A DNA stretch of 64,000 nt from Siphonodentalium dalli (Eukaryota; Mollusca; Scaphopoda; Gadilida; Siphonodentaliidae). Below, one piece after another: positions 1-64,000 of the stretch. Location of the stretch: contig CP136069.1 in assembly GCA_032622095.1 (NCBI GenBank), forward strand, positions 85,272,958 to 85,336,957. Reading direction: 5' to 3'. Below the pieces are notes generated by a model. It saw only the letters and a list, made by a program, of their open reading frames with translations. It was not told where the DNA came from and did no database searches. Position numbers and translations under genes: made by a program. Position 1 is the stretch's first letter. Every line of letters starts with the position of its first letter.

Positions 1-338
1 ATGAGCGTCGTGTCGTCCGCATATTGTGTTATTTTGTACTCTGAACCGCCGAGGAAAATCCCTTTAATTGTATTGTTTTGGCGTATCATCAGCCCCAAGA
101 CTTTTGCTCAGAGAAGGAAAATATACGGTGATATTGGGTCACCCTGGCGGCAGCCTCTCCCTAACATAAAGCTTTGAGAAATATGACCATTAATCAGAAT
201 AGATGAGCTGGCATTATCGTACAAAATTGATAGCCATTTCTTTATGGCATCTCCAAAATTAAAAAGGTCAAGACATTTTCTTATAAATGACCAGGAAACA
301 GATACACACATACAGTTAACCATACTATCAGTGTTCAC
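1..338 (-). mobile_element. Non-LTR retrotransposon (LINE) reverse transcriptase remnant, interrupted
   Basis: On the minus strand the translation shows reverse transcriptase landmarks: FGDAIKKWLSILYD near the upstream end, then the RGCRQGDPISPYIF motif, and at the extreme left edge QYADDTTL with the YADD catalytic box. This spacing and wording is typical of LINE reverse transcriptases. A TGA stop at 108-110 lies between the RQGDP motif and the YADD box in one and the same frame, and upstream of about 285 the frame no longer looks like RT, so the copy is dead and 5'-truncated or frame-shifted. It continues past the left edge. It lies antisense to, and in an intron of, the host gene. The LINE clade (L2, CR1, jockey or other) cannot be settled from this piece. 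Confidence 0.88.
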
Positions 339-736
339 ATAACTCTGCTTTGCATATTACCTTAAGGGGAGGAATTTATCACATCAATCACGTAAACACT
401 TTCATTGCCGAATGGATTCTTCCATTCAGTTATAAAAGTATGCATCGGAATAATCAATATATGATTCATTTGGGGGATGATTCGATCATACAAGAGTATT
501 CCTATTCAGCCATGTTCAGGGAATGTTCATTTAATAAGTTCAACATGCAACCTTGTTGAACTTTCAATATGAACATTCCCAAAGTGAACTTCTCGCCAAT
601 GAGGATTTAGTGACACGCTTCGGGAAGGGAACGCAATGATAATTTAAATACGAGTAAGACAATTGGCGAGTTCGAAAATGAGGAAGCCCAAATGAGAACA
701 CCTGTTGATAAACATTTATGATATTATTCTGTACAG
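339..736. other. Intron sequence, nothing recognised
   Basis: This is the 3' part of the intron before the first visible exon. Short open frames occur on both strands, but none shows a domain, codon pattern or splice context. The end carries a usable acceptor (gtacag) at 731-736. Confidence 0.6.
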
Positions 737-828
737 GGTACCTGCGTCGACGCGAATGACTGTCCATGCTTCTTTGGTGGACGTTACTATCAGACTGGAG
801 AAGTCCTCGTCCAAGGGTGCAAGGAAAT
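737..828 (+). CDS. Exon 1: end of TIL and start of E-prime module
   Basis: The exon encodes [18 protein letters not shown] followed by [12 protein letters not shown], the CxC...G....G pattern that links a TIL domain to the next VWD in von Willebrand factor, mucins and SCO-spondin. The acceptor is gtacag|GG and the donor is AT|gtaagc. It is read from phase 0 and ends after two bases of a codon completed by the first G of the next exon. A nearly identical pattern ([11 protein letters not shown]) returns at 19918 after the next D assembly, which shows that an earlier VWD-C8-TIL block lies to the left of the window. Confidence 0.85.
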
Positions 829-3800
829 GTAAGCTTTAGTAACTGTTGATTCGATAATTCTCTCACTACGTGGTGTTTATTACTTCCGGAGAATCCTAGA
901 ATACATTAAGGTGGTTTCGTTTAAGCTGAAGACGCGCTACATTATCAACCACGGCGAAACTGTAAGCCGCTCCCCTCTGTAACTACTCTGTAGAACACTT
1001 CTAGACAGCTGGTTCTATAATCCGTGTATACGGGCGACGGTATTTCATGAGAGATGGTACTATTCCATGTAGGCCGGCGTAGGTATTTTATGAGAGCTGT
1101 TACTATTCCATGCAGGCGGGCATCGGTACTTCATGAGAGCTGGTAATATTCCATGTAGGCGGGGCGTCGGTATTTCATGATAGCTGATACTTTTCCATAT
1201 TTAGACGGGGCGTCGGTTTTTCATGAGAGCTGGTACTATTCCGTGCAGGCGGGCATCGGTACTTCACGAGAGTTGGTAATATTCCATCTAGGCGGGGCGT
1301 CGGTATTTCATGATAGCTGATACTTTTCCATATATAGACGGGGCGTCGGTATTTCACGAGAGCTGGTACTATTCCATGTATACGGTGCGTCGGTATTTCA
1401 CGAGCTTGTACTATTCCATGTCGGCGCGAAGTTACGTCTTCAGAGAAATGACAAGTCCATGACAGTATATGATAGTCAGTACGCCAGTATTTGTATCCAC
1501 ACATGCAGGGTGGATTTGGTACAGGAGATTGGTTAAACAGGCACGTTAATAATACCTGATTTATATGTCGGAGGGACATGTTAAATGTGTGTATTACTTA
1601 TCTTTTCCACAGGCGTTGTGTAGACCACGCATGGCAGCTCATAAATACCTGGGATTGTCCAGGTACGTCTTTATGTTTTACACATTTCTATTTCCATAAG
1701 CATCCTGCGACTCATTCGAAGAGAATTGTCATTGTCAGGCCACCACGACGTGACTATACTCTTAAAAATCAAACGGTGTGGTATCAGACAATCACTTTCT
1801 TCACGTCTTCAGGTCTGACACAAACTAAATATAAAAGTTATATTTAATTTAGAGTATTTGGATACAATAGCTTTTTCTACACAGGGATCACTTTGTGGAA
1901 TAATTAGGTGAAATATATTGAACCTAACTGTAATTTGGCCACTTGGAATCACTTAATAAAACAGGAATTATTTGATCAAATTTTAGGTACTGAGGAATCT
2001 GACTTTGTATATTATTAATATTATGACCTTATGAGAACTTGTGCTGTGGCCTGGTCAGTCATGTTTTCGGCTACCATTAAGAACCACAGTGGAAATAAGC
2101 GAGCTTCGGTTTGCTTTCCTGTGCGCTCCTTGATGGAAATCGACGGCATGACTCGTCAGACCGAGCTTATTCATGTATATATTTCTCCTCTACTTCTCTA
2201 TCTATCTCTCTACCTCCATCTCTATATTTCAATGTCTTACTTATCTCCAGTTATCTTAGTATCCCTTAAGGATCATGACAGTCCTGTTGATGGAGGTCGG
2301 CGGGATATATAGCACGGGTTGATTATCATGTTTGTAGATATATACATTTTTTATATCTATACTATATGAATGTCACACTCTTTATTGCTCTTTTGTATAT
2401 GTGCTTATGCTCACCTGTCTGCTTGTTTTGCATCTATTAGCCATTAAAAATATATATCTATCAACTATTATAGTTAAATATGGCGGTGCCAAATGCTCTA
2501 TTTCAATTTTTGCGAAATGGGATCGCACATCCCGGTGCACAGCCACTATGCCTATTGCACTGTTAACAATTGTACAGTAAATGAACAATAATCGGATGAA
2601 ATTCGTTTGCAACATTTGGTGTCAGCTTATTTTATATTAATGACTCAAGTAAGCATTTCTAAATTACATTAACGGGCGACACGATCACTTCTTCCCAACA
2701 ATGTTTAGGTCAATTGAAGTATGTGCCACCATGAATGGTTAACTAATTAATTGATCGATTCAAATGTCTTATTTTGACAAAAAACAAGGATGGCATATTG
2801 AACTTCGAGCGACACTGATTTTGAAACATCATTTTGTGAAATAAGATTTTGAATTATGCCTCTTTTATCGAATTAACAGAAAGCAAATATCCACATTCAA
2901 TTAATATTTCTGAATATAACTATAATAGTTAAATTCTGAATGAATACATCTTTTCTGCAATTGGCCTACAGTATCATTGAAACGCAGGCTCAATTTATCA
3001 TGTGTTGTGTATTATATATATTGAATCAGTCTGAATCAATCCAGACCCAATTTAAATATATCGATTAGATAGAGATAAAGTCTGAATTTTATTTCGACTG
3101 TCTACACCAAGTTAAAAATCAAAATATCTTGAATTTCACCTATCATCATCTGTATAACTTGAACAATTATTAAAAGAATACAAAACAATGGATTTTAATA
3201 CTTTTGGGAGGTAGACAATAGTCTATTTGTTTGGATCCATTTAGTACCAAGAACTGCTAAACTAATTAATAATTTCACAAAATAATTCAATCACCAAATA
3301 GCTTATTATCTTGGCTCTATGAGAGGAAGCTTCATGTGTGTCATAATGTTGAGTTGAATTTGTGATTGCTTAAAATAACACGATACCCCAACATATAACA
3401 TAACACTGAAGAATAAAGCAGCCAGAAATAGTTCAACCCAATGAAAAATGTTGTCATGCAGGCTAGTCCACACAAGCCGGGAACAATTAACTGGGAATAG
3501 GCCACAATATTAGAGATACCTGGTCTGATGGAGATTTGGCTCTGGACAGATGACCTAAAACTCATATCAGTCCAAAGTTGTGTTGATCATTAGGCATGAC
3601 ATGACAATTCTCAAATATTGAAAATTATTTATGGGTGTAGTCTTTCCAAATTAAAATAATTAGGAAATTTATTGAATCAAGAAAAATTAACTCCTCTTAT
3701 CATCTTCAAATATATCATGAATATATGAACTGCAGTTTTGAAAATGATCTATCAGAGAAGTTCTTGGAATCGGAAAACAGAAATTTTGACATATTTTCAT

Positions 3801-6800
3801 GCCATAAAAGGATAGTCAAATGTTATAATTTCAAACTAGTTGATGATTCTTATTTAACCTCTTCGCTGCTATGACGTCCGTAACTATTACGGATGTAAAA
3901 GTGCACGCCGTGTGCTATATGGTCCGTAGGTACTACGGACCTACTTCAGCACACTAGAAGTAGGCCATTATACATAACTGGAAGTCAGAGATTGGTGCAT
4001 CGGAATAACTGTATCTCCAAGTTTCTAACAGTGTATGATGTTCCACGATTTTGAACGATAATAGCATTTCAACCGAGTCAGTTTTATAGTTCTTGTGGTA
4101 TTCCCGTTATAGTTTCCCATTGGAAAATGGCAATAACGTCAACAGCACAGCACACGACGTCATAACGTCATTTAGCAGTGAAGAGGTTAATGTGTCACAG
4201 TAATCACTTGTACCAATTTTTTTCAGAAAGAAATTTTAGATACATTTTAAGAAAATACATTTTGTAATATCAGGAAATTTTGGCAAAAAAGTGCGCCTGA
4301 ACCCTTAAATGCTATTATACATTGCAGCTGTCTGTTGGGCATCGGGCGACCCACACTACGAGACATTCGATGGAAAATCGTTCTCATTCCAAGGTTCTTG
4401 CGAATACACGCTCGTCAGAGAAACTACCGGACTCTTCGCTGTGGAGGTAGAAAACGTAGCTTGTGGAACGTCAGGGGTTACGTGTACAAAATCCGTTCAC
4501 ATTCAATCCGCTAGTGTCAACATACACCTGATCAGAGGGTACGATATCATGCTCAACAATCAGAATATCACCGACAACAAGTTCGAGACTGACAACTTGA
4601 TCATCTGGAAAAGTGGCATGGAGACAAGCATTTACCTGAAGGGATTCGGATTAACGCTTGATTGGGACGGAGGTCTGATTTAATTTTATTTAAAGCCACA
4701 TAATACAATTCGCTTTTGAATTTTCCTCAGTATCAAAATAGGTCGATACAAATCTGAACTAACTTTCTACGAGCATTATGTAACCCAGAAAGACGCATTG
4801 AAGTAATGATAAATACAACTATCAATACGGTGTTTGGGTCCCAAACACAAACCAGTCATTTGCATGACACGGAACAGAAAAGAGCGTCCTGTGGTGGTCT
4901 ATTCCTGGTATGGTAGCAATACAGAGCGTTTGTCTGAAATCTGGCGAAAAGTTGAATATGGCTGAAAAATGGCTGTGACTTTAGCAAAGTGTTTTTCAGA
5001 GCATATGAAGCCGGCACATCAAAAGTTCGTTTATTTGTAGATCTATCGTATCAGTCGAGTGCATCAAATTACGTAGAACAAAATTTGGAAGTTCGAATGA
5101 GCCATGTCCGTTTAAAATGTGTTGTATTTCTATTTTGATGCACTGATTGATTGTGCTACTTTATCACATTCTATAACTATTTTTCTAGCTATATTGGCAT
5201 TGACTTTTCCGGAATGATAAACCCTGAATCAATTTTAATAAATTTTCCTTTGGAGTTTCACGGTACACTGAGGTAATGAACGTGTAGAAATTCACTATCA
5301 TATTTGATAAAGATATGTTTTGTGTAGAAAAGTAGTAATTGTTTCTCATCCCGCACTACAGATTCGCAACAGCACATTATGTGTTTACATTAGCGACATA
5401 GGATACTTTCAGTTTCAGTTTCAGTCAAATAATTAAACGACTGCTATCCAACCGATTAAAACATTTTCTGCACAAAATAGCAATTCCATATAATGTGGTG
5501 GTTCAAAAAGATTGTGAATTTCTACACAAATAAGGATTCGATATAATTTGACTTTTAAGAGTAAAATGAATATACGTTCTTTATTTCAGTAAACCCAGTT
5601 TATTCTGCTTCCTTCCGAAAGTTATTTCAAGTGAATCCAGTTTCAGTTAATTTGTATACTTACACGGTGGTCACAGCCTTGTTCAGACCAGCATAACCAT
5701 CGAGGGTTAAGGCTTATATACATGTAATTAAACGATTGTGAATTCGGGCAACCGACAAACATTAGACGTCCAACAAATGTCGTTCGGCGAAACTTTTGCT
5801 GTTAATTGTATTTAATCCATATAATTCACTTTGAACAAAATTATGGTAATAAACGAATATGATAATATGGGGGGATTTGACAACAACCTTGTATTTGGTA
5901 GCGCTCATCTTCGGCTATCGTGTGACCAAGCGCGCTGTGTGATTGTGTTTGACTTGAACAAACAAAATGGTAATTATAATGAAAATGAGTTTATGGCATG
6001 AGTGTATTTTGCACTAATCCATGGCTCAAATTCATTCATTTGCTTGCATATATTCCGTGGAGAAGAAAAGGAGATGGTCCCATAAACGGCCGGATTTAGT
6101 GTACGGTACTCCTTTATTGTAATGTATTTCATGAAACAGTATGTTTACCTTTAGCCCGTTCACCGTTAGCATATATTTATTTTTGTCGCGCATCAAGTCA
6201 AACTGTTTGATAAGTGTGCCATACTCAATATTAATTCACATAAAATAAACGATTTAAGTGAGAGCAAGTGACTGCATATTCATCTTCAGGAACCAAGGTG
6301 AAAGTTATGCTAGGCAATGCATGGATAAGCAGAGTAGAGGGATTGTGTGGAAATTTCGATGGCTTAGATGGGAATGATTTCACTCTCACTAATGGCAGCA
6401 CAACTGCACTGACTGCCGTGGAATTCGGTAATTTCTGGAAAACGTCATCCACCTGTGCTAATTCGAACCCATCGACGGATCCAAACGATTTAGCTCAATG
6501 CGGGGTAAGTATGGTATTGGGAGACAAATGTTGCAAGCAAATTATTTATATCCTCGCCAGATCTTCAAATAATTACGTTGTTATAACAAATTGTTGCACA
6601 GCACTGGTGTGTACGCTGCTTCAAGAAGAAACATTTCAGCATCGCGCAACGCAGAGTTGAGTCCACTCAAATCATCGGCGATTCACCGCAAATCGCGGAC
6701 ACGGATTCGCCGCAAATCGCAGACATATAAGAGTCGCCGCGACAACGCTGCGATTATGGATGGAGAGGATTAATAGTTATAGCTGCTGTTTGTTTTCAGA

Positions 6801-9800
6801 ATCGCCAGTTTGCATCGTGGATCACAGCTTGTCCAGTCTGTTCTCCATAAAATCCGCACATTATCTGCTTATAATAGAACTTCGTTTACGTAGATAATCT
6901 GCTTAGAATCGCCTATTTTGAGTTAATAATGTGCTGAAAATGAGAGCGATTTAGTCACATTATCGATGCACAATGAGGCGATTCTAGGCAGATTATATAG
7001 CGGACAATGACACAAATATGCCAACTCAAGACTTTACAGGTGTACGCTCATTAACATGTGGTTTCTGCGGCCCCCAGCATAAAACGAAATAACGACCATG
7101 AGTCCATTATCTGCTTATTTCAGAATCAAATAATCACATTATGTAGGTCGATTATGTGCGTATTTGCGCGATGATATGTATGTTGCACCATTAATGCCAT
7201 ACTGGTTTTGTTTGATAAAAAATGTCGTTTCTATTTTTAAGAAAGTATTGTGGTCCTACCTGTTGGTTGGCAAACTGCATTTTGGACTTCAACTGTAATG
7301 TAGAATATACACGTGTGATTAACACTGAATGTCTCCAAATTATTGTCTCCAAAACATAATTTGTTCACAAGTTTAGTGTATAATTTATGCATGATATCTT
7401 GTTGGAAAATCGTGAGAGGGAACTAAAGTTTTCTGGATTCAAATAACTTAAATATTTTCATTTAGAAAGCCAACCATCCATAGATATTATATTTTGAGGA
7501 TTGTCATACCTTGTCTGTTGGTCAATGGATAATTGGGCGAAGAAGCATTCTAGGTCATGGTCCATCGCCAGATCCAGAGCTGACCGTGGTGTCTCTATAC
7601 TGTACATGGCCTATTCCATTCGATTGCTCATATGCACTGCTTGAGTGGACCAGACTGAATATACACATTTGTGTTCATTGGGCTGAGATATTTGTGGCTT
7701 TATCCTTCATTGTAATATATGTGGGAATGGTGCTATATCATATCATTAATTTTTTTACTCAACTTTATAACACAAATTAAGAAACCCCTCGCATAGAGCC
7801 AAGACAATACATTATGTGATATGTGTGTGTTGTGAAATAATTTATTATTCCAGCAGTTCTTGGTACATAAAGAGACAAAAAATGCAAAGGGACACACCAC
7901 CTCCAAACCTGCTCAAATAGTATTTTTTATAAAAAAATAAATTTAAACCTCTAAAATTTCACTAAGTTTGGTCAGAAACAATAAAACCATAATTATATCG
8001 CTTATATCACTGGGAGCTTATTTCCTTTAGTCCAAATGACAGTTTAATCAGTTTAAGCATATATATTTTAATTGAAAAAATGAACATAATTTTGCAAATA
8101 CTGGCTGACAGGTATTTGTTTACCACATACATTGTGTACATCAGAATTTCCTGGCCAGCATTTGGTGATAGTATGCTAGATCAACTTGGATGGTCAACTT
8201 CCATTCTAAATGGCAATTCTAATGTAGTGGAAAAATACAGAAACACACCAAAAGCTGATAGCTGCACATACTAGCACTAGTATAAGGTATATGCATAAAT
8301 TTTACAAAATATGTTTTACATATCCAGTGAGATATAATTTCCCCAGAAAACTATTACATGGACCGGACATGTGTGTTGGCTGTCATGCATCTCATGACAC
8401 TCTAAGGGTCAATTTATCCCCGTGTTTCTCAATGTTGACTGATCAGATTGCAACCATTTTGGGTATATAATCAATTATTTAATTATATTAATCAGTGGTG
8501 CCCTTTAAGTCATATAAATATATTTAAAATAATTAGTAGTGCCCTTTTGAGATATCCGAGGTGAACGGAACCTATCTAAAATGCTCCCCGGATCAAATTA
8601 TCCCTACATTATAATTTTCAGCTCCGATGGTGCACCCATTTGGTCGCATTTAAGTGGACAAACAAACGTACGAACAAACAAAATTGAGTTTTATTAGTAT
8701 AGATATATGAGACTTAGTAATTGACGTATATCATTTGTGTTAAATATTACATAACATGTGTAACACACATGCCTAACATTGTATATCATTTGTAAATCAT
8801 CTCCAATATTGGATTAATAAAATCACATGTCTGTATTGAGTACGAGGACTTAGTGGAATTATAAGACCAGATGAGTTTTCATTTTCTACAAACATCAGGC
8901 CGACAGCGACACCCTGCGAAAACACTGGGCCGACGAATCATGCAGCATCATTACAAAGGGGGCATTCAAACCGTGTAGCGACGTCATGTCATCGGAGGAT
9001 GTGGAGCGATATTACCAGCAGTGTGTCTTCGATGCTTGCAGGTAAACAAATAATTTATATCGGCTCAAGTACCTTCTATCGTTATTGGAGATTGATGCTT
9101 AATCTGATAAGTTCATATCCACATATACATGATACATGAAGTTATGCCGAAAATTTCCCGATGTTCTATTTTGAACTGCCCATAGTATAGGGGTACTGAT
9201 TGAGTAGTTTACGACATAGTTTCTGTAATGTATTCCAACTATTTCATAAAATAAATACTTAATTATGAAACAATATGTTTGTTGTATCGGCTTTCACATA
9301 GCGAGATACATGTATGTATCAATTAAATGTTACATCGCAAGCATACATGTAATGTGTATGATAAATACATGTAATGTGTATGATAAATACATGTAATGTG
9401 TATGATAAATACATGTAATGTGTATGATAAAGACATGTAATGTGTATGATAAATACATGTAATGTGTATGATAAATACATGTAATGTGTATGATAAATAC
9501 ATGTAATGTGTATGATAAATACATGTAATGTGTATGATAAATACATGTAATGTGTATGATAAATACATGTAATGTGTATGATAAATACATATTATCACAA
9601 CAGTGTGTTGATCCGTGTCGTAGTATAACGTCGAGTTGAGGTGGGCAGATTGCCGGATCAAACGGGCTGTGCACCTCAACGAGACGTGATGCGACGTTAC
9701 GGATAAACTCACTGATGTGATAAAAGGTTTAGTATATGACGCCCAGTTTACAATAATAATTATTTATTCTGATTTAATTACCGATTGTTTTCACTTTTAA

Positions 9801-12800
9801 TTTTCTTATTTTCAACGGATAAATAGTCCGTCGTCGTTAATCGGCACATCTCGGCAATTTCCGTAGGAGTGTGATCTGATTTGATCCGGGGAAATATCAC
9901 CCAGTGTGATCCGACGACTTGGATTAGATCGTCAAACATTGGTGGCATTTAGGGAAGAATATTCATAGTCATATAATAAATGTGTATACTATTTATGCAT
10001 TGTACATAGATATCCTGGTGTGCAATAACATTTTTAGCAGTTCAACGACGCAATAGTATTTGGTTTGCTATCCGTCTGTTTATATTATAGCATATATAGA
10101 TATATTTATATTAGCATATATAGATATATTTTACCTTACCTAGAAATGTCGCCTGCTGAATTGCCGAGAGCTGTGTCATATAGTATATAGCATTGTGCTA
10201 AAGTTAGCAAATTATTACCTGTATAATTATATCGTGCTAAAGTTGGTACAATACAATACCCAACCCTCATGCAAAAACAATGAATAGAGACCCCATCTCG
10301 AGAAAGTATATACGGAAATGTATACACCAATTAACTGAGGTAATTAAAACCTGATTATGAGTATTTTTTTATCACATATATGATGTCAACTTGCGAATTG
10401 GAAATACCGGTTGAATGCACCTTGTAGTATGGTTTAGGGTTTCTGTGAATTCTAAATAAAACTGAAATAGTCACGTTTCGGTTTATTGAACAATAGTTTG
10501 GAATATTAAAAAATAGTATTTTTACTTGGTTTTCTCCTGGATGGGGCTTTGAATAGTCAAGCAGTTTATGTTGGTGTCAACATGGTGGGATACAGTTACA
10601 GTTATGTAGTTAGACTCATATGTGAAACACTACGTCACTATCGCTCTGTGACGTGCCCTCCCATAAGACTATTGCAATCTTTAAGTAGATGACGCCATTT
10701 GCGTCATCGATCCAAATATAACGACGGATAGACTACAACTTCACTGGGATGCCCATCAAAATACAATACGTTGCCTCGTGTGTTCTGCGAAAATAGTTTA
10801 CATATTTAAAATATCTATTCATAAATACGAAGAAAGATATCAAAATAATATGTTATGATGATTTATTCCAGCCAGAGATCGGCAGAATCTTGGGTCTTTG
10901 AACGCAACACACAAATCACTTCAGCCAATCAGCTTGCACTGTTCTATTTTAGTACCGGTCAGAATTCTGACCGGAGATCCAAAATGGCGATAGTCCATAC
11001 CGGTCTATAATAACGACGTCCAAAGCAGAGCGATGGCAAGGTTTATAGTCCGGTGACCAGTGAATTATGTAGTATGCATGTTATACAAGTTAAACATATT
11101 CGGTGAAATATAATATATAGAGCATGTCTTGTTGACTATTTTGGTATATTGAGCACTGGGGTGGATATAGTTCACCAGGCTTCGAGTCGTGAACTATAAC
11201 CATTCTGGTTGGCACTTTACCCGCGTAGTTAACTCCAAGCCATGCTCTATTTAATAAATATACTAAATATAAATATTTTGCTTAGCGGATCTAGGCTATT
11301 ATGATTGGGATATTCGAACTTATACTTACTTGTACATATTTCTAGTCATGAATTAGTATCTGGATATGCTCACGAGCCAATGAATCATATGCTCCCATCC
11401 ACCAGTACATACATCCCAATTGTCTCTGCATGCAAACATTATAACATGGTTAACTATTAGAATTAAATCAATATGTTTATTTGATCCTCATTTAGAAAAC
11501 AATTAGGTATAGTTTATCGATAGCTATGAACTTATACAACTGTATAAGTTAACCACTTCAGTATGCTAACATGGCATTCGGAAATGAAACATTACGTTTA
11601 ACTGTCTAGCATACACGTAATTCTGAATTGTCTCTGTTGTTCAAAGGTGGATTATAACATTCGTTTGCTGGTTCGGTTATATCGCCATCACAGTAAAATC
11701 AATGATTTTTGGTGATCTATACGGCCGTCGGTTTTTAAATAAATACGTTTTCATGTGATATGATAGCCATGTTGATCAACATTGCGATCATTAACATTTC
11801 TTAAATGTATATTAAATATGAAAAGCTCTACCCACTGGAACCATAGCCGACTAACTAAACACGAGTCTTCTGAGTTCAATATATGTCAGCATTATGAGAA
11901 CGACCATTTCCTGAGCAAAAACGAAAACTGCCCACCACAATACCTGATCCGTGTTCGCAAAATAAGACGTACATTGACATCATTCTACCCATACCACATA
12001 CATATATGTTCTCCCACATTGCATGGGTTAGGGCATGTATTTAGCACACACGTTGATCATATATGGAGGCTCTAACAGTTGTGTCAGTTGGTTTGATATA
12101 TATGTAAACATGGCCTTTGTGATCAGATGAATGTGAACAAATGAAAAGTCATATTTTATATTCATTAGCACAACGATCTTCCAATGTTAAAATGCTCCTA
12201 CTTGGCAGTGAATAAAAATGTACGAGTTCAGCCAGATTGTGCACCCATGGTGCAGTAATATTAAGACCAGTACTTGATGCAGCAATTACACATAACATCA
12301 TATATGTACATCCCATAAATGGTTTGGATACACCATTCGGATATCTTCCTATTGTATCCATGCATCTATCACACGTTGTCATTGTACAATTTGAATTCCA
12401 TTACCATATAGGGTGGCAGGAAAACGGCTCATTTGGCCATGCCACTCCTGTAAAATATAATTATACTAGCAGGTGACCCGACTTCATCCGGGCTTTGACC
12501 TTGAATTGACCATTTTGAAGGTCAAGGTCAGGTCGGGGTAATCAAGAGAAATGATGGTACCCGTCCCGTGATGGTACCCGTCCCTGAAAGAGGTACGTTT
12601 GTGGGTACCCGTTTCAAGGTGAAGATCACCTCAGGCGGAAAAACTTACCCGATGAAAATCTGCTGCACCTAGGTGTAAAATTTCGTCGAAATCCGCCAGT
12701 TTTACCCGATTTGACCTTGAATTGATCGTTTTCAAGGTCAAGGTCAGGTCGGGGTCACAATTTAACCCGTCCAATGACACTTCCCGTGGGTAGCAAGTTT

Positions 12801-15800
12801 GAGCTCAATCGGTTCGAGTCTATAAAGGACACACACATATATATATCATTTGTGGGTACCCGTTTCAAGGTGAAGATCACCTCGGGCGGAAAAACTGACC
12901 GGATGAAAATCTCCCCCGTTCCTAGGAAGCCCTAAGTACGTAAGCATCACACAACACGCTCATGTCTGGATACAGTCACGCTCACGTGTGGACCCAGACG
13001 TAATAATCACATTACACGCATACTCTCTTTATCAACGACACTGCGGATACTAACGCTCTTTAACTATCAACGCGATTAAAGGGGTACTGTACGCCATTTT
13101 CAATAAATTCCCGGTGATAACAACGATCTATTATCGATACTATATAGAAATATAAGTAATTTGAGTCGAAGATGTATTCTGTAAACGCTCAGGTTAATAG
13201 GCTATCTTAAAATTTAATAATTTAAAAGTTAATAATTTAATATAATTGATTTTATGGCTCCAGCCATAAAATGGCGTCTCTTAAAATTGGAATTTCCGTG
13301 TACAAAACGTAATCAAATTATAATTGAGGGATGCTGGATTAATAAAACAATTGCACACACGATCGTTTGAAACATTATGCTTATACGGGGAGAAAACCCA
13401 AGCCACTCATTGACTAGTGACCATACACTAACTTAAATGAGTATATGGGACTACTAAGCATATAATATAATGTTTATTTGATTCATTTGGTTGAAAACTG
13501 TACAAAAATTACTCGACAACGACAATTTGTATTTTTGCATTCCGGTAAATTTGCCATCCGTAACAATACTTCGTACTCAACAGACTTTCAAAAAATGGAA
13601 AAGTTGTTACCTTATTCTCCGACTCGGGGATTATAGAAACCAACAACAACATCTTGGGTACAGTACCCCTTTAACTCAACAGTGCCAATGACGGTCATTT
13701 TTGTGACTGGAAGTGGAGAATGGGTGCTCTGAGCTTCTCCAAAACGGCGGTAAACACTCAATCGGTCCGGCCATAGCCAACAGACAGACAAACAGAAGTC
13801 CCAAAATATATATTAGATTTATTTTTGAATAATTCATTGTTTGCATATGCTTTTAAATATTGTAAAACTAAACATTCAGTCAATCAATCTGACATTATAT
13901 TTCTTTAATCTAGTTGTGACCAGGGAGGAGATTGTGAATGTCTTTGTGAAGCTCTTGCAAACTTTCATGACGAATGCATAAGAATTGGGGTTCCAGTGAA
14001 ATGGCGAAGCCAGAGATTGTGTCGTAAGTGAATGATTTGATTTGGGCCAAAATATACATTGAAACCTCCGCATCATGTCTGATGCACATATTTATGTAGG
14101 CATACATGCACAAGAGGCAGGCTTCATTATTATCCAGATAATATCTTAACATAAATTTCCGAATGAAACATTTGGTTTGGTGGGTACCACTAATCATTGT
14201 TTCCATATCCATGCACCCATAGTTCCTCGACGGTACTACTCGCGGTTAGAGTTATGATTTAGTACGAGCAGAGCCCTCTATATATCAACCATGTTTTTCC
14301 AGTCGCGACAATTATATTAATATTCACAATACTCTTGTACACTTTGCCAAAACATTTACTGTTAAAGGCACGTGAGAAAATATTCATATTTGTTCCAATC
14401 ACCGTAAACAGAAAAACATTAACACGCACACAGTTTCGTTCATATATACCATGACCATCGCGTAAACATCATGTTATCACAGAGACCTACTATATTTTAC
14501 CTAAGCAAGAGCCTGATTGTGTTACAGAAGACAGCACAATGCTACTGGCTAATCACACACAAATGGCATAAACGCTCTTTATTAGTTCCATATCAGGAAT
14601 TCACCAACAAAGAACGCTCTTTATGTTTACCATCATAATATAAACAAACACCAGAAAAGTAACTTTTTATGCATAACAATGGTCAAACAGATGACAATAA
14701 CATACTGTTTATGCGATATTTCTTATTTGTATACGGACAAAGTCTGTCTACATTTTGATGTTCTTTCTGTTTGTGGCGGTTTTTGATGGGTGTAAATATT
14801 TTTACAGGATACCCACCGCCAAGGCCAACCGTACCTTTAAATGTGTTCGACAGTATATAACTGAGAGAAAAGATATATTAAACCAGTATAATAAAGGATA
14901 CTTTAAGCATTGCTTCATCAGATTCATGCAGTTGGATTTATGAAGCAATGGCTCTTACCATTTCCGTTGGTTGCCCTTTGGAATCGCATTAGGTTCTTAA
15001 AGCATACCGGGATACAGCTTGTGATTTTCCTTGTAGCAATACAATGTGAATACGGATACCAGTACCTGGCTTGTGGTCCTGCGTGTCCTCAGACCTGCGC
15101 CAACATCGCGTCAATCAATGACACGTACTGTAGCGATTCTCCGTGCAGAGAAGGATGTTTCTGCCCAGAAGGTTATGTTCAGCGAGGTTAGTTTTGTGCT
15201 AGTTATTGCAGTGCGGTTTTTAATCTGAAAAATTGGGTGTTCGTGTACGGTGGACAGTGTACAAATGGGTCGTGAGCTACCCTCGACGATGCGATTACAT
15301 AGAACAGACCCAGAACAGGCTAAGACGCCATGTTTTATGATCTACCTGTCCATTGATTTGACAAATCGCCGTGTCTTCACTGCCATGCCATTGTGAGTTG
15401 TTTTTTTTCGTTGTCTGATTCAACTGCGCATCCAGTTGTCGCCGCATTGTCCAGTCAATAGTCCGAACATGTATACTCTATTGTTAGTCTGGTTACTGAT
15501 TGACCAACGAATAAAAGTAAACTTGCAACATTCGGCTATCGACTCACAACCTACATAATTAGTATTCTGGATAAATATACACCTCAACTGAACCTAAGGT
15601 CAAAGAAAAAGAAACAGTTTGTCGTTTCCAATAATAACTTGGACAGTCGGTGACCGCTCTTTCTCCTACCATGTGCTCATTGTATGGAATACCCTGCCAT
15701 CATTTTCGTCTTTCCAAATTAAGTTGAAAACGCACTACTTAAAATGCAGCTACATTCGGCCATAGAAGCAGACCTATTTACATTAGTTACAACAAGAAAG

Positions 15801-18800
15801 TGTTTCGCGCCCTGTGAACATTCACCACTAACATTTTGCTGGTGAACTGTATTATTGTGCATGTTACTTGTATATATGTAAAGTGCCTTGAGCCAACTGG
15901 GATGTGGTGCTATATAAGGAACATGTTTATTATTATTAAAGATGTATTTTATCTATACACGTGCGTATGCATGCTTATAACACATTTATACATACCACCC
16001 CGTGTACGTGGTACGGCCAAAGCCGAGGATGCGGCAAAAGCCGAGGAAATGGGAAAGTCATTTTCACGTATATGATATGGGGATATGTTTGTTTCGCATT
16101 GTAAAACAGACATCGAGCATCGTATGCGTATGACCACACGAAGCAGAAGTATTTATCAACCAGTTGTCAATCAGTTTTCCCAGATCAGACCATTAATTTG
16201 TTTTTGGCGAATTATTTCAATGGTGTTTTTGCTTTTGCTCACTCAAATTTTCGAGAACATCCATTCACTAGTATAGTTCCTGGACTTCCACACTTCCAAA
16301 TCAAATGCCGGTATATAGTTGAATCTATCAATGAAGCATAGGATTTGACAGAATTTTAAATATCCGTGTTGTTCTCAATATCCGCGCGATATAAAGGGAC
16401 CACTGTCGGTCCAGAAAGATCCGAAAGGCACAGATGAAGATCCGACCAAACGCCGAGTTTCTGTGCAGTAAATATGCGTATTACTTAAGGAGTTCTGATG
16501 AGTTTTCGAGTGTGTATGTTTATCTGAGACTGATCAATTGGACTGCGAATGACATCGGAAATATGAATCCATAATATATTCGAAATATTTTGTGCATATA
16601 TATTATGAATATGTTTCAATTGGAATTAATTGAACATCCATCTCAGCATTCAGATTTGCGATCTCAAGAACGTGAATGAATGATAACGTGATGCGTTCAT
16701 CACTCGCACGTGAATGCTCCCGTTCGCATGCATGCAGCTAATCGGATATTCGTTTAGATTAACATGCTTGGAGTTTGTATATAGACCACACATGCAGCAC
16801 GACACGGCGTATCAACGATTTGTTATAATCATGCTTATTGTACATACTTTATGACTCGTTCCCACTCGAGTAGACCGTTACGCGACAATGAAACCGAATC
16901 ATCTTATCGAATATACATTTATCGTATATTGCTCCAAATTATGCAATTCTGGCATTTTTAAGAGTCATCAGATAAAATTGTAACGAGTCTATCTATGTTA
17001 ACACACTAAACATCCGAACATATATGTACACACATGTGCAACAAAGTTATTTATATTTATAATAAACACTTCACTGTGGAACATGTGTATACTGCCATGA
17101 TTGTTATGTGCATATGTAAATTACACTATAGTTTATAACTTGTCTAATTCAGTCCTATAGGACAACATATTTAGTGGGCATAATATTTACACAGGACTTC
17201 AATATGTTATCGTATAGGTTGTATGTACTGTAATTGATATGTATGTTTAACCGAAATGAATCTTATCTTATCAGGGTCTCCGTCCTGAGTTTGGTTTATG
17301 GTTTTAACCAAAATTGTTATGGATGTTCAGCGTCACGATAACTTCCAATTGGTATTGTTTGCAGATTTAGTTTTCGGCTTGTTAAGTTCTAGAATTATTC
17401 TTTTTCACCTATTTTGAAAAAAACGTAATATCGCTAAGATTTGCACACAACAATCTAAATGAAATTGTGCATAAATCTCCACCATTTTGGGAACTATTAC
17501 ATGGGTTCATCGTATATACATGTTTTGTTGTTTTGGTAGATTCAATATGTTAACGTTATCATTCTTAGTTTAACGAGGTGAGAATTGATTCTTGTTTCGA
17601 TTAATGGTCTGCAGATATAACCGAAACAAATTCTACAACGCCCAGCGTGTTATATGGTAACTTATAACTGTATAGGCTTAATAGGAATATTTATTTCTCA
17701 TAATGTCACGCGTTATTTCATAAGAGAGTCGCCTAAGTAGACAGTACAATTAAAACGACCGCAAAAGTTCGATATTATTTCCGACAACCAAGTCATACAG
17801 TCGCTGTGACACGTTGTCACTCAAAACAATCTAATTATCGTTTAATAAAATAACGTCATAAATTCGTCGAGGTTGATTGGCCAGTGGATCTGAATGCACG
17901 CACTGTTCAATTAAACAACCTTTGCAACACGTGGCCTTGTTTATTTCGACTGTATCACGAGTTGTTTGTTTCAATTTCAATTCTATGCAGATGTTGAAAT
18001 ATATTGGTACTTATGGTACTTGGTATTGTCAGGGCAGTACTACCCGAAGCAATGATGATGCAATAAGGGGTCTTTTTTAAAACAATGTTTCCGTCTGACA
18101 TGTGTATTCAAATCACGCGTTCTCCTAAATGTGTGTCCTCATTCCGAACAGAGGTTGTGATATACATGCTTGGGGCGATTGTGGCTCGTTAATTATTCTT
18201 CTGTTGAAATAAACTGAGTGCACGCCGAACATTTCGGGGATTCGTCACCAACATGTATTTTAAGATGCCGCTTTAGGTTGTAATTTGTAGAAAAATATTT
18301 TCTGCACAAGTCTCATCTGGCTTTCCCTAACGCTTCCTCTATAGGCACAATTTCCAATGGCGCGTCTGATTCAGACATGGTGTTTCATAATACAAAATTC
18401 GAGATGCCACAAAATATCCGCGCAACACATAAGGGACCGGATGAATTGACCGATCAAGGGATTAATTATACTTTAATTAAGCCTTCAGTGCCCGGTGATT
18501 TTATGCGGACTGGCTGTTTTTGCTTTGTTCACAGACAGATAATTGTTGTGATTATAGCTCAACTCGTGCAAACATTCACGATACCCGATGATGAGTATAA
18601 CGTGTCATGCATCAAAAATTTATTTGTCTTCAGGGAGAGTATTTGTTTTGTTGTGGGGGGTCTTAACCTCTGCCAAACCATTCAACAGAGAAAACTGTAT
18701 ACCATAGCATATGGTGGCAGTCAGGCGAGAAATTTCCAATGATAATTCTTATACAAAACATCACAAGAAAAAAAGATAAATATTTATACGTGCTCTATCC

Positions 18801-21800
18801 GCGAACACACTAGGCTACAATTGCATAATTTGGAGCAATACGATATATGTATATTCTTTCGGTTTCATTGTCGCGTAACGGTCTACTCGAGTGAGAACGA
18901 GTCATAAAGTCTGTACAATAAACATGATTAGAACAAATCGTTGATACGCCGTGTCGTCTGGCATGTGTGGTGTATATACAAACTCCAAACATGTTAATAC
19001 TAAACGAATATCCGATTAGCTGCATGCATGAGAACGGCAGCATTCACGTGCGTGTGATCAAGGCATCGCGTTATCATTCATTCACGTTCTTGAGATCGCA
19101 AATCTGAATGCTGAGATGGATGTTCAATTAATTTCAATTGAAACATATTCATAATATATATGCACACAATATTTCGAATCTTATGGATTCATATTTTCGA
19201 TGTCATTCGCAGTCCAATTGATCAGTCTCAGATACACATAAACACTCGAAAACTCATCAGAACTCCTTAAGTAATACGCATATTTACTGCACAGAAACTC
19301 GGCGTTTGGTCGGATCTTCATCTGTGCCTTTCGGATCTTTCTGGACCGACAGTGGTCCCTTCATATCGCGCGGATATTGAGAACGACACGGATTTTTAAA
19401 ATTCTGTCAAATCCTATGCTTCATTGACAGATTCAACTATATACCGGCATTTGTTTTGGAAGCGTGGAAGTCCAGGAACTATACTAGTGAATGGATGTTC
19501 TCGAAAAATTGAGTGAGCAAAAGCAAAAACACCATTGAAAAAATTCTCCAAAAAAATAATAATGGTCTGATCTGGGAAAACTGATTGACAACTGGTGGAT
19601 AAATACTTCTGATTCGTGTGGTCATACACATACGATGCTCGATGTCTGTTTTACAATGCGAAACAAACATATCCCCATATCATATACGTGAAAATGACTT
19701 TCCCATTTCCTCGGCTTTGGCCGTATCCTCGGCTTTGGCCGTACCACGTACACGGGGGTGCATACTTGTATGATAAAATTGCAACCTTATAACATGCATG
19801 TCCTACTGTGATTGACCTAATGAACATACACATTGATGTTTTCTTTCTTATGTTACTATTCATTTGTAAGCCTTGCTTCAGATCTATAAACAATTATGTT
19901 CTCTCTTTCGCACCTAGATGGACAATGCGTTCAAGCTAATGATTGCACGTGCCTATATGAGGGGTATGAGTATCCCGCAGGGACAATTATGCGGGTCGAT
20001 TGTATGAACTGGTGAGTAATCTGATTAATATGAAGTGAAATACTTCGCAGGTGTGTTCAAACATGCATAGCAAGAACGTTACTCAATGCATGTTAAATAA
20101 TTATTATATAAACTGGAGGCACACACCGGCATATTTTATGAAATATATGTAGTATGCATCTTTTGTTCAGTCATTTATTTATCAGATTAACAAAGAGCAA
20201 TGGCTAATGTAATGTTTTACAGCAGATATTTACGTCAATAATAGTTTAATTTTACCTACTTCAAACGGGTGTATTGTAGCGACAAATAAAACATCAGTTG
20301 GAACTTGTAGGATAATCAATGTCTCCTTAAGATCTTGGTGACGCCAATTTGGTGTCATCGATCGTTAAATGGATCTCAGGATATAGGCCACTACAATCCC
20401 ATGGTTACGACACTGACTACCTGTTGCGTAATTTATCGCGATATGAATAAATAACTTATGGATTTAAAAAAAATTATAATACAGTGGGCTACTTGTCGCT
20501 CAGCAAGTTAGCCTCTTAATCCTGGTTTAAGTGAATAGTATCAATAAATAACATTGAGTGCTTGTTCTGTTTGTGTTACGAGAAATGCACGAAGAGAATA
20601 GTTTACCGACCAGCATGGAATATATTTTCAAAATTACACATTGTCAAGTATTAACTTATAGTATCATCGTGTCACAATTGTTCTCTGCTTTTCTCCGACT
20701 ACTAGGCAGACTGCCAAGTTAAATGGCTGTGTGATTTAAAGTTCCTTATGATTAGTTATAAAATATATAAAAGGTGAACGAATATTGTTAGCCTCGATTA
20801 ATCAATTCCATTACAACCTACATGTAGACAGATTAAAAAAATTTAAAAAGCAATATGGGTAAATGTCGAATAAAAAATACAATATAGTATTCATGTAGCT
20901 GACATCATGTATCACAGATAAACGAAACATAGCTGTGGTTCGAATGTAAGACATGTGTTTTGTTCGTTGTTGGTACTGTTCAATGCTTTGTTACACAGCT
21001 AGGGACTCTTTTGGTTGTCAATTGCCTCCTACATAGTCATACCTAGCTGCCATTGTTTACACCTGGAAGGCTGCTGTATGTTTGAGTGAAGCATAAAATA
21101 GGTTATGTGTTAGCAATACTAATCCATTCCATGTCAGACTATACCACCGTATACACAGGTTTTGGCTATATGATATAAAGCGCATTGCAATTAAGTTTTT
21201 AACACATCAAATAAATAGATCTTTTGCAAAAATATGAGGCAGGAAAAGGTTGAACATCATTTATACAGTAACTAAGCACACAAATGACTTATTGAAGTCA
21301 TTGAGGTTCCAGAATCAGTCCACGTGTTGCTGTTTGTGCACCACTTGACCACTGCATTATTAGCAATTCATGTAGTTGTCTTTTGCACCAATTAACCAAT
21401 TTGATTAATTGGTATCTGGATACGACCAAGTGGAACCAGGTGGGACTTTCATTATCGTTAACATCATCGACTGTGGGTGCTGTTTCTTGTGTTTTCCAGT
21501 ATTACTATTATTGACTATCTCTGTGCACCAAATTTATGCAGGGGTGTAATAAATAGACTAATCAATTGGTTCCGATTACATACTAATATGATAATAATGT
21601 ACTGAGTTGACAGTTCAAAGCCAAGCAAAACGACCGCTCAACTATTTATTCATGTAGATGTTTTATTTATTTACAGTGATTGCATATTTCAAACTGTCCT
21701 TATTTGTCTTACCAAATCGTCCAGTCATGCAAGACACGTCCTTTGTGTAAAATATAATGAAATGTAACTATTGGCTAATATACACATACACATGGAACAA

Positions 21801-24800
21801 CCATTGATATAAATTTGAGTACCTGAGTGCGGCATCTTTCTGTGCCTGGTGATGTACATCACACATAAAGATGCGGTAGATCATCCATCAAGTTGATAGA
21901 AATAAATACATGTAGTCTGTTATTCACATGCCAGGCAGTGGAATGCAATATTTCTTAGTTTCCAGCTTTTATATTGACTACCTTAATGTGATATCATGTA
22001 TCTAGTTTAAATAATAAAAAAACTTTTTTTTTGGCAAAAAGCTTTTTATGATTAGCAGCAGGTAGTACCAAATTAGTTTGAATTTATTCTGTTTAATTTA
22101 TAGTTTATTTCATTATCTTCAGTTTTTATGATTGATTAAAATCATCTTTTTAGAACTTGTCAAGCTATTTGTAGGTCACTCGGAGTCCCTGGGTAAGCCT
22201 TGATTGAAACTTGTTTTGGTTCACAATCTGGAACAGTGACGAATTATAGGAATCAAGCAGATGGGTTCAGTAAGAGTTCTGAAGTGATAACCCAGCACAT
22301 AGAACATTATATATAGTATATACTAAAGCATACAATGTGTATTACTATTTATGGGTCAAAATGTATATATTTTGAAAAATAAGGCATGAGGAAAAACAAT
22401 TTCAGCTTGTGGAAAAAAACACATTTTGAGCTAGTGATGACCCACACACCTCTATGTGTCCAGCACTCTTTCCACCACCCCCTGGCTTCGTACCATATTT
22501 ACGTACCAAAGATCGGGACTCATCAGCATCGTTTCACCATCATCAGTCGATATCACTTGTCATCCACGATATTTTGGTCAAGACACATTCATTTTGTTCT
22601 TGTAGCACGTGTTACAATGGGACATTTCAATGCGTTGGGGAAAGCTGTGCTACGACTTGTAATGATGACGAATACCAGTGTTTTAATGCTTCCGCATTGC
22701 AGTGCGTGGACACTAAATATGTTTGCGATAAAATTGCTGACTGTGACCAGGGAGAAGACGAGAAAAACTGCAGTAAGTAGAATAACAGTTTAGTTTAATG
22801 GGTCATATTTGTTCAACTTTAGGCTCAGATCGGCTTCTTCTGAAATGGGAGTAGGCCGGTGATACATTATACTGAGAATTAAACTAGTCAAACTAATAGA
22901 CAGTATTTATTGAAAACTTTAAACTTTCGATACAAAAGTGAGCATTATTATTATTATTTGTTCTATATAGTGTGGAAATGCGCAATAAACCCTCTTTGTC
23001 GCCTCTGAAGAATTACCATTTATCTTCCTATACTGGCACCAGATATACGAAATATACTAGGCCTGAAAAATATTGTACCATTTGAAGAGATTCTTGCAGA
23101 TGTTTTATTTATTATTGTCAGCTGTTGAATGTGCTGCTGGTTACACATCCTGCGACAGTGGTTATGCTTGTTACAACAGTTCCCAAATCTGCGATGGCAT
23201 CATCGACTGTAACAGCGAGATCGACGAACTGAACTGTATGTTTATAATACACATACTTGGAGGATTTACTAAAATAGCCCAATTTCGAACACATGAGTAA
23301 TCTCCACTTTAACAAATTAACCATATATGTTATTTCAAACCTACACTTATAATAACAACACAATTATGTTTATATTAAATACACTCACCACCGACAAGGT
23401 GACAAATACAGTAGGTTTATAGATATCAAACATAGTCATTCGTTGTAAAATTGGTTATACCATTGCCAACGATCCTTCAAATCGTCGACTAGAATATAAT
23501 ACTAGTATGTTAAAAAAAGTGGCTAGAAAGTAGTACAGTTGACGCACATGCCGCTCCCGCACACTGTATACACCTGAATTATAACTACAATCAAGAAGGT
23601 TCCAATATAGTCTGGATAGATCGAATACACCTGTAAATAATCATCTGTTACGAAACCTTTGCGTTGACTATGTAGGCAATCAATTATTTTATTTTCCCAT
23701 TCGCGAATTTTGGTGATATTTATAATCATTTACAAAATAAGTGATTGACACCAGTTTTGAATAAAGACACCGATTAACATGCACAATAAATTAATAAAGC
23801 TAATGAAGTTAATGAAGCTATTTAATAAGATTCTCCCTGTTTCGATATTAATCGTCCTGTGCGATATACAGTTGAAATTAGGTCGATTTTGTTGTAATTA
23901 ATCCAAACCGGCGTCGTTTTTGGATATATATTGAGATTGGTGCTTGCTACTGGACGAGTGGAATGCGGAACTATTAGAAAATACTTATTTACTGAAATAC
24001 TACTCCAAAATATCACTCACACTACATTTTTTCTTGGAATTGCAACATATTCATGTCTGACGGTAATGAACTTAAGTTCCTGTTAATATCATCCAGGTGG
24101 ACCGCTGCCATGTACCGCAACGCAGTTTCAGTGTGATAACGACCATTGTATACCTATCTCATTTCGATGTGATGGGGACCATGACTGCGGCTACAGTGAT
24201 CACTCAGACGAAGAAGGGTGTGTAGTGTCAGGTAAGTTTGAGGCCAACCACAAGATGAATTTAATTGCCATCATTTGAGAGTGTTTTGAATATCACTGAT
24301 CGTAACTGTAAATAGCGCGAATCCAAAGCACCAGTCAGGGGACGATAGCGCCAAAATCCGTTAACGTTGGCTTAGAGTATATCACTAACGAATAATGTGA
24401 TTAAATAAGGAATAGCGTGATTAAATAAGAATACTTTTAGTCATATCTTAAATTTTCGATCGAAAAAAAAAGACTAATATGAAAAATCTATTTTATTCAT
24501 TCCTTATATAAACTAAAATATCATTATCCTCATCACAGACGTCGGAATCATATGCCAATTGATGCTTACAATTTCCAATTCCCAATATCGAGACACATTA
24601 CCAAATCACTTCAACTCTCATCAAAAGTTTTCTACAACCCTCTTTGTCATCAGTTGCCGTGTTTTGGGATTGGTACGTACATCAGTCACACGAATACGTT
24701 TTGCCTACAAACTGTTTCACATTTCCTGCATTTCATAAAAGTATAGCAATCGCGGTGGATATATTTTTACGGTGGCATCCATGCATAGCCTGGTGATTTG

Positions 24801-27800
24801 TAAAACAGAGAGATAGGGAGAGTACATTTTCTCAATAAAATTAAATAGAAATCGCATGATGTGCAACTCTGTCGCAGTGTATCGGCCCAGATATCTTGAT
24901 ATTCCAGCAGTGTAATTGTGCACTGAAAATGATTTACGCTGATAGTATTAGCAGCTATACTGGATGTGTTGATTGTTTGTATATTGTGCGTTGCGTAACA
25001 CAGTTACTGGTCACCATGTATCTTAAAATAGGTTTCCATGCACTGTAGTGATATTAGATTAATAGCAGATTATATCATTACTGAGTATGTTTTACAATGT
25101 ATGTAGCTCATAAAATGGTAATTCTCACTCACTTGCATGTATGTCTCTGTTATTATTTTCCCAATGTAGGTTGCAATAAAATATGTTACTCCATTGACTC
25201 TGGTATTTAACATAAGATGTTTGAGTCGAAAACTTGTCGCTAAAATACCATTGATCAATATATATCAGTTCACATATCTATTGTGATGAATAACAGTTAT
25301 CGTGAAGACAGCAATACCTCCAAAACGTTCTGGAGATCCCCACCAGTATTCATTTAATATGAAGCTTGGTGGTTCGTGACTAATTTAATTAGCATTAAAT
25401 ACACATTTGGTGGTTAGACCAGTTTCAGATCACAGAAATAATATCACAGTTGTTCTATATAAGGGGTGTGATTATAAAACTCTGTGATTATTGTGATCAT
25501 ACTTGTCAGAACCCTGAATATATATTTAGCTCAACAGAATAGTGAAACAATGTGGAATTTTATGTTTATACCAGAGCACGAGGTTCTTCTATAGCATTTA
25601 AATTTTCAAGTATATGATCAGTTCCTTCATTGGAGGACTGATATGTGAAAATAATGAAGGCGTTCACACAGTCCAGCTTGTATTTAGTAACATAGCCTCA
25701 GTACATTGAAGGTCACATATCTCTATCTCTATTTCTATTTATAGTTCATTCACTCATTAGTTCATTGATCCTAAAGCAAACAACAAACATTCTAAACTTA
25801 GGGCCAATATAAATAATGGTATATAGAACACTTTCCAATAAATATAGTTGGCGCTCCATCGTGAAGACTATCCAAATTAAATGTTTATACACTTTAAAGT
25901 ATTTAACATGACTGCAAATAACCAAATAATTATAAATATAAGAAACGAACAAGGATAAGCCTCAATAATGCTCATTATGAAAGATATACAAAGGCGATCC
26001 ACACAGCTTATAAATTGGATAATAAATTTGAACATATGAAAGTGGGAAAATAGCAAGAGTATTCTATTTAAAGACATATTATGAACTTGTTCGGGTGCGT
26101 GAAACTGACAAGTTATTATTCAGGTGCTATGCCAACTGGAGGTGTGTAGCATTCAACTAAAATCGCCTAAAATCTCAAGCAAATCGACCATACCACTCCA
26201 TAGAAAACATCGTCTGAACTTTGCTCAATTGTAAATATTTACTACTCGATTCGGGACGCATCTATCGGCGATAAACTAAGGAATACTATTCGCCATCGAC
26301 AGTCACAGCATTTAATTAATATAATTTAGATATAATATTTGTAAAAAAAATAACTACTTTGAACAAGATTATTCCTCATTTCTATTTGATCACCGTACCG
26401 GAGTTTAACAAAACAACTCACATCTCACCTTATCGATAGGATTTGAGTCTGGATTAACGCTCCTCGCGTCATTACCATAAAATATGACTCTTTTTGTTAA
26501 TTTCCCCCGCTTTCTTAATTTGTTCCCAGAATTACATGAATGTGCACGTAATTAATAGTTATTGGTTAAGATGAATGGGGTGAATTAGGATTGAGTGGGT
26601 TGGAAGACAGAATGAAAGTAGACAACATAGCAAACAATTTTGGGAAGATTTTGAAGTTAATGAAGTGGGCGTGCTTCGTGAATTAAATGTGTACCGAATT
26701 AAAACGTTAGCTTTCATGCATAATTTCCTAATTTATTATATATACTAAAAATCAAGAGTTTATTACTATGGCACAATAGTTATGCAATTCTCTTCCATAA
26801 GAAAAAACAAATGCATATAAGCTTGTCTGCTACATGTACACCTAAATAAGATATAGTGAAGTGTCCATATCTTAAAACAATACATCTTATGGTTATGCTG
26901 TATACAGGTATTAGCGAAAATTCTTCTAAAGAGGGGATGGGTGTCTTAACTAATGAGTAAATCAATTTGAATAAAATATTAGAAAGCTGGGTACCCTAAA
27001 CATGTGAGAAACTTATCCCTTTCAATATTGAATGTATTCTACCATACATTTATGAAGGTATTCATTGGAATGGTCTATCATTCATTTGAAGGGGTGGTCA
27101 TGTAGTAAAAGCAGACGAGAGACAGAAAACGATAATGCAAGAACAGAATAATTTATATTTATTGGTGGAAAATGTTCAGATAATAAGTTGGAATTGTTAT
27201 ATCAACATTTCCTTCGGGAACTACTCGTCAGTGAGCATATAGTATAAAGGTTAAACAAGTGTGTGTCTGGATAGTTTTATGAACACCACCCCCTGGTTGA
27301 ACAACAAAAACTTGCCCGTATTCTTTTCATTTCAGTATGTGCGCAGTTGCGGTCATTTAAGTGTGACAATGGAGAATGCGTGCCACAGAATCGTACTTGT
27401 GATGGTCATGATGATTGCGGTGATGGCTCGGATGAGATAGACTGCGGTAATATATTTCTTTTTGTCGATATAACCTACGAGAGCTAGAATATTGAGGCTC
27501 CGGAAGGGCCGTGACATTTTAGTTCTCCAGCCATGAGGCTATTAACTGGCCCACTACACAGTTTTAAATCATGTGCAAAGGAATTTATCATATACTAAAT
27601 ATTAAAGACATTTTCTATTTTCAAGACATCCAGTTACAACGTGAACAATTTATCAGATGTTACCAGATGGCACTTCGCAATCATGTAGATATAGACAATC
27701 GTTAACTCTCCTCAGCGACGAACGAAGTTTCTTCTCGAATGAGATGCGGAGGATTATCTTTCTCGATGCGTAAGCAGTGAAATAATTGTCGCATCTCACG

Positions 27801-30800
27801 GGAGCAGAATCCTCGTTCGTCACTGAGGAGAGTTAACTAGTGTGTTTGTTATATTTTCCACAACAATTTGTCATGATTAAACTCTACAACAATGTATTTA
27901 TAAAATGTCTCAACTGAGAAGTGACCTAATGCTTCTATTGAAAGGATTACAAGGATACCAAAACAATCAAATACGGTAAATCCTTCACATAATTCATTCA
28001 TATTTTACTGTTGCCACACGAGCAATGATAGTATACTACCCCATATAAGGAACATAAAGTCATTTCATTCAATGATTTTATGTCGAGTATGGGATAAAAA
28101 GTTCGTCATAGCTGGAAGTAGGATAAACTCCTGGGAGCATGATAAACCCATGGGATTAGGATACCATTTTGTGACCTCCAGCGGTGATTATACGATCTTT
28201 ATTTTGGCAGAAAACGTTAACGAAAATATAATAAATATATAATATTACATGCCCCCCATCTCTCTCTCTCTCTACAGAGTGTACGTGTGAGAGTCCACAG
28301 ACAAAGTGCCTCTACAATTGTCACTGTATAAATCCAAGTCAGGTTTGTGATGGCACTCCAAACTGTAAAAACGGCACAGACGAACAAGATTGTGGTAAGT
28401 GTCACAAACTTATTTTAGTGAGTATTGTTGCGCCCATGATAATCCAACTGATTAAACCTACAGGTTACATATATACTATTTCTTAACACCGCTTTCTATG
28501 TTTCTATACTTGTTTGAAATTAGAATTTTAGCATGTGTTCAGAATGAAGGACACAGTCTTTCTCCGGGACCCAATGTTTGTTTGGAAAATAAACAAACAC
28601 AACATACACAGGAAGCCCCCAGAGGGCACAGCAATTTGTTTTGTGCTCGATGTATATAATTTATTAAAGTCGTTTCGTTCCTTCCGACTGCATGTATAGA
28701 AAGTGTCTTCCAACACCACTGACACATCGACGGCATTCACGAGCAACATAACTGATACGCGATCAAGGTATCATTACATCAAGAATGAACACATAAAGTA
28801 CTAATGTCAGTAATTTAGCTGATCTGGTGCACTATCGTGTGGCAAACTGGCAACCGAATCCGCGAACGACTATCAAACCCAATAGCATTCCGTCCACATA
28901 TATCATGTAATGACCAGTGTTCACGCTGGACCGAAAAAAACTTTAGCCAAATGAAAATTTTATTAGCCAAATGAAAAAAACTTTAGCAAAATGTTGTTTG
29001 GCCAAATTAAAAAGAACTTTGGCCAAATTAAATCATCGTTTTCTGTTCGGTTCACAATTAATGACTAAAACGTAAAATCTAACAGACACAGGTAAAATAC
29101 ACAATAATTTAAATAATGTTGATGAACTAGAAGTATTTGTATATATATCATTTATTAAAAAATTATTAATCTTTATGTGAAAGAGTGATTTGGGGGGGGG
29201 GGGAGGGATTGTCCCTCTTAATGTCATTATTTTTTTGTTTTATATCAATATCTTTTTTTAAATCATTAAATATTTATCCTTGCGAAAATATCTAAGTGAC
29301 ATCTGGAAACTAATAACTTAATATTGTTACGCCATTATCAAATTACAATCTGTCATAAAAGCATGCATATTATTTTGACTGTATCGGTATTGACGACAAA
29401 TAGCCAAAAAATATCTGTCGTGATTCACATTTGGCTGATTAAGCTATTGTCTTACACTTGGTGCTCATAAACCTTGACCGTCATAAATACAATGTCATCA
29501 TAAACATGCATTGTGCTGGCGCGCCGTGAGTGACCAGACAGACAATGGGCTGAATGGGGGATTAGGGGATTAAATGTAAAAATTAATAATGACCTTTTGC
29601 TACTTCGTGACGTAATCTTTCTCCAGATTAAAACAGCCTTTTACGAACAAATTGCTTATATACCGGCGTCAATGCACTTTACAAAACATTGCTTTCTTCA
29701 CATTGTCATAATTCAACCACGGTCGGTTTAATGTCCATGCGTCTTTGAATGTCCGTCTTGTGAAAACTAAAGATGATTGCATATCACTTTGTGATCGCTT
29801 GGTTGATAGAGTCGTCGATCAGGTTTCCCTTTGTACGATATTTCATAAGTACGACTGAAATAATGAAATACTTTCGTCACCTAACTTCGTCTTCGAATGT
29901 CGATGTATTGAGCGCTTTTATTAATTAGCTTTCTGGCTCCATGCTTTCAATCTCCATTTGGGTTCAAAAAAAGTTTAGCCAAAAGTTTAGCCAAATGAAA
30001 TTTTTATTAGCCAAATTCGAAAAAGATTAGCCATTGGCTAATTTGGCTACCGACAGCGTGAACACTGGTAATGACATAATATGCCAAACATAACACCATT
30101 CAGCAATACTGCTGAAAACACATCGACAGCTTCAGGCATATGCCACAAACAGCTATGATAGCTATACAGCTTATACCGGGTACACACTCTGCGTGCTTCC
30201 TGTGCATCTTTGCGTCGTAGTCCGTGGGCCAAACAAGATATTTTTCGAGTTGGCTGCACCCCCTCCAACAAAGGCTCTATATATCAAATTAAAGGTCATC
30301 ATATCGTGCTAAAAAAACGCAAAAACAGGGTTTTATAAGTTCCGATATGCGTCTTGATTATATACATGTATACGTGTACTGAATATATAAGTAACTCTTA
30401 ACCCTTTACCCAACAGAAGGGCCCTGTGCCAATGCATTCTCTTATATATGCGAGTCGACCATAGGTCGCCTCGCATATATAAGAGAATGCATTGGCTTAA
30501 CACATATTAAAGAAAAAATGGTAAAAAGTGTTAAAAAAAAGTTTTTTTTAGGCCAATGCATTCTCTTATATATGCGAGGCGACCTATGGTCGACTCGCAT
30601 ATATAAGAGAATGCATTGGCACAGGGCATAACTGTAACTATCACAATGTGCTCAATGAGCCGGTTCCAATGATACCCATATTTCCATGGTTTTATTGAGA
30701 CAGACCGAAGATAATTTAGGCTGTTAGGGCGTTTCTGGGCGTTCTGTTGGGTAAAGGGTTAAGCTCATATATATCCTTAAAATATACGACCTATCGTTAT

Positions 30801-33800
30801 GTCTCTGCAGGTGCGATTGACCCTGGTCCAATCAGCACGGATTGAGGTTACCTCACACAATTCGTGCTGAGTACACCGACTACGCGCACTCATGTGCTAG
30901 AAGCTATAACAGCTTGATTGTCCAATCAAACAGTAACCCTTCGGAGAAATCAGTTCCATTCTAAATCGTCACTCAAACGAATAGAACTATACTTACATAA
31001 CATCGAGAGCCCACACGCATACCTTGAGGTCAACTATGGGAGGGTCATTAATATCAACTTACACAGTATCACAAAGACGATTAGACTGAAAGAAGTATAA
31101 CAGAACGCGTTCCAAACCTTCCTGTCGGCAAACTGTTCCTGCGAGTTCGCTTTACATAACTTCGAAAAATATTCCTCAATAGTAAGTGTGAAGGGGCCAA
31201 TGTATATTAGTTTAGTTTTAGCTCGTGGGCTTTGTGTGTTCTTAGATATAAAGTGGTATCGAGAGGTATTTAGATATCTACATTTTATCACATTTTGAAA
31301 GATTAGATATTACAAATTGAGATAATAATGGGGAGGTTTAGATTGAAAACTTCTAACTTCGGTCGTCAAGAAATATCAAACTAAACTATTTGTCTTGGTA
31401 TGGCGGAGATCGTGGCCGAACTTAGAACTATAATATGATCATAGTGTCCGCTCATCTCCAACAGTGAATTGTTACATACGAGTAATGGCCTCATTCGTAT
31501 ACCATATTTCGAGTATCGTTGCCAACTAACTAAATCGCTGCATTATGTAGCACGGACTTCATTTGGGAATAGAACATAGCTGGTTGACTGTTGGATAATA
31601 ATTTCTCGCCTTGGATACAGAGAATAATAGTCTTCTATGCTTGGGTGACGTTTGTTCCATCTAAACCTCCCAATTTTCAACAGCAACTACTGCCACGTCA
31701 ACAATATCAACATCCACATCAACCAGCACCATATCAACGACTACTGCACCAACTACCACAACTACCACTGCGCCAACTACCACGACACCGCCGCCGGCCA
31801 CAAACACAACCACCACCTCAACAACACCCACAACTTCACCAACAACTACAACCACACCCACAACTACAACCACACCCACAACTACAACCACGACTACACC
31901 CACAACTACAACCACGACCGCACCCACAACTACAACCACGACCACACCAACAACTACAACGACACCCACAACTACAACCACGACCACACCAACAACCACA
32001 ACGACAACACCAGCAACTACAACCACAACGACACCAACAACCACAACGACACCAACAACTACAACCACGACCACACCAACAACTACAACCACACCAACAA
32101 CTACAACCACGACCACACCCACAACTACAACCACGACCACAACTACAACCACGACCACACCAACAACTACAACCACACCAACAACTACAACCACACCAAC
32201 AACTACAACCACACCAACAACTACAACCACACCAACAACTACAACGACACCAACAACCACGACCACACCAACAACTACAACCACACCAACAACTACAACG
32301 ACAACACCAACGACTACAACCACAACGACACCAACGACCACAACAACACCAACAACTACAACCACGTCACCAACAACTACAACCACAACCACACCAACAA
32401 CTATAACCACGACCACACCAACAACTACAACCACGACAACACCGACAACTACAACCACAAAACCAACAACTACAACCACGCCAACGACCACAACAACACC
32501 AACAACTACAACCACAACCACTACCACAACTACTCCAACAACTACAACAACACCAACAACTACAACAACACCAACAACACCAACAACTACAACCACCACT
32601 GCGCCAACAACCACAACCTTTCCGACTACTCCCACCACCTCATCAACAACATTGTCAACTACGACACCAGGTTAGTTATGTCGTTACGTCTAAACTCATG
32701 ATAATAACACTCAATCGCCTTACAAACCACGTCCAAAGTGTCGAAACGTATAATGCATAACTTTGTCAGTAATGACCACAGGGTGATCAATGATTGATCA
32801 TTCGTGAACTAATGTTCCAAAAAGAACTCATAGCGTGTTTAAAACATATCATGGACTTACTTCAGTGGATTAAACCGATGGGTTAGTAACCAACACTATC
32901 TCCACTAGAATAGTGTAGCGAGCGAAAATTCCAACCACATCGACTGTGTCATTTTAGAGAGCACAACGTGTGAACTATGCACAACTAAATATTTACTACT
33001 TTATTCGGACGATTTAGGCTACGTTCATACGCTGGCAAGTTTGCATGGTATGTTTTTGCGGGAATTTCGTCATACAAAACCACAAGGCGCCAGCATATGA
33101 CGGAACCGTTCATATAACATGCATATTTACCAAAGCGAAAGACACGAGAAGTAACATTTATCTAATTCCACTTGTAACAGTGATATTGGAATTTGCCTTC
33201 AAATACATGTATGATTTATTCTTGCGAGATAATTGCATGATATTTACAAGCAAATTCCGGTAGCATCGTTACTAGTGGAACTACAGAGATTTTACTTCGC
33301 ACGTAGTTAGCTGTGGCACATATGCACTTTATGTGCGTGTTTCCGTTCATATTATGGCACCATATCGTTTTCTACGACAAAATGCATGCAAACCATGCCT
33401 TACAAACATGTCATTGTATTAACGTACCCTTATTGGGTTTAAACATATACGGAAATGAATCCGCAAACAGTACTGTTATGGTCACTGAGTGTGTGTAATT
33501 CGCTTATAACAATGGCGCTGTTTTCTGCCTATTTTGATATCAAATTAGAAATAGAGAATAGTCACTTGATTGAACTGGTGATGTGAAATAATTCACGAGA
33601 GGCAGTGATGTTGTACAAACACGAGAGTTCATTGCGCTCGAGTGTTTAAATAATAGTCCTTGCCTCGAATGAATTATTCACGCCACCAGTTCAATCAAGT
33701 GATTATTCCGTTTATAATATTCCACCATAACATCTGATTTACGAAAAATCCGAATAATAGCCCCATTATATGACGGCGCATAAATTTTGATAGCGTGTGT

Positions 33801-36800
33801 TAATACACAAATCACTTGTTAAAGTGACATAATTCACTCGTGAAATTATCATTTATAAGCACTCGAGAAATCAATGTAAATCACACATAGGATAAAATAA
33901 CTTATTTTTTGCATGATTCTTTGTTACATGGTTCTGAGCTTCTCAATGGAATGTTTCACATCGCTTTAACCCTTTCAGTGCCAGGGGCCGATCTCATCGG
34001 CCCTAATTTACGGTCTGTAAAATCGTTTTTTTTTTCTTATAGATTTTTTTGGGTATGCTTAAGCATGCTATAGCGAATTTAAAAACAAACTGGATAAAAC
34101 TTTAGGGGCATGTTATAACTCAAAACTATCACCAAGTATTCATAGTAATAATTTTGATGCCCATGAAAAACGTAAGATTCCCTGGCACTAAACCTACAAA
34201 ATAAGTCTGTTAAAGAATATACGAAAAAATTATTAAAATTGTAAAAAATAATAACAAATGATGAAAAATTGTTACGCCAATGCATTCTCTTATATATGCG
34301 AGGCGACCTATGGTCGACTCGCATATATAAGAGAATGCATTGGCACAGGGTATATGGGTTGATACAAAAATCGGACCTGGCACTGAAAGGGTTAAATACT
34401 AAATTAATGAAGGAATTTGTTCAACCGAAATGTATAATGATTCGTTGCCTTCTATTTAGGACCATGCAGTCCCTACGATATCGAGATTGCGACGTCCAGC
34501 ATTGTTGCGTCGTACTACTTGAACACATCAGACACCCCGAGTTATATCGCAGAGATGAAACAACCCATCATGGTGAAGTCGCTGTCGTTCAGTACGATTG
34601 ATATCGCTATCGTCGAGGTATCCTTGGTTAATGCTGACGGACTGGGGGAGTTTAGGGTGAGCAGTCATATTTACATGAATTTGCCTGTAGAATTGGGATA
34701 TATATAGCTGGTTTTCAGTTCTAGCGTCTACCATTTTCACCACATAGAACATATCACCGACGTTCCCGGATTATTCCGACGGGGTTCCGTAACTGTCCGA
34801 AATCCCGACGGGTATTCGGAAATTCACCTTTCTTAATACTGAATCCGCACTTAATCCTTGCTTATGACTGACGGTCAGGAGGAGTATAGGATGAGCAGTC
34901 ATGTACATGAATTTGCATGTAGAATTGAGATATGCATGACACGTTAGCAGTTTGTTATTATGGTGATTACATGCTTCTAGCGTCTACCATTTTCACACCA
35001 TTGTACAAATGACCGACACTCACGGAATATTCCGACGGTGTTCTGTAATAGCCCGAAATCCCGACGGGTGTTCGGAAATACAACGCTATTTAATCGGCAT
35101 ATTTCGGGTGCAGGACGTTTCGCACCTGGACGTTTCGGCACCTGGTTTTCGAGACGTTTCGGCACCTGTGTTTTCGGCACTTGGTTGTTTCGCCCCAGGT
35201 ACTTGGACGTTTCGGCACTTCATCGAAGACGTTTCGGGACTTATTTCATTTTCTTTTCTTTTCATATATAATATTGTCGTTGATGTTGCATTTATATTCG
35301 CCGTTTGTTATGATTCGGTATAGTACACAATAAAGCGTGTTTACACAGTCCAGTAGATGCGACATTGAATGCAGATGTTCGCCGTGTGTTGTTTTATTAC
35401 AAACAATGGTCACATTGCTACATGCATGTTCATAACATGTTGTGCTATTCCGATCAGCATTCTTTCCTTAGCATTGGATGACTTGTGCTCTTTATATGTT
35501 CACCATCGTTACCATTCGTTCCACGAAGTGTTTATTTTTGTTACCATGTTATATGTTTTATCACATTTTATTGAAATAAAGAATAAAACAAACAATTTAG
35601 TCTTCATTCATAATTTCGTTGGTCTGAAAATTAGCAAGTGCCGAATAGTCCTAAGTTCCGAAAAGTTAGGTGCCGAAACGTCCAGGCGCCGAACGGCATC
35701 TCCAGGTGCCGAAACGTCCAGGTGCCGAAACATCTAGCATTCCATATTTCCATCCGGTTGGGATTTCAATGAGACGCAAAGAGAGATCCCAGTCAGACAA
35801 GTTCTCAGATATATCCCGCTTCCTAAATGACCGGGACTTTGCTTTGCTGCTAATAACAACACTGATTGCTAGGTCTTTCCTATCTTGTCACATACTATAA
35901 TCCGTTCAAAATATCGAAATTGTAGTGATTTTACAACGTCAAATGGAAGCAATCCCTTGGAAGTTGGTTTATCCGAAATAACAAAAATATGTTAAACAGC
36001 AATCATCAACAAGTACCTGAAAAATATATTGACTTACATTATTAATATTTCTCTGATAATGAGATTTCGCATGTCAAATACATTGTTAGTGCCACCGCAG
36101 ACGCTACGATTAAAATCGTAAGTGGGGAAAATCGTAGGTGGAGAAATCGTAGCTTGCCCGCAGACGCTACGGTGCTGCGATCTTTGCAGCTACGATTTTC
36201 GTGGTATTTACAACATGACCAGTGCGACAGTGGTCATGTGACAGCTACGATCGCGCGCGTTGCCAAAGTCACGCCACGATTTTCCTGGTAAAATCAAACA
36301 GTGCTTGATTGCTACGATTTGGCTACGATATTGTCGTGGGCATGCGCATTGGATGCTTCCTCCTGCGATTTTCCCCACTTACGATTTTAATCGCAGCGTG
36401 TGCGGTGGCAACTGTTAGAGAGTGGAATTTCAGTCCACCTTGTTTTTGATAAAAAAAAATACACATTCACCCAGTGGTACTTAGTAAAATGTAATCCGTG
36501 TTTATATATAGGGCAGTATTTTTTTCAACTTTTGCCAGCAGAGGAAAATATGTCTGTTTTGTAGAGGGTCAGTTATATGGCGATGCGTCTTGTGACCCCT
36601 CGATCAAAAATACATTGATGAATTATCTATTTCACTGGCCAATTTGGTCGAACCCCACTTCATGGCCGTCCATATTACTTGTTAGTAATTAGTTCGCGTA
36701 TAGTGAACGGTAAGTTCAAATAGTATAGATACTGGACTTCTGCAATTGCCTGTTCTTTTCCTTTTCAGATAATATCGTTTACTGAACCAACCTTACAACA

Positions 36801-39800
36801 ATCTACAGCCATCAATTTCACAAGTGTCCAACTAGATATTGTGACCATTACAATTAGTTACGTTCCTTACGGTGTATCACCACAACCTAGCAATCCGTCA
36901 GTGGTTGATTTCATAGTCGTCGGGTGTGCACCAGGTAAGAAAATTTGTGAATTTGCATATATCGCTTTCAATACCGGTCACCGACAATACAAATGGAAAA
37001 CCCAGTTTCTAGCTGGTTGACTCCATCGTGCCTTCTCGGGAATCCTGATATGAGTTAACCCTTTCAGTGCCAAGTCCGATTTTTGTATCAACCCATATTT
37101 CCTTGATAATTTTTCAAATTTATTGATTATAATAATGTGATACATTGATGGAAAGAGCTCTAAGAGCTCTTTCCATCAATGTATCACATTATTATAATCA
37201 ATAAATTTGAAAAATTATCAAGGAAATATGGGTTGATACAAAAATCGGACTTGGCACTGAAAGGGTTAACATGGTGAAGTGAATAATGTGGACTACTAAA
37301 ATAATGCGTGATACAATGCATGCAAGTTCGACTTGAATCAACGTTGTTACACCCCTTACTATCATATACACTCCTCGGTTATTTATCAGTGAAGACTAAA
37401 TGCACCTTGACTGAAACTGACTGTGATGAGATATTATAAGTGAACTATGTCTGGAAGTATAGCTGTACCGATTAAAATAGCCTGGTTAGCATAATCTGGA
37501 AAAGAGGTCACACCACCCTTTCATTTCAATGTTGCATACCACATAGCATGGTGGCACAAGCATAGCAACTCTGTTCTGCCTTTTTTTATTTCCATGCTCA
37601 CACTGCGTAATCCAACTGCCATATATGCACCTACGAATTCGATCTGAGTGATGACTGTAGATTGCTGTTAATGGCTACGTCACAATTCAAGAGTTTTGCT
37701 TTTGAGTATTTGTCTTCTCTGTGCGCAATAGCTAGCGTTATATTTGCGCATTTGTATCACTGGTATGCATTTATGGACGATTCGATCAGGGGGGGGGGGT
37801 CGGAAAAACATTTCAGGCACGTATGGCATTTTTTCCCTTTCGATCATTTTTTGTACCCACCCACCCCCACCGCCAAATTTTTTTTCCGTTTTCGGCAGTT
37901 TTTTTCCGACCATTTTTTTACACCCACCCCCATTTTAACACTAAAACAGAGATTTGCGGGGGGAAATTCACTGTAAACAGCTGTATATGAATTTCTGTGC
38001 ATACTATTTATCATGGATGTTAACATGGACATGTAAATAGGAATGAGTCATTTTGAGGTCATTCGGCCAAAAAAACATGGCTGCCAGCGGCCATCTTGGA
38101 TTTCAAAATTTGCAACAAAATACAACACGATAACTGCCTGCAGTCAGTTTACCAGTTAGAATTACATTATTTCTCTCATTCAAAGTGGTTTTGAAGCCCA
38201 ACTCATTGCCAAAACACTAAAAAAACAAGCAGGTAATTTTTGTTTTAGTTGCGGAAAAAATTGCTTGTTGGTGGCTTTGACCCCACACCCACCCCGGCAT
38301 ACGTGCCGGAAAAATATTGTTCACCCCCCCCCCCCCCCCTGATTGGATGTGTATAAAAACTGTCACAAAGTCATAACATGCCTATTTTCCATCAACTCCA
38401 CTCTGTATTTCGTTCACTTCTAAAAAGAATTCCAGCAGGCCAATGTCCCTTCTTGCATAACTTGCGACCATCATTTTAACACATTGAATGTTGTAAGTTT
38501 TAACACGTTTTTGTACATAGCTGGCAATATGTCTCGCACCAAACGTTCTCAATGATGTACAAACACGAGCCAGCAAACTATCGGTAATCTGTTAAAATTC
38601 TAGCTAACTTATAATGCATGATAGCAATAACCGATGTGAGTAAGCCATAAAAGAATGGGTCTTCATTGGAATCAACAGGAACTTATCGGAACTGTTTTAG
38701 AAATGAGAAAAATGCCGAGTGCATCACATACAAATGTCGGCACACCAAATGCGTGTGACATAGATGAGTGAGTATCAGCCCTTCACTTTACTTTGTTCGA
38801 ATATATACTTAAAGACAATTTTATATTTATATCACCACTATTTTAGAGTTTGAATGTTAGTCAGTATCATTTAACATAAAACTGCCGTCCTAATTCGGCC
38901 AATGGAGCTCTTTCCATCAATGTATCACATTATTTGTTTTCATTGGTGGATTGTATTCATTGCATATAATTAAAAATCAATTGCATCAGATAATCATTTG
39001 CGCGTGTTAACCTTATATAACTAAGTTTACTCGCATTAGCTAATTGCCATACTAGTATAAACTTGCATTCCCATTTTGTGAAGTTAACCCTATCAATAAT
39101 AAAGCATCATTGACGAGCAGTTATCCGATAGCAGCTGTTCAGATAAGTTGAACTTATTATCTAAACCTTTCCATCAATATATAAGACCCCTTCTCTGTGC
39201 ATACTTTGATTTATATGTCGCCAATGTGTATTGCCTGTACATACCTGCAAATCAATAATGAAGCATTCCTATGCGCACTTTTTAACTGACTGGGAGAATA
39301 CATTTAGTATAGAAAGGGCTAAATACAGTTTTGCTGTCATATAATGAGAGTGCACTTAATTCTATCCGATTGCAATATATCTGCATTCATATTCGCTATA
39401 AAAAAAATTATATTTATTGATCAGAACATCTACAAAATAATCAAGGTGCTTTAACCCTTCCATAACTGGATCTTCCTGGAATGTTGTGAAAACCCTGTGC
39501 CAGTGAAATCTCCCTGTGTGATACTCACATATTTAAGATACTGCGCTGGCACGTGATCTTGAATTATGCACCAGCGCAGCTCCCGTCACGAAAGAATTAT
39601 ATATAAGAGAATACATTGGAGTAACAATATTTACCTTGACCGGTAAGGGTGGATACACACATGCATGTAATCTCTGTAAATATCGTGTATTTGGCGTTTT
39701 ACATGGATCATACACACCGTGTAATATGTGTCCGCTGACAACCCAATCATTGCGACTGTGTTTAACCACAGTGAGTTAAACTCTGAACCGCTGAAGAGCC

Positions 39801-42800
39801 GTTTACTGGGACGAAGTCGTCAGGCCGCTTAAAATAATTATTCGCGCGATAACTAAAATGGTCGACGCTCTGTTTAAATCATTGTCAGTCTTCTATTGAT
39901 GTTAATACCAGTGATGGCATCTTCCCCAACACAGGGGGCTATGATCCACAACATGCACGGGGAGCTATATTATCCCAGAAGCTACCGAATTCACCATTGC
40001 ATATTTCCTCGACGGGGAGGGGGGTCTGTGCATGCAGCACCCTGAGTCCTGACACCCTGCTTTATAAATATCGTAGTCATATCTGTCATGTCTGTTTTCT
40101 ACGAGTGATTAATCTAATATGCAGCAATTTATGCTATTCATATAATTATGAACATATTATACAGCTTTAAATTTGAATGCATGGTGTTGCTGTTTGTCTT
40201 CATTCGGCGAAAGGGTTGCCTATCTACGAGTTCCAACTACGTCACCTTTCCTCTCTAGTGTTATACAGTTATACATGTATACGCAAAATTTACAACTATG
40301 GATATTTAAGTAAAACATTATATTGTAATTCTTGCCCAGATAATCCCGGCTGATACATTCAATTAACTCCCTTAGTTATTGGAAGCTTTCGAGAACCAGC
40401 CCCTCCCCCAATCATGGATTATGGTCGAAAATGTTATAATTCAAGCTTGTGACAGTTAGGAGCTTGTTCAACCTTTGGGTGTCACTCTTTTTAATTTCAA
40501 CGCTGTACCTGCATTATTTTTTGGCGCTATAATGAATATTTACAGTCCCAATTGAATTAATGTTATCACATGAGCTCGCTCTCAAATTATCAGAGAAATC
40601 TCAACAAGCCGGTATCATCCTATAAAAGAACTCTGCATATTTTATTTTTGTTTTGGATGACCCTGTTTCCAAGAAATGACAGAAACACATCAAGTATAAA
40701 ATCGACCGGCTCTAATCCACTTTTCGAAATTATAACTCGTGAAAATCAGCAACATATATCAGACAAGAATTACTCATTTCGGCATCCATGAAAGAAGACA
40801 TGTTTATGACTGGCCTGAAATTTCTTGATGGCAGTTTGTTTGATAATGGCTTATAACTACTCACTGGTGAAATTAACCTCTCGCGCGCAGGTGATTAATT
40901 TGGTCAATTATTGGTGTGGCCATGTAAAATTTACATACAGACATTACATGCATGTGTGTATCCACCCTAAGCCACTGCATTCTTTTATGTGCGAGCTCTC
41001 TATGGGAGACTTGCATTCGTCATATAATGCACTGGATCTTTAATGCTACACCAGTACGGCTCCGGTCGTGAAAGGAATAAATGGTCAAGTTCAATTCTGC
41101 GAAGCTATCACTCACTTCCACGTTTTGATATCATATTGATTATACACTGTTATTTATACTGATTATGTTCATTATGATTCAACTGAAGTGCGATTTAATT
41201 TAGCGCTAGTCTAAGACTTGAGACGTGTTCCATCATGAAGTAAGGAACAGGACCATGGTAGTCATTGCCTGAAGTAGAAGACTTCTGAAAGCGGGAGTAG
41301 TAATAAACGAACGACTTAGCCTGACTTTAGGTCTCCTCTCATGTCACGATATAACCATACCTGTTTCAAGTTACTTTAAAGATGCACAATCCCATTTAAC
41401 GTCCCTTAATTACGATTTCTTCGGATTCGGAGATAACACATATTTGATTTGAGTCGGCGAACACACCAGCCAAAGATCTGAGTTCTCATATTTGGATTTT
41501 CGAAATCTATTATTTTTTCCAACTCTTGTTGTTGACAGCCTAGCACAAATTTCATTGATTGTTTCTAGAAATATTAACAGGCATGATCTGACACTGTCAC
41601 GAGTGATTGAAAGGTCACACAATGTCGCTTTTCGCTTTGGCTTGAGATAGTGATCGCATTTGTATTCGGAATTTAAAAATAAGATAAAGAAATATATCGC
41701 CAGCAACAAAGTTAAGGTATCTTGTGATATTTGGTATTCAGATACATAGATTCACTTTTTGCGAATCGGTACTCATGTTTTGTCGTGCAAATAGACATGC
41801 TATGTAACACCATTCTGACTACAGTTGAGGATGGTTTACATTTGTGATGACACGTGTTGGGGAATTCCAGTTTGAACTACGCACCACCATACATGGAATT
41901 TGTATACCAAACTCGCTCACCCATTCAAACTGACAAGAATAAAACGTTATTATATTAAATTTTCGGCAAATATGATACCTTGCTTGGTATTGGGAGAATT
42001 TATTAGCAATAGACTAAATTAGAGAACTAAATAGACTTTAGGTGTATGTGAACGTGATGAAAACGTTTCCACAATGTGCACAGCACAGAGCAAATATGAA
42101 TAAAACTATTTTTAAATGTGTAATGGAATGCAAATATACATTCGCTGTGTAACATATCAACAAGTAGCTAATCTGATCAAATGTATATATAACACATCAG
42201 ACTAAACGTAGATTGTATACATATGTTATAAACATAATGGCATGTTTGGTTATTGTAAACGGACCATAAGCAAAGTAGCTACTCTTGTTTTTTCAAACAC
42301 CAGAGCAGTCAAGATAACAATATTTAAAAAAATATATAGATCATCAATATTTCGGACAGACATTGGCTTTTTTTTCCCAAATTACTTGTATTAGCCACGA
42401 AAATAATAACTTCAGAAAAATTGGTAAATTTTCTGAACATCATCATTTTGCCCAACCAGCGTCATATCATCCAATCAGAATTATACTACGAGTTTAGAAA
42501 ACAGGACATTCGACATTTTATAATTAACGATAAACATTTGCTGGAAATCCTGATACAACAATTAAGAATACGATTTTTTCCCGAAAAGTTACATTTGTTC
42601 TTTAAAAATTGGCAAGTTTTCTGAGGATCATGTGTAATCGAAACCGTTGATTCTTAGTGTGCAGAACTGTGCTTTGTCTTCAAGACGCCAGACAGGACAT
42701 TTTAGAAGCCCGCGGACGATATGCATGGTATGTATCACTGGTGCGCCGCAAACAATCATCTATTTTGGGAACACAATGTGAATATTGCCTTACATTAAAT

Positions 42801-45800
42801 GTTTATTGAGAAGTGGTGACCCACGAAACATGAAATTTCAGAAGCCATATAATGGTATAAAATTGTATTAAAATAAAAAAATATTTTGTGACGAATCCTT
42901 CCATTCATATATATATATATGATATTTAATGTTGCCTGCAATTAACCCAGTATGGCGACAATCAATCAAAAACTACTTTACTATAAACTATTCCACATTT
43001 ACCGATTCCTTTCTTTCGGCGCCCCGTTGATGCAAACCATTTGTAGTTTGAATAACGAGAATACATTGGCAATATTCACGCGTGTTCCCTTGTAGTGATT
43101 CGGCCACCACCACCACTTACGCCATGTCTAGCTGGACTCTACACATGCCTAGACTATACCTGTATTCCATTAAGCAGAACATGTGACAACGAGTGTGATT
43201 GTCCGGAATGTGAAGATGAAAAGAGAAAGTTATGCAGTAAGTCTACTAATGTGCAGATAATCTTCCAATCTAATAATAATAAACTGTTAAAAAATTTTAT
43301 ATTGTTTTTGTTTTCAACTATTGATATTTTATCGTCTATTATGTACTCCGTCTCGTGTTGTATTTGTAAAGATTCTCCGAAAATGCTTTCTGTTCTTGTA
43401 CAGTAGGCAGCAATTCTTTCTCGGACAAGGGCAATCCTAAAAACCTTTTGCTTGGAGTTGGAGTAAATGAGTTTTAAAACGACATATATTTCATACAATT
43501 TCAAAGTTAGAATAATGTGAATATTACATATCGGTGGTAAGAGAATTAAAAACATTCATAAAAGGAAGTTCATTGTTTTGACTAGAACTGGATACTACTG
43601 AAATCTGCAATCGAATCTATGAGTCATCTTCATTGTCAGTTAAACTTCACCAGTAGTAACCAACTAGCATTTTACATATTCAAGCATGTAGTAAATCACT
43701 AAATTCAGTATTGCATCGCCTCTTTAGCTTTTCGATATATCAATATCGAGATTTCAGACCAAAAGTAGATCAATAATCAACTTTTGTTGTCTATAACAAC
43801 AAATTCCCTATTAATTACTGGTTGGAACTAATGTGTGAGGCATGAAATGTCCAAAGATTGATGCGAGACACCTCCCCTATACCCATCTCATTATTTTATC
43901 AGTTTCACTTAATTTTGTTGCAAATTGATACATCACAAACGTTCTGATATGTGACCCGCCATATCAAATCCAGTCGTAAGTCGGGATTTTTTTTACCCTG
44001 TGCCAATGCATTCTCTTATATATGCGAGTCGACCATAGGCCGCCTCGCATATATAAGAGAATGCATTGGCCTAACAATGTTTTATCATTTTTTTTAAATA
44101 AATGTTTCTTACAATTTTTAGGACATAAAATAAAAAAACATCCATTACCCTGCAGGGAGCCCCACACATATATAGAAGCATATAGAAGAGTGTCGTCTGC
44201 TCATGTTTGTCTGGGGCTCTGTATGGGTGAAATTTTAAAATTGTTAGAGAATACAAGAAAAAATTATTAAAATTGTAAAAATTTGTTAGGCCAATGCATT
44301 CTCTTATATATGCGAGGCGACCTATGGTGGACTCGCATATATAAGAGAATGCATTGGCACAGGGTAAAAAAATCCCGACTTACGACTGGATTTGATATGG
44401 CGGGTCACATATATGGATTTTCGTTCCGTATAGTGTCTGCATACTATCATGCCCCTAAATAATCCTATACAACATATGTAAAAATGAATAGGTAGTCCCA
44501 AATCACTTGGAAATTGTTTGTTTAAAGATCTGAGATAGTTGTGTGCAATATTTTATATCAAGCAGAAAGATAACACACATTACATACGTTCAGAGTGCCA
44601 TTATGTTGATTGAAAAAAAAAACTATAATTTTTGAAAAGTAATAAGGCCCGTTGAATTTTGTAAATTCGTAGAATATGCTTATTTATTTCCGACGACAGG
44701 CGATCGATTTATGAATAATTATTATTTCAGAACTTTCGAAGTGTAAGGATATAGAGACAGAGCTAGTTTCCTGTACAGTATATGGCGAACCACATAAGTG
44801 TGTGTTATTGACTACTATTTGCGACGGAATAGCATTATGCGATAACGGCGAGGACGAAGCTGGTTGTGGTGAATATAAAGCAAATAAACTATACGTTGTA
44901 TTGTTTTGTGCCTGCACAGCCCTGGAGTTTTATACCAGCTGGTGTGCAGCATGGGTGGCTCATCAGTACGTGATTCATTGAAATATTCATCAGCTTATAT
45001 TAAATATGAGTTGGTGCTGAAAAAATGTCTGGGTGCTTACAAGACTCTCCATATCTGTGTATAATCTATTGGTTATGCTCCCGCGGTATGCAAATATAAG
45101 CTAAATATTCAACATATCCTAGCAGAAATACGCACATTATCGACATATAATGTGAAATATGTACATACTGTGATTATTTGGTTCTGAAATAAGCTGATAG
45201 TGGAGTTTTACCAGTTATTTCGTTTTATGGTGCGGGCCACAGTGAAAACATCTGTTAAAGAGCGTACACATTAAAGTCCTAAGTTGGCTCATGTGTGTCA
45301 TTGTCGGCGCATAATCGGCGCATAATCGGCCTAGAATTGCCTCATTATGAGTCGATAATGTGACTATAATATTATCATTTTCAGCACATTATGGACTCAA
45401 GATTAGGCCATTCTAAGCAGATTATCGACCTCAAACAAGTTTTTATTATAAGCAGATATTGTGCTACTTTTCGGGAGAACAGGATGAAGTATTGGTAAAG
45501 ATTCATCCTCTTGATTGAATAATGTTAGTTTCCAAATTATGAAGAGTGTGACAGTTGGCCTTTTTTAGTATGGAAATCCTATCCAATGTTTATGATAGTA
45601 CTTCTAAAAAAGACACAATGGTATAGTCTATAATGTGTTGCATTTCTTCATTTACTTTACTTTTTCTTTTCCAATTGTATTGTAACAAATTCCATTGGTG
45701 AAAAGTGTTAAATGTAACGCCAACTCGAATCTATATACGACTTGTCTTCGCTCTAAATATATGAAAATAAATTTAAGTAAAAATACTTAGAGTAAATACT

Positions 45801-48800
45801 CACAAAGGTATTATAGTTGACTGATATTGTTGTTAATGCTTCCCGCAATAAGATATATTTGTTGGAGATTTGATATTTCATTGGGACGTATAGTTACATG
45901 TAACGTGGGTTCTTTGTGTGCATGTGTGTATCAAATGCGTTCCTGGACTCTCGTACCAACTAATCTACTGTATATATCCGATTAACACTTCCTATAATAA
46001 AGTGATTATCTCCCACTCAGCAGTAAAGTATACATTGGATTGGCCTATTCATTATCTGAGGGGATTTCCATGAAAAATAAGCAGACGACAACTAGTACAA
46101 GTACAGAATGGTTCCCATTTATTGAGAGACTTGTCCAGTTCAACAAACGGCATATGGTTATTCGATGAACTTATTATCTGAATATTTCCTAAGGGATCTA
46201 ACAACAGGGTTTGTGGTTTGGGGGGCTTACCCCGGGATCTTCGAAAGAGCCGAGTGGTCCTTTCCCTAACACCTCATCAATTAGTAGTTATAAAATAAAA
46301 TGTTAGTGCGACAGATTGTGATTTCAAAATAGTTGTATTAAGCTAGTCCCTCATTTAGGGTGTTCATTATTAGTTGACGTTTGCATGTACAGTTGTTGCA
46401 ACTTGCGATATCATTTCGTAATGTTTGCATCTAAACAGATAATCAGAATTATAGTTATACCCGAAGAAAATGGGGGGTATACTGGATTGACTGCGTCTGT
46501 CCGTCACACTTTGTCTGCGTCTGTCCGTCACACTTTCTCCCTCCGTGTGTCAGTCCGTCCGTCCGACCTCATAACTCGATCAACTATGAACCGATTTCAA
46601 TAATTTTTTGTATGCAATCTCCTTAGGACCGCCTCTCCGCATGATGCTAATTGCGGTGCGGTCCGACTTTCTTTTTTTAAGTTACGCCTTACTTTTCGAT
46701 TTATTTTGACTTAGAAAATTCTGTCCAACGTAATAACTTTAACAAATATGAACCGATTTCAATTATTTTTCGTATACATGCTTATCACAACACCCTCTCT
46801 ACATGATGCGGCTCAGGGTTGGCTCGGACTGTTTTTATCTAACATTACACTTCATTTTCGACTTAGAAAATGTTTTGATTTTTTTGTGTGGATTTGATAT
46901 ACAGGTCTATTGCTATAATATCTCAGATGAGTTCGAAAATCAGCTTTGTCAAAAGATTTTCCCTGGAGTTGTGTGCCTTCTTAGAAGAAGTTTGGTTTGA
47001 CTGACGAAACACTCGACAAAGGCCATCTTAGATATTAAGGTTGCGTTTCATTTTTTACCCTTTTTTGGGTTTCTGCAATCATTCGAACAAATATGAACCA
47101 ATTTTCTGTACAAGCTTCTTGCGACACCATATCGATATTATTAATCCAAATTTTTCTTTAAATTTAAAAATCTTTTTTTGTTGGGTTTACGGATAATGCG
47201 GGTTGAATTTGCCACGGTGGGGGTATGCTAGCACGCGAGTGCACACCTCTTGTTTTTTGTTTCAATACCTAATTTGACTAGTAACTTTTATTACAGACTG
47301 TATTTAGATAAGTCTTATATTCACAACTCAGGGTGTCACATTCTTAGCTCAAAATCGTCGTTGTACGTTGTACGTAACTGTACATGCATATGATATATTT
47401 ACACACACAGAACATGCAACACTAATTATCAACTGTTCACGGGAGGAACTAAACACCATTACTATGTGTATGTTACAAGATACATAGTTTTCTATCTGCA
47501 TCACAAATCTATGCTGTATAACTACCAATAACATCTGGGGCCTATACTATAGAATACAATTTTTGTAATATCAGCGTTAATTTGTGATTTACTAATTTTG
47601 TAATACATATTTTGTGTTCTATAGTATTGGACTGCATTTCTATCAGTGTATTTCTTTCATTGTAGATTGAAACTCGACATATGCCTAAAACTCTTTGAAT
47701 GCAAAATACATTGACATGTAATGACTAATATGATCTTATTTGGCGAACCATCTATATACCGGGATTTACTTGACAGGAAAATCTTTGCATTTGGTGGAGA
47801 AAAAGGGGGCCTGAAAGTTTCATCTTTGCATGTTTTCATAGTACTCGAACGCTACAGCTTTGTAATATGTAAAAATTCGCAATACGGATTGATAAAGTAC
47901 TGGCTAAGCGGGTTCTATAGTACAGCAATAATACCATTTTTGTAAAAATTCTTTATTAGATTACAACTGCATCGGCTACATTATTGATTTGTCACGCCGT
48001 GATCACGAATTCTTCGTGTGTATACTGGGGAGTGCATGTGCGATTAGCTGGGTACATGTTCTTTGTAATGCGGTCACGGAGTCTCAATTGTTAACCCAGT
48101 GTAGGTGGTTTACGCTCAATGGAGTTGAAAGGAGATAGCCATGTCAGCTGCCTAGATTTTAATTATGAATGGAATTAAAGAGTTACTGTTGTCGGGCTTG
48201 GGCTCAAAACGTATATATAAACGATATGTGTGCGAAGGTACACGGATACGCGGTGAATCTGGGGGTGTTGGCATTTCGTGTTGAAACAGTTACTGATAAT
48301 TTCAGGCTAAGTTGCGTTAAGAATCAGTGGACCCCAAATATTTACCATGACATTATGTAACTTTTTTGAACCGCATGGCATTTGTGTGCTCAAGAAGTTT
48401 GCGTTCACCTTGTGGTCTAAACTATTTAATTTGGCCAATAGTGTCGCACAGAATGTTCCATGAGGGAATTCTTAGAAAAAATCGGGGTCCCCTGATCCTT
48501 AGCTTACCAATGTAGTAGTGCGTGTTAGTTATAAACCAAATGGCATATGTTTACTTAAATCTATCCGCTTAGTTGGTATACATGGAAGAGACCGAGAATT
48601 AGGTATAATTTAAGTAGATGGTGTTATATATATGTTTTAAAATCGAGGATGGATGTCCCCGGAAACCCTGGACGAGGGAGTCCACAATGGAATTTCCAAA
48701 TGAAATACCAAGTCCGAGAACAGCCATCGCACCCCCCATCATGGGTTGAATTTTTCCAGCTGCATGGTACCTCAAACTTTTAAACTATTAAGGTCTAGAT

Positions 48801-51800
48801 GTTTCCACTTCTAATATTTCAGCCGCTGTCCCTGCCCAAAGCTAGGTAGACAAATCAGGTTCCACCCTTGCTAATATTGCTATATCAAGTTGATGTAGCC
48901 ATTTGAGGGGCAGCCGATATGTGTGTTTTGCCGACCTTTTTCGACAAACCGTTAAGAAACATGTAACATAAAACATCTGAAAATTGTAAGTATATTCCAC
49001 GCGATACCGAAGGAATTATTTTTCACCGTGCGCAATTGTGGTCAAAATAAACCAAGTATCGGAAACCATTCACACATAATGCACCTTTATTCATCAACTA
49101 AATCACTCACCAACTGACACAAATAGGCATTGTCATATCATTCGCATATATCATTTCGCATATATCATTCGCATATAGTAATTTCCCTTGACAAAATCAC
49201 AAATGTTTAGATGTGCGTTTAACGAACGGTTGTCGATAGTACTCGATTTGCCGTCTTTTTGTGATTTACAAGAAATCGAGTTCGCTGTTTGATTACAGTG
49301 GTCTATAGTACTCGACACCTTCTGTACGGCTCAAATAAGCCTGCTATTACAAAAATTGTATTCTATAGTATAGGCCCCTGGCTTTAAACCATACTATAAA
49401 ACATTTCTGGTGATTTTCCATTCATAAGAATCGTCTGTGAAAAAAAAAGTATGAGTTTCTTTTCGATTTTGAATGAATGTAAGGCGTGTGCGAGTTGCGT
49501 GCGAGTTGCCCGCAAACACCAACACATTATTGTTATTGTCACCATGTTGTATACTAATTGTATGAATATGTCCATGTATAGAGTGTCAATAAAGAATTTA
49601 AAACAAAAAACAATCTGGCTGTTTTTGCCGTTGATGCTAATTGTGAGATTGTTAGAATATCTGGTATGATACGATAGGAACGGCATTTGACACGAGCATT
49701 GTATTGCATTCGGACAAAAAAAACGTTCTTCATTCTTAACAATCGTTGCCAGATGGAAAACTCTATCTTGTTAGCACTCGTAATCAAGGCAGAATGACAT
49801 TTTGATTAAGATATTTATCTCAGCTACACCAGGAATAAACCAATTTATTATATATTTATCAGGGGGGGGGGGGGGGGGGGGTCGGAAAAAAGTGACATGA
49901 CATTAGGCTGAATTTTCCGGCTCTTGGGTACCCACCACCCCCCTATTTGAAGGAAAAAATATGTTTTCCAATTTCATGCGGGGTACCCACCCCCTTTTTA
50001 CCTCCAAATCTGTAATATCACACCATTTCAAAGTAAGCTTGATGGTCAGTATTACAGTTACCCTATTTCCGTTTCTGGTTCTTCTAAGTCATTCCAACTT
50101 TTGTAACAACACGAAACAGGTTCTAAAAAAATACCTGGAAAAACGCAAAATAACACACAGAATACATGTGCTGATCAGTAAATTATTGATTGATTCTTCC
50201 CCAAATATTGTCCAAGGTAGCTCATAATGCTCATTATACATGTAAACAAATATAAAAGCATTAGTGTACCTTCTTTTCATCACAGAAAGTGTAACTTTAG
50301 ATGTGTCCCATAGTATCACATGAATTTATGTCAATTATGATATTTGAAAAAATTATTAGGGCAACACCACCTGGCAATTAACTCTCCAACAATACAGGTA
50401 TTCAGCTGAAATCCACTATGTATCACAAAACTAATTTTCATTTCCATGAGCTGAGTTCTTGGGCTAGGTACTGTGCTAAGGCCAGACCCAGGTCAAGCAT
50501 TCATACAAATACATGTACTGCGTGTAAATAGAAACTTGAAAATAAGACGGTCATATGCAGTCTGCAGAATAAGCTCCAAGGAGGGTGAGTTTTGTGATGC
50601 TACCCAGCAGAGTGGGCTATAGCATTACCAAATTCACCATATGTGACCCTCATATGTAGCTAGTTCTCCATGGTTGGTCGAGACCAAAATAGAATGAGGT
50701 CGTTAGAGGTTGAATTTGTTGATGCTATGCCGGGTAGTATCGCCAAATTCGCCCTCTGCAGACTTCGATCATTTTGCTGATGACCAGCACATTATTTTTA
50801 GACTTGCATATTATATTAAGTTATATTATATTTTCTTTCCCTTCTTTTCACTCATCTGTTCTGATTCTGTTTATTCCACTTAGCAGCCTTCTCCATATCT
50901 ACACATTCAAGGTCTATGTATGCTCGCCCAATCTTTTATCTGGGTCCCACCATCTCAAGATTATTATCTCAGTGATATGCGTTGTTGCAGTCTACAGTCC
51001 CATGCCAAGTTCCGATACAATTTTGACTGAGTCATCTGGTCTGATCAGGTATAATGAGTAAATATTAATGAGATAAATGAATAGCTGTTTTCATTTTATT
51101 TATATTAAAGTTTATTCATGTGCTACATAACTGTCCATTTTCATCTGGAACCAGTAGCATTGGTACACGGCAATGTGATCGGATGTAAAAGGCGAATTCC
51201 TGAGAGTTGGTTCGTAATCTGGATTTCTGAGAAGCATCATGCCCATATCCACACTAACACCCCCCCCCCCCCCCCCTAAGCACTGCCCTGAGTGTCATAC
51301 ACACCTTAACAATGATGCTGAAAACTTTGAGGCATTTATATTGAAGAAATGTTGTAAGAGGAAAAAATTGCGACCACTCAGGAAAAAGTGACTTTTTCGC
51401 AGCTGAACCACCCACACACCCCGGCCTAGTGTATGGAAAAAAAGTGGATGACCCCCCCTGTATTTATAGACATGATGATGTTGTTGTAATTGTGACCAGG
51501 GGAGACAAACCATCCTAAATTTCTTATCACATTCCTGGAAAAGTATATGTGTTATTTTTAAAACAGTAATCTTATGAAAACGTTATGAGCGTACCAACAG
51601 GGAGAACTCTATCTTGTTGTCACACTCAATCAAGGACAATTCATTTCAACTGAGCTATTTCACCGCGAATTACGCTCTGATGCCTCAGAAATACAGTAAT
51701 GCTCTAAGCCGAGAGCTTTCCGATGAATGGCAACAAGCCATATTTCCGACTAAATCCTGAAAAGTTACCCATAATTCTTCTGTGGTTAAGGAGTCGATTA

Positions 51801-54800
51801 ATTAGAGCATTACTGTACACCATCTTATTATATGCTTTTCCATAAATTAGCCGACAATTACGAAGCGTAGATTGTATTAAAGTATTTGATGTACAAGTCT
51901 CCAGAATTGATAATATAAATAAGATTGTAACATTTTATTAACGAGCTTCCGAACATTCTCGGGGTCTTTTTCAAGTGTAATGGCAGTTTGCGTACATCAA
52001 AACAATGTCAATGCCGTTAAAGTCAGCGACATGGAAAAAATAAGCTGCCATAGCGTGCTCGGAAACTCCGATCTCGGTTGAGTCCGTTTCTGATAATGTC
52101 AAGTTTTTCTATCATCTTCATCTCACTGATCTTTCTTTCCCTGATACTCCGCAGACACCCACATAGGACTGTAACGCGCCATTCTGAACCGAGTGCGACG
52201 CATATATATAATATTACTATAATAAATAATATTAAATATAATAGTAAAATTAATCAATGGCCTGTATGATTTATGTTCATCCACATTACCTATTCAGTCT
52301 ATGAGAATATTACGCTTCAGATACATTTTGTGCACACCATTCATGCATTAATACATAAACATCTTCATGACATCCATGCTATTAGCTCATAAGCTATTTA
52401 AATACATGTAATTTGAACCTAAGATTAAAACAATCTGTTTTCTTCATCTTTTAGTTCGGTAAATTAAGCAAATACTGCCTTAGTACAATTCAAGAGGGGT
52501 TCACGCTCATCGTCAAGATTTGGGCTGTGAAGGATAAAATGTGTATCATCCTGTGGTTCTCCTTTGGAGTGAGACCTTTCAACTTCAAAATTTTAATTTT
52601 ATGTCCGACCAATATCTGACCAAAATATATTTAAATTGTTCTGATAGTTTCCAACCAATTATCAGTTTTACTGCAGAGTTTCTTGGACCACGTCTGAGGC
52701 TGAAATGGTCATCAGTTGCAAATTGTTCAACCATAGGTGTTCTGGCTGGAAATATCCGAAAGTTAGAATGTTTGAGCAACCAGTTGGAAAATTGTACCAT
52801 GTGGGGCACAGGAGCAAATTGTTTCCGGGCCCGGCTGGTCTGCTGGTTGCCCACTTCCAACACTTCAGATGCCGTTTCTGTTGTGCATTTATAAGCAAAT
52901 GGTCTTTTTGGTGTCCATGCGAAATTCAATGAATTGGTCTTAAACCTTTACAACTGTTGTAAATTTCTATATAGATACGCTCCCTAATTTAGAAAAACTG
53001 TGTCTGCAAACGATAAACTTTCTAGTATACATGTGGTTACTGTTTGGAAAATTGCCAAACTAATTTTCATGTGACGTTTTGTCACAGCGTCAGGCATGAA
53101 CTTTCCAACTGCTGAACATTATAACTACTCACTAGTCTCGTCTCGTTTTGCTAAACGAATAACATTGATCGCGGACACAGCTATACATGTAAATACACCA
53201 AATTTTGTCTTGTCGGGTAAAGCATCTCAAAGAATATCTGTCACAAAGTGACGAACAGCGCGCGTGTTTAGAGACCTGTCGTTTGCCAGAATGAGATCGG
53301 ATCATTGGTACATGATGGATACTTGTTTGGATTTGTTTGTAATATTGACATTCCAAAAATACTTAAAGGAACAACAGCAACCACAACGACACCAACAACT
53401 ACAACCACAACGACACCAACAACTACAACTACAATGACACCAACAACTACAACCACAACGACACCAACAACTACAACCACAACGACACCAACAACTACAA
53501 CCACAACGACACCAACAACTACAACGCCAACAACTACAACCACAACCACACCAACGACTACAACCACAACGACACCAACAACTACAACGCCAACAACTAC
53601 AACTACAACGACACCAACAACTACAACCACAACGACACCAACAACTACAACGCCAACAACTACAACCACAACGACACCAACGACTACAACGCCAACTACA
53701 ACAACCACACCAACAACATCAACCACAACGACACCAACAACTACAACCACAGCGACACCAACAGCTACCACCATAACCACTCCAACAACTACAACCACGA
53801 CCACGCCAACAACTACAACAACGACACCAACAACTACAACCACAACGACACAAACAACTACAACCAAGACCACACCAACCACTATAACCACAACGCCAAC
53901 AACTACAACCACAACGACACCAACAAGTCCAACCACTACGATACCAACAACTACAACCACAACGACACCAACAACTACAACCACGACCACACCAACAACT
54001 ACAACCACAACCACACCGACAACTACAACCACAACACCAACAACTACAACCACAACCACACCAACAACTACAACCACAACACCAACAACTTTAACCACGA
54101 CCACGCCAACAACTACAACGACAACGACACCAACAACTACAACCACAACGACACCAACAACTACAACCACGACATCACCAACGACTACAACCACAACGCC
54201 AACAACCACAACCACGACCACACCAACAACTACAACCACTACCACACCAACAACTACAACCACGACCACACCAACAACTTCAACCACAACGCCAACAACT
54301 ACAACCACAACAACACCAACAACTCCAACCACTACGACACCAACAACTACAACCACAACGACACCAACAACTACGACCACGCCAACGACTACAACCACAA
54401 CACCAACAACTACAACCACGACCACACCAACGACCACAACGCCAACAACTACAACCACGACCACACCAACCACTACAACCACAACGCCAACAACTACAAC
54501 CACAACGGCACCAACAACTCCAACCACTACGAAACCAACAACTACAATCACAACGACACCAACAACTACAACCACGACCACACCAACAACTACAACCACA
54601 ACCACACCGACAACTACAACCACGACACCAACAACTACAACCACAACAACACCAACAACTCCAACCACTACGACACCAACAACTACAACCACAACGACAC
54701 CAACAACTACAACAACGACCACGACAACACCAACAACTACAACCACTACCACACCAACAACTACAACCACGACCACACCAACAACTACAACCACAACGCC

Positions 54801-57800
54801 AACAACTACAACCACAACAACACCAACAACTCCAACCACTACGACACCAACAACTACAACCACAACGACACCAACAACTACAACAACGACCACACCAACG
54901 ACTACAACCACCATACCAACAACTACAACCACAACGACACCAACAACTACAACCACAACGACACCAACAACTACAACCACTACGACACCAACAACTACAA
55001 CCACAACGACACCAACAACTACAACCACGATCACACCAACCACTACAACCACAACGCCAACAACTACAACCACGACAAAACCAACAACCACCACCACAAC
55101 CACACCAACAACTACAACCACAACCACCCCGACAACTACAACAACAACACCAACAACTACAACCACGACAATACCAACAACTACAACCACAACGACACCA
55201 ACAACTACAACCACAACGACACCAAAAACTACAACCACAACGACACCAACAACTACAACCACAACGACACCAACAACTACAACCACAACGCCAACAACTA
55301 CAACCACGACCACACCAACCTCTACAACCACTACCACACCAACAACTACAACCACGACCACACCAACAACTACAACCACAACAACACCAACAACTCCAAC
55401 CACAACGACACCAACAACTACAACCACGACCACACCAACGACTACAACCACAACACCAACAACTACAACCACCACCACACCAACAACTACAACCACAACG
55501 ACACCAACAACTACAACCACTACGACACCAACAACTACAACCACAACGACACCAACAACTACAACCACGATCACACCAACGATTACAACCACAACGCCAA
55601 CAACTACAACCACAACAAAACCAACAACCACCACCACAACCACACCAACAACTACAACCACAACCACCCCGACAACTACAACAACAACACCAACAACTAC
55701 AACCACGACCATACCAACAACTACAACCACAACTACAATCACAACGACACCAAAAACTACAACCACAACGACACCAACAACTACAACCACAACGACACCA
55801 ACAACTACAACCACTACGCCAACAACTACAACCACTACGACACCGACAACTACAACCACAACCACACCGACAACTACAACCACAACCATACCAACAACTA
55901 CCACCACAACCACACCAACGACAACAACCACGACGCCAACAACTATAACAACATCAACACCAGCAACTACAACCACAACCACACCAACAACTACAACCAC
56001 AACGACACCAACAAGTCCAACCACTACGACACCAACAACTACAACCACAACGACACCAACAACTACAGCCACGACCACACCAACAACTACAACCACAACC
56101 ACACCGACAACTACAACCACAACACCAACAACTACAACCACAACCACACCAACAACTACAACCGCGACCATACCAACAACTACAACCACAACGACACCAA
56201 CAACCACCACCACAACCACACCAACAACTACAACCACAACCACCCCGACAACTACAACAACAACACCAACAACTACAACCACGACCATACCAACAACTAC
56301 AACCACAACGACACCAACAACTACAACCACAACGACACCAAAAACTACAACCACAACGACACCAACAACTACAACCACAACGACACCAACAACTACAACC
56401 ACAACGCCAACAACTACAACCACGACCACACCAACCTCTACAACCACTACCACACCAACAACTACAACCACGACCACACCAACAACTACAACCACAACAA
56501 TACCAACAACTCCAACCACAACGACACCAACAACTACAACCACGACCACACCAACGACTACAACCACAACACCAACAACTACAACCACCACCACACCAAC
56601 AACTACAACCACAACGACACCAACAACTACAACCACTACGACACCAACAACTACAACCACAACGACACCAACAACTACAACCACGATCACACCAACGATT
56701 ACAACCACAACGCCAACAACTACAACCACAACAAAACCAACAACCACCACCACAACCACACCAACAACTACAACCACAACCACCCCGACAACTACAACAA
56801 CAACACCAACAACTACAACCACGACCATACCAACAACTACAACCACAACGACACCAACAACTACAACCACAACGACACCAAAAACTACAACCACAACGAC
56901 ACCAACAACTACAACCACAACGACACCAACAACTACAACCACTACGCCAACAACTACAACCACTACGACACCGACAACTACAACCACAACCACACCGACA
57001 ACTACAACCACAACCATACCAACAACTACCACCACAACCACACCAACGACAACAACCACGACGCCAACAACTATAACAACATCAACACCAGCAACTACAA
57101 CCACAACCACACCAACAACTACAACCACAACGACACCAACAAGTCCAACCACTACGACACCAACAACTACAACCACAACGACACCAACAACTACAGCCAC
57201 GACCACACCAACAACTACAACCACAACCACACCGACAACTACAACCACAACACCAACAACTACAACCACAACCACACCAACAACTACAACCACGACCATA
57301 CCAACAACTACAACCACAACGACACCAACAACTACAACGACAACGACACCAACAACTACAACCACAACGACACCAACAACTACAACCACGACATCACCAA
57401 CGACTACAACCACAACTCCAACAACCACAACCACGACCACACCAACAACTACAACCACTACCACACCAAAAACTACAACCACGACCACACCAACAACTTC
57501 AACCACAACGCCAACAACTACAACCACAACAACACCAACAACTCCAACCACTACGACACCAACAACTACAACCACAACGACACCAACAACTACGACCACG
57601 CCAACGACTACAACCACAACACCAACAACTACAACCACGACCACACCAACGACTACAACCACAACGCCAACAACTACAACCACGACCACACCAATAACTA
57701 CAACCACTACCACACCAACCACTACAACCACAACGCCAACAACTACAACCACAACGGCACCAACAACTCCAACCTCTACGAAACCAACAACTTCAATCAC

Positions 57801-60800
57801 AACGACACCAACAACTACAACCACGACCACACCAACAACTACAACCACAACCACACCGACAACTACAACCACGACACCAACAACTACAACCACAACAACA
57901 CCAACAACTCCAACCACTACGACACCAACAACTACAACCACAACGACACCAACAACTACAACAACGACCACGACAACACCAACAACTACAACCACTACCA
58001 CACCAACAACTACAACCACGACCACACCAACAACTACAACCACAACGCCAACAACTACAACCACAACAACACCAACAACTCCAACCACTACGACACCAAC
58101 AACTACAACCACAACGACACCAACAACTACAACAACGACCACACCAACGACTACAACCACCACACCAACAACTACAACCACAATGACACCAACAACTACA
58201 ACCACAACGACACCAACAACTACAACCACTACGACACCAACAACTACAACCACAACGACACCAACAACTACAACCACGATCACACCAACCACTACAACCA
58301 CAACGCCAACAACTACAACCACGACAAAACCAACAACCACCACCACAACCACACCAACAACTACAACCACAACCACCCCGACAACTACAACAACAACACC
58401 AACAACTACAACCACGACCATACCAACAACTACAACCACAACGACACCAACAACTACAACCACAACGACACCAAAAACTACAACCACAACGACACCAACA
58501 ACTACAACCACAACGACACCAACAACTACAACCACAACGCCAACAACTACAACCACGACCACACCAACCTCTACAACCACTACCACACCAACAACTACAA
58601 CCACGACCACACCAACAACTACAACCACAACAACACCAACAACTCCAACCACAACGACACCAACAACTACAACCACGACCACACCAACGACTACAACCAC
58701 AACACCAACAACTACAACCACCACCACACCAACAACTACAACCACAACGACACCAACAACTACAACCACTACGACACCAACAACTACAACCACAACGACA
58801 CCAACAACTACAACCACGATCACACCAACGATTACAACCACAACGCCAACAACTACAACCACGACAAAACCAACAACCACCACCACAACCACACCAACAA
58901 CTACAACCACAACCACCCCGACAACTACAACAACAACACCAACAACTACAACCACGACCATACCAACAACTACAACCACAACGACACCAACAACTACAAC
59001 CACAACGACAACAAAAACTACAACCACAACGACACCAACAACTACAACCACAACGACACCAACAACTACAACCGCGACCACACCAACGACTACAACCACA
59101 ACGCCAACAACTACAACCACGACCACACCAACAACTAAAACCACTACCACACCAACAACTACAACTACGACCACACCAACAACACCAACCACTACAACGA
59201 CACCAACAACTACAACCACTACGCCAACAACTACAACCACTACGACACCGACAACTACAACCACAACCACACCGACAACTACAACCACAACCATACCAAC
59301 AACTACCACCACAACCACACCAACGACAACAACCACGACGCCAACAACTATAACCACATCAACACCAGCAACTACAACCACAACCACACCAACAACTACA
59401 ACCACAACAACTACAACCACAACGACGCCGACAACTACAACTACTGCGGCACCAACGACTACAACCACAACGCCAACAACTACAACCACAACGACACCAA
59501 CAACCACAACCAAACCAACGACTACAACCACGACCACACCAACAACTACAACCACTACGACACCAACAACCACAACCACAACGACGCCAACTACTACAAC
59601 CACTACGACACCAACAACCACAACCACAACGACACCAACTACTACAACCACTACGACACCAACAACTACGACAACGACCACGCCAACAACTACAACCACA
59701 ACACCAACAACTACAACTACGACCACGCCAACAACTACAACCGCGACCACGCCAACAACTACAACCATAACAACACCAACAACTACAACCACAACGACAC
59801 CAACAACTACAACTACGACCACGCCAACAACTACAACCACAACGCCAACAACTATAACCACAACGACACCAACGACCACAACAACTACTACTACGCTGGC
59901 AACAACGACCACACCTCCTCCGTTCACATGTGATGCATCTCAGTTCCAGTGTGCGTCCATTAATATGTGTATCGACCAAGAATCTGTGTGTGATGGATTT
60001 TGTCACTGCGTTGGTGGATGTTCCGACGAAAATACCCCCTCGTGTGGTGAGTCACCAGATGATTGTAACTCATATTAACGTTTTTATGATTCATAGTTTT
60101 CGTGACGTTATGCTTCTAATAATGCTTACGTTGCTGGTCATTCTACATATACATATTTATGTTTATGACAGTGGAATATTAAATCTTTTTAGAAACGCTT
60201 CGACGGAATGTTTTCACATATCGAAGGCAACTATGATAGCTCAAATGTCTAACCATATTTTGTTACTCATTCAACTTCGCAGTATCGCGTGCTTTTTGGG
60301 GAATATTCCTGTTATGGTTTGCATTGTTAAACCTTGTTTTTTTGCAGCGCTTAGAACTTGTACAGACGAGGAAACAGAGCTGCCAACATGCACAGTGAAT
60401 GGTGATAGTCATCCTTGCATACAGAACCAGTTATTATGTGATGGTACTCCATATTGTGAGGGTGGAGAGGATGAACTTGATTGTGGTAAGGTTACTAAAT
60501 TAACCACCAACTTCATCTCAATGTGCTTTTCCGATTAGCACATGGCCAGTTCGATAAGTAATGAGAGTTTATTCAAGCTCAGTGAAGTGAGTACATTTAA
60601 AGCAATGGACACTCATACTGAGTTCGTGCCTCCAGAACTCTGACATATAGTTTGCGACATAAAGTCACAACATCCATTATGTGTCCGTTGATGAATGAGT
60701 GTCCAAGCTTTAACAACGATTCGCGATTCTCTTTTCAGTGTCAACATCTCCACCGTCCATATTACCAGGAACCGAAGAACCAATACGTAAGTTGATTATA

Positions 60801-62628
60801 ATATATCAATAAATGAGCATGTTGGTCAAAATTTTGTGTTGATGTTTTTTGCTCCAATCATGCTCACGTTTTTGTCCAAATGTCGACTTCCCTGACAGTG
60901 GAAATATTCTTCGGTGTGACGTGGTGGGTGTTTTGCTGTCAAGTCAATTTGCCTTTGTCCATCTAATTGTCACCAATATACAGTTATTTTATACATATCT
61001 AAGACGTCACTCCATTCTTCAATGCGTTCAGATTATAGGACAGCGATACGTGATAGTTATTGCCGCGATTCTACCTTATTTTACAAACAAAGATATATTA
61101 TTTTAACAATGAACGCACAATATCCAACTTAGTGGGTAGTCATTTCATGTGATTTGCTTTCCATGTGTAATACAGAAGAGCCAAAATGACGTGTCCCATC
61201 TGTTCTGAAAAAACAGCCCCGAACACCATAAGATGAACGAAATTCTAAACCAATTTTATCTAGGTTGATCAATATATAGTTGCAGTATGTTTGACTGGAC
61301 TATATTATCTTAATCAATTACCAATGTCTACAGTAATTAGGAAATCGAATGAATGAAAATAAAGTTACTCTATTTTGGTAAAAGTTAATGAACACTTTAA
61401 AACTATAAGACGTTCAGAACTCTCAGCTTTGCATATTCCTAGTTGTTTGACTACTCCGTCTAAAGTTATAACGTTTTTGTCACAAATCTACGCTACAGAC
61501 CACAAATTACAATTCGAGAAAATAACTGCTCACTAAGTCTTGAAACACACATTACTGAATTGGTTCTACATTCAGATATTCAGGTATAAAATGCATCGGT
61601 TTATCGGTCATCCGGATGGAGTATTTGGTAACACACGTGCAGAAGATATAAGATTCCTATCCAGTCATTTAGATGGAATGTCCTGACAATAAATAAGTTC
61701 AACTAACCCACTTAGGCATGTAGTTTATGGAACTTATTGTTTGTACATTATTTGTATTTGAAATATATGTGTCTGATTATATATGCATGTCATAGTTGTT
61801 ATTCATATATAAGTATTAAAGGTACTAAAATCGATCAGACGCTCCTAAGTTAATATTTTATTGGCTTCGGGGGTAAAAATATTTACTTGAGACGAGGAAC
61901 CCACCCAGCAAAGATATGGTATGGGGACCGTCTGGTCGGACTGAGTACCTCTAAGGCAGTTGGAGGGCAAGATCGGAATATTCTATATGTGATTATCATC
62001 AGCGAGTATATAGACATCGGATAGTTAACCCACAGCATCGGTGTCATTAGAGATAGTGTGTCTCTTCATATCATGTTTTATATAGCGTGCAGTGTATAGA
62101 ATAATAAATATGAATGGAAGTCACGTGTCTGTAAACGATTATATCAATTACTATTGATTTTATTTCGATTTCCGGTACAAAACATACAACATTTTGGGAC
62201 AGTGTTGCAGGCTATTTCAGAATGGAAAGTCTATGCGATCTCTTGAAGACGTTCGGAGCGTAGTAAGATGGAGAACTGTAAAATGTTTGCTCGGCTACAC
62301 AAGGAATAAATAACTTTATTATGCCTTTATAGACCAATAATATACACAAACTCAGTACTCATTTGTGTGTGTGTTTTTTTCTCTCACAAAATAGAGTATT
62401 TGTTGTCTTGAAATAATACAGGTTTTATAAACAAATATATTGGTGTGTAATTGTGGACCGGAAGAGATAAACTATCTAACGACGTCGGAACTAAATCACC
62501 AGGACATAGCGCCATATAGTAGCACTACTGTATGACTATATTACTGCGAGTGATAACCAGCATATTAATCTCAATTTAAGCTCCAACTGGATCTGTAATT
62601 ACGACAGCAACGCCACCTCCACCACCAA
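737..62628 (+). CDS. SCO-spondin-like giant mucin/LDLa/VWD secreted protein (partial, 22 exons)
   Basis: This entry gives the whole visible transcript; exons are listed separately. Exons: 737-828, 1613-1662, 4328-4672, 6290-6504, 8899-9041, 13914-14023, 15037-15186, 19918-20011, 22606-22772, 23122-23235, 24097-24231, 27336-27446, 28278-28394, 31684-32670, 34460-34656, 36769-36934, 43096-43236, 44731-44868, 53378-60046, 60348-60485, 60739-60786, 62581-62628. All introns are GT-AG and every exon end phase matches the next start phase. Domain order is E-prime, VWD, C8, TIL, E-prime/VWC-like, LDLa x5, Thr/Pro mucin, Cys-bounded beta-rich module, LDLa x2, giant Thr/Pro mucin, LDLa x2, Pro-rich linkers. 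VWD-C8-TIL followed by an LDLa array is the SCO-spondin order; gel-forming mucins have D assemblies and mucin tracts but no LDLa array. The product should be secreted and heavily O-glycosylated. Both termini lie outside the window, so orthology is inferred, not shown. Confidence 0.85.
829..1612. other. Intron 1
   Basis: The intron holds the 44-46 bp minisatellite at 1032-1428. Nothing else is recognised. Confidence 0.7.
1032..1428. repeat. Minisatellite, about 9 copies of a 44-46 bp unit
   Basis: About nine successive copies start with ggcgtcggtatttcatgaga or a variant and end with ccatgtaggcgg. Copies differ by several substitutions. There is a higher-order pattern: every third unit shares the same variants (for example the copies with tgatagctgatacttttcc at about 1175 and 1310), so larger blocks of roughly 135 bp were themselves duplicated. 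It is intronic and the open frames across it are by-products of the repeat. Confidence 0.88.
1613..1662 (+). CDS. Exon 2: E-prime module, last cysteines before VWD
   Basis: This is a 50-bp exon. With the two bases carried over it reads [18 protein letters not shown], the CxxxxW....WxC pattern that precedes the VWD domain in this family. The acceptor is ttttccacag|G and the donor is CCAG|gtacgt; it ends in phase 1. It is supported by cysteine spacing and by phase agreement with both neighbours. Confidence 0.82.
3230..3620 (-). repeat. Dispersed repeat, inverted relative to 7480-7880
   Basis: The stretch matches the reverse complement of 7480-7880 in several blocks, for example tttagtaccaagaactgct against agcagttcttggtacataaa, and gacatgacaattctcaaat against attttgaggattgtcatac. 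The copies are clearly diverged. No terminal inverted repeats or coding capacity are visible, so the element type is unknown. Confidence 0.6.
3854..4190. mobile_element. TTAA-flanked MITE (piggyBac-like termini)
   Basis: The element begins TTAA-CCTCTTCGCTGC and ends GCAGTGAAGAGG-TTAA, that is, imperfect terminal inverted repeats (CCTCTTC at the tip) directly inside TTAA on both sides. It also contains internal short palindromes such as gtccgtaactattacggat and gtccgtaggtactacggac. It is 337 bp with no coding capacity. TTAA target sites with C-rich tips are typical of piggyBac-type non-autonomous elements; the family assignment is an inference. Confidence 0.75.
4328..4672 (+). CDS. Exon 3: VWD domain, N-terminal half
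   Basis: It reads [20 protein letters not shown] then [12 protein letters not shown], the diagnostic start of a von Willebrand factor D domain (GDPHY.TFDG..F.F.G.C.Y.L). The beta-strand pattern runs on through [19 protein letters not shown] and the LDWDGG turn. The acceptor is cattgcag|CT and the donor is GGAG|gtctga, somewhat weak but the only one keeping phase 1. The ATG at 4309 lies in the intron just before the acceptor and is not the protein start. Confidence 0.95.
4673..6289. other. Intron 3, nothing recognised
   Basis: AT-rich sequence with a short run of tttcag units near 5411-5425. No element termini, coding stretch or RNA structure could be supported. Confidence 0.6.
6290..6504 (+). 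CDS. Exon 4: VWD domain, C-terminal half
   Basis: It completes the VWD with the [12 protein letters not shown] strand, then [20 protein letters not shown], the conserved GLCGN(F/Y)DG..ND calcium-loop region, and ends [11 protein letters not shown]...DLAQCG. In most VWD domains the motif reads CGLCG; here the first cysteine is glutamate (EGLCG). The acceptor is catcttcag|GA and the donor is GCGGG|gtaagt; it ends in phase 0. Confidence 0.94.
6854..7161 (-). mobile_element. MITE, copy 1 (second copy at 45131-45474, opposite orientation)
   Basis: The ends are cgcacattatctgcttata and tcgattatgtgcg, an imperfect terminal inverted repeat. Internal blocks such as gaggcgattctaggcagatt and gttttatgctgggggccgc correspond to the reverse complement of the copy at 45131. 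It has no coding capacity. The superfamily is not clear. Confidence 0.68.
7480..7880 (+). repeat. Dispersed repeat, partner of 3230-3620
   Basis: It is an inverted, diverged copy of the sequence at 3230-3620 (see that entry). The open frame at 7511-7780 aligns loosely with an antisense frame at 3341-3565, which reflects shared repeat ancestry rather than a supported gene. Confidence 0.58.
8899..9041 (+). CDS. Exon 5: C8 domain, first part
   Basis: It reads [37 protein letters not shown] and VFDACR, matching the C8 pattern found after VWD domains (W..E.C......F.PC.......Y...C.FD.C). The acceptor is aacatcag|G and the donor is TGCAG|gtaaac. It is read in phase 0 and ends in phase 2. Confidence 0.94.
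9345..9586. repeat. Tandem array, 11 copies of a 22-bp unit
   Basis: The unit acatgtaatgtgtatgataa plus at is repeated 11 times with a single visible change (a-to-g in one copy near 9431). There is no spacer variation, so this is a young minisatellite and not a CRISPR array. The open frames across it on the minus strand ([19 protein letters not shown]) are artefacts. Confidence 0.96.
12470..12930. repeat. Repetitive block with internal direct repeats, probably a retroposon/SINE-like family
   Basis: Two internal direct repeats are visible. One is tttgtgggtacccgtttcaa with its continuation at about 12598 and 12849; the other is gaccttgaattga with ggtcaaggtcaggtcggggt at about 12497 and 12713. 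A doublet gatggtacccgtccc lies at 12551-12585, and a short (at) run at 12836-12847. It resembles the 3' regions of non-LTR elements in invertebrate genomes, but I cannot name the family. Confidence 0.55.
13076..13674. mobile_element. TTAA-flanked non-autonomous element with AGGGGTACTGTAC termini
   Basis: The left end is TTAA-AGGGGTACTGTAC and the right end is GTACAGTACCCCT-TTAA: 13-bp perfect terminal inverted repeats inside a TTAA duplication. The length is 599 bp and no transposase is recognised. A short open frame at 13491-13691 runs off the right end and is not convincing. Confidence 0.82.
13914..14023 (+). CDS. Exon 6: C8 domain, second part
   Basis: It reads [37 protein letters not shown], the conserved C-terminal half of C8 (C...GDC.CLC.A.A....C...G....WR....C). 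The acceptor is tttaatctag|T and the donor is TGTC|gtaagt; it starts in phase 2 and ends in phase 1. Together with exon 5 it gives the expected eight or more cysteines. Confidence 0.95.
14024..15036. other. Intron 6, nothing recognised
   Basis: AT-rich sequence with only short chance open frames. No repeat termini or conserved structure were found. Confidence 0.6.
15037..15186 (+). CDS. Exon 7: TIL domain
   Basis: It reads [20 protein letters not shown] then [15 protein letters not shown], the trypsin-inhibitor-like cysteine-rich pattern that follows C8 in von Willebrand factor-type proteins. The acceptor is ttccttgtag|CA and the donor is GCGAG|gttagt; it is a 1-1 phase exon of 150 bp. The TIL is completed by exon 8. 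Confidence 0.95.
15850..15940 (+). mobile_element. Probable LINE/SINE 3' tail
   Basis: The stretch contains aaagtgccttgagccaactg, then gtggtgctatataaggaac and ends in a ttattatta run. This wording (small box around cttgag, gtgctatataa, then TTA repeats) is the common 3' end of many CR1/L2-group LINEs and their SINEs in invertebrates. Only the tail is present. Confidence 0.6.
15966..19802. mobile_element. Large inverted-repeat (foldback-type) element, arms of about 985 bp
   Basis: The left arm (about 15966-16950) and the right arm (about 18817-19802) are reverse complements with scattered substitutions and small indels. Matching tips include cgtgtacgtggtacggccaa at 16001 and its complement near 19750; matching inner ends include tattgctccaaattatgcaa at 16927 and its complement near 18840. 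The tips carry short direct repeats of the type gccaaagccgaggatgcggc. The interior of about 1.87 kb has only short open frames (the longest, 18377-18742, shows no known domain). A non-autonomous foldback element or a palindromic duplication are both possible. No clear target duplication was found. Confidence 0.82.
19918..20011 (+). CDS. Exon 8: end of TIL and start of E-prime/VWC-like module
   Basis: It reads [20 protein letters not shown] then [11 protein letters not shown], equivalent to exon 1 after the preceding D assembly. The acceptor is cacctag|AT and the donor is ACTG|gtgagt; it runs from phase 1 to phase 2. The next exon completes the cysteine as TGC. Confidence 0.92.
20012..22605. 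other. Intron 8
   Basis: Nothing coding is recognised. A short imperfect hairpin centred on tgatgtacatca lies at about 21832-21882 (gcatcttt paired with aaagatgc). Otherwise the sequence is AT-rich. Confidence 0.55.
22606..22772 (+). CDS. Exon 9: end of E-prime module plus LDLa repeat 1
   Basis: It first reads [15 protein letters not shown], closing the VWC-like module with N-glycosylation sequons (NCT, NGT). Then follows [38 protein letters not shown], a six-cysteine LDL-receptor class A repeat with the acidic DxxEDE calcium cage. The usual CDG is CDK here. The acceptor is gttcttgtag|C and the donor is TGCA|gtaagt. This is the junction between the D-assembly block and the LDLa array, as in SCO-spondin. 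Confidence 0.95.
22773..23121. other. Intron 9, nothing recognised
   Basis: Short AT-rich intron. No repeat or regulatory element could be supported. Confidence 0.6.
23122..23235 (+). CDS. Exon 10: LDLa repeat 2
   Basis: It reads [38 protein letters not shown], with six cysteines and the CDG..DC....DE..C core. The donor is AACT|gtatgt, so the last cysteine codon is split and completed by GT of exon 11. It is a 1-1 phase exon. Confidence 0.93.
23236..24096. other. Intron 10, nothing recognised
   Basis: AT-rich, with a short run of aatgaagtt/aatgaagct near 23800. Chance open frames only. Confidence 0.55.
24097..24231 (+). CDS. Exon 11: LDLa repeat 3
   Basis: It reads [44 protein letters not shown]. 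This is the canonical LDLa form F.C....C(I)P...RCDG..DC...SDE..C, so calcium binding is likely. The acceptor is atccag|GT and the donor is GTCAG|gtaagt; 1-1 phase. Confidence 0.95.
24232..27335. other. Intron 11, nothing recognised
   Basis: About 3.1 kb of AT-rich sequence (several short tata and caatattat runs). No element termini, coding stretch or RNA gene was found. Confidence 0.55.
27336..27446 (+). CDS. Exon 12: LDLa repeat 4
   Basis: It reads [37 protein letters not shown], the most canonical LDLa of the gene, with all six cysteines and [12 protein letters not shown] calcium ligands. The acceptor is catttcag|TA and the donor is CTGCG|gtaata; 1-1 phase. Confidence 0.96.
27447..28277. 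other. Intron 12
   Basis: It contains a TTAA-flanked MITE (27701-27837) and ends in a (tc) polypyrimidine tract before the acceptor. Nothing else is recognised. Confidence 0.6.
27701..27837. mobile_element. Short MITE with GTTAACTCTCCTCAG termini
   Basis: The left end is gttaactctcctcagcgacg and the right end is cactgaggagagttaac, an inverted repeat extending into cgaacga/tcgttcg. TTAA lies inside both ends, as in the other TTAA-type elements here. It is 137 bp and non-coding. Confidence 0.78.
28278..28394 (+). CDS. Exon 13: LDLa repeat 5 (extra cysteines)
   Basis: It reads [39 protein letters not shown]. The LDLa core CDG..NC..GTDE..C is intact, but the first half has an additional cysteine pair (CTC, CLYNCHC), giving eight cysteines. 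The acceptor is ctctacag|AG and the donor is TTGTG|gtaagt; 1-1 phase. Confidence 0.92.
28915..30067. mobile_element. hAT-like non-autonomous element with 8-bp target duplication
   Basis: The terminal inverted repeats are perfect: CAGTGTTCACGCTG at the left and CAGCGTGAACACTG at the right. The flanks are the identical 8-mer GTAATGAC at 28907-28914 and 30068-30075. An 8-bp target duplication and a CAGNG tip are hallmarks of the hAT superfamily. Subterminal repeats of tttagccaaatgaaa occur at both ends. It is 1,153 bp and no transposase was recognised, so it is non-autonomous. It includes a G-run at about 29192. Confidence 0.9.
30398..30762. mobile_element. TTAA-flanked MITE carrying two copies of the 68-bp palindromic cassette
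   Basis: The ends are TTAA-CCCTTTACCCAACAG and CTGTTGGGTAAAGGG-TTAA. Inside are two copies of a cassette, at about 30430-30496 and 30553-30619. Each is a near-perfect palindrome beginning gccaatgcattctcttatat and ending with its complement, and the two face each other around a short spacer. The TTAA sites and CCCTTT tips suggest a piggyBac-type element. Confidence 0.87.
31684..32670 (+). CDS. Exon 14: Thr/Pro-rich mucin domain A (329 residues)
   Basis: From the acceptor ttttcaacag|CA in phase 1 the frame reads [18 protein letters not shown], then repeats of the type [13 protein letters not shown] with PPPATN near the start, to the donor CCAG|gttagt in phase 1. The whole 987 bp is open in this frame. 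The coding frame has no ATG, so it is easily missed; the His/Asn- and Gln/Pro-rich frames and the Val-rich antisense frame are also open only because the + strand is almost purely A and C. The Thr/Ser/Pro content and lack of cysteine predict dense O-glycosylation and an extended rod between LDLa 5 and the next module. Confidence 0.88.
33555..33712. mobile_element. Inverted-repeat element (MITE-like)
   Basis: The left arm agtcacttgattgaactggt, with nearby aataattcacgagaggca, pairs with the right arm tgcctcgaatgaattattca followed by accagttcaatcaagtgat. The element is about 158 bp and non-coding. Target duplication is unclear. Confidence 0.72.
33966..34395. mobile_element. TTAA-flanked MITE carrying one copy of the palindromic cassette
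   Basis: The ends are TTAA-CCCTTTCAGTGCCAGG and CCTGGCACTGAAAGGG-TTAA. One 68-bp palindromic cassette lies at about 34275-34342, followed by cacagggt. The right end (gggttgatacaaaaatcgga) is nearly the same as that of the palindrome at 37055-37269, so the two belong to one family. Confidence 0.86.
34460..34656 (+). CDS. Exon 15: Cys-bounded beta-rich module, first half
   Basis: It reads [66 protein letters not shown]. Alternating hydrophobic residues indicate beta-strands, and NTS is an N-glycosylation sequon. With exon 16 it forms a module of about 120 residues with one cysteine near each end. I do not recognise a named family. The single disulphide joining the two ends and the closing VDFIVVGC strand resemble discoidin (F5/8C)-like jelly-roll domains, which vertebrate SCO-spondin also has. 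The acceptor is ctatttag|GA and the donor is TTTAGG|gtgagc, phase 1 to 0. Confidence 0.85.
34866..35085 (+). pseudogene. Partial tandem duplicate of the exon 15 end, donor destroyed
   Basis: The sequence from about 34866 repeats about 34635-34830. The last exon bases (gctgacgg...gagtttagg) reappear as actgacggtcaggaggagta-tagg, and the intron start (gcagtcat, acatgaatttgc, gtagaattg, ttctagcgtctaccatttt, gaaatcccgacggg) follows in the same order. The splice donor gtgagc has become atgagc, so the copy cannot be spliced as exon 15. It looks like an aborted internal exon duplication. Confidence 0.8.
35100..35745. repeat. Foldback repeat of GGACGTTTCGGCACCTGG-type units
   Basis: Several copies of ggacgtttcggcacctgg or a variant lie at 35111-35245, and inverted copies (ccaggtgccgaaacgtcc) at 35657-35738. 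Unit clusters facing each other around about 400 bp suggest a foldback-type transposable element. Non-coding. Confidence 0.7.
36088..36412. mobile_element. MITE with long terminal inverted repeats
   Basis: The left terminus tgccaccgcagacgctacga, continuing ttaaaatcgtaagtgggg, pairs with the right terminus ccccacttacgattttaat, continuing cgcagcgtgtgcggtggca. tgttag occurs just outside both ends and may be the target duplication. About 325 bp, non-coding. Confidence 0.8.
36769..36934 (+). CDS. Exon 16: Cys-bounded beta-rich module, second half
   Basis: It reads [55 protein letters not shown]. The pattern of strand, VTITI strand and terminal V.F.V.GC strand is that of carbohydrate- or ligand-binding beta-sandwich modules ending in a Gly-Cys. 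NFT is a glycosylation sequon. The acceptor is cttttcag|AT and the donor is ACCAG|gtaaga, phase 0 to 1, so the pair of exons is a 1-1 module that can be shuffled. Confidence 0.85.
37055..37269. mobile_element. Near-perfect 215-bp palindromic MITE, TTAA-flanked
   Basis: The element reads TTAA-CCCTTTCAGTGCCAAG to CTTGGCACTGAAAGGG-TTAA with arms of about 105 bp that are complementary throughout, meeting at gagctctaagagctc. Its family is that of 33966-34395. Such a palindrome can extrude a cruciform and is often unstable in cloning or assembly. A fragment of the arm (gagctctttccatcaatgta) recurs at about 38906. Confidence 0.92.
37787..38341. mobile_element. CAGGGG-terminus element, copy 1
   Basis: The element starts CAGGGGGGGGGG-TCGGAAAAA and ends CCGGAAAAATATTG...CCCCCCCCCCTG, so G-run and C-run form the terminal inverted repeat together with tccggaaaaa-like sequence. 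Flanks attcgat (left) and attggat (right) differ by one base and may be the target duplication. 555 bp, non-coding. A longer relative is at 49860-51460. Confidence 0.75.
39645..40970. repeat. Inverted-repeat pair around about 1.25 kb
   Basis: aagggtggatacacacatgc with its continuation atgtaatctctgtaaat (39645-39681) is the near-exact reverse complement of 40929-40970. Nearby, a degraded sequence about cactgg, caccag, ctcc(g)gtc, cgtgaaag occurs on both sides (39540-39590 and 41025-41080). It is probably a diverged transposable element; borders are uncertain. Confidence 0.55.
43096..43236 (+). CDS. Exon 17: Pro-rich lead plus LDLa repeat 6 (variant cysteines)
   Basis: It reads [47 protein letters not shown]. 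The LDLa frame C...Y.C....CIP...CD is present, but the second half is [13 protein letters not shown], with two added cysteines, giving eight. The Pro-rich lead resembles the end of the Thr/Pro tract in exon 19. The acceptor is ccttgtag|TG and the donor is ATGCA|gtaagt; 1-1 phase. Confidence 0.9.
43237..44730. other. Intron 17
   Basis: It contains the element at 43949-44410. The rest shows chance open frames only. Confidence 0.6.
43949..44410. mobile_element. Inverted-repeat element with two palindromic cassettes and ATGTGACCCGCC termini
   Basis: The termini are atgtgacccgccatatcaaa and its complement at 44391-44410, extending through tccagtcgtaagtcgggatt for a total of about 37 bp. Two copies of the 68-bp cassette lie at about 44003-44070 and 44290-44357, again facing each other and bounded outside by ccctgtgcc/ggcacaggg. 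The termini differ entirely from the TTAA elements that carry the same cassette. Possible TA or ATAT duplication. Between the cassettes lies about 220 bp of non-coding sequence. Confidence 0.85.
44731..44868 (+). CDS. Exon 18: LDLa repeat 7
   Basis: It reads [46 protein letters not shown], with six cysteines and the CDG...C..GEDE..C core. It is very like exon 20 (same length of 138 bp and shared C.D.ETEL..CTV.G..H.C), so the two arose by duplication. The acceptor is attatttcag|AA and the donor is TTGTG|gtgaat; 1-1 phase. Confidence 0.93.
45131..45474 (+). mobile_element. MITE, copy 2 (see 6854-7161)
   Basis: The ends are cgcacattatcgacatataa and ttataagcagatattgtgc. The order and sequence of internal blocks (gattatttggttctgaaata, ttatttcgttttatggtgc, ctagaattgcctcattatga) match the reverse complement of the first copy with many substitutions. 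It contains a short doublet gcgcataatcg at about 45308. Confidence 0.68.
46440..47262. repeat. Repeat element with three internal gaaccgatttcaat-type units
   Basis: It starts tatacccgaagaaaatgggg and ends near ggtgggggtatgctagcacg. A unit with atgaaccgatttcaataatt and variants appears at about 46587, 46750 and 47092, each followed by a cttaggac/tatcacaac/cttgcgac stretch. A ctgcgtctgtccgtcacact doublet lies at 46490-46530. It looks like a dispersed non-coding family common in invertebrate genomes; class unknown. Confidence 0.6.
47535..49380. mobile_element. 1.85-kb element with 36-bp terminal inverted repeats
   Basis: The left terminus ctggggcctatactatagaa, continuing tacaatttttgtaata, is matched by the right terminus tattacaaaaattgtattct, continuing atagtataggcccctg; only one tip base differs. 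No open frame of significance and no target duplication could be seen. The tip C(A/T)GGGG resembles hAT ends, but that is weak evidence. Confidence 0.8.
49860..51460. mobile_element. CAGGGG-terminus element, copy 2, with 7-bp target duplication
   Basis: It begins CAGGGG with a run of more than 20 G, then TCGGAAAAAAGTG, and ends GGAAAAAAAGTGGATGACCC-CCCCTG. Both flanks read TATTTAT. A related sequence at about 62300-62345 lacks the insertion, which supports the borders. Non-coding as far as visible; a second C-run lies inside at about 51259-51277. The same family as 37787-38341; CAGGG tips and a 7-8 bp duplication point to a hAT-like origin. Confidence 0.8.
51692..51817. mobile_element. Mariner-like MITE
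   Basis: The termini are TACAGTAATGCTCTAA and TTAGAGCATTACTGTA, 16-bp perfect inverted repeats that begin with the TA-CAGT signature of Tc1/mariner elements. 126 bp, non-coding. Confidence 0.82.
52541..52929. other. Unassigned open stretch, both strands
   Basis: Frames of 117 codons on the plus strand (with [34 protein letters not shown]) and 114 codons on the minus strand (with [29 protein letters not shown]) overlap fully. Neither has splice sites in a phase fitting the gene, and I recognise no domain in either. It could be an eroded transposon or retrogene fragment. No function is proposed. Confidence 0.3.
53378..59928 (+). repeat. Coding minisatellite of 18/21-bp units with kb-scale internal duplications
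   Basis: The + strand is almost entirely A and C with few G and T. Units of 18 and 21 bp alternate. Rare variants show larger repeats: gatcacaccaacgattacaa occurs near 55569, 56685 and 58818; acgacaacaaccacgacgcc near 55920, 57048 and 59323; cacgacatcaccaacgacta near 54168 and 57388. Offsets of about 1.12 kb and about 3.22 kb therefore describe block duplications. Shared rare codons such as [10 protein letters not shown] and STPATT mark the blocks at protein level. Confidence 0.9.
53378..60046 (+). CDS. Exon 19: giant Thr/Pro mucin domain B plus LDLa repeat 8
   Basis: One exon of 6,669 bp without stop or frameshift. After the acceptor ggaacaacag|CA (phase 1) it encodes about 2,180 residues of [13 protein letters not shown] repeats; the DNA unit is 21 bp (ccaacaactacaaccacaac plus g/c) or 18 bp, both multiples of three. 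Pro is nearly always CCA; rare Ser, Ile, Lys, Ala, Gln and Met come from single base changes. There is no cysteine in the tract. At 59912 it passes through PPPFTC into [39 protein letters not shown], an eight-cysteine LDLa, and ends TCGTGTG|gtgagt in phase 1. The tract should be densely O-glycosylated and rod-like. The acceptor is the least certain point: its pyrimidine tract is poor, and an ATG at 53305 is in the same frame. Confidence 0.88.
60047..60347. other. Intron 19, nothing recognised
   Basis: A short intron with a strong polypyrimidine tract (ccttgtttttttgcag) at its end. It contains no other visible feature. Confidence 0.7.
60348..60485 (+). CDS. Exon 20: LDLa repeat 9
   Basis: It reads [46 protein letters not shown], a six-cysteine LDLa with CDG...C.GGEDE..C. 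It is the paralogue of exon 18. The acceptor is tttttgcag|CG and the donor is TTGTG|gtaagg; 1-1 phase. Confidence 0.94.
60739..60786 (+). CDS. Exon 21: 16-codon Pro-rich linker
   Basis: It reads [16 protein letters not shown] between the acceptor ctcttttcag|TG and the donor CAATAC|gtaagt. Length 48 bp, phase 1-1. It is supported by strong splice sites, correct phase and low-complexity Ser/Pro/Thr content like other linkers, but it is too short for homology. Confidence 0.68.
60787..62580. other. Intron 21
   Basis: Mostly unrecognised. At about 62268-62480 lies a copy of the repeat that was the target of the insertion at 49860 (gctacacaaggaataaataa and gtgtaattgtggaccggaag). Confidence 0.55.
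62581..62628 (+). CDS. Exon 22: 16-codon Pro/Thr linker, last exon seen
   Basis: With the carried base it reads [16 protein letters not shown], between the acceptor tcaatttaag|CT and the donor CACCAA|gtaagt. Length 48 bp, phase 1-1, the same size as exon 21. The coding sequence must continue to the right of the window. Confidence 0.62.
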
Positions 62629-62644
62629 GTAAGTACAATATTAT

Positions 62645-63793
62645 ATAGATAATGAATGGCTTGGATATTTTGGATTAGTCAGTGACAAGACATTCATTAT
62701 TTATTATATTATATCGAACATTGGTGTCAATTCTCTCACAATTTCTTTGTTTGATTTTGTCACATTTTTACTTACTGTGAATTTTGCAAATAGGTCTCTT
62801 ATTTAAAAATTTACAGCAATCTTTTGACGATGGCAGGGGAGCATAACTATTGTTATTGGTTACACACAACATCATCTCTTCGTGATTCGTGCATTTATTT
62901 CTATAAATACGTCATTAGCAAAAACAATTTGGCGAACTTTTAGAAAACGGAAAGGAAGTTATAAATAACGTCCACTGGCATTACAAAATTAGGACTGGTC
63001 GCTTGCTAACTAAACGGACAAACTATTAAATACATTGGATAGCTTGATCGGACATTTGTAAGATCATTACAATTCACCAATAAATCTAACGATATACCGA
63101 TATTGCAACAAGTATCATACAGATTCAGGCGGTAATCCGATTGCGGGAATTGAGTTTGTTACTATAAATAATAAAAGAATAGTATGAATGTAGGAATCCT
63201 ACTGGGGTACTTTTTTATAGATAATGAATGGCTTGGAGTTGACTATGCCAAAATAGTGGTCCGAGAGGAGGAATAGTCCATGAGCCGAAGGCGAGTGGAC
63301 TATTCCTCCTCGAGTACCACTATTTTGGCATGATCAACGAGAAGACATTCATTATTTATTATATTATATCGAACATTGGTGCCAATTCTCACACAATTTC
63401 TGTGTCTGATTTTGTCACATATTTATTCACCGTGAATTTTGGAAATCGGTCTCAGATTTTACAATTTACGGCAATCTTTTGACGATGGCAGAAGAGCATA
63501 ACTATGTTATTAGTTGCATCTAACAGCATCTCTTCAATACAATGATTCATGCATTTATTTCTATAAATAGTCATTAGCAAAGACAATTTGGCGAAATTTT
63601 AGAAGGAAGTTAACTTGCTTAACTTCGATTAAAACGGAAAAGGATGTTATAAATAACGTCCACTGGCATTACAAAATAATTAGGGCTGGCCACTTGCCAA
63701 CTAAACGGACAAACTATTGCATATTGGCTAGCTATGATCGGACATTTGTAAGATCATTACAATTCACCAATAAATCCTATGATATACCGATAT
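62645..63793 (+). repeat. Tandem duplication of about 460-575 bp
   Basis: 62645-63103 and 63218-63793 align throughout (tagataatgaatggcttgga, ttgacgatggcag, taacgtccactggcattaca, gatcggacatttgtaagatc) with point differences. The second copy has an 87-bp palindrome inserted at 63245-63331. Confidence 0.88.
63245..63331. mobile_element. 87-bp palindromic insertion
   Basis: atgccaaaatagtggt pairs with accactattttggcat, and ggaggaatagtcca with tggactattcctcc, around a short loop. It is absent from the first copy of the surrounding duplication. A tiny MITE is likely; no target duplication is certain. Confidence 0.75.
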
Positions 63794-63844
63794 ATATCGC
63801 ACAAGGTTCAATTTAGAATGGCCGTATCTTCAGGCGGCAACCCG

Positions 63845-63960
63845 ATAGTATAGCTGTTTGCAGCCAATCAGAATGCGAGAAAGTCACGTGAGATATAATA
63901 TCGTAAAATAGTATAGCAGTGTGCAGCCAATCAGAATGCGAGAAAGTCACATGAGATATC
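63845..63960 (+). repeat. Short tandem duplication (about 63-bp offset)
   Basis: atagtatagctgtttgcagc with its continuation caatcagaatgcgagaaagt occurs at 63845 and again at 63908 with two or three substitutions. Non-coding. Confidence 0.85.
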
Positions 63961-64000
63961 TCATATATATTTTGAAGACCTCTGTTTGTCTGTCTGTCCT

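Follow-up and report, generated by a model that had tools for sequence, protein, structure and literature searches.

The window, i.e., the whole stretch of 64,000 nucleotides of Siphonodentalium dalli DNA analysed here (C9:85272958-85336957 of a 2.23-Gb genome in 9 contigs), carries on its + strand the exons of a gene that, judging from the sequence, probably encodes a large, secreted VWD-C8-TIL/LDLa glycoprotein. A VWD domain is split over two exons starting at 4328 and 6290 (4328 to 6513) and was identified by Pfam and by matches to structure chains, the best among solved chains being FCGBP, MUC5AC, MUC2, and VWF. As no SCO-spondin chain is among the matches listed, these are undecisive for a relationship to SCO-spondin. 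The VWD exons are followed by a C8 exon (8899-9042; Pfam), a cysteine-rich exon called C8 from its position alone (13914-14028), a TIL exon (15037-15188; Pfam), and a further cysteine-rich exon (19918 to 20012). VWD, C8, and TIL, the set characteristic of gel-forming mucins, all score above the Pfam curated cut-offs. Five LDLa exons come next (22606 to 28399; at ~22.6, 23.1, 24.1, 27.3, and 28.3 kb), of which four exceed the Pfam cut-off and the one at 23.1 kb stays below it (21.5 bits), so that the succession of a VWD/TIL region and tandem LDLa repeats seen in SCO-spondin is present as well. A first Thr/Pro tract of ~328 codons forms a separate exon with a T-rich acceptor (tract 1, 31684 to 32672), and two LDLa-like exons at 43.1 and 44.7 kb (43096 to 44869; 23.0 and 17.7 bits, both under the Pfam cut-off) separate it from the exon of tract 2. 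The next LDLa exon (60348 to 60490) scores 24.3 bits, barely above the cut-off, and in three downstream pieces at 74, 76, and 86 kb no Pfam family scored above its cut-off.

The exon of tract 2 (53369 to 60046, with its acceptor at 53368/53369 by homology to a duplicate of the gene or at 53377/53378) runs from phase 1 to phase 1 and joins a Thr/Pro (mucin, PTS) tract to an LDLa-like domain. The sequence-only reading had proposed an in-frame Thr/Pro tract fused to an eight-cysteine LDLa in an exon ending in phase 1, and this was confirmed: the frame is open on the + strand from 53272 to 60078, tract 2 (53371-59922) continues without interruption into the LDLa-like domain (59923-60045), and the exon ends at 60046 in phase 1 with a good donor, TGTG/GTGAGT (60047 to 60052 by splice-site scoring), also found in the duplicate. 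The tract comprises 2,184 residues, of which 82.6% are Thr and 13.5% Pro (Thr 1,803, Pro 294, Ile 33, Lys 17, Ala 16, Ser 16, others 5), with zero Cys and zero stops. It is built mainly of eight-codon units with Pro last, 198 of which have precisely this length. Together with four more tracts in the locus, it provides the large PTS exons rich in Pro and Thr/Ser that are expected of a gel-forming mucin.

Openness of the frame alone is weak evidence for coding, because over the 6.55 kb of tract 2 one further + frame contains a single stop and one − frame none, and because only 0.1-0.2% of all single changes in the Thr frame of the repeat create a stop. It was therefore dropped as proof. Better evidence comes from the duplicate gene and from the constraint seen in the LDLa joined to the tract. 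A separate transcript with its start near 53305 was also considered and is unlikely, the first ATG of the frame 53272-60078 being at 53434, inside the tract.

The stretch fused to tract 2 has 41 residues and eight cysteines, the usual number in LDLa domains being six. Against PF00057 it reaches 17.7 bits (E 0.0043), under the curated cut-off of 24.1, and a single-sequence structure model was poor (mean pLDDT 47). It is 91% identical to its copy in the duplicate gene, as measured with a 56-residue query that includes the end of the tract. Over its 41 codons, Ka is 0.041 and Ks 1.40, a ratio of 0.03 that is among the lowest of 15 compared segments of the two genes (0.02 to 0.32, pooled 0.105; one segment, at 0.02, is lower). 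This set omits some shared exons, including those at 43.1 and 76.8 kb, and the tracts, and the values are pairwise, so that a recent loss in one copy would stay invisible.

The duplicate gene lies on the same contig, 123 Mb from the window (C9, ~208.11-208.27 Mb, − strand), and aligns with the window gene exon by exon at a Ks of ~0.8. At the place of tract 2 it has an exon that is entered in phase 1 at ccgcag/GA and left at TGTG/GTGAGT, with a matching LDLa and, in frame before it, a Thr-rich tract of 65 residues. The two genes thus differ ~34 times in length at this place (2,184 versus 65 residues). Because the duplicate has the equivalent phase-1 exon and LDLa with a tract of only 65 residues, tract 2 is best described as an expanded, inherited PTS segment. 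The same comparison bears out the earlier placement of a mucin-type tract and LDLa inside a VWD-C8-TIL-LDLa gene, since the duplicate has a matching exon make-up. In the duplicate, open frames of 244 and 386 aa correspond to tracts 1 and 3, respectively, 65 aa to tract 2, and at least 591 aa to tract 4, and its Thr-rich tracts adjoin downstream domains common to both genes. Two more distant VWD relatives (C9:92.92 Mb and C8:79.43 Mb) showed no Thr/Pro tract within the 30 kb and 26 kb examined, respectively.

Tract 2 is one of five Thr/Pro tracts in ~110 kb of the locus, as found in a scan of 149 kb. Beyond the window, the scan located tract 3 (~1,018 codons, C9:85352573-85355627), tract 4 (~2,087 codons, C9:85373717-85379978), and tract 5 (~4,100 codons, C9:85402108-85414424, with one frame break near 85407770), all on the + strand. 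All five tracts read Thr on the + strand, none was found on the − strand of the same 149 kb, and the ~29 kb of tract contain a single frame break. If all belong to one gene, they total ~9,700 codons.

Tract 2 contains internal duplications of blocks as long as 1,284 bp, with 7 mismatches. The 10 offsets with a 300-bp window of 95% identity or more are all divisible by three, a count whose members are non-independent and come from a repeat that is itself built of triplets. Recent copies in tract 2 differ at 18 positions, 12 of them non-synonymous and 6 synonymous, against a neutral expectation of 67:33; this sample covers 6 of the 17 block pairs listed, which were picked for few mismatches and partly overlap. 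As the ratio is neutral, no selection at the level of residues is seen in tract 2. The near absence of Ser and the absence of Cys, pointed out in the sequence-only reading, hold as composition (Ser 16, Cys 0 of 2,184) and call for no particular explanation: in the genetic code, two substitutions separate Thr from Cys, and the array was multiplied by recent block duplication. Codon distance and the neutral ratio together rule out their use as a sign of selection. Set against a Ks of ~0.8 between the genes, the block duplications appear to be recent. An array of 6.5 kb with near-identical blocks may also be mis-assembled. Overall, the feature exists and very probably codes for protein; it is a mucin PTS exon, i.e., a greatly lengthened form of an ordinary mucin segment whose architecture itself is not new.

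The tracts of the window gene share exact DNA of 36-103 nt pairwise, compared with 13-24 nt between them and the tracts of the duplicate. The duplicate's own tracts share only 14-30 nt with each other, barely above their sharing with the window gene, and a signal of exchange is therefore clear in the window gene only. A genome search with the exact unit 36-mer returned at least 55 copies, all at the window locus and on the coding strand (at least 27 in tract 2, at least 4 in tract 3, and at least 24 in tract 5). Exchange among the tracts of one gene is the simplest reading of these data; independent growth of the tracts from a shared simple unit would be compatible with them as well.

The start of the tract-2 exon was assessed with an acceptor matrix based on 32 sites, those of both genes at 16 exon positions, with tract 2 excluded and each pair scored without itself. 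The site corresponding to the duplicate's acceptor is 53369, and both give G/GA. The exon start originally suggested, 53378, lies 9 bases downstream and likewise gives phase 1, so that the phase was correct, whereas its acceptor is weak and homology to the duplicate points to 53369. The latter scored below all 32 compared acceptors and 53378 above three or one of them, depending on the pseudocount, while the duplicate's tract-2 acceptor is ordinary (above 11 or 12 of 32). For the intron just upstream of tract 2, the local alignment of the two genes scored 32, equal to the best of 50 shuffles, and so gave no sign of homology; the expansion may have removed the original acceptor. Since both acceptors are weak, the length of tract actually used is uncertain, and splicing might enter at one of the in-frame AGs at 55964, 57092, or 59369, leaving ~1,320, 940, or 184 residues of tract, or a mixture of these. 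All three give phase 1 and score 3.3-3.6 (above 10-12 of the 32 real acceptors, in a scoring without branch points or enhancers), tract 2 contains only 12 AG and 3 GT dinucleotides, and the duplicate's ordinary acceptor has no good equivalent before the window tract. However, a T-rich stretch is missing at the internal sites too (3 T between −20 and −4 at 55964, compared with 5-12 in the 32 real acceptors), and we regard partial use of the tract as a real but rather unlikely possibility. Phase 1 at both ends means that skipping the tract-2 exon would preserve the frame, and together with the weak acceptor this could indicate that the window copy skips it, its acceptor having been damaged by the expansion, and that an exon with tract and LDLa is made by the duplicate only. 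The donor is nevertheless intact, and the fused LDLa has one of the lowest Ka/Ks values obtained, albeit one that is blind to recent loss in a single copy, which makes skipping decidedly improbable in our view.

That tract 2 is a non-coding, satellite-like array, open merely by chance, would agree with its neutral ratio of substitutions and with the nearly or wholly open + and − frames beside it. Yet the duplicate likewise has an in-frame fusion to LDLa, the 36-mer is confined to this locus and the coding strand, and no exon start is available from any AG between 59370 and 59943, so that a transcript with the LDLa in frame must include at least 184 tract codons; this explanation is thus very hard to sustain. 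The label of a fibre-forming protein, given by the sequence-only reading, corresponds to an invertebrate SCO-spondin with a spacer. It draws on the order of VWD-C8-TIL and LDLa repeats, a set likened to the first third of SCO-spondin in the accessible part of a study on limpets (PMC7333891). Against it, a scan of the + frames, covering 149 kb at the window locus and 97 kb at the duplicate, gave no match to a thrombospondin-type pattern, although this pattern had no positive control and the LDLa pattern of that scan matched only 3 times here; the five mucin tracts also give the protein the look of a mucin. The label is a proposal, and an SCO-spondin identity seems unlikely.

We consider it likely that 53369/53378-60046 encodes, in one exon, a mucin (PTS) domain of a large glycoprotein of the VWD-C8-TIL/LDLa type that is probably secreted. 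This reading builds on the frame, the equivalent exon of the duplicate, the few amino acid versus many silent changes in the LDLa, and the tract positions common to two genes. The Thr/Pro segment would lie between LDLa exons, joined to them in phase 1, and continue directly into the next LDLa. By analogy with mucins (PMC6269512 and the preprint PMC13345508, as far as their available text goes), its threonines would be densely O-glycosylated, making the segment a stiff, hydrated bottle brush that spaces the disulphide-bonded modules, with a role as in mucus or adhesive mucins. We infer splicing of the exon in RNA, glycosylation, secretion, and multimerisation of the protein, and its work in mucus. 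If wholly spliced in and densely glycosylated, tract 2 would measure ~0.55 micrometre at the 0.25 nm per residue given in the sequence-only reading. Length and unit sequence of the tracts presumably change through the duplication of in-frame blocks and, probably, through exchange with other tracts of the gene, so that what is inherited may be a glycosylated spacer at a given place and not a given length, in keeping with the lack of detectable single-residue constraint. A more far-reaching scenario, which we put forward tentatively and consider doubtful as a whole, is that tracts are inherited by position and, in the window copy, rewritten jointly as exons that lie tens of kilobases from each other exchange sequence, with at least five tracts and ~9,700 codons in one gene that alternates VWD, LDLa, and unnamed domains, and that tract 2, grown ~34-fold, overran its own acceptor, with rare in-frame AGs now setting the length of the mucin.

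The proposal that a giant glycan spacer would be a new architecture does not hold in view of known proteins. Exon 30 of human MUC2 (PTS-TR2; 8,793 bp) encodes a tandem repeat of 2,254 residues with 55.5% Thr and 21.7% Pro and a variable repeat number, according to the portion of the article consulted (PMC6269512), and a snail spondin-like mucus protein has Ser/Thr-rich regions (PMC10475054, likewise in part). MUC2 and the window gene have in common a single giant, Thr/Pro-dominated exon in a VWD protein; in contrast to MUC2 as presented in that portion, the window gene has an LDLa-like flank, a unit of 8 residues (23 in MUC2), 82.6% Thr, and five tracts in its locus (PMC6269512). Among molluscs, the limpet protein P-vulgata_3 is described in the available part of its report with three VWD, two C8, two TIL, and five LDLa domains and a resemblance to SCO-spondin, hemolectin, and mucin (PMC7333891). 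It is present in pedal mucus, is expressed in glands of the pedal sole, and was reported as a sequence of 1,604 residues without a start codon. By this description it has the VWD-C8-TIL-LDLa set of the window gene, but that part of the report mentions no Thr/Pro tract. Spondin1 of Cornu aspersum, also compared by description, is a spondin-like mucus protein in which Ser/Thr-rich and Cys-rich regions recur and which is called a likely mucin in the text available (PMC10475054). Vertebrate SCO-spondin shares VWD, TIL, and tandem LDLa domains with the window gene and differs in its TSR, FA58C, EMI, and CTCK domains (27 TSR in chick), with no mucin tract mentioned in the excerpt at hand (PMC8487547). 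We recognised no VWD-LDLa protein with a multi-kilobase Thr/Pro exon among the papers listed in the literature searches, which left subscription journals mostly outside, and the accessible part of a review on snail mucins contains none (PMC8542881). Going by the portions of both reports available, the limpet P-vulgata_3 and the snail Spondin1 are the closest in kind (PMC7333891, PMC10475054). Unusual points are how many tracts this locus with LDLa domains has and how long they are, the contrast of 65 versus 2,184 residues at corresponding positions, and the questionable acceptor.

The findings suggest that a VWD-C8-TIL-LDLa protein of the limpet-mucus or SCO-spondin kind can be a genuine mucin that carries several glycan spacers. 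They also suggest that the design of a mucin, i.e., the positions of its tracts, outlasts its sequence. With tracts of 65 and 2,184 residues at corresponding positions, the two genes offer a clean case in which to study the evolution and function of mucin length.

Tract 4, the fourth of five Thr/Pro (mucin-type) tracts at the locus of the VWD-C8-TIL/LDLa gene, runs in frame into an unnamed domain, with tract and domain occupying a single frame at C9:85373717-85380337 (contig CP136069.1). Two copies of this domain, at 208127139 and 208109046, were found in the duplicate, the second gene on C9 that aligns exon by exon with this one. They lie within C9:208126900-208130500 and C9:208108800-208111800, and each copy stands apart from the Thr-rich frame that belongs to it, on the downstream side.

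Tract 5 is a Thr/Pro array of 12.3 kb (C9:85402108-85414424) that lies 65 kb beyond the window on the downstream side. A search with an exact 36-mer from the Thr/Pro repeat unit revealed 798 nt as a frequent spacing between exact copies in this array. The reading frame of the tract is broken once, near 85407770, which may reflect genuine damage to the sequence, the presence of an intron, or a misassembly.

A tandem array of 11 copies of a 22-nt unit (99% matches) sits between exons of the VWD/C8 region, at window positions 9343-9590. Furthermore, a dispersed element, recognizable in translated matches by a 24-residue stretch, occurs at several places in the duplicate's introns and in at least one copy in this gene (window 30391-30628). 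The duplicate's introns also contain open frames, at approximately C9:208.19-208.2 Mb, which we take by eye to be reverse-transcriptase-like.

After the LDLa exons, a conserved domain is located at C9:85347131-85347412. Comparison of this domain with Pfam yielded no family above its cut-off, and within this genome it matched only its own site, the duplicate, and one partial copy nearby.
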